Shown piece by piece: positions 1-43,526 of a DNA stretch of 43,526 bases. The translations under genes and the position numbers were made by a program. Position 1 is the stretch's first letter; each line of letters opens with the position of its first letter. The notes below the pieces were generated by a model, which was not told the DNA's origin, searched no databases, and saw nothing but the letters and a program-made list of their open reading frames with translations. This DNA is from Flexilinea sp. (GTDB taxonomy: Bacteria; Chloroflexota; Anaerolineae; Anaerolineales; Anaerolineaceae), in NCBI GenBank assembly GCA_026645735.1, contig JAPKMT010000027.1, positions 1 to 43,526 on the forward strand, given 5' to 3'.

Positions 1-366
1 TGAGGATAAGAGGATAAACAAGTTTCCGGAACGGCATAATTCATCGCTCCATTCGTGAATGCGGATATCCATGTGGTTTAGCGGATGATTCCAGAACTGC
101 TGCAGAAGGCGATCCTCTGGCTCTCGATCTGTTTTGAAAGTGATGCCTTTTCCGATGATATATTGTGTTGTGAGGGAGACAATTCTGCGCGCTAGCGGAT
201 TTTCTCGCCAGGCAGTAAGCGAATCTTCAATCGTCTCCTGCAGGTTCCAGCGTGGTCTTTCGCGGATTGCCTGCGGTACAGTGCCGACAAAAAATTCCGG
301 ATCTGCAGCGGTATCATGAATGCCAAGCCATTCACGGATGATCTTTTTTGGATGGATGACGGCCAT
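1..366 (-). CDS. phage portal-like protein, N-terminal part (cut by window edge)
   Basis: An open frame of 122 codons starts at ATG 366 and runs without a stop to base 1, so the gene continues to the left. The product resembles the N-terminal region of phage portal proteins: a stretch around residues 50-66 (WRENPLARRIVSLTTQYIIG) and then FWNHPLN and EWSDELCRSGNLF near residues 90-118, a pattern seen in portal proteins that tile the DNA channel of the capsid. A GGAGG lies about 13 bases before the ATG, rather far for a ribosome site. The gene has its own promoter and operator just upstream. It fits the terminase and endolysin genes further right on the same strand. The family assignment is by recognition of sequence pattern only; no structure or search supports it here. 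Confidence 0.6.
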   Translation of the reverse strand, partial: MAVIHPKKIIREWLGIHDTAADPEFFVGTVPQAIRERPRWNLQETIEDSLTAWRENPLARRIVSLTTQYIIGKGITFKTDREPEDRLLQQFWNHPLNHMDIRIHEWSDELCRSGNLFILLSS

Positions 367-389
367 TTTTCTCTTTTCCCCTCCATATT

Positions 390-457
390 AATAGAATATA
401 AGTTCTAATTCATTGTAAACAGTTTATGCGGCTGATGACAACTACCAATTCTGGCAG
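390..457 (-). promoter_or_regulatory. promoter and dyad operator of the portal-like gene
   Basis: Read on the minus strand: dyad CTGCCA-N4-TGGTAG (457-442), directly followed by -35 TTGTCA (441-436), an 18-base spacer, -10 TACAAT (417-412), then the conserved stretch TAGAACTTATATTCTATT (407-390). The same arrangement occurs at 5433-5367 before another phage-like gene, with the dyad touching the -35 box in both. A repressor or activator shared by the two units is the simplest reading. Confidence 0.5.
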
Positions 458-496
458 CCCGGGATAAATCGAGCGATGGATTTGCAGAGAGAGATT

Positions 497-574
497 TTGT
501 TGTTATGTTGTTGTTGCGCTTCGCGCAACAACAACATAACAACAATTATTCCTTTTCATATTTAGAATTGCTGG
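497..574. repeat. palindromic hairpin element, copy 1
   Basis: Two perfect 23-base inverted arms (497-519 and 523-545) enclose a TTC triloop; the apex is GTTGCGC-TTC-GCGCAAC. The right flank (546-574) carries the outer-arm sequence TTTCATATTTAGAATTGCTGG that recurs at other copies; no left outer arm is visible here. It lies between the portal-like gene promoter and the padR promoter. Confidence 0.85.
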
Positions 575-577
575 TAC

Positions 578-606
578 TTGACATACTGTGTATAACATAG
601 TAATAT
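578..606 (+). promoter_or_regulatory. padR promoter with overlapping PadR-type operator
   Basis: TTGACA (578-583), a 17-base spacer and TAATAT (601-606) form a near-consensus sigma-70 promoter. The spacer and -10 contain the dyad TACTGTGT-ATA-ACATAGTA (584-602, 7 of 8 arm positions paired), which contains the TGT...ACA core typical of PadR operators. Autorepression by the next gene is likely. Confidence 0.65.
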
Positions 607-623
607 ATAACAAAAGGTGATAT

Positions 624-956
624 ATGGAAATAAATGATGCAGTTCAAAGTATATTGTCTGAGTTAAGACGGGGGGTCATCGTGATCGCCGTCCTCAGTCA
701 ATTGAAGGAAGAACAATACGGCTACTCACTCCTGAAACTGCTCGCAGATCAGGGGATGGACATCGATCAGGGAACGCTGTATCCGCTGCTGCGCCGTCTT
801 GAATCGCAGGGATTGCTTCAATCCAACTGGCGAATTGAAGATGATTCTCACCCGCGGCGTTATTATGTGATCAGTTCTGCCGGCAAGGATGCGTTTGTCC
901 GTCTGATGGATGAATGGAACCAGATAGTCGGCACGGTTCAAAAAATGCTTTTGTGA
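624..956 (+). CDS. PadR family transcriptional regulator
   Basis: A 110-residue protein with the PadR winged helix: an N-terminal helix, then LKEEQYGYSLLKLL, the recognition-helix region QGTLYPLLRRLESQGLL and a wing ending in PRRYYVIS. The short C-terminal helix after about residue 85 is the dimerisation helix of the short (subfamily 2) PadR proteins. PadR proteins are repressors whose DNA binding is relieved by ligands or stress. AAGGTGA precedes the ATG at good distance. The next gene follows after 16 bases, so the two form an operon; PadR plus HAAS-domain membrane protein is a recurrent pair. A PadR-type dyad overlaps its own promoter, which points to autoregulation. Family assignment is secure; the effector is unknown. 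Confidence 0.92.
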   Translation: MEINDAVQSILSELRRGVIVIAVLSQLKEEQYGYSLLKLLADQGMDIDQGTLYPLLRRLESQGLLQSNWRIEDDSHPRRYYVISSAGKDAFVRLMDEWNQIVGTVQKMLL

Positions 957-972
957 AATTGAAGGAGTTGGA

Positions 973-1971
973 ATGATCATTCTGGATCGTTATATTGAGG
1001 AAATCGGCAAACATCTGCCGCGCAGGAATCGTTCGGATATTCAAAAAGAAATTCGTTCCACGATTGAGGATATTCTGGAGGATCGTACATCCCAGACAGG
1101 CATCCCGTTGGATGATCATCTGGTTCAGGAAGTATTGAAAGAATACGGAGCACCTTCCAAAGTAGCTGCATCCTATCTGCCAGCCCGATATTTGATTGGT
1201 CCGCGGATGTATCCTTTTTTCATTCTGGTGTTGCGGATCGTCCTTTCCGTTCTTCTGACACTTGCGCTGGTTCGTCTGGGATTCGCATTATTCAAAGATC
1301 CGCTTTCCTGGACAGCTTTCCTGAAAATACTGGGACAGCACGCTCTGAGTTTCCTTACGGCAATTCTTTCGGCTTTTGGGAATATTGTCCTGGTTTTTGC
1401 CATTCTGGAGCGTGCCGCTCCGGCTTCACGTTTTGAGATGGAAGAAGAGAAATGGAATCCTTCTGAATTGAATTCCGAACCCGACCCGGACAAGGTCAGC
1501 CGAGTTGAACTGATTTTTGAAGTTCTTTTTACAATGTTGGGGCTGGCATTGTTTAATTTTTTCCCTGGTTTTCCGAAGTTCGAATGGATCAGCGGAGATA
1601 CCTGGATCAGTATACCCGGTTTTTCGGAGGCTTTTTTCCAGTATTTGCCCTGGATTAATGTCCTGTTCTTCTTGCAACTGGCGATTGATCTGGTATTAAT
1701 CCGGGAAGGAATATGGCGGACTGTAACACGAATACTGTATATCATCATTGAAAGTGGTTTTGTCGCGCTGGCTTGTGTGATGTTAGTCGGACCTTCCCTG
1801 ATCGATTTGAATGTACAGCACTTTCAGTCAATTTTTGGTGAATCTTCAGAGACAATTATCACCTTGTTCAGTCGATTGCCGCATATGGTCCTGATCATTT
1901 TGATCATTATCCAATCCATTGAAGTCGTGAAAATGATTTGGAAAATGCTCAGTCATTCGAAAACCGCGTAG
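973..1971 (+). CDS. HAAS-domain integral membrane protein
   Basis: A 332-residue protein in two parts. The first 75 residues form a helical HAAS-like (DUF1700-type) domain: YIEEIGKHLPRRNRSDIQKEI, then VLKEYGAPSKVAASYL, which is the usual partner module encoded next to PadR regulators. The rest is hydrophobic, with about seven candidate membrane segments (for example near residues 80-105, 120-145, 180-200, 225-245, 250-275 and 300-322). An acidic loop sits near residues 150-175. Such proteins are thought to sense or transmit envelope signals, but no function is established. It is cotranscribed with padR. A palindromic hairpin element lies downstream, between it and the convergent endolysin gene. 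Confidence 0.75.
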   Translation: MIILDRYIEEIGKHLPRRNRSDIQKEIRSTIEDILEDRTSQTGIPLDDHLVQEVLKEYGAPSKVAASYLPARYLIGPRMYPFFILVLRIVLSVLLTLALVRLGFALFKDPLSWTAFLKILGQHALSFLTAILSAFGNIVLVFAILERAAPASRFEMEEEKWNPSELNSEPDPDKVSRVELIFEVLFTMLGLALFNFFPGFPKFEWISGDTWISIPGFSEAFFQYLPWINVLFFLQLAIDLVLIREGIWRTVTRILYIIIESGFVALACVMLVGPSLIDLNVQHFQSIFGESSETIITLFSRLPHMVLIILIIIQSIEVVKMIWKMLSHSKTA

Positions 1972-2041
1972 GAATCGTGCAACGCTTCTATTCTTATGCA
2001 TAATTTAAAAACAGAAGCACTGCAATTGCTCTCATTCTTAA

Positions 2042-2160
2042 GCGGTTCGAAATATGGGAAGAATTATTTGTTGTTGTGTTATTTTTGCGCTCTGCGCAAA
2101 AATAACACAACAACAAGTTTTCTCGATTGATTCGAAAGGTTGGTTCATATTTTGAATGAC
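2042..2160. repeat. palindromic hairpin element, copy 2
   Basis: Perfect 23-base arms (2068-2090, 2094-2116) around a TCT loop, apex TTTTTGCGC-TCT-GCGCAAAAA. The left flank holds TTCGAAATATGG (2046-2057). The right flank (2117-2160) matches the right flank of copy 6 at 20905-20949 closely (CTCGATTGATTCGAAAGG, then ATATTTTGAATG). It sits between two convergent gene ends. Confidence 0.85.
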
Positions 2161-2245
2161 TGTGAAAAAACTGGATTTGTGTAAAAAAAATTACAGGTAC
2201 ACATGAGAATTAAACCGGTCGGGCTATGTTTCCATCCGGTTTTCG

Positions 2246-2902
2246 TTAGGCATCCTTAGCAGGATCCTCATCGAAAGGCCGCATAAAAATTTCGTTATCA
2301 TATTTCATAGCAGCCCAGTGCCCGCTGCTGATTTGAATCCAGCAGGATTCCGATCGTTCCTCTTCGGCAAGGGTTGTGCCTCGCATTAATTGGTCGCAGA
2401 CGGGAAAATGAATGCCGGGACCGCTGCGAACATTCAGTACATCGCAGAGTACCTGCCATTGAGCCATTCCTGACTTTTTGCCATTGCCATCGGATGTGGC
2501 AGGCTGTCCGATTCCATGGGTTCGATCCAGATAAGGCTGAGGATCAATCGGTTTATTTTCACAACGCATCTCAAAATGTAGATGCGGCCCGGTCGAATTA
2601 CCGCTGTTGCCACTGTAACCAATCATCTGATTCTGCAGGACAGGATCACCTGTGGAAACAATAATCCCGGAAAGATGGGCGTACAGGGTTTGGAAACCTT
2701 CTCTATGATTAAGAAGGACATAATTTCCATAGGGTGTTGTGCTGTAATCGGCCAATGCCACATCGCCCGTTTCTGATGCCTGGACAGGTGTACCGGAACA
2801 TAGCGCATAGTCAATTCCAGTATGTCCCCCGGGATTGGTGATTTTCTCGCCAAATTTCTGTGTGATATGACCGATACCCGAATATGGTTTTTGAAATTCC
2901 AT
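2246..2902 (-). CDS. M23 peptidase with SH3b domain, probable phage endolysin
   Basis: A 218-residue cell-wall hydrolase. Residues 1-130 are a LytM/M23 zinc endopeptidase: H27 and D31 in HTGID, H76 in YAHLS, and H107/H109 in GPHLHFE give the complete metal and catalytic set for cutting peptidoglycan cross-links. After a linker, residues 148-205 form a bacterial SH3 domain (VLNVRSGPG) for wall binding. No signal peptide or membrane segment is visible, as expected of an endolysin released through a holin, and an XhlA-like gene lies upstream in the same direction. AGGAGG stands 7 bases before the ATG. The gene follows the terminase gene on the same strand, with a degenerate palindromic element between them. 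Confidence 0.85.
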   Translation of the reverse strand: MEFQKPYSGIGHITQKFGEKITNPGGHTGIDYALCSGTPVQASETGDVALADYSTTPYGNYVLLNHREGFQTLYAHLSGIIVSTGDPVLQNQMIGYSGNSGNSTGPHLHFEMRCENKPIDPQPYLDRTHGIGQPATSDGNGKKSGMAQWQVLCDVLNVRSGPGIHFPVCDQLMRGTTLAEEERSESCWIQISSGHWAAMKYDNEIFMRPFDEDPAKDA

Positions 2903-2923
2903 TTTTTTCTCCTCCTAAAAACC

Positions 2924-3001
2924 GTTAATTCGAAATTTGAAAAAGCCTTTTGAGAAAAACAACACAACATCAAACAATCCCTCTTCTATTTCGAATTGTT
3001 G
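2924..3001. repeat. degenerate palindromic element
   Basis: Outer arms remain (TTAATTCGAAATTTGA at 2925-2940 and CTATTTCGAATTGTTG at 2986-3001), and a right-arm remnant CAACACAACATCAAACAA lies between them, but the left inner arm and the GCGC apex are lost. It looks like a decayed copy of the hairpin family. Confidence 0.6.
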
Positions 3002-3002
3002 T

Positions 3003-4589
3003 CTAAAAACCTTTATCCAAATCTTTCAATGGATCAGAACCGGGAATGATGAACGTCTCGAATGGTTCACTGATCAAGTCATGATCCAGGCAGGCGGCTA
3101 ATGCTGCACTGAAAACCAGATCATCGTGTACAGCTTCTCCGCTGATTGGATCCCTGGCGCCTTCTGCTGCACCCCAGCGCATCAATCTGGCTGGTCCCGG
3201 AAGGATCTCCGATTGACAGGATCGTAATTGATGAAAAAAAAGTGTTTGCAGCGCTGATTGATCAGTCCCGATTTTCTCAGAGGATGCTTTGTATTCTTTC
3301 CAGCGGCCGGAGTCGATGATCGCTAAAAAATCCCATCCCAGTTTACTTTTTGAGGCTGCGGAAAATGTGAATGGAATGACGCGCGAAGCTCCTGTTATGC
3401 GGATCAAAAAACTGGAAAGACCGGCACCGATTCCTGTGGCATCGATCATGATTCGTCTGGGATCCCAGCTGCTGATCATCTCTTTCAATCGCTCATATTG
3501 TTCACTGAGGGGAACGTTGGTCCAAAGGATGCGCTGCAGGACTGACCAAATCGGCAGTATGGAATTCTCCTGTGAGAATTCTGATGACTCGTTTGCATAG
3601 GATATGTTGCAAATGGTAATCGCAGTGGAATCACGCCGAGCGACAGGCTCCGGACTTTCGGTGTGTTTTGTGGAGGATTCATCCGCTCCGGCCACATCAA
3701 TCAGTATGACAATCCAATCTGCAGGCTGCGGGACAGACTGCGGAGGATGATGACCCAGCATCGATTGAATCCGCTCTTCGTGAAACAACTGTTTTTCGCC
3801 TTTGAATTCCTCACAAAAGTATTGCGTTCGGATCATCGGATGCTGTCTCCCCAGTTTTCTGACTTGCTCTTGCACAAAGAGACCGTAGGCAGGCACCTCT
3901 GCCGAGACAATATCTGCATCGATGCAAAAGGTGCATTGCTGCGCCAAGTTGCCCGATTGAAAAGATTCCTGCTCGTATTTTCGGGCGGCCACAAGCTCAC
4001 GGGCGAGCAGTGTATCCGCTGTCCAGGCGGTTCCCCAAAAAACGCGGGTGCTGTTGCGGGAAGCTGCCATTGGTGCGATATCACGCTCATACTTTGAGAT
4101 GAGCACATCCTGCGCTTCGTCCACTTCCAAAAGCAGACTGGCAGTGGCTCCGACAATGTTTGATTCCGGTGCGCCGCTCAGAAACAGCATGCGGGCTTCT
4201 CCGATACGATAGATATAACCGGACTCTTTTTGCCATAAATCCTTTGTGATGATGTTCCGCCGCAGCGTGCTTTCGAGTCTGCGCATGGCATTCAGGCTTT
4301 GAGGCTTCCAGGTCGGGCTGATTTTTACAATTTCTCCTCCACTCTGGGAAAACAACATCAGCAGATAGGTTTCTATCTGTGCCTGCAGCTCATTCTTGCC
4401 GCTCTGGCGCGGGAACATCACCACAAACGATCTGCCTTCCTGATGGATCACGGAAGAGACAATGGCTTCTGCGGCTTTGCACTGGTATTTTCTCAGCCGA
4501 ATCCCGGAGAAGGTATCCGTAAAAACCGTGACGTTTGAAAACGCTTCTTTTAGCGATGAAACCAGATCTGACTGGCTTCCGATTTTCAT
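3003..4589 (-). CDS. phage terminase large subunit
   Basis: The DNA-packaging motor protein of tailed phages, about 528 residues. The ATPase half shows Walker A PRQSGKNE (K65) and Walker B LLLEVDEAQD (D157, E158). The nuclease half shows the three acidic clusters of the RNase-H-like fold: LIDVAGAD (D298), IMIDATGIG (D383) and VHDDLVFS (D489/D490). All key residues are present, so it may be functional. I chose ATG 4589 because it overlaps the stop of the upstream gene as ATGA, which suggests translational coupling; an in-frame ATG at 4658 would add 23 residues. No small terminase subunit, protease or capsid gene is recognisable next to it, so the packaging genes are either rearranged or incomplete. 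Confidence 0.88.
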   Translation of the reverse strand: MKIGSQSDLVSSLKEAFSNVTVFTDTFSGIRLRKYQCKAAEAIVSSVIHQEGRSFVVMFPRQSGKNELQAQIETYLLMLFSQSGGEIVKISPTWKPQSLNAMRRLESTLRRNIITKDLWQKESGYIYRIGEARMLFLSGAPESNIVGATASLLLEVDEAQDVLISKYERDIAPMAASRNSTRVFWGTAWTADTLLARELVAARKYEQESFQSGNLAQQCTFCIDADIVSAEVPAYGLFVQEQVRKLGRQHPMIRTQYFCEEFKGEKQLFHEERIQSMLGHHPPQSVPQPADWIVILIDVAGADESSTKHTESPEPVARRDSTAITICNISYANESSEFSQENSILPIWSVLQRILWTNVPLSEQYERLKEMISSWDPRRIMIDATGIGAGLSSFLIRITGASRVIPFTFSAASKSKLGWDFLAIIDSGRWKEYKASSEKIGTDQSALQTLFFHQLRSCQSEILPGPARLMRWGAAEGARDPISGEAVHDDLVFSAALAACLDHDLISEPFETFIIPGSDPLKDLDKGF

Positions 4590-4852
4590 GCAAAAAAAGT
4601 TCGAATCAGCGCTGTGATCGACAATAATGCAGATCCGCCGCTGGATAATGTGCTCCATAATCGAAATTGAGTTACTCCATTGGTCGCATCCCGCAGTCTT
4701 GTTTCATGATCCAGCGATTGTTTTTCCAGCACTTCGATGTGGTGGCCGATCATTTCACGATGGTGGCCTATCTCAGTCCGTAATGCATTGATCTCATTTT
4801 GAATCAGATCGAGCGTGTGTGTCAATTGTTCGTATAGCAGTTCATTTTCCAT
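4586..4852 (-). CDS. XhlA-like holin accessory protein
   Basis: An 88-residue protein: an N-terminal heptad-rich helix (LTHTLDLIQNEINALRTEI and onward to about residue 60) followed by one C-terminal hydrophobic segment (about residues 67-86, LSSGGSALLSITALIRTFF). This layout matches XhlA/hemolysin-like proteins that associate with holins and bring endolysin to the membrane. The start at 4852 is set by AAGGAGA six bases upstream; a longer frame to 4927 lacks such a site. Its stop overlaps the terminase start (ATGA). Together with the M23 enzyme it would make a lysis set. The family call rests on size and topology, so it is moderate. Confidence 0.6.
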   Translation of the reverse strand: MENELLYEQLTHTLDLIQNEINALRTEIGHHREMIGHHIEVLEKQSLDHETRLRDATNGVTQFRLWSTLSSGGSALLSITALIRTFFA

Positions 4853-4949
4853 AATGGCTCTCCTTTTTCTGGTAGATTGCTCCTGTCTGTCAGACCATTT
4901 TTCTATTGAAAAAATAATTTCATTCAATCAACACTGCGTAGCTGCCGAT

Positions 4950-5073
4950 CAGTAATTCGAAATTTGACAATGCTTATTGAATCGATCAAGGAACTTTGTT
5001 GTTCTTATGGTTTTGCGCTTCGCGCAAAACCATAAGAACAACAATTAATTCTTTTCATATTTCGAATTGCTGG
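4950..5073. repeat. palindromic hairpin element, copy 3 (complete)
   Basis: The most complete copy. Outer arms CAGTAATTCGAAATTTGA (4950-4967) and TCATATTTCGAATTGCTG (5055-5072) flank perfect 23-base inner arms (4996-5018, 5022-5044) with apex GGTTTTGCGC-TTC-GCGCAAAACC. It lies between the 3' end of the 5081-5341 gene and the start of the XhlA-like gene. Confidence 0.88.
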
Positions 5074-5080
5074 CTGCTGA

Positions 5081-5341
5081 TTAAATGGATTGTTCTTTTC
5101 GAATTTCCCGCAGTACCTGATTCAGAACGCTGCTTAATTGATTGTTGTTATCTCCTTCCAATTTTCGCTGCTGTTCGATCAGATTCGCAATCCGCGAACA
5201 TGTCTTCCCCAGTGTGTCCAAAAGTTTCAGCTGTTCGTTGAGCGGGCGTTCTTCATCCGTCAAACGGTCAACAGCGTCCAGTTGTTTTCCCAGCATCGCA
5301 ATCAGTGTTTCGATGTCATAATTGTTTTTTGTGCGTGCCAT
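5081..5341 (-). CDS. small helical protein of unknown function, phage-associated
   Basis: An 86-residue, highly charged, all-helical protein (MARTKNNYDIETLIAMLGKQ, then a long amphipathic stretch with many E, K, Q and L). I do not recognise a family. Its position ahead of the XhlA-like and terminase genes and its charged helical character would suit a small terminase subunit or a scaffold-like phage protein, but nothing in the sequence proves it. Its promoter carries the same dyad as the portal-like gene promoter. The ribosome site is weak: AGAGGAG is 15 bases from the ATG. Confidence 0.6.
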   Translation of the reverse strand: MARTKNNYDIETLIAMLGKQLDAVDRLTDEERPLNEQLKLLDTLGKTCSRIANLIEQQRKLEGDNNNQLSSVLNQVLREIRKEQSI

Positions 5342-5366
5342 TGACGTATCGGATCACTCCTCTCAA

Positions 5367-5433
5367 AATAGAATAAAAGTTCTATAATACTATAGCAGAT
5401 CGACGTCAATACATCAACTACCAAAAATGGCAG
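5367..5433 (-). promoter_or_regulatory. promoter and dyad operator of the small phage-associated gene
   Basis: On the minus strand: dyad CTGCCA-TTTT-TGGTAG (5433-5418), adjoining -35 TTGATG (5417-5412), a 17-base spacer, -10 TATAGT (5394-5389), then TAGAACTTTTATTCTATT (5384-5367). An alternative pair TTGACG/TATAGA lies a few bases downstream. Apart from the spacer sequence it duplicates the control region at 390-457. Confidence 0.5.
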
Positions 5434-5583
5434 TGGATCATAGAATCAACCGGTTTCGTTCTTGTTTTACGCGGAAATTCAGCCAAAAATTCTAATTGCA
5501 AGCTCAAAGGGCGCGGGAAAATGCTGAAAACCATTTCGATTGAAATAAACAGGAATGTATCTGCAGGAATTCCTTTTTTAGAT

Positions 5584-5599
5584 TGGCACGAAAATTGCT
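5584..5599 (+). promoter_or_regulatory. sigma-54-type (-24/-12) promoter sequence
   Basis: TGGCACGAAAATTGCT matches the RpoN consensus TGGCACG-N4-TTGCW at every fixed position. It is about 85 bases before the start of the subtilisin-sortase gene and on its strand. No enhancer-binding protein gene is in the window, and whether this organism has RpoN is unknown. Confidence 0.45.
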
Positions 5600-5684
5600 T
5601 AATTAATAGTATGAATTTAACTAAAAAATCAGCAAAAAATGGCTGGGTTTACTCCCGATATATTTTTTGAAAGTGAAAATCCTG

Positions 5685-8600
5685 ATGAAACAACGAATTC
5701 CACAAAAAGCAACGTATTTGTTCGTACTGGTTTTGATTGTTCTTATTTCTCTCAGTGTGTTAGGACGCTCACTGAATAATCCAGAAAAAACAATGGACAC
5801 ACCGGTACCCGATACAGCGTTTGAGATGAAAAATCGTGTTCAGATCAGCGATCAGGAATTTGATGCAGTGGTTGCCAATGAACCAGCGCAGTCTTCAGCT
5901 ATGATGGATACCTCCATCTTTTCCTCATTAACCATGGAAGATCTTTCAAAAATTGAAGATCCGGCATTTCTTTCTTTTGTGACCCAGATCCGAGCCGAAA
6001 AATCAGCTTCAACTGCTGCAAAGACATTCAAGGTTTTTATTAAATATCAGGAAGACGAGCGCGAAAAACTGGAGCGTTTGCTTGGCCAGTCTGAAGTGGA
6101 AGAAATCTTTTTTTACCGTTTCCTGAATCTTGTTTCCATACAAACCAGCGGAGATATACTGGCGAATGTGCTGAAGGAAGGTGAGGATACAGTAATCAGT
6201 GTCAATACGGACAGTGTAAACGAAATCAGCGATATACTGCCGGCAAATGAAATCAGTACTGTCACCTTGGGGGGAGGTACCGAAGAAATAACCGAAGTTT
6301 CCCGATTGCATCAGGCCGGTTATACCGGTAAAGGCTCAACCATCGCGATATTGGATACCGGGTTGGATGCCAGTCACGCGGAATTTGGTGACCGGGTGAT
6401 TTATGAAAAGTGTTTTTCAACCAAATTCGGTGAGGCCGGAACCGATTCAGCCTATTATCTCCCGCTGTGTAAAGATCAGAAACTGACTGCGGATTCCGCT
6501 TATCCATATAGCGATTATCCACAAACCGTGACCCACGGATCGCATGTGGCCGGAATTGCCGCCGGAAAAGGCGGAATGGCTCCGGAAGCGAATATTATTG
6601 CCGTGCAAGTCTTTTCTCAATATCTTTATAAAGATCAAAGCGGGACACGCTGGGCGACTACCGCTGCATTTGACAGCGATTATTTGAAAGGTCTGGACTA
6701 TATCTATGGCCTGGCGCAGGAGGGAGTGCCGATCGCGGCTGTCAATCTGAGTCTCGGAAGTGGTGAATTTTACGCAGTATGTGATGACTCCGATCGATTG
6801 GGTATTTCTACGCTTTTCCGAAAACTGAATGAACTGGGGATTGTGGTCGTAACGGCTGCCGGAAATTCGGGAACTGCAAAAGGGTATGATGGCTGGATCA
6901 GCGCTCCTGCCTGTTATTCCGGTTCTTTTACCGTAGGAGCTCTGGATTACCATGCTGGAAAACCAAAAATTGCGGATTTCTCCAGTTATAACGATTTGGT
7001 GGATCTTCTGGCACCCGGAACCAATATTCACTCCGCCTGTCTGAGCGATTATTGTGAAAAATCCGGTACTTCGATGGCAGCGCCTGCAGTTACCGGTGCA
7101 ATTGCGCTGGTTAAAGGAAATTTTCAGGGAGCTTCCGGATTGGATGCTGCTGCTTTTTTGCAGAACATCAGTGCGGTTTCTTATCAAAAATCAGGCGTTT
7201 CCAGAAAAAGCCTGAATTTTCATAAAGTTCTTTCTGAAGAAACAGGAACCGAGTTAAGGGCTGATGCTGCCGTACCAATATCTCTCAAGGCTCCGTCTTC
7301 AGTCCAGGCTGTTCCCGGAAATCAGAAGGTTGCGTTGCAGTGGAAACCGGTGGAGGGTGCTGATGGTTATCAGATCTTTTGCTCCGATTCATCCGAAATT
7401 TTTGGAATCTGCGCGCTTGCAGTTGGAGAAAACACCACAACTGCAGAAGTTTCCGAATTATCCGATGGAACTTCGTTGAAAAATGGTATGCGTTATGATT
7501 TCTATCTGAAGCCGTATCAGGAAGTCATCCAGAATGGCCAAGAGACTATCATCGGTGGTGAAGCGATTTCAAAAAAGGTTTCCGGAAAACCGATGCTGCC
7601 GGCCCCATCACAGATTGCTGCAATTACCGATAGCGGGATGATTACTTTGACATGGGATGCAGTTCCGGCAGCAGGCAATTACCAGATTGCATATTCTCGC
7701 TATCGCTTCTGGGGATTTCAGGATTCAGAACCGATCACCGGGACGCGTTTTCCACTGGACGGATTGAAAGAAGGAGAAAAAATTTATTTCAAAGTTCGCT
7801 CCATGGATGCGGTTAATCCCGATGTGAAGTCCGATTATTCTGCAGTCATTTCCGCTGCAGCGCTGGAAAGCGCTGCTCCGACAATTCCTGGTGTGCTTTC
7901 TGACAGGGAGAACGCAAAAGATTCAGAAATCCCGACCATTGCGGCGATGATTCCGGATGAACCGGTTATGGTGAATTCAAGTCAGAAAAGTATCGATCCA
8001 CAACGCATTGATGAATCAGAAAATGCCGACCTTTCAGGGAATACCGCAGAACCTTTGTTAACCGATCAAAAAGCCTGGCGTTGGGATATGGATCGTCTGC
8101 CTTCAACTGGATTCCCGGCGGGACGCCTGGTTACACTGCCAGTATCGTCATCTGACATTCCTTATCAAAACCTTGGCTTCAGTATTGAAATTCCGGCCAT
8201 TGACAGCCGTTCGCAGATTGTCTCTGTGCCAGCACGCAACGCACAATTTGCAGTTGATTGGCTGGGCAAGGATGCCGGTTTACTGCAGGGTTCTGATTTG
8301 CCCGGGAAGGGTATTTCGATCATTGCAGCTCACAACCATTTGAATACCGGCGAAACCGGCCCGTTTCTGTTTTTGATGGATTTGAAACAAAATGATCGAA
8401 TTTTCATTCGCAATGCTGCCGGTGATATGCAGACTTTTAAGATCTATGCCAATCAAAAAATTGCTCCGGATGAAATTGAGAAGATGGATGCACTGGCAAA
8501 AACCAATTGCCTGATCCTCGTGACCTGTGAAGATGAATCCAGCGATGGCGGGTATACGCATCGGAGGGTGGTCTTTGCAGAACCGTTCGAATCAAATTAA
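5685..8600 (+). CDS. subtilisin-like protease fused to a sortase
   Basis: A 971-residue exported protein. Residues 8-30 are a signal or anchor helix (YLFVLVLIVLISLSVLG). A propeptide-like region follows. The S8 protease domain has a full triad: D224 in AILDTGLD, H284 in THGSHVAG and S463 in SGTSMAAP. Two fibronectin-III-like domains follow (about 535-630 and 636-725; each has the QW/TW...Y motif), then a linker, then LPSTGFPAG at 805. The last 150 residues are a sortase: H883/H885 in AAHNHLNTG, C948 in LVTCEDES, R960/R961. I chose ATG 5685; TTG 5667 would add six residues. A protease and a transpeptidase in one chain, with a sorting-signal-like motif between them, is unusual. The product probably acts at the cell surface; its substrates are unknown. 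Confidence 0.85.
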   Translation: MKQRIPQKATYLFVLVLIVLISLSVLGRSLNNPEKTMDTPVPDTAFEMKNRVQISDQEFDAVVANEPAQSSAMMDTSIFSSLTMEDLSKIEDPAFLSFVTQIRAEKSASTAAKTFKVFIKYQEDEREKLERLLGQSEVEEIFFYRFLNLVSIQTSGDILANVLKEGEDTVISVNTDSVNEISDILPANEISTVTLGGGTEEITEVSRLHQAGYTGKGSTIAILDTGLDASHAEFGDRVIYEKCFSTKFGEAGTDSAYYLPLCKDQKLTADSAYPYSDYPQTVTHGSHVAGIAAGKGGMAPEANIIAVQVFSQYLYKDQSGTRWATTAAFDSDYLKGLDYIYGLAQEGVPIAAVNLSLGSGEFYAVCDDSDRLGISTLFRKLNELGIVVVTAAGNSGTAKGYDGWISAPACYSGSFTVGALDYHAGKPKIADFSSYNDLVDLLAPGTNIHSACLSDYCEKSGTSMAAPAVTGAIALVKGNFQGASGLDAAAFLQNISAVSYQKSGVSRKSLNFHKVLSEETGTELRADAAVPISLKAPSSVQAVPGNQKVALQWKPVEGADGYQIFCSDSSEIFGICALAVGENTTTAEVSELSDGTSLKNGMRYDFYLKPYQEVIQNGQETIIGGEAISKKVSGKPMLPAPSQIAAITDSGMITLTWDAVPAAGNYQIAYSRYRFWGFQDSEPITGTRFPLDGLKEGEKIYFKVRSMDAVNPDVKSDYSAVISAAALESAAPTIPGVLSDRENAKDSEIPTIAAMIPDEPVMVNSSQKSIDPQRIDESENADLSGNTAEPLLTDQKAWRWDMDRLPSTGFPAGRLVTLPVSSSDIPYQNLGFSIEIPAIDSRSQIVSVPARNAQFAVDWLGKDAGLLQGSDLPGKGISIIAAHNHLNTGETGPFLFLMDLKQNDRIFIRNAAGDMQTFKIYANQKIAPDEIEKMDALAKTNCLILVTCEDESSDGGYTHRRVVFAEPFESN

Positions 8601-8623
8601 TACGTTTGGAAAAAAGAGAGAAC

Positions 8624-8700
8624 CTGTTGAAGTGTAGTTTTTGCGCTTTGCGCAAAAACTACACTACAACAAATCATTCTCCCCGTATTACGAATCGTTG
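8624..8700. repeat. palindromic hairpin element, copy 4
   Basis: Inner arms 8624-8646 and 8650-8672 pair at 21 of 23 positions around a TTT loop; apex TTTTTGCGC-TTT-GCGCAAAAA. The right flank has CCCCGTATTACGAATCGTTG, a variant of the outer arm. It lies between the protease-sortase gene and the glutathione peroxidase gene. Confidence 0.8.
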
Positions 8701-8721
8701 TATCTGAGAAAGGAAATTAAG

Positions 8722-9261
8722 ATGGGTATTTATGATTTTTCAGTTTTGGATGTTCAGAAAAATACAGTCTCCCTGTCAGAATATTCAGGGAAAGTCTTGT
8801 TAATTGTCAATACAGCTACTGGCTGCGGATTCACTCCGCAATACGAAGCCCTGGAGGCTTTATATAAAAAATATAAAGATCAGGGATTTGAAATATTGGA
8901 TTTTCCATGTAATCAATTCCTTCATCAGGCACCAGGGAGCGATGAGGAAATCCAAAGTTTCTGTCAGATGAAATATGGGACAACCTTTAATACTTTTTCA
9001 AAAATTGAGGTGAACGGGGAAAAAGAGCACCCTCTCTATACCTGGTTGAAAGAAAATGCTCCCGATGAAACAGAAAACCAGGAAGCAGCCGGATTCAAAA
9101 AAGTCCTGATGGACCTGGCACAGACTTTTACCGGTAATGGCATCAAGTGGAATTTCACCAAATTTTTGATTAGTCGAAATGGCAGTATCATTGCCAGATT
9201 TGCCCCAACCTTCAAACCGGAAGATATCGACCCATATGTCGAAACAGCCTTAAAAGCCTAA
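8722..9261 (+). CDS. glutathione peroxidase family protein (probably thioredoxin-dependent)
   Basis: A 179-residue peroxidase that reduces hydroperoxides with thiols. The thioredoxin-fold signature is intact: peroxidatic C35 in TATGCGFTPQYEALE, catalytic Q69 in FPCNQFLHQAPG, and the WNF motif (IKWNFTKFLI) near the C-terminus. C81 (IQSFCQMK) sits where thioredoxin-dependent members have the resolving cysteine, so thioredoxin is the likelier reductant. The start at 8722 is supported by AGAAAGGA seven bases upstream; the frame is open further back into the palindromic element but has no ribosome site there. It is cytosolic (no signal peptide). A strong terminator follows, so it is the last gene of its unit. 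Confidence 0.92.
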   Translation: MGIYDFSVLDVQKNTVSLSEYSGKVLLIVNTATGCGFTPQYEALEALYKKYKDQGFEILDFPCNQFLHQAPGSDEEIQSFCQMKYGTTFNTFSKIEVNGEKEHPLYTWLKENAPDETENQEAAGFKKVLMDLAQTFTGNGIKWNFTKFLISRNGSIIARFAPTFKPEDIDPYVETALKA

Positions 9262-9286
9262 CAAATTTCATTCATCTTTCTCCTCG

Positions 9287-9320
9287 AAAAAGCCCGGCGC
9301 AAAAAATGCCGGGCTTTTTT
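9287..9320 (+). terminator. rho-independent terminator after the peroxidase gene
   Basis: Hairpin AAAGCCCGGC / GCCGGGCTTT (arms 9289-9298 and 9308-9317), closed by a short A-rich loop and followed by a T run ending at 9320. Confidence 0.9.
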
Positions 9321-9861
9321 GGCGTCAGAAGCCTTAGTGAAAATAGATTCGACACGGAAAAAAATTCTGCTTAAAGTAGGTTAAATTGATCCGATTCATG
9401 CAAACATCAATCAAATATTCGCTCTTTGTTTTGTATTTTTTTAATTTTAGATTTCTGGCCATTCGAGTATTTCTCATCTATGGAATTTTTATAAAAAGTT
9501 GAGAAATTTATCTTATAAATCAAAAAGCAACATATCTGAGAAATTGCAATTGGTACTATTTTCTAACTGATGTTATTGGTAATGGTAAAAAAAGTTCAAA
9601 TTTCGTAATATCTTTTTACAGAAGTCACAGATAAATCAGGATATTCATAACATGAAAAAAGATCATATCGGAATATAATGGTTAAGAATCGTGCACGTGC
9701 ACTATCCCAATAAACGCATTGAATCAAATTTAATTTTTGCTGGGCTTATTATGAATATATAAAATTCGCATAAATGGTCGCATTTTTTCGATTTTTTTCA
9801 AGAGATTATTGTTTGTGATGCAGTGCAAAGTTTAATTTCAATCAACCCCACAGGAGGGATT
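9321..9861. other. AT-rich intergenic region upstream of the first CUT2 operon
   Basis: About 540 bases without a supportable gene. It is rich in A/T runs and contains the TATAAT and GTGCACGTGCAC elements described separately and, near its right end, AGGAGG for the permease start. I see no other hairpin or small gene with a ribosome site. Confidence 0.6.
9674..9702 (+). promoter_or_regulatory. candidate promoter -10 and 12-bp palindromic operator
   Basis: TATAAT (9674-9679) is followed 11 bases later by the perfect palindrome GTGCACGTGCAC (9691-9702), which would cover the expected transcription start. LacI- or GntR-type sugar repressors often bind such a site. No good -35 lies at the right distance, so the promoter call is weak. 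No repressor gene is nearby. Confidence 0.4.
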
Positions 9862-10872
9862 ATGGCCAATCAAACCGCCAAGGCTCAATCTTTCAAAGAT
9901 AAGCCGAAAAAATCGTTTTTTGCTTCAATATTAAAAACGCGCGAGATCGGTGTATTCCTGTTTCTAATTGTATTGTGTATTGCAATGAGCTTCCTGAGTG
10001 AATATTTTTTGAAACCCCAGAACCTGTTTAATGTGCTGAGAGGAATGTCTACAACTGCAATTATGGCGATTGGAGTGACAATGATCATCATAACTGGTGG
10101 GATTGATCTTTCAATTGGTTCTGTGATGGCGGCTTCAGGAATGTTAACAGCACGGCTTATCACGGTACACGGTTTTTATCCATGGCTGGCTTTTGCGATT
10201 GGAATCGGTTTGGGAGTTGTATTGGGAGCGATTAATGGCTTGGTCGTTACACGGCTGAGAGTAAATCCATTTATTACTACATTGGGCATGATGAGTGTCG
10301 CGCGTGGTTTGACCTATTTACTCGCAAGCGGCATTCAGGGGACTGTAGCCAGTAATATACCTTTGAAAGACCCTGGTGTCGGGTTCCTGGGTGGTGGATA
10401 TATTGGGCCGGTCCCCTTTCCTTTGATCGAAATGATATTTTTTGTGATCCTATTTACGTATTTCTTAAACCATACCGTGTTAGGACGCCAGATTTATGCG
10501 GTGGGTAGTAATGAATCGGCGGCACACTTGTCTGGAGTCAATGATCGTAAAGTAAAGCTTTTTGTTTACACGTTAACCGGAGCATTTGTTGCGTTTGGTG
10601 GAATTATGAATGCAGGCTTATTATCGACAGCAATGACCAATACAGGCACAGGATCTGAAATGGACGTTATTGCAGCAGTTGTTTTGGGAGGAACAAGTTT
10701 ATCCGGCGGAGAAGGCACAATTATCGGAGCTGTGATTGGTGCGGCGATTATGGCAGTTATTCGTAATGCTTTTGTTCTTCTAAAATTGCCTCAATCTGCT
10801 CAAACGATTGTGATAGGTGTCGTAATTGTAATGGCTGTTGCTTTAGATCAGCTTCGGAAGCGTAACAAATAG
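9862..10872 (+). CDS. CUT2 sugar ABC transporter permease
   Basis: A 336-residue membrane protein of the RbsC/XylH family (BPD_transp_2): about ten hydrophobic segments, the motif GVTMIIITGGIDLSIGSV near residue 70 that is diagnostic of the family, and GAINGLVVTRLRVNPFITTLG and the VVLGGTSLSGG cytoplasmic loop that contacts the ATPase. The start at 9862 is set by AGGAGG a few bases upstream; an in-frame GTG at 9823 has no ribosome site. It is the first gene of an operon with the binding protein and ATPase. Permease-first order is less usual than binding-protein-first. The weak hairpin 10941-10962 lies in the 133-base gap to the next gene. Confidence 0.92.
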   Translation: MANQTAKAQSFKDKPKKSFFASILKTREIGVFLFLIVLCIAMSFLSEYFLKPQNLFNVLRGMSTTAIMAIGVTMIIITGGIDLSIGSVMAASGMLTARLITVHGFYPWLAFAIGIGLGVVLGAINGLVVTRLRVNPFITTLGMMSVARGLTYLLASGIQGTVASNIPLKDPGVGFLGGGYIGPVPFPLIEMIFFVILFTYFLNHTVLGRQIYAVGSNESAAHLSGVNDRKVKLFVYTLTGAFVAFGGIMNAGLLSTAMTNTGTGSEMDVIAAVVLGGTSLSGGEGTIIGAVIGAAIMAVIRNAFVLLKLPQSAQTIVIGVVIVMAVALDQLRKRNK

Positions 10873-11005
10873 AAACAGTGTTCGTTGATTGATAAGAAGA
10901 ATATGTGTTGGCATATATTCCTGAATAATTGTGTTTTGTAACCTGTCGTTGTAACGTCAGGTATAAAAAAAGTAAAGAATCAATGCATAGTAAGGAGAAA
11001 GAATC

Positions 11006-12043
11006 ATGAAGAAAAGCAGTATTGGAATTTTGTTGTTTGCTGTGTTGAGCATTATGCTCATCGCTGGTGTAACTGCTGTGTTTGCTGCTGATGAAGCACT
11101 TCCGGCATTTGACAGCGTTTGTCAACCTGCAGATGAAGGTACAGTAAAACCGGTCGATATTAAACCTGAAAAACCGATGAAAATTGCTGTTTTGGGTTTG
11201 GAGAATAATCCATTCTGGATTCCAGTAAAAGAAGGAACTCTGAAAGCAGCAGAAGAATTAAAACCGTATGGCGTTACTGTCGATTGGATTGTTCCTGGTG
11301 ATCAGCATACCGCAGAGGTTTTTGGAGCCGCCATTGAAGCTGCAATTGCTCAGGAATATGATGCAATTGCAACAGTTGCCGGTGATGCAGGAGTAGCTCC
11401 TTTCATCGATAAAGCCGTAGCGGCTGGAATTCCAGTTGCAACATTCAATGCTGAGACATTAACTGAAAATGGCCGTATGATCTTTGTTGGCGCTGATCTC
11501 ACCAAACAGGGTGAAGCAGCAGGAAAAGCAATGGCTGAAGCGATCGGTGGCAAAGGAAAAATTGCGATCATAACCGGCTTTTTCGCCGTGGAAGCACATG
11601 AATTGCGCCGTAAGGGTCTTGTTGATTATCTCGCAGCAAATTATCCTGAAATTGAAATTGTGGCAACTGTTGAAAATACAGATAAAGCGGATATCGCTTT
11701 TACTCAGGCAAATGACTTCATGTCTGCCAATCCGGATCTGGCGGGTATTTATGTAACCGCAGGTGGCCCATTCGGGGCTGCAAAGGCTGTGGAAGATGCC
11801 GGTAAAGCGGATTCTATTAAACTGATTTCCTATGATTTTGTTGACGAGACCATGGAATATGTTCAAAAAGGAATTATCTATGGTACTGTCGGACAGGATC
11901 CTTTTGCTCAAGGTCACGATCCGGCAATTCGTTTGTTCAACTATTTAGTGGGTGGTCAAGTTCCTGAATGCGCCCGGTTGTTAACGCGTTCTGATCTGGT
12001 TACAAAGGACAATATCGATCAGTTTTGGACAAAACCGGAGTAA
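11006..12043 (+). CDS. sugar ABC transporter substrate-binding protein (RbsB-like)
   Basis: A 345-residue periplasmic-type binding protein (Peripla_BP_4, pentose/hexose family). Residues 1-28 are a signal peptide ending in VFAAD. The two-lobe domain starts at MKIAVLGLENNPFW; the ligand-contact loops PFWIPVKEG and TFNAET are visible, and the closing region has YGTVGQDPFAQGHDPA. No lipobox cysteine is at the cleavage site. AAGGAGAAAG precedes the ATG. It is encoded between permease and ATPase and is followed by two stable hairpins that probably protect or limit its transcript. The substrate cannot be told from sequence; downstream enzymes suggest something other than plain ribose. Confidence 0.9.
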   Translation: MKKSSIGILLFAVLSIMLIAGVTAVFAADEALPAFDSVCQPADEGTVKPVDIKPEKPMKIAVLGLENNPFWIPVKEGTLKAAEELKPYGVTVDWIVPGDQHTAEVFGAAIEAAIAQEYDAIATVAGDAGVAPFIDKAVAAGIPVATFNAETLTENGRMIFVGADLTKQGEAAGKAMAEAIGGKGKIAIITGFFAVEAHELRRKGLVDYLAANYPEIEIVATVENTDKADIAFTQANDFMSANPDLAGIYVTAGGPFGAAKAVEDAGKADSIKLISYDFVDETMEYVQKGIIYGTVGQDPFAQGHDPAIRLFNYLVGGQVPECARLLTRSDLVTKDNIDQFWTKPE

Positions 12044-12056
12044 ATAAAGTCGTTTT

Positions 12057-12160
12057 GAGCCGGATATTTCTATCCGGCTCATCCATTAAGTTTGATTTCT
12101 GTAAGCGGTCAGGTGAATATTGGATATTCCTTCACATGACTGCTTTTCCAAATCAAACTT
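12057..12160 (+). other. two stable intercistronic hairpins after the binding-protein gene
   Basis: First hairpin GAGCCGGATA...TATCCGGCTC (12057-12080), without a T run. Second, a long imperfect stem from AAGTTTGATTT (12088-12098) to AAATCAAACTT (12150-12160), with inner paired blocks AAGCGGTCA/TGACTGCTT and GTGAA/TTCAC. They probably act as partial terminators or 3' stabilisers that let the binding protein be made in excess over the ATPase. Confidence 0.7.
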
Positions 12161-12223
12161 ATGCTTTTATGCTGATTTGGGATTTGCTTTAAGAATAATG
12201 ACCTTAAGAAATGAGTAATTGCT

Positions 12224-13738
12224 ATGACAGACACCGGACTAATTCTAAAAATCGAAGGCATATCCAAAAGCTATGGTGGAGTCCAAGCATTGGACCATGT
12301 CAATCTGGAAGTTAACTATGGAGAGGTTCATGCTCTGGTTGGAGAAAATGGGGCAGGAAAATCAACTTTAATGAAAATCCTTGGAGGAATTGTCAACCGT
12401 GACAGTGGAAAAATCCTTTTCAAGGGCGAAGAGGTTGATTTCCAAAAGCCGATGGAAGCAATTTCAGCTGGAATAGCGATTATTCATCAGGAATTATCGA
12501 TGATCCCTGCCTTGAATGTCATTGAAAATATTTTTATGGGGCGTATGCCGAATACAAAAGGACGAATTCACTGGAAAGAAGCAGAAGAGGAAACTGTCCG
12601 ATTATTGGATATGGTCGGACTCGCGATTGATCCACATACACTTGTCTCCAACTTAAGTATTTCTCAACGACAATTAATTGAAATTGCTAAAGCGCTTTCA
12701 AAAAATGCAAGCTTGATCGTTATGGATGAACCAAATTCATCATTATCTGAAAGTGAAACGGATCGATTGTTTCAGGTAATTCAAAAACTCAAGAATCGAA
12801 ATGTTGCAGTTATTTATGTGTCTCATAAAATTGAAGAAGTGCTTTTTATTGCAGATCGTATCACTGTGATGCGTGATGCTCATTATGTCGGCACAATTAA
12901 CAAATCTGAGGCAACCGTAGCAAAAATAATTCAGATGATGGTTGGTCGTGAACTGTTAGTCGAATATGTCCCCCCTCAAAAGAAACCGGGGGAGGTTATT
13001 CTTGAAGTTCGCGGATTGTGTGGTGAACGTTTTAAAGATGTCAGTTTTTGTTTACATAAAGGCGAGATAGTGGGGATGGCTGGATTGGTTGGAGCTGGTC
13101 GTAGTGAAGTCGCTCGAACTATCTTTGGAGATTTTAAAAAAATTGCTGGTGAAATATTTTTTGAAGGGCGTGAAGTAAATTTCCACTCTCCCGCTGAAGC
13201 CATTCGTGCAGGCATCTCAATGCTGCAAGAAGACCGAAAAGTGCTTTCTTTGTTTTTCGATCTGCCAATCATTGAAAACATGTCCCTTGCAAATCTTCCG
13301 AAAATGACCCGTAGAGGTTTTATCAATTTCCCACTTATTATTGAAAAAGCAAAGGGATTTGTAAAAGATTTGGATATTAAACTTGCTTCAATCGATAATC
13401 CTGCGAAAAGTCTTTCCGGTGGAAATCAACAAAAGGTCATCTTGGCACGATGGCTTGAAACGAATCCCAAATTACTTATTTTAGATGAGCCTACACACGG
13501 TGTGGATGTCGGGGCGAAAAGTGAGATTTATCAATTAATCCGGAATTTATCGGAAAGAGGCGTTAGCATTCTGCTGATTTCTTCTGAATTGCCTGAAATT
13601 ATTGCCATGTCAGATCGGGTTGTTGTGATGCATGAAGGCAAGGTGACAGGAACCTTGCCACATGAGGACTGTACGGAAGACAACATCATGGCTCATGCGA
13701 CAGGTTTACAGGAACAAATGATCATAGGATGTGCATGA
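12224..13738 (+). CDS. CUT2 sugar ABC transporter ATPase (two ABC domains)
   Basis: A 504-residue RbsA/MglA-type protein with duplicated ABC domains. Domain 1: Walker A GENGAGKST (about residue 40), a signature region LSISQRQLIEIAKAL and Walker B LIVMDEPNSSL. Domain 2: the degenerate Walker A GLVGAGRSE that is normal for this family, signature LSGGNQQKV and LLILDEPTHGVDVG. It energises uptake with the upstream permease and binding protein. Its stop overlaps the start of the next gene (ATGA at 13735), which ties the DUF4380 gene to the transport operon. The ribosome site is weak, consistent with lower expression than the binding protein. Confidence 0.93.
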   Translation: MTDTGLILKIEGISKSYGGVQALDHVNLEVNYGEVHALVGENGAGKSTLMKILGGIVNRDSGKILFKGEEVDFQKPMEAISAGIAIIHQELSMIPALNVIENIFMGRMPNTKGRIHWKEAEEETVRLLDMVGLAIDPHTLVSNLSISQRQLIEIAKALSKNASLIVMDEPNSSLSESETDRLFQVIQKLKNRNVAVIYVSHKIEEVLFIADRITVMRDAHYVGTINKSEATVAKIIQMMVGRELLVEYVPPQKKPGEVILEVRGLCGERFKDVSFCLHKGEIVGMAGLVGAGRSEVARTIFGDFKKIAGEIFFEGREVNFHSPAEAIRAGISMLQEDRKVLSLFFDLPIIENMSLANLPKMTRRGFINFPLIIEKAKGFVKDLDIKLASIDNPAKSLSGGNQQKVILARWLETNPKLLILDEPTHGVDVGAKSEIYQLIRNLSERGVSILLISSELPEIIAMSDRVVVMHEGKVTGTLPHEDCTEDNIMAHATGLQEQMIIGCA

Positions 13739-15039
13739 TGATTGAACGCTGCATCATCGAAAAAGTAAATTTCCATGGTTGGGATGGAATAACACTGCGA
13801 AATCACTTGATCTCAATTACTGTGGTCCCCGCAATTGGTGGCCGTTTGATGGCTTATAACCTGGGAGATTATAATTTTTCGTATATCGATCGCAATCTGG
13901 CTGGAAAAATGTTTACACCAAAAGAACACATGGGTTTGGATGGGTCTTTGATTTACTGGAAAAACTATGGGGGGGATAAGACGTGGCCTTCCCCGCAAGG
14001 TTGGTCTACCGATGAGGAGTGGCATGGTCCACCGGATGCAATATTGGATTCCGGCCCTTATTCAGTTACGGCTCTGATGGAACACGAAGATGGATCAGCA
14101 GAAATCGAGATGACTTCATTACCGGATACGGATCGAACAGGTATCCAGATTATTCGCAATTTTCGGATTGTACCGAATTCAACCAGAGTTCAATTGACGC
14201 TGACATTTCGAAATACTTCTCAAAGAAATGTACGTTGGAGTATATGGGACGTTCATCAGTTAAGCGCGGAACAAATAAAAGAAGATGGAAGCCTGGAAAT
14301 GGAAAAAGGGTGTGTGATAACTACCTGTATCAATCCGAAAAGCTGTTTTGAACGTGGTTTCCATGTTATGTTTGGGGAAGAAAACAATCCTCAATGGCAG
14401 GTTGATCCTGATAGTGGTCTGTTTATAGCAGAGTATTTATGGCATATCGGAAAAGTTGGGATCGATACGGATTGCGGTTGGATTGGTTTTGCTAATCGAA
14501 AAAGAAAAGTTGCTCTGGTAGAAAAATTCCAATTTTTTGAAGGACAGGAATACCCGGATCATGGTTCAAGTCTCGAATGTTGGACAGTAGGTAGAGGTGA
14601 AGCTTCTGGTTTGAATTATGAAGGCAGTAATATTTTTCTGATGGAAGCGGAAGTTCTTAGTCCGCTTTTTACATTTCAACCTCATGAAAGCCATTCATTT
14701 CAGATGGAATGGGGTACCTGCTGTTTGGATGGTATGGTAAAAGAGGCCAGTGAAGGTGGACTTGCCTCTGAATTGTTGAAAGTTGATTTCCTGGATCATC
14801 ATACAATTCATTTGACCGGAAAATTTGGTGTCTTTGATCCAGGCGAGCTGCATCTTCATCTGTTGAATTCCGAAGATGAAATTCTAAAAGAATTGATTAT
14901 TGAAGGCGTAACACCAATACAGTGTATTGATTTCGATCAAACGTTATGCCTACCCGATAACCTGTCTCGAGTAGAGCTACATAACTACTCAGTGACTGAT
15001 CACACAAGCCGCTTATTAGCAAAATATGCAATAGGATAA
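13735..15039 (+). CDS. DUF4380 / galactose-mutarotase-like protein
   Basis: A 434-residue beta-rich protein of the DUF4380 group, which has the galactose-mutarotase (supersandwich) fold: N-terminal NHLISITVVPAIGGRLMAYNLG is the typical opening, followed by KTWPSPQGW and later WDVHQLS and GWIGFANRKRKVALVEKF. Related folds bind or epimerise sugars, but no reaction is established for DUF4380 proteins. The start at 13735 overlaps the ATPase stop (ATGA) with AGGA five bases upstream. It has no signal peptide, so it is cytosolic. Genetic coupling to the transporter suggests that it handles the imported carbohydrate or glycoside. Confidence 0.75.
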   Translation: MMIERCIIEKVNFHGWDGITLRNHLISITVVPAIGGRLMAYNLGDYNFSYIDRNLAGKMFTPKEHMGLDGSLIYWKNYGGDKTWPSPQGWSTDEEWHGPPDAILDSGPYSVTALMEHEDGSAEIEMTSLPDTDRTGIQIIRNFRIVPNSTRVQLTLTFRNTSQRNVRWSIWDVHQLSAEQIKEDGSLEMEKGCVITTCINPKSCFERGFHVMFGEENNPQWQVDPDSGLFIAEYLWHIGKVGIDTDCGWIGFANRKRKVALVEKFQFFEGQEYPDHGSSLECWTVGRGEASGLNYEGSNIFLMEAEVLSPLFTFQPHESHSFQMEWGTCCLDGMVKEASEGGLASELLKVDFLDHHTIHLTGKFGVFDPGELHLHLLNSEDEILKELIIEGVTPIQCIDFDQTLCLPDNLSRVELHNYSVTDHTSRLLAKYAIG

Positions 15040-15046
15040 CAAACAA

Positions 15047-15841
15047 ATGAAAACTCGACAAATCGCATTTCTCCGCCCAAAAGAAATAGTAGCAGAACAA
15101 AAAATTAATCCAATTATTTATTTACCAATAGGACCAATTGAATGGCATGGCCCACATTTGCCAGTTGGAACTGATCCTCTTCATGCATCCTATATTGCGG
15201 AAAAAGCAGCAGATTTAACAGGTGGACTGGTTTGGCCGACAGCCTGGTGGGGAACAGAACGAGAACGCAGTTCCCAGGTACTCAATGATTTAGGTCTATC
15301 TGAGTCAGAATATATTGTGGGAATGGATTTTCCTGCAAATTCACTGAAAAGTGGATATGTACCGGAAGATGTGTTTGCTTATTTAATTCGATCTCAATTG
15401 GAAATATTTATCCAAATGAATTTTAGGATTGCAGTCCTGGTGAGTGGACATGGTGCTACAAATCAACTGGATACATTGCAACGACTGGCAGCTGAATATA
15501 ATGGAACGGGACGTCTGAAGACGCTGGTTGAATTGCCTTTCGTCCTTGGAGATGATGGTCTGATGCACGTCGGTCATGCTTCTTGTATTGAAACATCTAT
15601 TATGGAAGCTTTATATCCGGAAACCGTTGAAATTGACTCTTTGCCTCCTTTACCCAAACCGATATATAATACCGATTGGGCGATTGTTGATTATCACACC
15701 TTCGCTGGTAAACCTGCGCCGGATCGAACGGTTCACCATGATGATGACCCACGTTCTGGCAGCGCGGAGATTGGTTTTGAGAATATGCGAATAGCTATCG
15801 AGAATTTAACGCGACGCGTCTCAGAATTAAGGAAGATGTGA
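15047..15841 (+). CDS. creatininase family amidohydrolase
   Basis: A 264-residue protein of the creatininase/MftE family (PF02633). The metal-binding signature is complete: E32, H34 and D43 in PIEWHGPHLPVGTD, then SGHGATN near residue 130, and an HASCIETS block that supplies the later metal-ligand Glu. Members hydrolyse cyclic or peptide amides (creatinine, N-formyl amides, mycofactocin precursor) or act on sugar-linked compounds. It begins seven bases after the DUF4380 stop, so it is in the same operon. The presence of an amidohydrolase in a sugar-import operon suggests a nitrogen-containing or lactam-like substrate, which is an inference. A palindromic element separates it from the URO-D-family gene. 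Confidence 0.87.
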   Translation: MKTRQIAFLRPKEIVAEQKINPIIYLPIGPIEWHGPHLPVGTDPLHASYIAEKAADLTGGLVWPTAWWGTERERSSQVLNDLGLSESEYIVGMDFPANSLKSGYVPEDVFAYLIRSQLEIFIQMNFRIAVLVSGHGATNQLDTLQRLAAEYNGTGRLKTLVELPFVLGDDGLMHVGHASCIETSIMEALYPETVEIDSLPPLPKPIYNTDWAIVDYHTFAGKPAPDRTVHHDDDPRSGSAEIGFENMRIAIENLTRRVSELRKM

Positions 15842-15846
15842 AGTAT

Positions 15847-15970
15847 CAGCGATTCGAAATATGAAAAGACTCCTTTGTAATTCATATGGTTTTGCGCGAA
15901 TCGCAAAACCATATGAATTACAAATTTCCTTTTTCTTTACGAAAAGCATTTCCAAATTTCAAATAGCTGG
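15847..15970. repeat. palindromic hairpin element, copy 5 (complete)
   Basis: Outer arms CAGCGATTCGAAATATG (15847-15863) and AAATTTCAAATAGCTGG (15954-15970) surround perfect 23-base inner arms (15874-15896, 15902-15924). The apex differs from other copies: GGTTTTGCG-CGAAT-CGCAAAACC. It lies between the creatininase and URO-D-family genes. Confidence 0.87.
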
Positions 15971-16015
15971 TGAATCATATTTCTGACGAGAAATTTGAAT
16001 ACCGGGAGGTGAAAA

Positions 16016-17170
16016 ATGAACTCACGTGAACGACTGCAAATGGCTTTGAACCATCAGGAGCCGGATTTTATCCCTTCTGACCTGGGCGCTACCGTTTTGA
16101 CCAGCATCAACCAATCAGCATATGTACGATTGCGAAGATATTTAGGTCTTCCGGATGTGCCTGTGCGGATCAGTGATCTGGTGCAGCAAATTGTTACAGT
16201 CGATGAGGATGTCTGCAACCATTTTAAAGTGGATGTTCTTGACGTGGCACCACGTTCCTCCGGTACATTTCATATCGAAATAAAAGAGGATATGGATCGT
16301 TATACTTACTTTTATGATGAATGGGGTATTGGATGGAAGATGCCAAAAACGGGGGGATTGTACTATGATATGTTTGATCATCCCCTGAAAGGGGAGGCAA
16401 CCAAATCGGATGTCGATCATTATCCCTGGCCGGATCCGGTAGACCCTGCTCGTTTTCAAGGGCTTCGGGAACGTGCACGTTATGCAGCCGAAGTAGAAAA
16501 AAAAGGAGTGATCATCGGAGGATTGTGTGCCGGTATCATGGAAATGGCTGCCTGGATGCGAGGTTTTGAAGATTATTTTCGTGATTTCAGCAGCAATACT
16601 GAATTTATGGAATACTTTCTCGATAAAATTGTTGAGCTCAAAATGGCTTATTGGGAAAAAGCACTGGCAGAGGCAGGAGAATTTGCTGATGCGGTTGTGG
16701 AAGCTGACGATATGGCGGGACAGAACAATATGCTCATATCACCGAATACCTATCGGAAAATTGTTAAACCACGCCATAAGAAGCTATTTGATTTCATAAA
16801 ATCTCGCACGAATGCCAAAATTTTCTTCCATTCGTGTGGTGCGGTCCGGAAAGTAATCGGTGATCTGATGGATGCCGGGGTGGATATACTGAATCCGGTA
16901 CAAGTCAGTGCAGTAGGGATGGATTCGGCTGAATTAAAAAAGGAATTTGGAGACCATCTCACATTCTGGGGCGGCGCGGTTGATACGCAGCGGGTGCTTG
17001 GCACCGGTTCGGTGCAGGATGTAAAGGATGATGTCCGTCGCCGAATCGACGATTTGGCTCCGGGAGGAGGTTTTGTCTTTGCCGCAGTACATAATATTCA
17101 GGCAAATGTTCCTCCGGAAAATATTGTAGCGATGTGGGACACGCTGCACGAATATGGCATCTATTCGTAA
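16016..17170 (+). CDS. uroporphyrinogen decarboxylase (URO-D) family protein, probable methyltransferase
   Basis: A 384-residue TIM-barrel protein of the URO-D superfamily. It opens with NSRERLQMALNHQEPDFIP, the usual start of MtaA/CmuA-type and uncharacterised URO-D-like proteins, and has the late barrel motifs KIFFHSCGAVRKVIGDLMDAGVDILNPVQ (quoted positions about 262-290) with a conserved HSCG that can bind zinc in methyltransferases. True HemE has a different N-terminus, and no heme genes are near. GGGAGGTGAAAA before ATG 16016 is a strong ribosome site. Many relatives in anaerobes act on methylated compounds with a corrinoid protein, but no corrinoid protein is encoded here. It is the last gene before a convergent operon. 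Confidence 0.82.
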   Translation: MNSRERLQMALNHQEPDFIPSDLGATVLTSINQSAYVRLRRYLGLPDVPVRISDLVQQIVTVDEDVCNHFKVDVLDVAPRSSGTFHIEIKEDMDRYTYFYDEWGIGWKMPKTGGLYYDMFDHPLKGEATKSDVDHYPWPDPVDPARFQGLRERARYAAEVEKKGVIIGGLCAGIMEMAAWMRGFEDYFRDFSSNTEFMEYFLDKIVELKMAYWEKALAEAGEFADAVVEADDMAGQNNMLISPNTYRKIVKPRHKKLFDFIKSRTNAKIFFHSCGAVRKVIGDLMDAGVDILNPVQVSAVGMDSAELKKEFGDHLTFWGGAVDTQRVLGTGSVQDVKDDVRRRIDDLAPGGGFVFAAVHNIQANVPPENIVAMWDTLHEYGIYS

Positions 17171-17292
17171 GGGGAAGCATTCGACAGCTATCGCTATGAT
17201 GTTCGGTGTAAGCGCAAAGTGTAAGGGCGAAGCATCCGACAATCACCTATATCCTAACCCTGGATTGCCAGTGTCGGATGCTTCACCCCTAC
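17171..17292. repeat. GGGCGAAGCATCC-type palindromic intergenic repeat
   Basis: Arms TAAGGGCGAAGCATCCGACA (17222-17241) and TGTCGGATGCTTCACCCCTA (17272-17291) pair almost fully; a degenerate extra half (GGGGAAGCATTCGACA) lies at the left end. It fills the gap between two convergent genes. A second copy is at 24895-24960. Confidence 0.8.
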
Positions 17293-17298
17293 GATCAA

Positions 17299-18813
17299 TC
17301 AACCTGCAGCTTTTTTAAAAGTTGGTTTCAGATCCTGATAGAGCTCCAGAAATAATGGATACTGTTTTTCATAGATCTCCGATCCATCAGGATAGGAGAC
17401 TGTCTGATCTGTTTTCACCAATTGCCGGATGGTATCCGCATAGGAAGTATATAAACCGATTGCTTTTCCGCATAAAATGATGTTTCCAAGATTGGCAGTG
17501 TCATGACCGGAAATCGTCGTGATGGGTTTGCGGATGATTTTTCCGAGAATGTCCAGCCATACCTGGCTCTTTAAACCGCCACCGACGGCTCGCACATCCT
17601 GAATCTTAATTCCCAGTGATTCCACAGTTTCAATGTTATTGCGTAAACCAAAGGAAACACCTTCCATGATGGCTTTGATGAAATGTGATTTTTCAGTTTT
17701 GAGGTTGATGCCAAAAAACACGCCGCGTGCATTAGAATCCCAATACGGAGTCCGCTCGCCGTTTAAATAAGGCAGGAAGACCAGACCTTCACTTCCGTCC
17801 GGCACATTCTGAATCGATTCATTGTAACGGTTGAAAATATCACCCGATTCTGATCCCGCTGCATCCGGTGGATCAAAACTGTTTTTAAACCATTGCAGCG
17901 ATTCTCCCGCTGTCTGCATAATTCCCAGTGTCACCCAATGTTTCGGCAGACAATAATGCCAACAGAGTGTGCGATCCAGATGGTCAATTAACGGTTTATC
18001 CGAGCAAACAGTAATCACGCCGGCGGTGCCGATAATTAGCGTTACCTGGCTGGATGAAAGCATACCTGCCCCGAAAGCCGATGCAGAGTTATCCGTACTG
18101 CCATTTGCAACAGGAATTCCGGCACGCAATCCGGTAATTTTTGCTGCTTCAGCAGAAACTGTGCCGATGATGACGTCCGATGCTGAGACTTCAGGGATCA
18201 GTTTCGCTGGAATCTCAAAAAGATCAAACATTTCCTGAGACCATTTCTCTCTCTGATTGTCGAACAACAATGTACCGCTGGCTTCGGAATAATCGGTAGC
18301 CTTCTGTCCGGTCAGGCGAAATTTAAGATAATCTTTGGCAATCAGGATGCTTTCTGTCTTCTCCCAAATCTCCGGCTGATTTTCTTTAACCCAGCGGATG
18401 TGCATGGCTGAATAGGTTGTTGATGCGGTATTTGAAGTGTGTTCGAAAATCAGTCCCTTGATGGAAGGATCCTGGTTGTAGCGATCAGCAATGGCAGCGG
18501 TCCGTTGATCCATCCACGAGATGGCAGGGCGCAGAATCTGATCGTGCTGATCCAGATACACCTGTGAATGCATCTGACCGCAGATCCCAATTCCTGCAAT
18601 TTTCTCATATGCATCCGGAAAATCCATTTTCAATTGCTGAGAGCAGTTTATAAACGCATTCCACCAATCGAGTGGATCCTGTTCCGCAAATCCAGGCTGG
18701 GGAACTTGGATGGGATATTCCCAGGATCGGGAACCGCATCGCAATCCTGTTTCTGAATACAGACTTACTTTCAGGCTGGTTGTTCCCAGGTCGATACCTA
18801 AAAGATAGTTCAT
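17299..18813 (-). CDS. FGGY carbohydrate kinase, xylulokinase-like
   Basis: A 504-residue sugar kinase. The N-terminal ATPase-fold half has GIDLGTTSLKVSLYSETG, GICGQMHSQVYLD and SWMDQRT; the C-terminal half has YLNGERTPYWDSNARGVFFG and AVGGGLKSQVWLDIL, which together are the XylB signature. It phosphorylates a ketose or related polyol with ATP. The ATG at 18813 has GAAGAGG upstream and lies just after the permease stop; a TTG at 18819 is an alternative. It is the last gene of the aldolase-transporter operon. FucK, RhaB and LsrK are related, so with a class II aldolase in the same operon a substrate other than xylulose is possible. Confidence 0.88.
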   Translation of the reverse strand: MNYLLGIDLGTTSLKVSLYSETGLRCGSRSWEYPIQVPQPGFAEQDPLDWWNAFINCSQQLKMDFPDAYEKIAGIGICGQMHSQVYLDQHDQILRPAISWMDQRTAAIADRYNQDPSIKGLIFEHTSNTASTTYSAMHIRWVKENQPEIWEKTESILIAKDYLKFRLTGQKATDYSEASGTLLFDNQREKWSQEMFDLFEIPAKLIPEVSASDVIIGTVSAEAAKITGLRAGIPVANGSTDNSASAFGAGMLSSSQVTLIIGTAGVITVCSDKPLIDHLDRTLCWHYCLPKHWVTLGIMQTAGESLQWFKNSFDPPDAAGSESGDIFNRYNESIQNVPDGSEGLVFLPYLNGERTPYWDSNARGVFFGINLKTEKSHFIKAIMEGVSFGLRNNIETVESLGIKIQDVRAVGGGLKSQVWLDILGKIIRKPITTISGHDTANLGNIILCGKAIGLYTSYADTIRQLVKTDQTVSYPDGSEIYEKQYPLFLELYQDLKPTFKKAAG

Positions 18814-18815
18814 GA

Positions 18816-19793
18816 TCAATGCCTCTTCTGTTGGTATTTTTCAATCAGGAATTTGATAATCATTACGAGCAGCAGAATAAAACCCCATAAAGCCAGCGTC
18901 AGGAAATTACTGATGCCCATTAAATTTAAACCGCTGGATACCATCTGCAGAATGATCAGAGAGATTAACACTCCTGAAACTTTTCCAAAACCTCCGGATG
19001 CACTAACACCGCCCAGCACAGAAGCCAAAACGGTCAAAAGCAGATACGACTCACCATAATCTGCTTTTGCAGAATTAAAGCGGGAGGTCATTACAACGGC
19101 TGCTACTCCGGAGAGAATTCCGGAAAGCATGTAAGTTCGCAGCAGTACATTTTTATTATTTACACCGGAGTAGAAGCAGGCGATCGGATTCGATCCGATC
19201 ATGTAGATCCTTGTTCCGGTCGGGGTCCAGTTCAGAACCAGGGAAACGATTCCGGCACAGATCAGAAGCAGCAGGAATGGGACTGGAATCCCGAGAATAT
19301 CTGCACTGCCGATTTCCAGCATTGCATCCGGAAAACCGGATATGACGTATCCCTGAGTGATGACAATCGAAATACCGTTCAGCATGACCATCATGCCCAG
19401 TGAGGCAAGGATTGGCGGCAGTTCCAGATAAGCAATGAAATAGCCATTAATGGCTCCGATCAGCGCAGCAATGATGAACCCGACAAGGATCGCTCCCGCC
19501 ACAATCAGAATACTTTGCCAACCGGAAGCTTGCAGTGAGGTCTCGGATGTAAGAATCAATGCCATGACAATACCGGACAGATTGGCAGTGGCGATGATGG
19601 AAAGGTTGATGCCGGCAGTCAGCATGGGAATCATCATCGCTAAAGTTAGAATTCCCAGTTCGGGCATCTGATAAGCCATCGACTGGAAATTACCTGGATT
19701 CAAGAAATCAGATCCGGTGAGTATCCACATCGTGAGAATGACTACCACCATCACGATGAGCAAAACATGGATTTGAGAAAATTTTCTGGTCAT
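18816..19793 (-). CDS. CUT2 sugar ABC transporter permease (second of pair)
   Basis: A 325-residue membrane protein of the BPD_transp_2 family with about nine hydrophobic segments. The usual GIDLS motif reads AGINLSIIATANLSG, and the ATPase-contact loop reads TVLASVLGGVSASGG. It follows the other permease gene by 24 bases and ends within three bases of the kinase start. Two dissimilar permeases with one ATPase is the arrangement of RhaP/RhaQ and LsrC/LsrD systems. Confidence 0.9.
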   Translation of the reverse strand: MTRKFSQIHVLLIVMVVVILTMWILTGSDFLNPGNFQSMAYQMPELGILTLAMMIPMLTAGINLSIIATANLSGIVMALILTSETSLQASGWQSILIVAGAILVGFIIAALIGAINGYFIAYLELPPILASLGMMVMLNGISIVITQGYVISGFPDAMLEIGSADILGIPVPFLLLLICAGIVSLVLNWTPTGTRIYMIGSNPIACFYSGVNNKNVLLRTYMLSGILSGVAAVVMTSRFNSAKADYGESYLLLTVLASVLGGVSASGGFGKVSGVLISLIILQMVSSGLNLMGISNFLTLALWGFILLLVMIIKFLIEKYQQKRH

Positions 19794-19817
19794 ATAAAAA
19801 AAGCCTCCGGATCCGTT

Positions 19818-20813
19818 TTATTCGGTAATGACGCGTTTTCGTATCGATTGTTTACGCCGATATGCCGTAAAGCTGACACTTACCAGGATTACGACGCCAA
19901 TGATTACTTTGTACCAGAGAGAGGGTACATGCATCAATGTCATTCCGTTCCCTAAAATACCAAGGAGTGTCACACCGAGCAGTGCCCCGAGCACAGTGCC
20001 CGTTCCGCCTGTCAGGCTGGCACCTCCCAGCACAACGGCTGCGATGACATCCATTTCTTTCCCGACCAGGGAATTTGGTGCCACGGTTTGAACCAATAAC
20101 GCTTGAATGACGCTCCCGAATCCGGCCATGAGTCCCATAAATCCATAAACAAAAAGATGCAGACGCCGCAGGTTAAAACCGGCGCGCTGCGCGGACACCG
20201 GACTGCTCCCCATCGCATAGATACTGCGCCCTAATACGGTGAATTTGAGAATGAACCAGGCAGCCAGCAACAGCACAATCCATATCAGTGTGATGATGGA
20301 AAGGCCATACGGCCATCCTTCAGCAGTTCGAACGGTGATGACCCGAATCTGTGCAAAGTCGCCGAACCAGGTTGGGAATCCATAAAGCCATTTGCCTTTT
20401 GTGATGACCGTCAAAAGACCGTAAAAAATGTTCGATGTGGCTATCGTAGTAATCATACTGGGAATTTTGAACAGATCGATGATGGCACCGTTCAGGATTC
20501 CTAATGACACTCCGATGACACCGGCGATCAGAAAAATCAGAAAAATGTTGAGCCGATCTCCCATGTTCAACAGCAACACAGCGATCGTATAACCCGAAAC
20601 TGTCGCGATGGCTGTGAAGGATAGATCAATTCCACCGGATATCAGGACAAACAGCATCCCGATTGCAAATGTGCCGGTCAGGCTGAAACTCTTCAGCAAA
20701 TCAAAGAAATTTTCGAGTGTGAAGAAGCTTGGGTTGATCAACGTGATAATGATCGAAAAAAGAATGATGGCAAATGCCAGAAAAGATTCGTGACGGATGA
20801 GTATTTTTTTCAT
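19818..20813 (-). CDS. CUT2 sugar ABC transporter permease (first of pair)
   Basis: A 331-residue membrane protein of the RbsC-like family: IGMLFVLISGGIDLSFTAIA near residue 60 and AAVVLGGASLTGGTGTVLG near 260 are the family motifs, set among about ten hydrophobic segments. A hairpin repeat element lies between it and the ATPase gene upstream. It should form the membrane channel as a heterodimer with the next gene product. Confidence 0.92.
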   Translation of the reverse strand: MKKILIRHESFLAFAIILFSIIITLINPSFFTLENFFDLLKSFSLTGTFAIGMLFVLISGGIDLSFTAIATVSGYTIAVLLLNMGDRLNIFLIFLIAGVIGVSLGILNGAIIDLFKIPSMITTIATSNIFYGLLTVITKGKWLYGFPTWFGDFAQIRVITVRTAEGWPYGLSIITLIWIVLLLAAWFILKFTVLGRSIYAMGSSPVSAQRAGFNLRRLHLFVYGFMGLMAGFGSVIQALLVQTVAPNSLVGKEMDVIAAVVLGGASLTGGTGTVLGALLGVTLLGILGNGMTLMHVPSLWYKVIIGVVILVSVSFTAYRRKQSIRKRVITE

Positions 20814-20828
20814 AGGGAGACCATAAAA

Positions 20829-20949
20829 CAGTAATTTGAAATATGGAGAGGATTCTCTGATGTTCTTTTATTTTTGCGCTTCGCGCAAAAATAAAAGAAC
20901 ATCATGCTTTCTCGATTGATTCGAAAGGCCGGTCTATATTTTGAATGGC
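20829..20949. repeat. palindromic hairpin element, copy 6
   Basis: Perfect 22-base arms (20858-20879, 20883-20904) with apex TTTTTGCGC-TTC-GCGCAAAAA. The left outer arm is CAGTAATTTGAAATATGG (20829-20846). The right flank matches that of copy 2 closely. It interrupts the transport operon between the ATPase and permease genes. Confidence 0.87.
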
Positions 20950-20955
20950 CATTCA

Positions 20956-22452
20956 TTAGACCGTACCGTTGACATAATTCTGAATTTCATCAATCGATGT
21001 ATCCTGTGTGACAAATGTCTTCATCAAGCAGCCTTTGTGCATGACAAGGATCCGGCTACAGTTATGATACACTTCGGGGATTTCTTCGGAAATCATGATG
21101 ACCGAAATTCCTTTTCTTGCAAGACCGCGAATGATTTCATGAATGGAACGCTTTGCAGCTACATCGATACCTATCGTTGGACCATCCAAAATCAGGATTT
21201 TTGGATTTGCAGCAATCCATTTGGCGAGCACGACCCGCTGCTGATTTCCGCCGGACAGCGTCTGAACAGGTGATTGGACGGATGGCACTTTGATGGAAAG
21301 GTCTTTGACCCAGTGTGCAATGCTGTCGCGGATTTTTGCTGAATCCAGAAGGTGGCGCCGTGTTGTCATCTGATCCAGTGTCGTTAAAATTATGTTCTGT
21401 CCGACAGATTGCGTTGTCACCAGTCCTTGAATCAGCCGATCTTCCGGAACGTAGGCAATTCCGTATTTCAGAGCATCCTGAATGGATTTAATAGTCACTG
21501 GCTTCCCGTCCATGAGGATTTCCCCCTGATCCGGTTGTGTTTTCCCGAAAATTGATAAAGCCAGTTCGGTGCGTCCGGAGCCCAACAGCCCGGTCAATCC
21601 CAGAATTTCCCCTGGATAAAGATCCAGTGAAATATCTTGATATTCACCTTTTCTGGAGAGATGATTTAATTTAAGAATCGGATGATCACGGTTTCCGGTT
21701 GCCTGAAAAGGTTCATAGGCTACCTTCACTCCTGTCATCAGAAATGTCAGGCTGTCGTTGTCCAGTTCTTTGGCAGGATAAGTGCCGATCATCGCCCCAT
21801 CGCGAAGCACGCTGACTCTGTCTGCAATTTGAAGGACTTCATTTAATTTATGGCTGACAAAAATGGTGGATATCCCTTTTGCCTTCATTTCCAAAACGAC
21901 AGAGAGCAGGGAATCTACTTCTCTTTTCGTCAGGGAAGAGGTGGGCTCATCCATGATTAATAGCTTGACATCGCGTGTCATTGCACGGCAAATTGCTGCC
22001 AGTTGCTGATCGGCGATGGAAATTTCATTGACATTGGCATCCAGCGGCAGATGCACGCCGATTCTGGATTGCGCCCTTTCTGCAATTTGGTTGAGTTCAT
22101 TCCAGTTAACGATTTTTCGATGATTGGCGACGAAATAATCCAGTGCGATATTTTCGGCAACAGTCAGGTTGGGAAACGAAGATAGATCCTGATAAATGAC
22201 CTGGATTCCCCGGTTGATTGCATCCATCGCACTCATCGAATGAATCGGAATACCGTTAATTTCAATGACGGATCCCGGATCTGCTTTAACAGTTCCGGAG
22301 ATGATCTTGATCATCGTGGATTTTCCGGATCCATTTTCACCAGCCAGGCAATGAATCTCCCCGGGATTAATCTCGAAGTTAATCTTGTCCAGTGCTGTCA
22401 CACCGGCATAGTGTTTACTGACCTGCTTTAAAGAAAGAAAGGGTTCTGCCAT
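20956..22452 (-). CDS. CUT2 sugar ABC transporter ATPase (two ABC domains)
   Basis: A 498-residue RhaT/LsrA/MglA-type ATPase. Domain 1 has Walker A GENGSGKST and Walker B LLIMDEPTSSL, with a signature region ISIADQQLAAICRAM. Domain 2 has the family's degenerate P-loop GLLGSGRTE, LSGGNQQRVVLAKW and Walker B ILILDGPTIGID, where the usual Glu of DEPT is Gly. Gly in place of the catalytic Glu in the second site fits a non-hydrolysing domain, though the change is uncommon. It is the third gene of the minus-strand sugar operon. Confidence 0.92.
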   Translation of the reverse strand: MAEPFLSLKQVSKHYAGVTALDKINFEINPGEIHCLAGENGSGKSTMIKIISGTVKADPGSVIEINGIPIHSMSAMDAINRGIQVIYQDLSSFPNLTVAENIALDYFVANHRKIVNWNELNQIAERAQSRIGVHLPLDANVNEISIADQQLAAICRAMTRDVKLLIMDEPTSSLTKREVDSLLSVVLEMKAKGISTIFVSHKLNEVLQIADRVSVLRDGAMIGTYPAKELDNDSLTFLMTGVKVAYEPFQATGNRDHPILKLNHLSRKGEYQDISLDLYPGEILGLTGLLGSGRTELALSIFGKTQPDQGEILMDGKPVTIKSIQDALKYGIAYVPEDRLIQGLVTTQSVGQNIILTTLDQMTTRRHLLDSAKIRDSIAHWVKDLSIKVPSVQSPVQTLSGGNQQRVVLAKWIAANPKILILDGPTIGIDVAAKRSIHEIIRGLARKGISVIMISEEIPEVYHNCSRILVMHKGCLMKTFVTQDTSIDEIQNYVNGTV

Positions 22453-22674
22453 TCAAAAACCTCATGATGATATTTTGGGGAAGAGATCCCTCAGTACATC
22501 TGCAGCCAACCGGTTCCAGAGATGAAAGACAAACCGGGTCTTCGAAATAAAGGGAGGTTGATTTCTCTCTTCATTAGAAACTGAATTCCATATTTCGAAT
22601 TCCAGAAGAGAACCTGGATGGTCCGTCTCCTTTCTGATACTGCGAAAAAGAGACGGAATGCAAATGACCGGATG

Positions 22675-22713
22675 AAAAAAGGGAGCTCCATTCCACCCAG
22701 GAATGAAGCTCCT
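22675..22713 (-). terminator. terminator or attenuator after the second binding-protein gene
   Basis: On the minus strand AGGAGCTTCATTC and GAATGGAGCTCC form a stem (22713-22682) followed by CTTTTTTC. It begins about ten bases past the binding-protein stop. Because the ATPase gene lies downstream in the same direction, it probably gives partial termination. Another possible stem, CCGTCTC/GAGACGG, lies at 22623-22656. Confidence 0.75.
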
Positions 22714-22723
22714 CATAAACGAA

Positions 22724-23719
22724 TTAGAAGCCCAGAGATTCCGCATTCTCGGCAGTGATGGACAGGATCGCATCTGCCTTGACCAATGTACCTTCGACTG
22801 TGATTTTGCCGATTCCGGGTATCTCGGTACCGGTTTCAACTTTGTTGCCGTCCAGCATATATTTCGCCAGCCAGACCATGCCGAAGCCGGCGTCGGATGG
22901 ATTCCACAGAATACCCTGATTCAGTGAACCATCTTTCAAATAGGGGGCAGCCTGAGAAGGAATTACTGTTCCTACAACACCGATTTTATCCGACAGTCCT
23001 TTTTCTTTCAGCGCCTGTGCTGCACCGATGGGGCCGAGACTGCCAAATCCAACGATACCTTTCAGATCCGGATATGCTTTAATCAGTTCCAGTGTCTTTT
23101 GGCGGGCAAGTTCCTGATCTTCACCGCATGGAATGCGATCGGTGACCAGTTTCAGATTCGGATATTTTTCTTTCGCATATTCAATTCCAGTATCAGCCCA
23201 GAAGTTGTGGAGCGGAACGGTTAATCCACCGACGAAAATGGCATATTCACCGGAATCACCCATAGCAGCTACCAGTTGATCGAAAGCCTGCTGTCCAAAT
23301 TTGACATTGTCAATCAGTTCAAAATCATAATCGATTCCAACCTGATCCGGTGATTCATGGGTCAGAACCAGAATTCCTTTTTCCTTGGCCTTCTTAAAGA
23401 CTGGTTCGAGCGCTTTTGCATCATTCGGAACGACAGCAATCGCATCGACGCCTTTGGCAACCAGATCTTCAACAATCTTTACCTGCGCAGCCGGATCCGC
23501 CTGTGCCGGACCGGTCTGATAGGCGTTAATACCCAATTCTTCGGCTGCACGGTCAACACCAGTTTCCACAACATTGAACCATGGAATACCGGTGATTTTT
23601 ACAACCACGGCGATTTCGTATGGTTCATCCGCAGCGGATACACTCATTACAACACCTGCTGTCAGCATACAGAGCGCAGCGAAAACAACCAATATTTTTG
23701 ACAAAAACCTCTTATTCAT
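22724..23719 (-). CDS. sugar ABC transporter substrate-binding protein (RhaS/LsrB-like)
   Basis: A 331-residue Peripla_BP_4 protein. Residues 1-30 are a signal peptide (VVFAALCMLTAGVVMSVSAAD). The mature protein starts YEIAVVVKITGIPWFNVVETG, and the C-terminal lobe has YLKDGSLNQGILWNPSDAGFG, resembling the rhamnose and AI-2 binding proteins RhaS and LsrB. AAAGGAGAG precedes the ATG. The gene is separated from its ATPase by 271 bases that hold a terminator-like hairpin, which suggests excess production. The ligand is not certain. Confidence 0.88.
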   Translation of the reverse strand: MNKRFLSKILVVFAALCMLTAGVVMSVSAADEPYEIAVVVKITGIPWFNVVETGVDRAAEELGINAYQTGPAQADPAAQVKIVEDLVAKGVDAIAVVPNDAKALEPVFKKAKEKGILVLTHESPDQVGIDYDFELIDNVKFGQQAFDQLVAAMGDSGEYAIFVGGLTVPLHNFWADTGIEYAKEKYPNLKLVTDRIPCGEDQELARQKTLELIKAYPDLKGIVGFGSLGPIGAAQALKEKGLSDKIGVVGTVIPSQAAPYLKDGSLNQGILWNPSDAGFGMVWLAKYMLDGNKVETGTEIPGIGKITVEGTLVKADAILSITAENAESLGF

Positions 23720-23827
23720 AAAACTCTCCTTTTATCTATTGTTGCAATTGTGACAGAGTCTGTTTGACTCGATCTTCCAAAAAACAGGAAATACACATCT
23801 GTAATTGAAATATTTAGAGATTATTTG

Positions 23828-23876
23828 TTGTTGATGCTTGGCTATTGTGTTTCGTCCGAAAAACAGTCATCAACAA
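23828..23876. repeat. degenerate hairpin element, copy 7
   Basis: A 49-base stretch with TTGTTGATG (23828-23836) and CATCAACAA (23868-23876) as terminal arms. The total length equals that of the intact hairpins, but the inner arms have lost pairing and the GCGC apex is gone. Located between the binding-protein and aldolase genes. Confidence 0.55.
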
Positions 23877-23954
23877 GGCTTCCCTCTTTTATTTGAAAAA
23901 AAATATGTATTTCAAATTAAGGAATCAACACACATCAGGGGGGACATCCCTGAT

Positions 23955-24599
23955 TTATCTGCGTTGTCCGTACGTTTTAAATTTTTCTCCGACTACAACC
24001 ATTTCTTCTTTCGAGAGGATAACCGGTTCTCCCATGCTCTTGCATTGCACATAGAGCCTTGCGACCAGTTCAATCTCTTCAGCGACGGCAAAGGCCGAAA
24101 GGATGCTGGCTCCGACAGTGACAATACCGTGATTTGCCATCAAACAGGCGTTGTAATTCCCGATGGCTTCCAGAATGTTATCCGAAAGCTCCTGCGAACC
24201 ATAGGTGGCATACTTCGCCAGCGGGACCTTATTGCCGGAAAATCCGACCAGATAATGCACTGCCGGCAGCTCCCAGTTCATGCAGGCGATGGTTGTGGCA
24301 TAAACCTGATGCGTGTGCACCACGGCGTTGATATCTGACCGGCGGTTCAATAATGCCAGATGGAACTTTGTCTCGCTGGATGGCTGGCGGCTGCCTTCAA
24401 CAATGCTTCCATCCGGAGTGAGTACCACCACATCTTCCGGCTGCATCAGCAGATAATCCATGCCGGATGGCTTGATGGCGATCAGATTCTCTTTGCGGTT
24501 GAAAATGCTGAGGTTTCCGCCGGACCCGGTTGTTAATTGGGCAGCGATTAATTTTTTACCATACGCTACAATCAGATTTCGTTCTTCTTCTAACTTCAT
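23955..24599 (-). CDS. class II aldolase/adducin family protein (fuculose/rhamnulose-phosphate aldolase-like)
   Basis: A 214-residue zinc aldolase. The metal and catalytic set matches FucA in spacing: E76 in PSSETKFH, H95 and H97 in VVHTHQVYA, and H157 in LMANHGIV; TGSGGNLS (about 24-31) binds the phosphate. It would cleave a ketose-1-phosphate to dihydroxyacetone phosphate and an aldehyde; the related ribulose-phosphate 4-epimerases share these residues and cannot be excluded. The start at 24599 is fixed by AGGAGC six bases upstream; the frame extends to 24722 without a ribosome site. It is the first gene of the operon that goes on with the transporter and kinase. No sugar isomerase is encoded in the window. 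Confidence 0.85.
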   Translation of the reverse strand: MKLEEERNLIVAYGKKLIAAQLTTGSGGNLSIFNRKENLIAIKPSGMDYLLMQPEDVVVLTPDGSIVEGSRQPSSETKFHLALLNRRSDINAVVHTHQVYATTIACMNWELPAVHYLVGFSGNKVPLAKYATYGSQELSDNILEAIGNYNACLMANHGIVTVGASILSAFAVAEEIELVARLYVQCKSMGEPVILSKEEMVVVGEKFKTYGQRR

Positions 24600-24652
24600 G
24601 AATTGCTCCTGTTTGTTGAAAGGTGTTTTTATACGTTGGATATATTGATTAT

Positions 24653-24682
24653 ATTGTAAAGATTGGGAATCAAGTGCGACAA
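24653..24682 (-). promoter_or_regulatory. candidate promoter of the aldolase-transporter operon
   Basis: On the minus strand TTGTCG (24682-24677), an 18-base spacer and TACAAT (24658-24653), about 55 bases before the aldolase ATG. Confidence 0.45.
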
Positions 24683-24686
24683 TCAT

Positions 24687-24775
24687 CAGCGATTCTAAAT
24701 ATTGACTTGCTATTCGAATCAATCGGGAAAAACATCACAATAACAAAGAATCCTCCCCGTATTTCGAATTACTGG
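24687..24775. repeat. partial palindromic element
   Basis: Outer-arm sequences CAGCGATTCTAAATATTG (24687-24704) and CGTATTTCGAATTACTGG (24758-24775) remain. Between them lies CATCACAATAACAAAGAA, which looks like a leftover right inner arm; the left inner arm and apex are gone. Confidence 0.55.
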
Positions 24776-24894
24776 ACAATCATCAGGCACTTCTCCCGAA
24801 TTTTCCGGAGTCGATGATTGAATGACTGAAGATATTATAACGAAATTGACATCGAAAATGCAAATTGGTAAAGAATTGGATGGAATCTGTTGTT

Positions 24895-24960
24895 GGGGCG
24901 AAGCATCCACCAATTATCGTTATGCTATTCCAGGATTTCTCGAGGCGGATGCTTCGCCCT
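24895..24960. repeat. GGGCGAAGCATCC-type palindromic repeat
   Basis: Arms GGGGCGAAGCATCC (24895-24908) and GGATGCTTCGCCCT (24947-24960) with a 38-base loop. Same arm sequence as at 17222-17291. Confidence 0.75.
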
Positions 24961-25048
24961 TACTGATGGCATGAAGATGAATGAGCTTCAATAAATCCAG
25001 TTATATCAAAATTCTGCAGAGGGTAATCAACGAGAACATAATAAAATA

Positions 25049-25078
25049 AAAACGATCTCATTTTTTAGAGATCGTTTT
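25049..25078 (-). terminator. bidirectional terminator, originally of the tRNA-Leu gene
   Basis: Stem AAAACGATCTC / GAGATCGTTTT (25049-25059, 25068-25078) with A/T runs on both sides. It lies immediately downstream of the tRNA 3' end on the minus strand. Confidence 0.8.
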
Positions 25079-25081
25079 TTG

Positions 25082-25133
25082 TAGCGCGAGTGGGGGTCGA
25101 ACCCACATGATGTTACCACCGACAGATTTTAAG
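25082..25133 (-). other. 3' half of tRNA-Leu(UAA): attachment-site remnant
   Basis: Read on the minus strand from 25133: anticodon loop CTTAAAA (anticodon UAA), the 3' anticodon strand TCTGT, a long variable arm, T arm GTGGG-TTCGACC-CCCAC, acceptor strand TCGCGCT and discriminator A at 25082; CCA is not encoded. The next bases upstream (25134-25138) do not pair with TCTGT, so the 5' half is missing. This is the leftover that a tRNA-targeting integrase makes at one end of an integrated element. It is not a working tRNA. Confidence 0.8.
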
Positions 25134-25385
25134 TTAGAAGTTAAAAAGCCTGCACAAGTCAAAAAATTGGTATTCGGAATTATACCAAATTGTTTAATAT
25201 GTTATCTTATTAAAAATCAACTTAAATTTGTGTAGTCCGTTAGTTGTGAGGTTCGTTAAGGTTGATGTCCTTAGAGATTTATGTTTAATTCTCAAATAAG
25301 GCTTTCCTGGTTCCTGACAATACCAATCGATGACGCGAAACTGTTGGAATAAACGCGCCGCGGTGATTTCAGAAATTATGGGAAG

Positions 25386-25986
25386 ATCCTTTGTGCGGTA
25401 AATCCAGATTTACGGCGTCGACAGCTTCAAGTTCAGACTCTCGCAAATGAAACCACGATCGTAGATGTTGAATTAAGTCCTGAAGGTGAACCGGTCGGTC
25501 GTATTCGCGTCGAAGGTCTTGAAGTGCGAATCACTGACGAAGCTGTCTTTGTCATCGAAGGCTCAGGCCAGCAGCTTACCCAACAGCAGTATCTAGATTA
25601 CTCCAGAGATAAAGTACGGCAGGTTAGCCAGGCTCAGAAACTAGACGATCTGCGCAATACCTGGATTAATGCCGCAACACGCAGAATACTGCTAACTGAC
25701 TTTCACGCTGCTTCGGTTTATGTGGATGTACTCGCTGACGTGCTTGGGCAAAGCGAAGCGGACCAGTTTAACCTGCTGGGACATTTAACCTTTGGCACAC
25801 CATTGCGAAGCCGATCTAAAAGAGCTGCTGCTTTCATTAACCGGCGAATCGCGGTTTCTTCAGGCGCAACCCAAACCAGCCCAAGAAGTGCTGTTAGCGC
25901 TGTTGGAAAAGTACCGTGCAACTGACGTGGATGAAATCAGTGATCCGAGAATTTTTCGATTACCACCTTTTTTTGAAATGGGGTAA
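25386..25986 (+). pseudogene. remnant of type I restriction subunit HsdR, C-terminal part
   Basis: The readable protein matches the EcoEI-type C-terminal domain of HsdR: NPDLRRRQLQVQTLANET, EYLDYSRD-like QQQYLDYSRDKVRQ, VLADVLGQSEADQFNLLGHL, then EISDPRIFRLPPFFEMG at the stop. The frame shifts by one near 25830, so the first part reads in one frame (to 25925) and the end in another (to 25986). There is a stop at 25350, and nothing of the helicase or nuclease domain precedes it. No hsdM or hsdS is present. A dead fragment, probably left by rearrangement inside the island. Confidence 0.8.
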
Positions 25987-26081
25987 GCACCTGGCGTAGC
26001 ATACCGCTTTGGTTCATTGGTAAAATTACAAACAAATTTAGCCGAGTTGCAGAGACGAATTTACAATTAGTTAAACTAACT

Positions 26082-26122
26082 TACTGCGATAATTAGTCCT
26101 AAACTAATTATCGCAGTATAAT
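26082..26122 (+). promoter_or_regulatory. abiEi operator palindrome overlapping the promoter
   Basis: Perfect 16-base arms TACTGCGATAATTAGT (26082-26097) and ACTAATTATCGCAGTA (26103-26118) with a 5-base loop. The right arm runs into TATAAT (26117-26122), which should be the -10. Transcription would then start at about 26129, next to ATG 26130. AbiEi proteins are known to bind inverted repeats before their own gene, which fits. Confidence 0.65.
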
Positions 26123-26129
26123 AGTGCAA

Positions 26130-26972
26130 ATGATGAACAATGAACCCCGTTACTCACAATCGCAGGGCTTACTGTTGCTTGAAACAGCAGTTATGGAATT
26201 TGGTCCTTTGTTTACATTGGAGCAGATCAAGCCACTTGCTGATACGCAGAAATTATCAACCAGCCACCTCCGTTACCTTTTGAGCACTTTATCTGATGCT
26301 GGTTGGATTGAGATCCTAAAGCGCGGTACCTATCTAGTCAAGAGTCCATTGTATTCTGAAGAAGTCCCGGTATATGCGATTGCTGCAGCATTAATTCAGC
26401 CGATGGCGATCAGTCACTGGTCAGCTTGCGCCTACCATGGTTTTACGACACAGAATCCGGTCATGGTGCAGGCAACAACCCCAACGAAAGTGATTACACC
26501 TGAAATGCGACTTGGAAAGGCACACAGTCCAAGAGGCCGAGCTGTGTGGACAGTCTCAGGACATGATTTTGAATTCATCCATATTGTCTCCAACCTCTTT
26601 TGGGGATTCCAGAAAATGTGGGTGAATTCATGGCAACAGGTGAACATTACAGATCGAGAACGTACCGCCTTGGATTTAATCGCCCGCCCAGACATTTTCA
26701 GCGGTTTCTCCGCTGCAATTGAAATTCTGGAAAACGCCATTAACCAAATCAATGTGGATCAATTGGTGGATTATGCTTTAAAGTACGATGTAGGCTCTGT
26801 GATCAAGCGATTGGGTTGGTCACTTGAAAATCTTGGCTATACAGGGAACAGCCTTGAAGGTTTACGAGTTTTTCCAGTAAAACGGTACTATCTATTGGAT
26901 CCCAGCCTTAAAGAAACAAGCGCGAATAAGAATTCTCGTTGGCATATTTCTGAAAATCTACAAAGGTCCTAA
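26130..26972 (+). CDS. abiEi: AbiEi-family antitoxin (type IV toxin-antitoxin)
   Basis: A 280-residue protein. The N-terminal winged helix (about 1-75, with LSTSHLRYLLSTLSDAGWIEILKRGTYLV) binds DNA, and the C-terminal AbiEi domain has YAIAAALIQPMAISHWSACAYHG and the conserved TDRERTALDLIARP motif. In characterised AbiE systems it represses its operon and counteracts the AbiEii nucleotidyltransferase. The start is probably ATG 26130 or 26133; GTG 26124 is too near the -10. There is no ribosome site and almost no leader, so the mRNA may be leaderless. The next gene starts right after its TAA. The frame is intact although the toxin gene is broken. Confidence 0.88.
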   Translation: MMNNEPRYSQSQGLLLLETAVMEFGPLFTLEQIKPLADTQKLSTSHLRYLLSTLSDAGWIEILKRGTYLVKSPLYSEEVPVYAIAAALIQPMAISHWSACAYHGFTTQNPVMVQATTPTKVITPEMRLGKAHSPRGRAVWTVSGHDFEFIHIVSNLFWGFQKMWVNSWQQVNITDRERTALDLIARPDIFSGFSAAIEILENAINQINVDQLVDYALKYDVGSVIKRLGWSLENLGYTGNSLEGLRVFPVKRYYLLDPSLKETSANKNSRWHISENLQRS

Positions 26973-27822
26973 ATGCCAAACGTTCCTCAATTAATCAGAT
27001 CCGTCACCCAAAAGACAAAAGTTCAGCAGTACATCGTAGAAAAGGACTATGCATTAAGTTACCTTCTCGCTGCGATGAATTCCACAGATGGCCTGGGTGA
27101 TAACCTGGTTTTGAAAGGCGGTACGGCATTAAAGAAGCTCTATTTCGCGGAATACCGCTCTGGAATATTCTACGCGGGTAATGGGACCGATTAAGCAAAT
27201 TGATTCTCTGATGGAGACTGTTGTTCACTCCATGGATGAAATTTTAAATGAGCGCGGACCGTTTCAGGTTGGATTGGAACCGCTTCTGTTGAAACAACCT
27301 CATCCAGGCGATCAAAAAGCTTACCTGGTGCGAGTACAGTTCCCGGAGCAACGACAACTGTTATGCCGGCTCAAGGTGGAGATCACGGTGGACTAACCCA
27401 TTCTTAAACCGGTGGAAATTCATCCGGTTTTGCACGGGTTTGCTGAGGAGATTGATGTACGCATCCCGGTGTATTCTCTGACAGAAATCACCGCGGAGAA
27501 ATTACGAGCACTTTTACAGAGCAAAGCACGGTTGCAGGAACGCGGTTGGGGGGCTAGCAGAGTCTGCCGAGATTATTATGATTTGTGGAATTTGCTGCAA
27601 ATTCCCGATCTAAAATCGCCTGATTTAATTCCGCTTCTGAATCAGAAATGCGTTGTTAGAGATGTTTCATACACATCCCTTAACGACTTTATTTCCGAAG
27701 ATCTCTTAGCTGTTGCAAGTAATGAATGGGCACAACAGCTGTTGCCTTTTGTGCCAAATGCACCAGCGGCCGAGGAGCTTTTAAGTAATGTGAAATCATT
27801 AATCGTATCAATCTGGGAGTGA
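26973..27822 (+). pseudogene. abiEii: broken AbiEii toxin (nucleotidyltransferase)
   Basis: Three pieces in order make an AbiEii-like protein. Piece one (26973-27194) has the typical start YIVEKDYALSYLLAAM and LVLKGGTALKKLYFAEYR, but the next residues, where the nucleotide- and metal-binding S-x-D-x-D motif belongs, are replaced by unrelated sequence. Piece two resumes in another frame near 27181, and a TAA at 27394-27396 interrupts it in frame just after KVEITVD. Piece three (27397-27822) continues with EIDVRIPVYSLTEITAEKLRAL and CRDYYDLWNL, the usual C-terminal part. One local deletion or frameshift plus one nonsense change have thus disabled it. A functional toxin is not expected. Confidence 0.82.
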
Positions 27823-27914
27823 CATTGTGGGGGATTGGCAAGGAGTACTGGTCAAATTCCTCGCCACCGCCGTCGCCATCGGAGACTGCCGGATGCGTTT
27901 GCGCCAGCTATGGT

Positions 27915-28005
27915 GGGGCAGGGCTTTTGTAGGGGCAACCCTTGTGGTTGCCCGATATCGATTTTGTTTGTCAGGATTTATCCTAGGCTGGGGCAAGTCC
28001 TGCCC
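27915..28005. repeat. palindromic intergenic repeat between abiE and the BREX operon
   Basis: Core GGGCAACC-CTTGT-GGTTGCCC (27933-27953) and outer pairing blocks GGGCAGG (27917-27923 region) and CCTGCCC (27998-28004). It abuts the stop of the last BREX-operon gene and lies between convergent genes, like the repeat at 17171. Apparent reading frames across it are not genes. Confidence 0.65.
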
Positions 28006-29559
28006 TTAGTGGGAAAAATACTTGGAAATAACTGGTTGGAATACATTAATGAATTTGGATGTCAGGTCAATCATTTGATCTTGTAATACGTCCCATTGAT
28101 CAAAATCATCGAAACCATACCCCTCAATAACAGATCTAATTCGACTAGCGCGCTTCGTTTCAAGTCTTTGCCAGTCAAGTGGTTTCCCAATAACTTTCTC
28201 AATGCTCTCTTTATAAAGATTGAGAAAATCAAAAAACTTCTTATTCTTGAGGATATCTCCTTGGTCGATATACAATTGTATTTCAGCATCATGTTGTCTT
28301 AAAACGATGCTATATGTAACGCCACTTTTACCTGTTGGAATATTAATCCAATTAAATGCGTTCGTAGATTTACTTGAATTAATGATTCCTTTTTGCTTCC
28401 CTTTTTCAATAAGCTGTTTCCAAAACACCATTCTGGGATTTGTTTTATCCTCTTTTCCGTTCTGATCCGTTTGTTGTATAGGTTGCCTTTGTGAAGAAAT
28501 TTCGACATTTCCTTTAAGGTAGGAAAACACCTTATAAATTGTGCAAAATGTATCTAGTTTTTCTTTACAGACAACACCATCAAGATCCAGCCAATAATAT
28601 GGTTCCTGATTTTCATCTTCCTTATAATGGATGATCTTAAGCCGGAGGCCGTCTGTGATGATTCCCCAGTCAATTTGATGAAATTTCGCAGCATAAAACA
28701 GATACGATTCCCATTTTAATCCGGGGGTAATTTCATCAAAGTTTTCACCTGGCTTTATGTAACAAACGATTGCTTTAGGAGTATGGTTAGTTCCCATGAG
28801 ATTCAAAGTCATGAGTCTTTGTTTTTTTTCATTCGTTGAAAAACCTAAGACATGAAAAATTTCATCCACATATTCCTTCCAAGAAGGTGAATCAGGATCC
28901 TGATAATCTCGATATTGTTTAATAGTTCGTAACGTGTTTGCAATTTCATCGAAAGACTCAAGTATTTGATAGTTTTCCAAACTGGGTTCCAAATATTTTT
29001 TTGCAAATCGTGTTGGCTTTGATATGTGTTTTTTGTCCTTTATTGCCCAAACACCTTTATCTACTCTTTGAAATAAATCATTTCCTTGGAACTTTTGTGT
29101 GTCTGATGAATTTTTGTAAATCGTATCTTGTATGATATTTTTCCAGTTTTTCGGCAAAGAAGCTTGCCTTAATTTTTTCATTTCAAAAAAGATTTGGCTA
29201 AAACTTCCTTTCCCGCCTAAATTTAAGAAAGCTTGCATAATGTCATTTAACCAGGTGCTAGAATCCTTAACTATCTGCTCATCAACACTTTGATGATTTG
29301 GATCCTCCATAAAGGGAAACTGGTTCTCAATGGATCGTAAAGCCCAGAAACCATTTCCCATTTTTTTAAATAAATCTTTTCCCCTAAATGCATCAGAGTC
29401 AGAGGAATAGGTTTCAATGACTCCTTGCATCGATTCAATTGCATGCAAAGGTAATGGCTCTTTTCTTATCCGCCGAACTTCTTCAAGGATATCTTTCCGA
29501 TGTGCCTGCCCACCTAAATTAGTTAAAGCCTGAGTAATATCTTCAACCCATGTTGCCAT
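28006..29559 (-). CDS. BREX-linked protein: two winged helices, PglX-N-like module, DUF4268
   Basis: A 517-residue protein from ATG 29559, chosen because AAAGGA lies 8 bases upstream and the BrxL stop is 5 bases before it. Residues 1-75 and 95-170 are two copies of a winged-helix (HARE/restriction-associated) domain: each has W-x-x-D-I, LGG, LP and SD(S/T)...F+G.DLF...G.WA. Residues about 195-355 resemble the N-terminal module of the PglX protein in this operon (YRDYQDPDSPSWKEYV, WGIITDG, PYYWLDLD), a type I R-subunit N-terminal-like fold. Residues about 385-510 match DUF4268 (FWKQLI, LYIDQGD, IEKVIGKPLDWQRL). It is probably a DNA-binding, nuclease-related accessory or effector. The nuclease residues are not certain. 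Confidence 0.7.
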   Translation of the reverse strand: MATWVEDITQALTNLGGQAHRKDILEEVRRIRKEPLPLHAIESMQGVIETYSSDSDAFRGKDLFKKMGNGFWALRSIENQFPFMEDPNHQSVDEQIVKDSSTWLNDIMQAFLNLGGKGSFSQIFFEMKKLRQASLPKNWKNIIQDTIYKNSSDTQKFQGNDLFQRVDKGVWAIKDKKHISKPTRFAKKYLEPSLENYQILESFDEIANTLRTIKQYRDYQDPDSPSWKEYVDEIFHVLGFSTNEKKQRLMTLNLMGTNHTPKAIVCYIKPGENFDEITPGLKWESYLFYAAKFHQIDWGIITDGLRLKIIHYKEDENQEPYYWLDLDGVVCKEKLDTFCTIYKVFSYLKGNVEISSQRQPIQQTDQNGKEDKTNPRMVFWKQLIEKGKQKGIINSSKSTNAFNWINIPTGKSGVTYSIVLRQHDAEIQLYIDQGDILKNKKFFDFLNLYKESIEKVIGKPLDWQRLETKRASRIRSVIEGYGFDDFDQWDVLQDQMIDLTSKFINVFQPVISKYFSH

Positions 29560-29563
29560 CCGT

Positions 29564-31639
29564 TTATTCCTTTGTGTATTGAAAAATAATATCTGTTTCC
29601 CGACATTTCCGTTTCGTCTGATCGATTTCACTTAATTCGAATTTTGATTCTGGTTTTTGAAAAATATCCAAACCACGTCCTGGATAAATGGACCATCCAT
29701 TATCTGTTTTGATACTCCGGTCATGAATTACTGGACTGAATTCATAACTAAAAAGAATTCCATGTTGAGCAAGATTGCTACTGATTTCTTTATATTTCTG
29801 TTCCTGAATTCTTTCTTGATAAGCATCGTCTGCTGATGTAATTAACTTGAGCTTTACTTCTCCAGAGTTGGTATCAAGAATGCTGGTAAATGCAATAAAA
29901 TTCCGAATTTGATAGTCCAACCGGACATAAGGATCAACGACATAGACTGCTTTGGCACCTTTCAGGTAAGGTCCAAACAAATTCTGGTAGCTGTAACCAG
30001 TCTCATCCTCTCGTATTTGAATGGTTTTTGCAGTCAATTCTGTCCCATTTTCTGGTTTAGATGCCGGCTCCTCTGTAGCGCCGAAGTATTGTAGAATCTC
30101 TGCTTCGTCTTCATCCGCAGGAACTGAGGCCGGCTCTGGTATAGGTTGAGATGCAGTTGGTACAGGTATTGAACTTGGATCGGAATAGCTTACAAGCCTG
30201 TGCCCTCTTTGGAAATCATCAGGTATTTTTGAGTTGAACGTGACCGGAACATATTCCCGGTCCAACTTGCATAATTCATCTCTCACGCGCTGACGTAATT
30301 CCAAAGCCGGATTTGCGCAATAACGGTAAAATTCTTCCTCGGTAGGGTCTTGATCCGGGAATAGAATTTTCAATAATCCAGTCGCTCCTGCCTCGACCGC
30401 CTTACTGTCACGCATATCATCACAATTCTGCAGCTCCATATTTGTTTTAACATAATCACGATAACTTATGTCACTGCGTAGGGAGTGCAAGATTTCACCG
30501 AATATATCCCCCTTGAGTCCGATCGTCTTGGAAGGAGTTTCCTTGCAGATCTTTGGTAAATCCCATCCAGGCAATAGTCCTGAGAACCTGTCAATGAAGG
30601 CGGTCTCGCGCAGGAAATTCGGAAAGACACGGAACAAACCCACCTGATCATTCAATGGCCGTTTATTTTGGTCCAAATCGATGTTCGCCAGCATTACCAG
30701 GCCAGCTTCGGCATTGATGGAACTGGCACTTCCACGAGCGAAACGGCCAGCTTCAAGATAGGATTTCAAAAGAGCAGTCAATTCCCCGGAGGCATCCGCT
30801 TTGACCTTTTGCGCTTCATCGATCACAACACTGTCATATCGGGTGATTAGTCCAGGAGTCTTCCGCGAATCATTAAAGAACAATACGGCTGGTGAAATTG
30901 CACCCGAGCGTAAGGCTACATATCGTGACATATTTTCAAAGACGAAACTTTTCCCTGTGTTTTTTGGAGCAAGTTCCACCAGGTTATAACGCGGCTCAAC
31001 CATTGGGATAAGGCGGCAAACCAATAATATTTTTTGCCTCTCACTATAGAGCTTGTAATTAAAACCCATCGAAGAGATCAGAAAATCAATCCATTCTTGG
31101 GTTGTAAAGCTCTTTCGGCATTCGCGGAAATATTCCAGATCCATGTTCGCCAATTGAAAAGGACGGAATTCACGCATCCATATTTGTCCGCGTGGGTTAT
31201 CGTCACTTTTTGGAACGTAGTAAAGCTTCCCCACTCCCCACAAACCGCTGCTTAAAAGCATTTCATTGTCTTGCACAATTTGAGGGATCGTAAAAGCGGC
31301 ATTCTCATCTAAGAATGGAATATTGAGGTATCGGTCGCCCTTTTCTAAATTAACATATACCGAAAAATTATCCAGAAATTGGACTTCCATTTGTTCAAAG
31401 AGCTGGTTCTTGATCGTTTCTTTTTGACTCTTATCGGGTACATACTTCTGAACAAAACCGGCGATTTTCTGGCGTGCCGTTTCCGTTAATTCAGTGTTAT
31501 CGTCTAGGTAATGAGAGATAATCCATTCCCGCACGTACGTAGGGATTGCCCTGCTGCCAAAACCGGCTTTATGTACAAAAGACTTGTTGATTACAATTTC
31601 GCTAAAAACGTCAATTGCCTTTTGTTCAAATGTTTCCAT
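29564..31639 (-). CDS. brxL: BREX protein BrxL with C-terminal MITD1-like domain
   Basis: A 691-residue AAA+ protein of the BrxL (Lon-like, TIGR02688) family. Walker A is A224-PKNTGKS and Walker B is YDSVVIDEAQ (D274, E275); the stretch LANIDLDQNKRP and the arginine-rich RETAFIDRFSGLLPGW follow as in BrxL. BrxL forms ring-shaped DNA-associated ATPases needed for BREX defence. After a Pro-rich linker (about 490-540), residues 546-691 do not look like the usual Lon-like protease part. They resemble the phospholipase-D-like C-terminal domain of MITD1: YSYQNLFGPYL, DPYVR, the QIRNF helix, IHDR near 639, NGW, GRGLDIFQKP and a final C-x-E-T. GGAGTGAGAG precedes the ATG. It lies 50 bases after PglZ. 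Confidence 0.82.
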   Translation of the reverse strand: METFEQKAIDVFSEIVINKSFVHKAGFGSRAIPTYVREWIISHYLDDNTELTETARQKIAGFVQKYVPDKSQKETIKNQLFEQMEVQFLDNFSVYVNLEKGDRYLNIPFLDENAAFTIPQIVQDNEMLLSSGLWGVGKLYYVPKSDDNPRGQIWMREFRPFQLANMDLEYFRECRKSFTTQEWIDFLISSMGFNYKLYSERQKILLVCRLIPMVEPRYNLVELAPKNTGKSFVFENMSRYVALRSGAISPAVLFFNDSRKTPGLITRYDSVVIDEAQKVKADASGELTALLKSYLEAGRFARGSASSINAEAGLVMLANIDLDQNKRPLNDQVGLFRVFPNFLRETAFIDRFSGLLPGWDLPKICKETPSKTIGLKGDIFGEILHSLRSDISYRDYVKTNMELQNCDDMRDSKAVEAGATGLLKILFPDQDPTEEEFYRYCANPALELRQRVRDELCKLDREYVPVTFNSKIPDDFQRGHRLVSYSDPSSIPVPTASQPIPEPASVPADEDEAEILQYFGATEEPASKPENGTELTAKTIQIREDETGYSYQNLFGPYLKGAKAVYVVDPYVRLDYQIRNFIAFTSILDTNSGEVKLKLITSADDAYQERIQEQKYKEISSNLAQHGILFSYEFSPVIHDRSIKTDNGWSIYPGRGLDIFQKPESKFELSEIDQTKRKCRETDIIFQYTKE

Positions 31640-31689
31640 CTCTCACTCCTTGGACAAGTTCTTCACCGATTGATGGGGAAGGCTTGATG

Positions 31690-34038
31690 TCAATCGTCAA
31701 ATACGCTTGTACTTTTCTCTTCAACCATCTTTTTCATCGTGATCTTGGGGAGCACATCAAAGGCGTGCTGCTCACCGTGTGCATGGTACCGGATCCGGAT
31801 GTGCAGATTGCTCTGTTCTTCAAGGATACTGGTCACTTTAAAACGCGCTTTGATCTGGATAGCCATATTCTTCTTGCCATTCAATAAAGCTATCCGGACA
31901 GGTTCGCTTTCTACATTTCCATTCAAAAGGCTGACCTGAATTTGATCCACTGCTGAATCATTGGGATTGCCGATTTCTAGTTCGACTGTTTCCATACGGT
32001 AACGGAATTCATTTTTCTTGAGAAGAACTGTTAAATCTTGGGTTAAGATGGTGGCCGGTTCAAAAACCAGATATGGAACAATGATCTCTTCGGGCAGCAG
32101 CCCGCCGTGAACGTAGAAATCCTTATCGGTGGGTAGAAATCGGTTACCACGCCTGGCGCACAACACATTTCCCGGATTCATAAAATCATTGGCAGGCAGG
32201 AAAAAGCAATCCAGTTTTAAATTATCTGCCAGCCCCGAAAAACGTTTACTGCTTACGGTCACATAACGATGAGAACGGGCTTCGAATCCATTTTTTTTAA
32301 AGAAAGCCGGATCCAGATCATTCTGCACAGTCGCAGGGATACGGGTTGAGCCATGATCAGAGACGACATGAATGCGAATATTTTCCTGTAAACCATGTTT
32401 TTCAATAAACGAAATCGTATTCTCAACCAGCTTTTCCAGCAAGTGAAAAATATGATCCTGGTGAGACATACCGATTTCATTTGCGGATTGATGCAGCGCT
32501 TTATCTATTGCCAGGTAATTCACCACATAGGAGGTTGCGTCGATCGCTTCGATCGCGCTCAAGCTGCCGATATCGCTGATATAGCGAAAAGCATTATCTT
32601 TGAAATAAGGCACCCACCCCTTTTCAATCATACCCTTGTAGGTCGTATCATCTATCGCCTGATACCCAACCGCTCCAGCTAACAAACATTTTTTGGAAAT
32701 CTCCGTTTCGCTGGGGAGCATCGCCAGATACGGCTCAGCGCCGGCCAGGACGTAGCCATGTTCTTGGAACAGATCGCGCAGCATTTCGGAGAATGTCCAA
32801 CCAAGGTTATCAATCACCAAAACCAGGTTGACAACACCATCACGCTTCAGATCTTTTGCTTTATTGGGGAGGATGTTGAAGACCATGCGTTTTGAATCGG
32901 CATGGATGTTATCCCAGTTTTTCATCAGCCACTCCGAAAAACGGTCGCCAATGGTAAACACGTCAGAGTCAAATTGTTCTTGACGATTACACCAGGCCTG
33001 ATAGGGCAGGTAGGATTCGGTCGCCCAGGAAAGCATCGTATCCACATCCCAGTTAAGATCTGGTGTTTGGGGCTTGGGTGGACGGATCAATCCGCGCAAC
33101 GTCGCAATTTTTCGGGCAAGCCAGCGAGACTGACCGCTGAACTTTTCCTCGATTTGAACCATCAGCTCCTGTGTGATCCAATCGGAATGATCTCGCAAGT
33201 GTTTTTCGATAGTTTCGAACTCCACTAAAAGCAATCCGCTCATCCGATCCAGCAAGGCGGTAAGGTCTTCCGCGCTCGTAGGTTGTATATTGTTCAGGAA
33301 ATAGGTCACCTGAAGAATAGTCTCTGGAATTTTGGATTCTTCAATTTTCAGATCTTCCAATTGCAGTTTGAGGATCCGAAATAGATCAAAAGCATCTCCT
33401 AACAATGCTTCACCTAAATCTAGGTACCTTTGCAGCACACGGAAACGCATGAGCTGCAATTTTAAAGCCGCCGGGTCCGCCGCAAACAATTCCTCCAACT
33501 GGCGTTGTTCGCTCGACCTAGCTTTGCTTTTCCACTCTTCTAAACGAGCGTAGAGTGTCCGCGCCAGCAAAGGAAATCCAAGGTTGGCTTTCCATTTCTG
33601 AGGATCTACAGTTTCCAATAAAGATGGTAATTTCGTGAAGGGGAATGTCATCGATGTTAGAATGGGGCCGTAATAATTAGCCAGCAAGGTGTCTTCAAAG
33701 GTAAAGCCTGGCTGGGGGTGAATGTCGAGTGATAACAGCCCGACCTGGATGATCTCCTCATTGGTCACGCTAGTGGGGATCTCCAGCTCCCAACGCTTGG
33801 CTAACACACCACGAGCGTCCACTGTATCAAATACAAAAGTGCCCTGCGGGTAGCGAATAGCCATATTCTTCAACCATTGAATGACCACTGACTGTGATAT
33901 GACCAAGGCATACTTCTGATCATTCTCGAACGCTTGTTGGATGTCTTTCACCCGCTGGGAAAATTCCGCGATGGAATTCATCTGGTCCACATCAATGCCA
34001 AACCCCAAATTATTCGGATCCTGCACAATCTTAATCAT
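31690..34038 (-). CDS. pglZ: BREX protein PglZ (alkaline-phosphatase-like domain)
   Basis: A 782-residue protein. The N-terminal third is helical and shared by PglZ proteins. The PglZ domain starts near residue 400 with NLVLVIDNLGWTFSEML (metal Asp), followed by LAMLPSETEISKKCLL where the nucleophile Ser/Thr is expected, and HVVSDHGSTRIP near 555 with the second metal-binding D and H. PglZ is present in all BREX systems and binds metal; its exact reaction in defence is unresolved. A beta-rich tail follows (about 690-770). The gene overlaps the end of the upstream gene by 8 bases and has GAGG-rich sequence before its ATG. Confidence 0.9.
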   Translation of the reverse strand: MIKIVQDPNNLGFGIDVDQMNSIAEFSQRVKDIQQAFENDQKYALVISQSVVIQWLKNMAIRYPQGTFVFDTVDARGVLAKRWELEIPTSVTNEEIIQVGLLSLDIHPQPGFTFEDTLLANYYGPILTSMTFPFTKLPSLLETVDPQKWKANLGFPLLARTLYARLEEWKSKARSSEQRQLEELFAADPAALKLQLMRFRVLQRYLDLGEALLGDAFDLFRILKLQLEDLKIEESKIPETILQVTYFLNNIQPTSAEDLTALLDRMSGLLLVEFETIEKHLRDHSDWITQELMVQIEEKFSGQSRWLARKIATLRGLIRPPKPQTPDLNWDVDTMLSWATESYLPYQAWCNRQEQFDSDVFTIGDRFSEWLMKNWDNIHADSKRMVFNILPNKAKDLKRDGVVNLVLVIDNLGWTFSEMLRDLFQEHGYVLAGAEPYLAMLPSETEISKKCLLAGAVGYQAIDDTTYKGMIEKGWVPYFKDNAFRYISDIGSLSAIEAIDATSYVVNYLAIDKALHQSANEIGMSHQDHIFHLLEKLVENTISFIEKHGLQENIRIHVVSDHGSTRIPATVQNDLDPAFFKKNGFEARSHRYVTVSSKRFSGLADNLKLDCFFLPANDFMNPGNVLCARRGNRFLPTDKDFYVHGGLLPEEIIVPYLVFEPATILTQDLTVLLKKNEFRYRMETVELEIGNPNDSAVDQIQVSLLNGNVESEPVRIALLNGKKNMAIQIKARFKVTSILEEQSNLHIRIRYHAHGEQHAFDVLPKITMKKMVEEKSTSVFDD

Positions 34039-34699
34039 GATTCCTCAACCTCGGATTCTGTCGTGCAAGCTGCAGGGAATTCACATGAGTTTGCATACTT
34101 GCTCTCACAGTGTCAATAAATTCTTCCTGCGTGCACCTTGAAGCGTGGTTAAATAGCTGCCTTCCTGTGCTGTCCCACTGCCCATGGTGCGCCTTTTGAG
34201 CCTGATATCTGGTAAAACGATCAAAAATAAAAGCCAGGATTTCATCCCACGGCAACTGCACCGCGGTGGGAAGGATTGCGTCATTTTTTCTCTCGCCCAC
34301 AGCGAATAATCTCACCCGATAGATGTCATCCTGATAATAGCCTACTTGGTAGAGCGCTTGGGCGACCTCAGATGCCCGATGCGAATCAAATGCGCCGACA
34401 GCATACAATACTCGCTGCATGTTTTCATCCTCAGGATTTGTCCAGGGTCCGTTCAGGCGGCATAAGCCATGTTTGATTTCCGCAAAGATGATGTCAATCT
34501 TTCCGTCTGAATTAAAAACAGGATGATCCGGCATGGGATCGCCAGAAGTCAACAACTCAGCGCGGTGCGGGAACCTCAACGCTAGCACATCTACGTCCGT
34601 GCGCTGCGAACCGCGCCGATCTGGGTGAACGACAAAGTTAGTGATGGTAGCACACCCGTTCAGACGGAAGAACCAGTAGGCAATCGTCTCGGGATTCAT
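34031..34699 (-). CDS. PD-(D/E)XK-like nuclease-fold protein within the BREX operon
   Basis: A 222-residue protein from ATG 34699, supported by AGAGGA five bases upstream and by position right behind the PglX stop. It begins MNPETIAYWFFRLNGC, then TNFVVHPDRRGSQRTDVDVLALRFPHR and later KIDIIFAEIKHGLCRLNGPW. D-x-D-V-L, then I-I-F-A-E-I-K, has the order and spacing of the D...E-x-K core of PD-(D/E)XK nucleases, so it may cut DNA. The C-terminal half is helical with an IFDRF motif. It is not one of the named Brx proteins I know. It overlaps PglZ by 8 bases, so it is clearly part of the operon. The fold assignment is by motif only. Confidence 0.6.
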   Translation of the reverse strand: MNPETIAYWFFRLNGCATITNFVVHPDRRGSQRTDVDVLALRFPHRAELLTSGDPMPDHPVFNSDGKIDIIFAEIKHGLCRLNGPWTNPEDENMQRVLYAVGAFDSHRASEVAQALYQVGYYQDDIYRVRLFAVGERKNDAILPTAVQLPWDEILAFIFDRFTRYQAQKAHHGQWDSTGRQLFNHASRCTQEEFIDTVRASMQTHVNSLQLARQNPRLRNHD

Positions 34700-34700
34700 T

Positions 34701-37700
34701 TCATTCCTCTTTTTCCTCATCAGTACGCCATGATAGATCGTACTCTTTTAGGAAGCGATTCTGCTCATCACTCAAACCGTAAATAGGGGCGATGAAGTCA
34801 TCTATTTTGTTTATTATTTCAATGCTTTTCCTAGGATAGAATTGTTGGTGTTCGGCACTTCCACCACCTCGATTCGACGTAATTATTTCGGAGTTATTTT
34901 TATAATCGCTCATCAATAATGAAACGAGCCTGTCAATTTCATTTCCTTTCTTTAGGAATTCATCATATCCCCTCAGCCCGAAGTTTTTAATTTGGTTCAT
35001 CTGAACATCAAATTGATTCGAGTTTGCGATCCAATAAAAATAAAAGATAGAAGAATTCAACAACAATAAAAATATGCTTTTATCTACCTCGGAGGAGAAG
35101 CTTACCTCTTTTAATTTTGTTGAGATTGTAGTGTTACCCCTCCTGAAATACGGAATAAAATCATAGGCTTTAATCCAATACAAAGCGGCAGAGTGATAAT
35201 AGGCGGAAACTGAGTTCATAGCATTTGGTTTCTTTAATAAATCGCCTAACTTGTCGGGCGACGCCAATATGTATTTATATGCTTCTGCTCCAACTTTGGT
35301 ATGAACCTTCGGGATGACACCCTCAGTAATGATCCCAATTTCCGTTGTTTCAGGGTAATGCACAACTTTTTCTTGGTCTTCTTTTTTCCAGTACCATAGT
35401 TTAGATGAATGGACAACACACTTACTATTTTCTTCCTTACTCAAACAATAAAATATCGTAATCCGTTGATTAACCCCATCAAATAATTTGTTAGGACGCA
35501 TCGAATAATGACTTGCATGTAAAGAGTGATAGTTTCTATATATTTCTTTTCTGATATTTTCAAAACTAGAGCCACAAGCGAAAGAGAGAGGAACAACGAA
35601 GCCAATATTCCCTTTCTGTTGATTTAACTCTATTGAGTTATCAATAAAATGGCCGAACAAATTGCCAGTACCAGCAGCAAGTCTATGTAGGAAAAACTCA
35701 TTCTCCTGGAAAGTATCATATGGTGGGTTGCATGTAATGCAACTAAAACCACCCTGAGATAGATAAACCTCAGGAAATTCTAGTTCCCAATGAAAATAGT
35801 CATTCGGGAAAATATATGACCTGGCAAGCTTTGCTTCCTTCTTTTGAACCATCATGGCATATTGCGATTCTTCCATGGTGTTACCAAAGTAAAGGCTTGT
35901 ATGTACATCACAAATGATCTTATAGTTTTCTAGTAGTCGATCAATTTCTTCTAACCATTCTTTCTTTTCCCTTACATCCTCCAGGCTCGCTGAAGCTTTT
36001 CCTGCTATTAAACGACTTTTTGATATAACCTTTTCCACCGCAGCTTTAAAATCTGGGTCCCGATCAAATAGATGAAGTTGCTGGATTTTCTTTTTGGTGG
36101 TTGAAAGTGGATAATTACCAATTTCTTCTAGTTTCGTGCCTACTAAGCTGTTACCACACTTAAGGTGGTGGTTCAGGAAGGAAAGGGGGTGGTTTTTTGC
36201 CATGGATAGGATCCACAGCGAGAGTTTGGCGAGTTCCACCGCGAGTGGGTTAAGGTCAACACCGTAGATACAATTTTCTACCACCCAGCGCCGCCAATAA
36301 CCTGTGCCAGTTTCCAGACTGCCTTGAATACCAATTTCATTCAGGATTTCAGTGGCGAAGTTGGAGATCAAATTGGTTGCGTTGACCAAAAAATGCCCGC
36401 TGCCCATGGCTGGGTCTAGCACGGATAGATTGAGGACTTTCTCGCGGACAAATTCCAACATGTTTTCTTCCAATAAATTACATAATGCCTTGCGCTCGTC
36501 TTCATCCACAGCTTGGTTATAAGCGCCAAGAGTTGGGCTCTGTTCTTGCAGAAAGGCGTCTTCCAATCCCTTGAGCTTCTCCCCCACCGTGTTATGTACA
36601 ATATAATTCACAATGTATTCAGGTGTGTAATAGGAGCCTGTGGATTTACGCTCGCTGGGGTCGCCGGCAAAATAGACGTCCCCCGCCTTGATATAATGCC
36701 CTACCACTTGCTTGCCGCCCTGCGAGGCTGGAATGAATTGGATCTTCCCCTTGGAAATCTTGACTTCTGTATCCTCTTTAGCAATGAACAATTTATGTTC
36801 CAGCAAACCTTCGTATAGTGTACCCAGGTGGCGTACGCTCATATCACGGTAACTGATCGGCTTTTCCTGGCCATTCCTTTCATGATATGTGGTCAGATTG
36901 AAGATGACATTTACCAGGTAAGAGTTACCAATTCGAGTATCCGAAAGGAAGCGGGTAAACTCACTTTCCTGCGGGCTGAAAAGACCGCCGTTATAGGTCT
37001 GGTCGATATCGACGAAGATGTGTTCCAGGTTATCCCAGATAGGGAATTTGAGATCGCTCGAACCTTTTCCATCATGTCGAGTGCGGCATTCGCCTTCCAC
37101 TTTCGACAACAAATCATGGTTTTCGTCGCTCATCAGTCGGCGCGCGTCTGCGTAAAATAAAAAGAGAAGCCGGAACATGTACAGCATGGCTCCGTGATAA
37201 ATTTTCTTGCGCAGCCCTTCATCATCCAGATTACCTTCCTTGCGACGACGTAGTTCATCCACATACCCCATGCAGAGATCTGAAAGAACACCCTTGCCGC
37301 CCTCCTCGCGCTGCTTGAGAGCGTTGGTGAGTTCTTTTTCTATGTAATCGATTTTGTCCTGGGATTCTTTCTTGAAACGGTCAAACTGACATTTGCCATC
37401 TTCATGGATAAAGAAGTTATCCGCCTTCATGAATTTGTGGAATATTTGATAGGCCTCTTTGGCTTTATCATCCAGGATCGCTTCCAAATCAATTTCCAGG
37501 TAGGTTTCGTATGGTGTGGGCTCATCCTGATGATAAATGCGCCAATGCCTGCCGTTGGTCAGTAGCCCCCATTGGAGATTGTTCTCGCGTAGTGCTCGAA
37601 TAATCTTTTCAGCCCAATTATGGCCAATGGTCGTGTTATCCAGGTTTTCTTCTGGCAGGATGACATAGCATAGTGAAAGAGGGGTTTCCTTGCCAACGCT

Positions 37701-37970
37701 CCCCATCGAGAACAAGTGTGTCAAATGATCACTCTCGGAAACGCCCCCCGATGAAGGAGTGGGGGTCGATTGGGCGAAAAATCCCAACGCTGAAAGCACC
37801 TCATGGACATAGGATTCTTTCCAGGCTTTCAAGTTATGGGTGTCGGCATACTCCCTGTATTCACCCAAGACTTTCAAAGAGGCTAAGACATCTGCATTCT
37901 CGGCCTGGCGAGTAATTTCTTCGAGGTAGATTTCAGAGAAGAGAATTTCGTTGTGATAGTAAGTTGGCAT
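34701..37970 (-). CDS. pglX: BREX adenine methyltransferase PglX
   Basis: A 1089-residue N6-adenine DNA methyltransferase. Residues 1-190 are an N-terminal module (EYREYADTHNLKAWKESYV, WGLLTNGRHWRIY). The catalytic domain has motif I LDPAMGSGHFL near 517-526, preceded by TGSYYTPEYIVNYIV, and motif IV CNPPYDTF near 742-747, both intact. The C-terminal 300 residues would hold target recognition (KEVSFSSEVDKSIFLLLLNSS is typical). In BREX it modifies host DNA at a non-palindromic site so that the system spares it. The ATG at 37970 has GAGGA upstream, 47 bases after BrxC. It looks complete and may be active. Confidence 0.92.
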   Translation of the reverse strand: MPTYYHNEILFSEIYLEEITRQAENADVLASLKVLGEYREYADTHNLKAWKESYVHEVLSALGFFAQSTPTPSSGGVSESDHLTHLFSMGSVGKETPLSLCYVILPEENLDNTTIGHNWAEKIIRALRENNLQWGLLTNGRHWRIYHQDEPTPYETYLEIDLEAILDDKAKEAYQIFHKFMKADNFFIHEDGKCQFDRFKKESQDKIDYIEKELTNALKQREEGGKGVLSDLCMGYVDELRRRKEGNLDDEGLRKKIYHGAMLYMFRLLFLFYADARRLMSDENHDLLSKVEGECRTRHDGKGSSDLKFPIWDNLEHIFVDIDQTYNGGLFSPQESEFTRFLSDTRIGNSYLVNVIFNLTTYHERNGQEKPISYRDMSVRHLGTLYEGLLEHKLFIAKEDTEVKISKGKIQFIPASQGGKQVVGHYIKAGDVYFAGDPSERKSTGSYYTPEYIVNYIVHNTVGEKLKGLEDAFLQEQSPTLGAYNQAVDEDERKALCNLLEENMLEFVREKVLNLSVLDPAMGSGHFLVNATNLISNFATEILNEIGIQGSLETGTGYWRRWVVENCIYGVDLNPLAVELAKLSLWILSMAKNHPLSFLNHHLKCGNSLVGTKLEEIGNYPLSTTKKKIQQLHLFDRDPDFKAAVEKVISKSRLIAGKASASLEDVREKKEWLEEIDRLLENYKIICDVHTSLYFGNTMEESQYAMMVQKKEAKLARSYIFPNDYFHWELEFPEVYLSQGGFSCITCNPPYDTFQENEFFLHRLAAGTGNLFGHFIDNSIELNQQKGNIGFVVPLSFACGSSFENIRKEIYRNYHSLHASHYSMRPNKLFDGVNQRITIFYCLSKEENSKCVVHSSKLWYWKKEDQEKVVHYPETTEIGIITEGVIPKVHTKVGAEAYKYILASPDKLGDLLKKPNAMNSVSAYYHSAALYWIKAYDFIPYFRRGNTTISTKLKEVSFSSEVDKSIFLLLLNSSIFYFYWIANSNQFDVQMNQIKNFGLRGYDEFLKKGNEIDRLVSLLMSDYKNNSEIITSNRGGGSAEHQQFYPRKSIEIINKIDDFIAPIYGLSDEQNRFLKEYDLSWRTDEEKEE

Positions 37971-38017
37971 ATCGTGTTGTCCTCAGTTGAATCCCTGCGC
38001 AGTTTTGTAAATATTAG

Positions 38018-41000
38018 TTATTTTTCGATTTCTTCTAGAGCATCCTGAATTACCTGGCGAAATTCGTTGTCTGAATAAAGACCAGACTCTGCTAATTCCG
38101 AAAGCAGGGATAAGATGGTAATCCTGGCTGATTCCTTATTCTTTGGGAAAACGAAGGTGATCATTTCATCAAAGGCTGTCTTTTGAGCTGGCCGAACGAT
38201 CTTAAACTTTTCAAGCTCATCAATAGCTTCGACAAGTTTCACTGCGCTGTAATTCCCCTTTTCATCCGCAACGACCAACTTGACTTTGCGATTGCCCTTG
38301 ATAATTAAAGTGTCTCCAGGAGTCAATTTTTGCCGTTGCTTGCTGGATGTGGGATCGGAACCATCATATGTGTAATAGATCACTCCTTCGCCATCCTCAG
38401 TGTCCGCGTGTAGCACGAGTTCACCCTGATAGGTAACCTGATTGCCGTGTTGGGATAGATCGTTTGTGAAATCCACTTTCAACTGGCTGATCTGTGGTGC
38501 ATTGGTCTCAATATGGTTCTTTCCACTTTGAATTCGTTGAACCATTGTCGGCACAAAATTAGACATCCAAGTGTCAACGCTCCCTAAGGAATAAGCCTCC
38601 GGTAATGTTTTAAATAACAACTCGCGGATGTTGGCATACGCTGTAAATTTCACTAAAGGCTTGCTGTCGTTATTATGGTAAGTACCGAAAGGATCTTTTT
38701 GGGTGCTGCTCAATCCGTTGTACCAGTTTTTGAACGTTTCCTGGATATCGACGTCAAGATGAGAAGGCGCTCCAAAGATTTCAGCTACCTGGACTAATAT
38801 CTGGTCCTCAACGCTGGCTTGAATGGCTTCTGCAGTAGCTTTGAAAGCCTTTAGGTGAACCTCGATATGTGTGATTTTTACCGATGTCAGGGTTTCGCCT
38901 GGTACTTGCCCAAGCATTTCCATCAGGTCGTACTTAATGAAGCGGAATGGATCTTTCGTTTTTGCCTGACTGAATATCTCTGCCAGAGATTTCTCATCTC
39001 CAGAATAGAAACCGAGTGAACGAGCAATGATAGGAAGGCTATCCCACCAATTGACTGCTGCTTGATACGCTTCACTAATCGTGTATACCTTTCCTGCAGG
39101 TGCTGGTTGGTTGGTGAAGATTTGGGAAATTTTGGCAAAATACGTCTGATCCTCAGCGCTCACTGGTTCAAAAATGATCACCGTGGAGGGATATTGACCC
39201 TGAACCAGGGCGTGCATATCGTCTGTACTTGTAAACTGAATATCTGTCAGGTTATTGGGCTCGCGTTTTAGTCGTAAGCTATCGCCATAAAACCTGCGGG
39301 CTAATAATAGGAACAAAGTTACTGCAATTTCACCTTGGCCGTACTCCTCAAAAAAAGGCTTGAGGAACTGCAGTAGATTTGCCTGTCCTTTTCCTTCAAG
39401 CGCAGTCAAATCTTCCAGAAGTTTGGCGTATGCCGGCAGAGCCGTCCGGAATTTATTAATATCTTTTTCAGCCTCTAAATAGCGGGTATCTCCCTCAACG
39501 GTTAATACACGTAGAGCCTGGTGATCTACAAAACATTTGCGAAGATATTTCGTTCCACCGCGGTTATCTGGCCAGGACCAATTCACCCGGATGGGCTGCG
39601 AGAAATCGCAAAGAATATCCCCGGCTTCTTTGAAAATGGCACGGACTTGACCGGATAAATTGATATGCGCCTTATTAAACTCGTTATGGCCAAAAGTATT
39701 GCGTTTACTTCCATAAAGCTCCTGGATCATCCTGTTCGCTGCATCATGGCGTTTGCTTTCTTGGACAGGAATCTCGACACCATTTATCCCAAACCAATAC
39801 ATTTTAGCATTGGAAAAATAGTCAGCTCTTGCATCGGTCAGTACTTTATTTGCCTCATCGCGGATCTTCTTCTCCTCCGCTTTTTCATAAGGGCTAAAAC
39901 TCTGGGATTGTTTTTTAAACCAGTCGCTTTCGAGTGCTTTGAGAGTAAAAATCGCATCGTAAACACTTATTGGATTGCGTGGAATAGCTACACTCACACG
40001 CGACTGATTATTCTGAGCAACGGTTTTTTTTGCAGAATCGATGTCGTTTTCATTTTCACAAAAGACATAGACAGCAACCCCTTCATATCCATTTGTCACC
40101 CCGGCTGTTTGCAGGCGTTCATGCTCAAGAGCAGTGAAGAAAGGTACAGAATTACCGTTCACACTTCTTTTCTCTGTGAGCATTGATGGAGTGACAAATT
40201 GAACTTTGAGCCGTTTATCTTCACTGAATGAGGCATTGTAATCTTTTGCTTCGAGGTAAACTTCATCTCCTCGGAGTGGACTTAGCTCTAAATAGTTTTG
40301 AAGCAGGTTGGTTGGACGGTTATCTGGATTGGTTTTAAATTGATCCACAAGCCGTTGAACATCTTTTCTGTCGCCACGCACTAATTCATACACCCCATGG
40401 TTGTTGAATAAAATTCCTGCTTCACATAATAACTTCAGGCGATCTTCTACCAGGGTCTTCTCATCAGGGGCAACAAACTCCAAAGCGAATTCAATATTCT
40501 GGACAGTATTAGCGATGGCCACATCCTGTGTACTGGCAATCTCGTTTACGAGCAATACCTTGATGATACGGAGCATCAGTTCATCTGCTTCTTCAAACAA
40601 CTGCTGCTGTGATTTTCGGGCTAAGTATGCATTTAATTCACGCAGAGTCGCTTCGTAATTGATGACGGCATTCTTTACACGGTCAACTAGACGACTATTG
40701 GTAGCTTTTAGGCTATCTTTGAAATAATCTACCAGTAAATCTGCAGTGTAAAGAGTTAGTTTGCTTTGATGTGCGATATCATTATTTTCAATGAACCAAG
40801 GATAAGAGTAGGGTTGTACATTCACCCATCCCTCTTCTCCAGTTTCAAATTCAGGAGCAAAAAACTTAAATACAGATCGGTTATCCGAACCAGCTTCGCC
40901 AGCAAGGCGCAGAAGAGCAAAGGTTGCCAGCGGGTGCATTGGATATATATTTTGTATGATGTTGTTTTTGATTTTTGGCGCTGGCAGCCAATTGAACAAA

Positions 41001-42133
41001 TGCAGCCGGTTGCACTCACTGGAGAACCAGGTAAATTTACTGGATTGAGATTGGATTTGCTGCATCCATTCAAGGGAATCTTTCTTTGGTTGAACAATCG
41101 CTGCAATAATATCTTCCATCCCTTGTGTTTGCAGGCCAATTTCAGAAACGCGAGCTTCTAAAGTCTCTGGATTCAGGTCTCCAATTTGTCCGTGATTTCG
41201 AAATGCTTTGTGCCCGGTGCCAATGAAAACAACCGTTCCACCTTTTTCAAGAGTGGAATTAGCGCAGTATTGAGCAAAATCAAGAAACGTTGTGTAATTT
41301 ACAAGGTTTGCGTCAATAGCAGCGCCAAATTCATCATAAAGAAAAACAATCCCTTTGTAGCGTTTCTTGAATTCAGGATTTTTTAGAAAATCAGAAATAA
41401 TGTCATGAAGGTTATCTTTCCTATATGAAAATTCCGAATCAGTGACTTTCCGGTAACAACTCTTAAATGCTTTCAGCGCTTGTTCATCATATTTTTTCAG
41501 ACCATCAATCAGATCATTGATAGTCCAATCCGGGAATAATCGACTGATCGCCAATTCAAGATCTGAGTAAAAACGCGTCTCGTTTCTTCGTGATTCCCAA
41601 TCTTTGATTCTTCGCAATGCTTCACGATAGTGGCTGTCCAAAAGGATATTCGATTCATCTTTCTGTAAAGCCTCTTCCAGCGCCCTTAATACTGCACCTT
41701 CAAAATCCAAGTTTAAATTATATCGACAAAGCGCCACCAGGAAACGTCCCGATTTGCGTGCTTCTTTCAGCGAAGCGGCTTTTCTTTCCTTAAGCATCTC
41801 TCCCGGTTTCAGGAGGACTTCGTTTTGGGCAGTTTCATAATTTCTAAAAAACGCTTCTATTTCAGGAAGATCACTTGGATTAGCAAAATAATTTGCCATC
41901 ATTAACAATAAATGAGATTTACCTGTGCCATAGCTGCCAGATAAAAAATAGAACCGACGATCCAATGGATTGAGTGCGTTCGCAATTTTTTCAAAGACCT
42001 GCCGATGAGCTGCGATGGGTTTGTATCGTTCCATCCTTCCGCGATTTTTTACAATATCGTAGTAATCTTCATATAGGTCGACGTAACTGGTGTAACCACT
42101 GTTTATTTGTACAATGTCACGAATCTTGGTCAT
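38018..42133 (-). CDS. brxC: BREX ATPase BrxC/PglY (DUF6079)
   Basis: A 1371-residue P-loop ATPase, the largest conserved BREX component. Walker A is G66-SYGTGKSH and Walker B is GIVFLYDEFGAAID near 262-272. The opening YTSYVDLYEDYYDIVKNRGR and the LNPLDRRFYFLSG block are typical of the PglY/BrxC group. Helical regions follow. Near residues 1230-1290 there is a beta-sandwich stretch with IYYTYDGSDPTSSKQ, which resembles the chitobiase/hexosaminidase C-terminal (CHB_HEX_C) repeat normally found in exported carbohydrate-active proteins. The last 80 residues form a helical tail. GGGAGC stands before the ATG, and the upstream gene ends 15 bases before it. Confidence 0.9.
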   Translation of the reverse strand: MTKIRDIVQINSGYTSYVDLYEDYYDIVKNRGRMERYKPIAAHRQVFEKIANALNPLDRRFYFLSGSYGTGKSHLLLMMANYFANPSDLPEIEAFFRNYETAQNEVLLKPGEMLKERKAASLKEARKSGRFLVALCRYNLNLDFEGAVLRALEEALQKDESNILLDSHYREALRRIKDWESRRNETRFYSDLELAISRLFPDWTINDLIDGLKKYDEQALKAFKSCYRKVTDSEFSYRKDNLHDIISDFLKNPEFKKRYKGIVFLYDEFGAAIDANLVNYTTFLDFAQYCANSTLEKGGTVVFIGTGHKAFRNHGQIGDLNPETLEARVSEIGLQTQGMEDIIAAIVQPKKDSLEWMQQIQSQSSKFTWFSSECNRLHLFNWLPAPKIKNNIIQNIYPMHPLATFALLRLAGEAGSDNRSVFKFFAPEFETGEEGWVNVQPYSYPWFIENNDIAHQSKLTLYTADLLVDYFKDSLKATNSRLVDRVKNAVINYEATLRELNAYLARKSQQQLFEEADELMLRIIKVLLVNEIASTQDVAIANTVQNIEFALEFVAPDEKTLVEDRLKLLCEAGILFNNHGVYELVRGDRKDVQRLVDQFKTNPDNRPTNLLQNYLELSPLRGDEVYLEAKDYNASFSEDKRLKVQFVTPSMLTEKRSVNGNSVPFFTALEHERLQTAGVTNGYEGVAVYVFCENENDIDSAKKTVAQNNQSRVSVAIPRNPISVYDAIFTLKALESDWFKKQSQSFSPYEKAEEKKIRDEANKVLTDARADYFSNAKMYWFGINGVEIPVQESKRHDAANRMIQELYGSKRNTFGHNEFNKAHINLSGQVRAIFKEAGDILCDFSQPIRVNWSWPDNRGGTKYLRKCFVDHQALRVLTVEGDTRYLEAEKDINKFRTALPAYAKLLEDLTALEGKGQANLLQFLKPFFEEYGQGEIAVTLFLLLARRFYGDSLRLKREPNNLTDIQFTSTDDMHALVQGQYPSTVIIFEPVSAEDQTYFAKISQIFTNQPAPAGKVYTISEAYQAAVNWWDSLPIIARSLGFYSGDEKSLAEIFSQAKTKDPFRFIKYDLMEMLGQVPGETLTSVKITHIEVHLKAFKATAEAIQASVEDQILVQVAEIFGAPSHLDVDIQETFKNWYNGLSSTQKDPFGTYHNNDSKPLVKFTAYANIRELLFKTLPEAYSLGSVDTWMSNFVPTMVQRIQSGKNHIETNAPQISQLKVDFTNDLSQHGNQVTYQGELVLHADTEDGEGVIYYTYDGSDPTSSKQRQKLTPGDTLIIKGNRKVKLVVADEKGNYSAVKLVEAIDELEKFKIVRPAQKTAFDEMITFVFPKNKESARITILSLLSELAESGLYSDNEFRQVIQDALEEIEK

Positions 42134-42148
42134 AGTAAAAAAGCTCCC

Positions 42149-42628
42149 TTATCCAACATCGTTGAAATCATTCAACCGGAATATGCGGCTTTGGCCTTGC
42201 GAATCAAGTATTTGTAATGACTCAATTTCTTGCGATGTTTGCAACACAACTACGAGTATAGATTTCATACCATCTTTGTAACTATCCCATTGATTGTTGA
42301 TAAATCTGAAAAAGTTCTGCCGTTCTGTTCTGCGCCAGGTATCCAGCAGAAAGTCAACACGATCAATCACAAGGATTGATTGGCCTTCACTCTGATCTAT
42401 TAACAGTCCTCTTAATTTTTCCGGACTAAAACTGTCGATATTCTCACTTAGATTTGGAGACTGGATAAAAAATTCCAATAAATCCAAATATTTGCCATCA
42501 GTTTGTTTACAAACCTTTTGACAAAAATGGGTCATAGATGGGCTTTTTTCTGGAACTGCATGGATAATTAAAGCCCGATATCGTTCTTGTTCCAAATGAC
42601 TTATGGCGGCAAATACACTAATTGGCAT
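42149..42628 (-). CDS. small BrxF-like P-loop-fold protein lacking Walker A
   Basis: A 159-residue protein from ATG 42628 (GAGG six bases upstream; ATG 42640 would add four residues but lacks a site). It has a RecA-like pattern: a first strand RALIIHAVPEKSPSMTHF where the P-loop should be, but no G-K-S/T; then a clear Walker-B-like strand SILVIDRVDFLLD, and a third strand SILVVVLQTSQEIESL. The final DSQGQSRIFRLNDF resembles the end of BREX-3 BrxF proteins, which are about this size and precede BrxC. The position just before brxC fits. ATP binding is doubtful. It overlaps the DUF4007 gene end by about 11 bases. Confidence 0.6.
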   Translation of the reverse strand: MPISVFAAISHLEQERYRALIIHAVPEKSPSMTHFCQKVCKQTDGKYLDLLEFFIQSPNLSENIDSFSPEKLRGLLIDQSEGQSILVIDRVDFLLDTWRRTERQNFFRFINNQWDSYKDGMKSILVVVLQTSQEIESLQILDSQGQSRIFRLNDFNDVG

Positions 42629-43442
42629 CATTCCCCTCATAAATCCGTTCTAATACAAATTCCTGCGTCAACGAATCAGATAAACGCACTTGATCGAGGT
42701 TGGCCAATTGTTCTAACCGAACTAAACCAGCGTTATGGAGGTCACCTAAGATCGATCGTACCTGGTATTCAGGTAAGTTTAAAACGCTGCCGGGACTGTT
42801 TTCTGCCAGGCATACATTCTCAATATTCACTGCTGTAGATCCCGGTGAATATTTATCTCGATAATAAAGTAAACAAAAAAGGAAAGCCAGATTTGGAATG
42901 TCGATTGGATTGGATTTCTTAAAATTGCCTTTTCCTTCTTCTTCAAGAATTCCCAACCGAGACAATTCACTACGTGAATATGCAGCTAATACAGCTCCAA
43001 TCTCTTTCGGTAATTTTTCGGAAATGGTTCTTTCCGAAAAATGAATGGCAAGATCTGAGAAATACTGGCTGCTTATTTGTTCGACTGAAAAATGATCCTG
43101 AGACGTGAGAACTTTATTAATAACACGATGCCAAACGACCCATTCCGGATTACTAGATACAACGAAGTGAATAATCCAAAGGGTTTCATTTTTATCGAAA
43201 AACGGATCAGATTGGATGACGACTTTCCCGAAAGGGGTAAGGGTAGTAACTCGTGATCGCACTAACCCAAATCCGGTCATCATACTGGTCAAGTTCTCAA
43301 CTTGTTTTTCGGGAATACCTAACGCTGAGACAATCTCCTGCCGTGATATTTTTTTCTTGTCTCCTTGGGTCAGGAGAAATTGAAGAATCCGTGATATATG
43401 GTCAAAACGAGGACGGTAACCATTTGTAAATTGAAGTTTCAT
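42618..43442 (-). CDS. DUF4007 family protein, first gene of the BREX operon
   Basis: A 274-residue protein of the DUF4007 family: a winged-helix start (SRQEIVSALGIPEKQVENLTSMM, then GLVRSRVTTLTPFGKVV), the middle TLWIIHFVVSSNPEWVVWHRVIN and a C-terminal second winged helix (about 200-260, PEYQVRSILGDLHNAGLVRL). DUF4007 proteins occur next to phosphorothioation (Dnd) and some BREX loci and may regulate or bind DNA; their function is not settled. No PAPS-reductase gene is visible upstream: the remaining 84 bases look non-coding. It is the likely first gene of the operon, with a weak ribosome site. Confidence 0.75.
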   Translation of the reverse strand: MKLQFTNGYRPRFDHISRILQFLLTQGDKKKISRQEIVSALGIPEKQVENLTSMMTGFGLVRSRVTTLTPFGKVVIQSDPFFDKNETLWIIHFVVSSNPEWVVWHRVINKVLTSQDHFSVEQISSQYFSDLAIHFSERTISEKLPKEIGAVLAAYSRSELSRLGILEEEGKGNFKKSNPIDIPNLAFLFCLLYYRDKYSPGSTAVNIENVCLAENSPGSVLNLPEYQVRSILGDLHNAGLVRLEQLANLDQVRLSDSLTQEFVLERIYEGNDAN

Positions 43443-43462
43443 AGAGTTTTCTCAAAAATCTA

Positions 43463-43493
43463 AAAATAGTGAATGGAACAAGCTAATTATCAA
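43463..43493 (-). promoter_or_regulatory. weak candidate promoter of the BREX operon
   Basis: On the minus strand TTGATA (43493-43488) and TATTTT (43468-43463) with a 19-base spacer, in AT-rich sequence 20 bases before the ATG. The spacer is longer than ideal. Confidence 0.25.
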
Positions 43494-43526
43494 AAATTGA
43501 CATGATAACTGAAATTTGAACCCCTT

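What the first reader, a model, noticed from the sequence alone, without database searches (positions are those of the whole stretch)
28006..43442. BREX-like operon whose gene set fits none of the six described types
The sequence shows eight tightly packed genes in one direction: DUF4007, a BrxF-like protein, BrxC/PglY, PglX, a PD-(D/E)XK-like protein, PglZ, BrxL, and a winged-helix/DUF4268 protein. As I know the classification, BrxF marks type 3, BrxL marks types 1 and 4, and DUF4007 has been seen with Dnd and some BREX loci; BrxA, BrxB, BrxP, BrxHI and BrxHII are absent. Two genes (34031-34699 and 28006-29559) look nuclease-related. This may be a new subtype that joins epigenetic BREX modification with its own cutting effectors.
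Basis: partly seen in the sequence, partly recalled or inferred. Interest (0 to 1): 0.85.

Follow-up and report, generated by a model that had tools for sequence, protein, structure and literature searches.

The report
Phage defence with swapped DNA-marking module
An eight-gene bacterial operon, predicted to be an anti-phage defence of the BREX family, joins a protein core seen in sulfur-marking BREX loci to a gene of the adenine-methyltransferase type and a separate predicted nuclease, a combination that matches none of the described BREX types we could check, so it would likely mark self DNA with a different chemistry.

Summary
Eight minus-strand genes (28006-43442; gaps -23 to +50 bases) form one operon: DUF4007 (A), a small STAND-like protein without a Walker A motif (B), a BrxC/SspC-like ATPase (C), an Eco57I/DrmMI-like N6-adenine methyltransferase (X), a PD-(D/E)XK-fold protein (N), PglZ, BrxL with a phospholipase-D-like end, and a winged-helix/DUF4268 protein (D). 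Relatives occur in Chloroflexota, Bacteroidota and on an Abditibacteriota plasmid. Of 22 related loci, none shows phosphorothioation genes; 12 show the methyltransferase, 7 are cut too early, 3 show none. The order A-B-C-PglZ-BrxL recurs in some phosphorothioate (Type 4) BREX loci; the window's genome also holds a separate Type 4 locus. My reading: a Type-4-like core with a methylation module in place of the sulfur module. Trees make the group one clade but do not prove the Type 4 kinship. N is an accessory (4 of 7 close loci) from a family without a Pfam, NCBIfam or PADLOC model that also occurs in DISARM, Hma and Type I loci. D and X carry a degenerate Type IIG nuclease domain. Nothing has been tested at the bench. 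New variant of a known kind.

The parts
42618..43442 (-). A: DUF4007 protein (SspB-like, proposed BrxA equivalent), 274 aa, first gene of the operon
   Evidence: Pfam DUF4007 86 bits, PADLOC SspB 67.6 bits
42149..42640 (-).
   Evidence: AAA_22 18.5 bits, below its cut-off of 27; alignment A7: four sister loci keep GK[ST], the four close-group rows do not
38018..42133 (-). C: BrxC/SspC-like P-loop ATPase, 1371 aa
   Evidence: PADLOC SspC 52 bits, BrxC 24 bits; one clade with relatives, support 100
34701..37970 (-). X: DrmMI/Type IIG-like N6-adenine methyltransferase, 1089 aa; DPAMGSGHF at 519, NPPY at 748; N-terminal degenerate nuclease domain; variable C-terminal half
   Evidence: Pfam Eco57I 74 bits; PADLOC DrmMI 254 bits; motifs and identity profile; N-terminus
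34031..34720 (-). N: PD-(D/E)XK-fold protein, 229 aa (or 222 from the next Met), predicted nuclease
   Evidence: 77-row alignment with invariant D44, E81, K83; AlphaFold pLDDT 93.7; structural matches
31690..34038 (-). [not shown]
29564..31639 (-). L: BrxL with C-terminal phospholipase-D-like (MIT_C/HKD-type) domain, 691 aa
   Evidence: TIGR02688 449 bits, MIT_C 143 bits
28006..29559 (-). D: two winged helices + degenerate Type IIG nuclease-like domain + DUF4268, 517 aa
   Evidence: Pfam DUF4268 92 bits; structure matches; E-x-K not conserved; family consensus starts at this Met

Best explanation
The operon encodes a predicted BREX-like defence whose DUF4007-B-BrxC-PglZ-BrxL core likely comes from the phosphorothioate (Type 4/SSP) branch, but whose DNA-marking enzyme is a DrmMI/Type IIG-like methyltransferase predicted to put N6-methyladenine on host DNA. 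Shown by sequence: the gene set, its recurrence, the lack of matched sulfur genes in these loci, intact methyltransferase motifs, intact PglZ catalytic residues, an intact PD-(D/E)XK motif in N, and divergence of X's C-terminal half between loci whose BrxC is 92-94% identical. Inferred: the C-terminal half of X reads the target site; C, with A and B, assembles X and PglZ on DNA, as proposed for BrxC in Type 1; methylated host sites are spared, and on unmarked phage DNA the complex would trigger PglZ nicking, the BrxL phospholipase-D-like domain and, where present, cutting by N. D would act as a DNA-binding adaptor that uses the same degenerate domain as X, not as a cutter.
Against: Trees do not settle kinship with the Type 4 branch: holding the group with Type 1 is rejected only for C (p 0.043), not for BrxL (0.064) or PglZ (0.43); holding it with the phosphorothioate locus L040 is not rejected either (C 0.28, BrxL 0.45), and neither is holding all phosphorothioate rows apart (0.054-0.43). 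Two or three Type 1 rows and no Type 2, 3 or BRC rows were in the trees. The close group's order A-B-C-X-Z-L equals the Type 1 order. Of 22 related loci, L004, L070 and L074 show no assigned methyltransferase although sequence reaches past its expected place, and L074 lacks A and B beside C. X is split in L006, PglZ and BrxL in L039. The group was collected by PglZ similarity, so its unity in the PglZ tree is partly by construction. The match of B to phosphorothioate loci rests on position and size; identity to the Thermomicrobium B is 14%. Five of the 8 genomes have 1-3 PAPS-reductase-family matches elsewhere, so sulfur chemistry in trans is not excluded there. No activity, methylation or defence has been measured.
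Confidence: 0.64

Rival explanations
1. An ordinary, far-diverged Type 1 BREX locus whose BrxA, BrxB and PglX are no longer recognised.
For: Gene roles are parallel (BrxA-like DUF4007, BrxB-like B, BrxC, MTase, PglZ, BrxL); the close group's order A-B-C-X-Z-L is the Type 1 order; a phospholipase-D-type BrxL is reported for Type 1 (PMC12839542, passages). The AU test does not exclude a clade with Type 1 for PglZ (p 0.43) or BrxL (0.064).
Against: DUF4007 is a Type 4/SSP/BRC component in that survey; C scores SspC above BrxC models; PglX models of Type 1 are far below cut-off and no Type 1 PglZ model matched; the sister loci put X first, X-A-B-C-Z-L; C with Type 1 is rejected at p 0.043.
Confidence: 0.16
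2. A system related to BRC (DUF4007, STAND, DUF6079, PglZ), in which BrxL and a methyltransferase take the place of the HerA/FtsK translocase.
For: BRC is described with the same four core families, and with a STAND protein that keeps its active motifs, as GK[ST] is kept in the sister loci here (PMC12839542 section 36).
Against: HerA/FtsK is universal in BRC and no such match was found among the eight genes; BRC is not described with BrxL or a methyltransferase. No BRC sequence was in hand to build a tree.
Confidence: 0.12
3. A Type IIG/DISARM-like cassette (X-N) inserted by chance into a phosphorothioate-type BREX locus that has lost its sulfur genes and no longer works as one system.
For: X and N are the most variable part of the close group; N homologues sit in other modification systems; X is split in L006.
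Against: An X-type enzyme is beside the core in loci of three phyla, in two different positions; reading frames in the window are open and partly overlapping over the whole operon; PglZ and C are highly conserved.
Confidence: 0.08

Closest known systems
Type 4 BREX (brxPCZL; phosphorothioation)
   Same: DUF4007, BrxC-like ATPase, PglZ and BrxL; in loci with separate DUF4007 also the order A-B-C-Z-L (L043, L044, L053; L040 with one extra ORF)
   Different: no PAPS reductase or cysteine desulfurase; a methyltransferase instead; BrxL carries a phospholipase-D-like domain; PglZ 40 bits against the Type 4 cut-off of 140
Type 1 BREX
   Same: six roles in parallel, the same relative order, an N6-adenine MTase; PglZ catalytic T and H align; BrxL with a phospholipase-D-like end is known there
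   Different: no BrxA (DUF1819) or BrxB (DUF1788) match, MTase is DrmMI/IIG-like, C is SspC-like; extra N and D
BRC (HerA/FtsK BREX-related capture system, PMC12839542)
   Same: DUF4007, STAND, BrxC/DUF6079-type ATPase, PglZ
   Different: no HerA/FtsK, GNAT or TGT match; has BrxL and an MTase
DISARM class 1 (DrmMI) and Hma/BR systems
   Same: X is closest to DrmMI models; an N homologue lies beside DrmMI in a DISARM locus (L015) and inside an Hma locus (L087)
   Different: no DrmA, DrmB, DrmD, HmaA or DUF499 protein in the window operon
Type IIG restriction enzymes (DrdV, BpuSI)
   Different: E-x-K pair not kept in D and X, so cutting is not expected from that domain

Membership tests
BREX superfamily | PglZ and a BrxC-type ATPase in one operon | tested here: met
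   PglZ with catalytic T445/H644; C matches SspC/BrxC models, weakly, and aligns in a tree with SspC and Type 4 BrxC
[quoted passage not shown]
   none among the eight genes; the genome's BrxP is on another contig in a separate locus
Type 4 BREX | DUF4007 component | tested here: met
   86 bits, cut-off 27
Type 4 BREX | PglZ of the Type 4 model | tested here: not met
   40.2 bits, cut-off 140
Type 4 BREX | BrxL without C-terminal extension | tested here: not met
   MIT_C phospholipase-D-like domain at 548-684; sister loci such as L046 and L068 do have short BrxL
Type 1 BREX | BrxA (DUF1819) and BrxB (DUF1788) | tested here: not met
   no such Pfam match in any of the eight
Type 1 BREX | PglX of Type 1 | tested here: not met
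   95 bits, cut-off 500
Type 3 BREX | BrxHII helicase and Type 3 PglZ | tested here: not met
   no helicase match among the genes; PglZ 44 bits against 250
Type 3 BREX | BrxF | tested here: inconclusive
   B has no PADLOC or NCBIfam match; not compared with Type 3 BrxF sequences
Types 2, 5, 6 BREX | PglW, BrxD, BrxHI/BrxHII, BrxE; PglX of these types | tested here: not met
   no such match among the eight genes; PglX models of types 2, 5, 6 at most 45 bits against 400-900
BRC system | HerA/FtsK translocase | tested here: not met
   no match
DISARM | DrmA helicase and DrmB | tested here: not met
   no match; found in L015 by the same library
PD-(D/E)XK nucleases (protein N) | fold plus D ... 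E-x-K motif | tested here: met
   [not shown]
PD-(D/E)XK nucleases (protein N) | DNA cleavage | not testable with these tools
   needs a biochemical assay
Any BREX | phage defence and site-specific self marking | not testable with these tools
   needs phage plating and methylome

The most novel reading that the evidence does not exclude
The DUF4007-STAND-BrxC-PglZ-BrxL machine is a modification-neutral chassis: the same core runs on phosphorothioate marks with BrxP/SspD and on adenine methylation with a DrmMI/IIG-type enzyme, and further accepts a plug-in nuclease (N) from a roving, so far unnamed PD-(D/E)XK family that also serves DISARM, Hma and Type I systems. The window locus would be a seventh BREX type of this kind.
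Probability: 0.43. Interest if true: 0.8.

Novelty: new variant of a known kind. Interest (0 to 1): 0.62.

Why it matters
How BREX couples a DNA mark to phage arrest is open. If one conserved core works with two unrelated chemistries, sulfur in the backbone or a methyl group on adenine, then the core is unlikely to read the chemistry itself, and the sensing would lie in the exchangeable module. Pairs of close loci that share a 92-94% identical BrxC but differ in the recognition half of X and in the presence of N make this testable by gene swaps in laboratory strains. The N family gives a predicted cutting enzyme for systems in which the effector has been debated.

Tried and rejected
Sequence profile of D against solved structures: nothing meaningful; the link to DrdV/BpuSI rests on fold and, for X, on D-X sequence similarity. 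BrxF identity of B: no library match; Type 3 sequences were not fetched. Contig-length coincidence between homologue lists as a linkage measure: dropped as uninformative. N as a general DISARM component: the DISARM N found no plasmid match, so the DISARM link rests on one locus. Foldseek itself gave no match at E 0.001 or better for N or D. A missing upstream gene: the contig ends there; Pelolinea shows none by eye, Leptolinea has an unknown 293-aa ORF there, not followed. Rfam and tRNA scans of the window were empty. Literature searches listed no paper whose title or abstract describes this gene set. Seen: PMC12839542 abstract, sections 12, 28, 34, 36, 40, part 1 of section 35, and passages; passages only of PMC12205998, PMC12707154, PMC11931770, PMC9716671, PMC9142583 and PMC12458937; other papers only as listings. 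The library holds open-licence papers only; the founding BREX paper and the Type 4 phosphorothioation paper are not held; supplements were not readable. That FokI, BspD6I, R2 and HamA are PD-(D/E)XK enzymes is recalled, not from a call.
Full report
What is in the window. The window is contig C19 of an assembly of 86 contigs; a relative list gives 43,526 as the length of the contig that carries the window's PglZ, so it is the whole contig. At its right end eight minus-strand genes lie head to tail, with gaps of -23, 15, 47, -20, -8, 50 and 4 bases. I call them A (DUF4007), B (small STAND-like), C (BrxC/SspC-like), X (methyltransferase), N (PD-(D/E)XK fold), Z (PglZ), L (BrxL) and D (winged helix/DUF4268).

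Family tests. A matches DUF4007 at 86 bits and SspB at 68. C has no Pfam AAA or DUF6079 match at E 0.1 and scores SspC 52 and BrxC 24 bits; in the relatives L037 and L046 SspC models also lead, with 99.5 and 108.9 bits. X has the Eco57I methylase domain, the motifs DPAMGSGHF and NPPY, and PADLOC's DrmMI as best model (254 bits; best PglX 69); PglX models of NCBIfam reach 95 bits or less against cut-offs of 400-900. Z lies below the Pfam cut-off, but T445 and H644 align with T538 and H741 of an E. coli plasmid Type 1 PglZ, and T and H stand there in 23 of 23 rows; T538 and H741 are the numbers of the residues mutated in E. fergusonii PglZ in the work on its nuclease activity (PMC12205998, passages). 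L passes the BrxL equivalog cut-off and ends in a phospholipase-D-like domain, a type reported for Type 1 BrxL while Type 4 BrxL is said to lack any C-terminal extension (PMC12839542, passages).

Relatives. A scan of species genomes with the PglZ alignment gave 7 loci. Genome searches with PglZ gave 18 of 301 genomes in the order at E 0.001 or better, 7 of which hold loci of this group and 11 other PglZ; 2 of 247 in the phylum of L008, Bacteroidota, L008's own genome included; and 7 of 298 in the class, own genome included, at E 1e-20. A plasmid search added an Abditibacteriota plasmid. I treat 22 loci as the group: the window, L002-L008 and L019 (close group, 9 loci) and L037, L038, L039, L046, L057, L068-L075 (13 loci); L036 repeats L005 and L020 repeats L007. 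Annotation by phmmer against window, Type 4, DISARM and, in part, Type 1 references is. All of A, B, C, Z and L are intact in 10 of 22 (window, L003, L005, L006, L037, L046, L057, L068, L070, L075). An X-type methyltransferase is seen, whole or in part, in 12 of 22 (window, L002, L003, L005, L006, L007, L037, L039, L046, L057, L068, L075/L076). Seven of 22 are cut by contig ends before the place where X would be (L008, L019, L038, L069, L071, L072, L073). Three of 22 show no assigned methyltransferase: L004 has an unassigned 390-residue frame there, L070 and L074 have unassigned fragments of 125 and 118 residues, and L074 also lacks A and B beside C. A PAPS reductase or cysteine desulfurase was matched in 0 of 22, while the same references ring in L040, L043, L044, L045, L052 and L053. 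Tested whole for the PAPS reductase family, 3 of 8 genomes with a locus of the group (those of L002, Pelolinea and Leptolinea) have none; the other 5 have 1-3 matches elsewhere, in the window's genome BrxP of its separate Type 4 locus.

Kinship of the core. The order A-B-C-Z-L is also that of phosphorothioate loci L043 and L044, of L040 with one extra 263-residue ORF between C and Z, and of a Thermomicrobium roseum plasmid, where it follows an SspBCD-type set and ends in a cysteine desulfurase. The window's own genome has a second, ordinary Type 4 locus on contig C60: BrxP 827 bits, BrxC 1157, PglZ 426, BrxL 735, desulfurase 461. In trees the group is one clade for C (13 rows, 100) and PglZ (14 rows, 97), BrxL (8 rows, 92/95) and DUF4007 (7 rows, 97). 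The rows were found through PglZ, so that tree is partly circular; the phosphorothioate row L041 was so labelled by likeness, without a matched sulfur gene. Whether the nearest outside kin are phosphorothioate loci is not settled: forcing the group together with Type 1 costs little for PglZ (p 0.43) and BrxL (p 0.064) and is rejected only for C (p 0.043); holding all phosphorothioate rows apart from the group is not rejected either (0.43, 0.064, 0.054). The case for a Type-4-like core therefore rests on DUF4007, SspC-like C and gene order more than on trees.

The methyltransferase as specificity part. Against Pelolinea and Leptolinea, X is 56-98% identical per 50-residue block up to about residue 650, then 12-50%, while C is 94% and 92% identical. 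This is the pattern expected of exchanged target-recognition regions. In L005, L007 and L004, where N is absent, the part of X next to PglZ is unlike the window's or not recognised; but Pelolinea, which has N, also differs there (14-46%), so that X and N travel together is only a suggestion.

Mechanism. As in the best explanation: likely X marks adenines at a site read by its C-terminal half; A, B and C likely scaffold X and PglZ on DNA; unmarked DNA would trigger PglZ, the BrxL phospholipase-D-like domain and N. Parallel facts from Type 1 (BrxB-PglZ complex, PglZ as metal-dependent nuclease, defence only partly lost without that activity) are from PMC12205998 (passages) and PMC12839542 (section 40). 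None of this has been measured here.

Novelty. The 2026 survey (PMC12839542) resolves the six BREX types into four groups and adds three BR systems and BRC; in the passages of its main text that name DUF4007 it occurs in Type 4 and BRC, not with a methyltransferase. In it 406 of 457 Type 4 taxa have the PAPS reductase, so loci like this one could hide among the 51 without, or among the unassigned hits that were discarded. Its supplements were not readable to me, so the gene set could be listed there without a name.

Noticed in passing
L011 (G000 contig C60), 393-15950: The same genome carries a Type 4 BREX locus (desulfurase, BrxL, PglZ, BrxC, BrxP) next to a 1370-residue protein without any PADLOC match.
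   Followed up: partly
window 26124-26972 and 27412-27822, + strand: AbiEi-like antitoxin and a short AbiEii-like frame (profile positions 127-236 of 238 only), a possibly broken toxin-antitoxin pair just downstream of the operon.
   Followed up: no
window 5667-8600, + strand: A single 977-residue protein joins a subtilase domain (221-500) and a sortase domain (840-973), which looks unusual to me.
   Followed up: no
L015 1084-10544: A DISARM class 1 locus with an N-type nuclease between DrmMI and DrmA, followed by a short argonaute, a HEPN partner and a weak CARF match.
   Followed up: partly
L075 14907-17216: A 769-residue protein without Pfam match sits between DUF4007 and B in one locus.
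   Followed up: no
L039 (genome G407): A genome that carries a window-type locus also holds a sister-type locus in which PglZ and BrxL are each split into two frames.
   Followed up: no
L053: Thermomicrobium roseum plasmid: a DUF4007-SspC-like-PAPS reductase set and a DUF4007-BrxC-PglZ-BrxL-desulfurase set in tandem, beside Type III-B CRISPR genes.
   Followed up: no
L088 5948-6715: The one N homologue outside a recognised modification system in the order sample has lost the lysine of E-x-K.
   Followed up: partly
L005 190-1071: In Leptolinea a 293-residue ORF of unknown kind overlaps the start of the DUF4007 gene by four bases.
   Followed up: no
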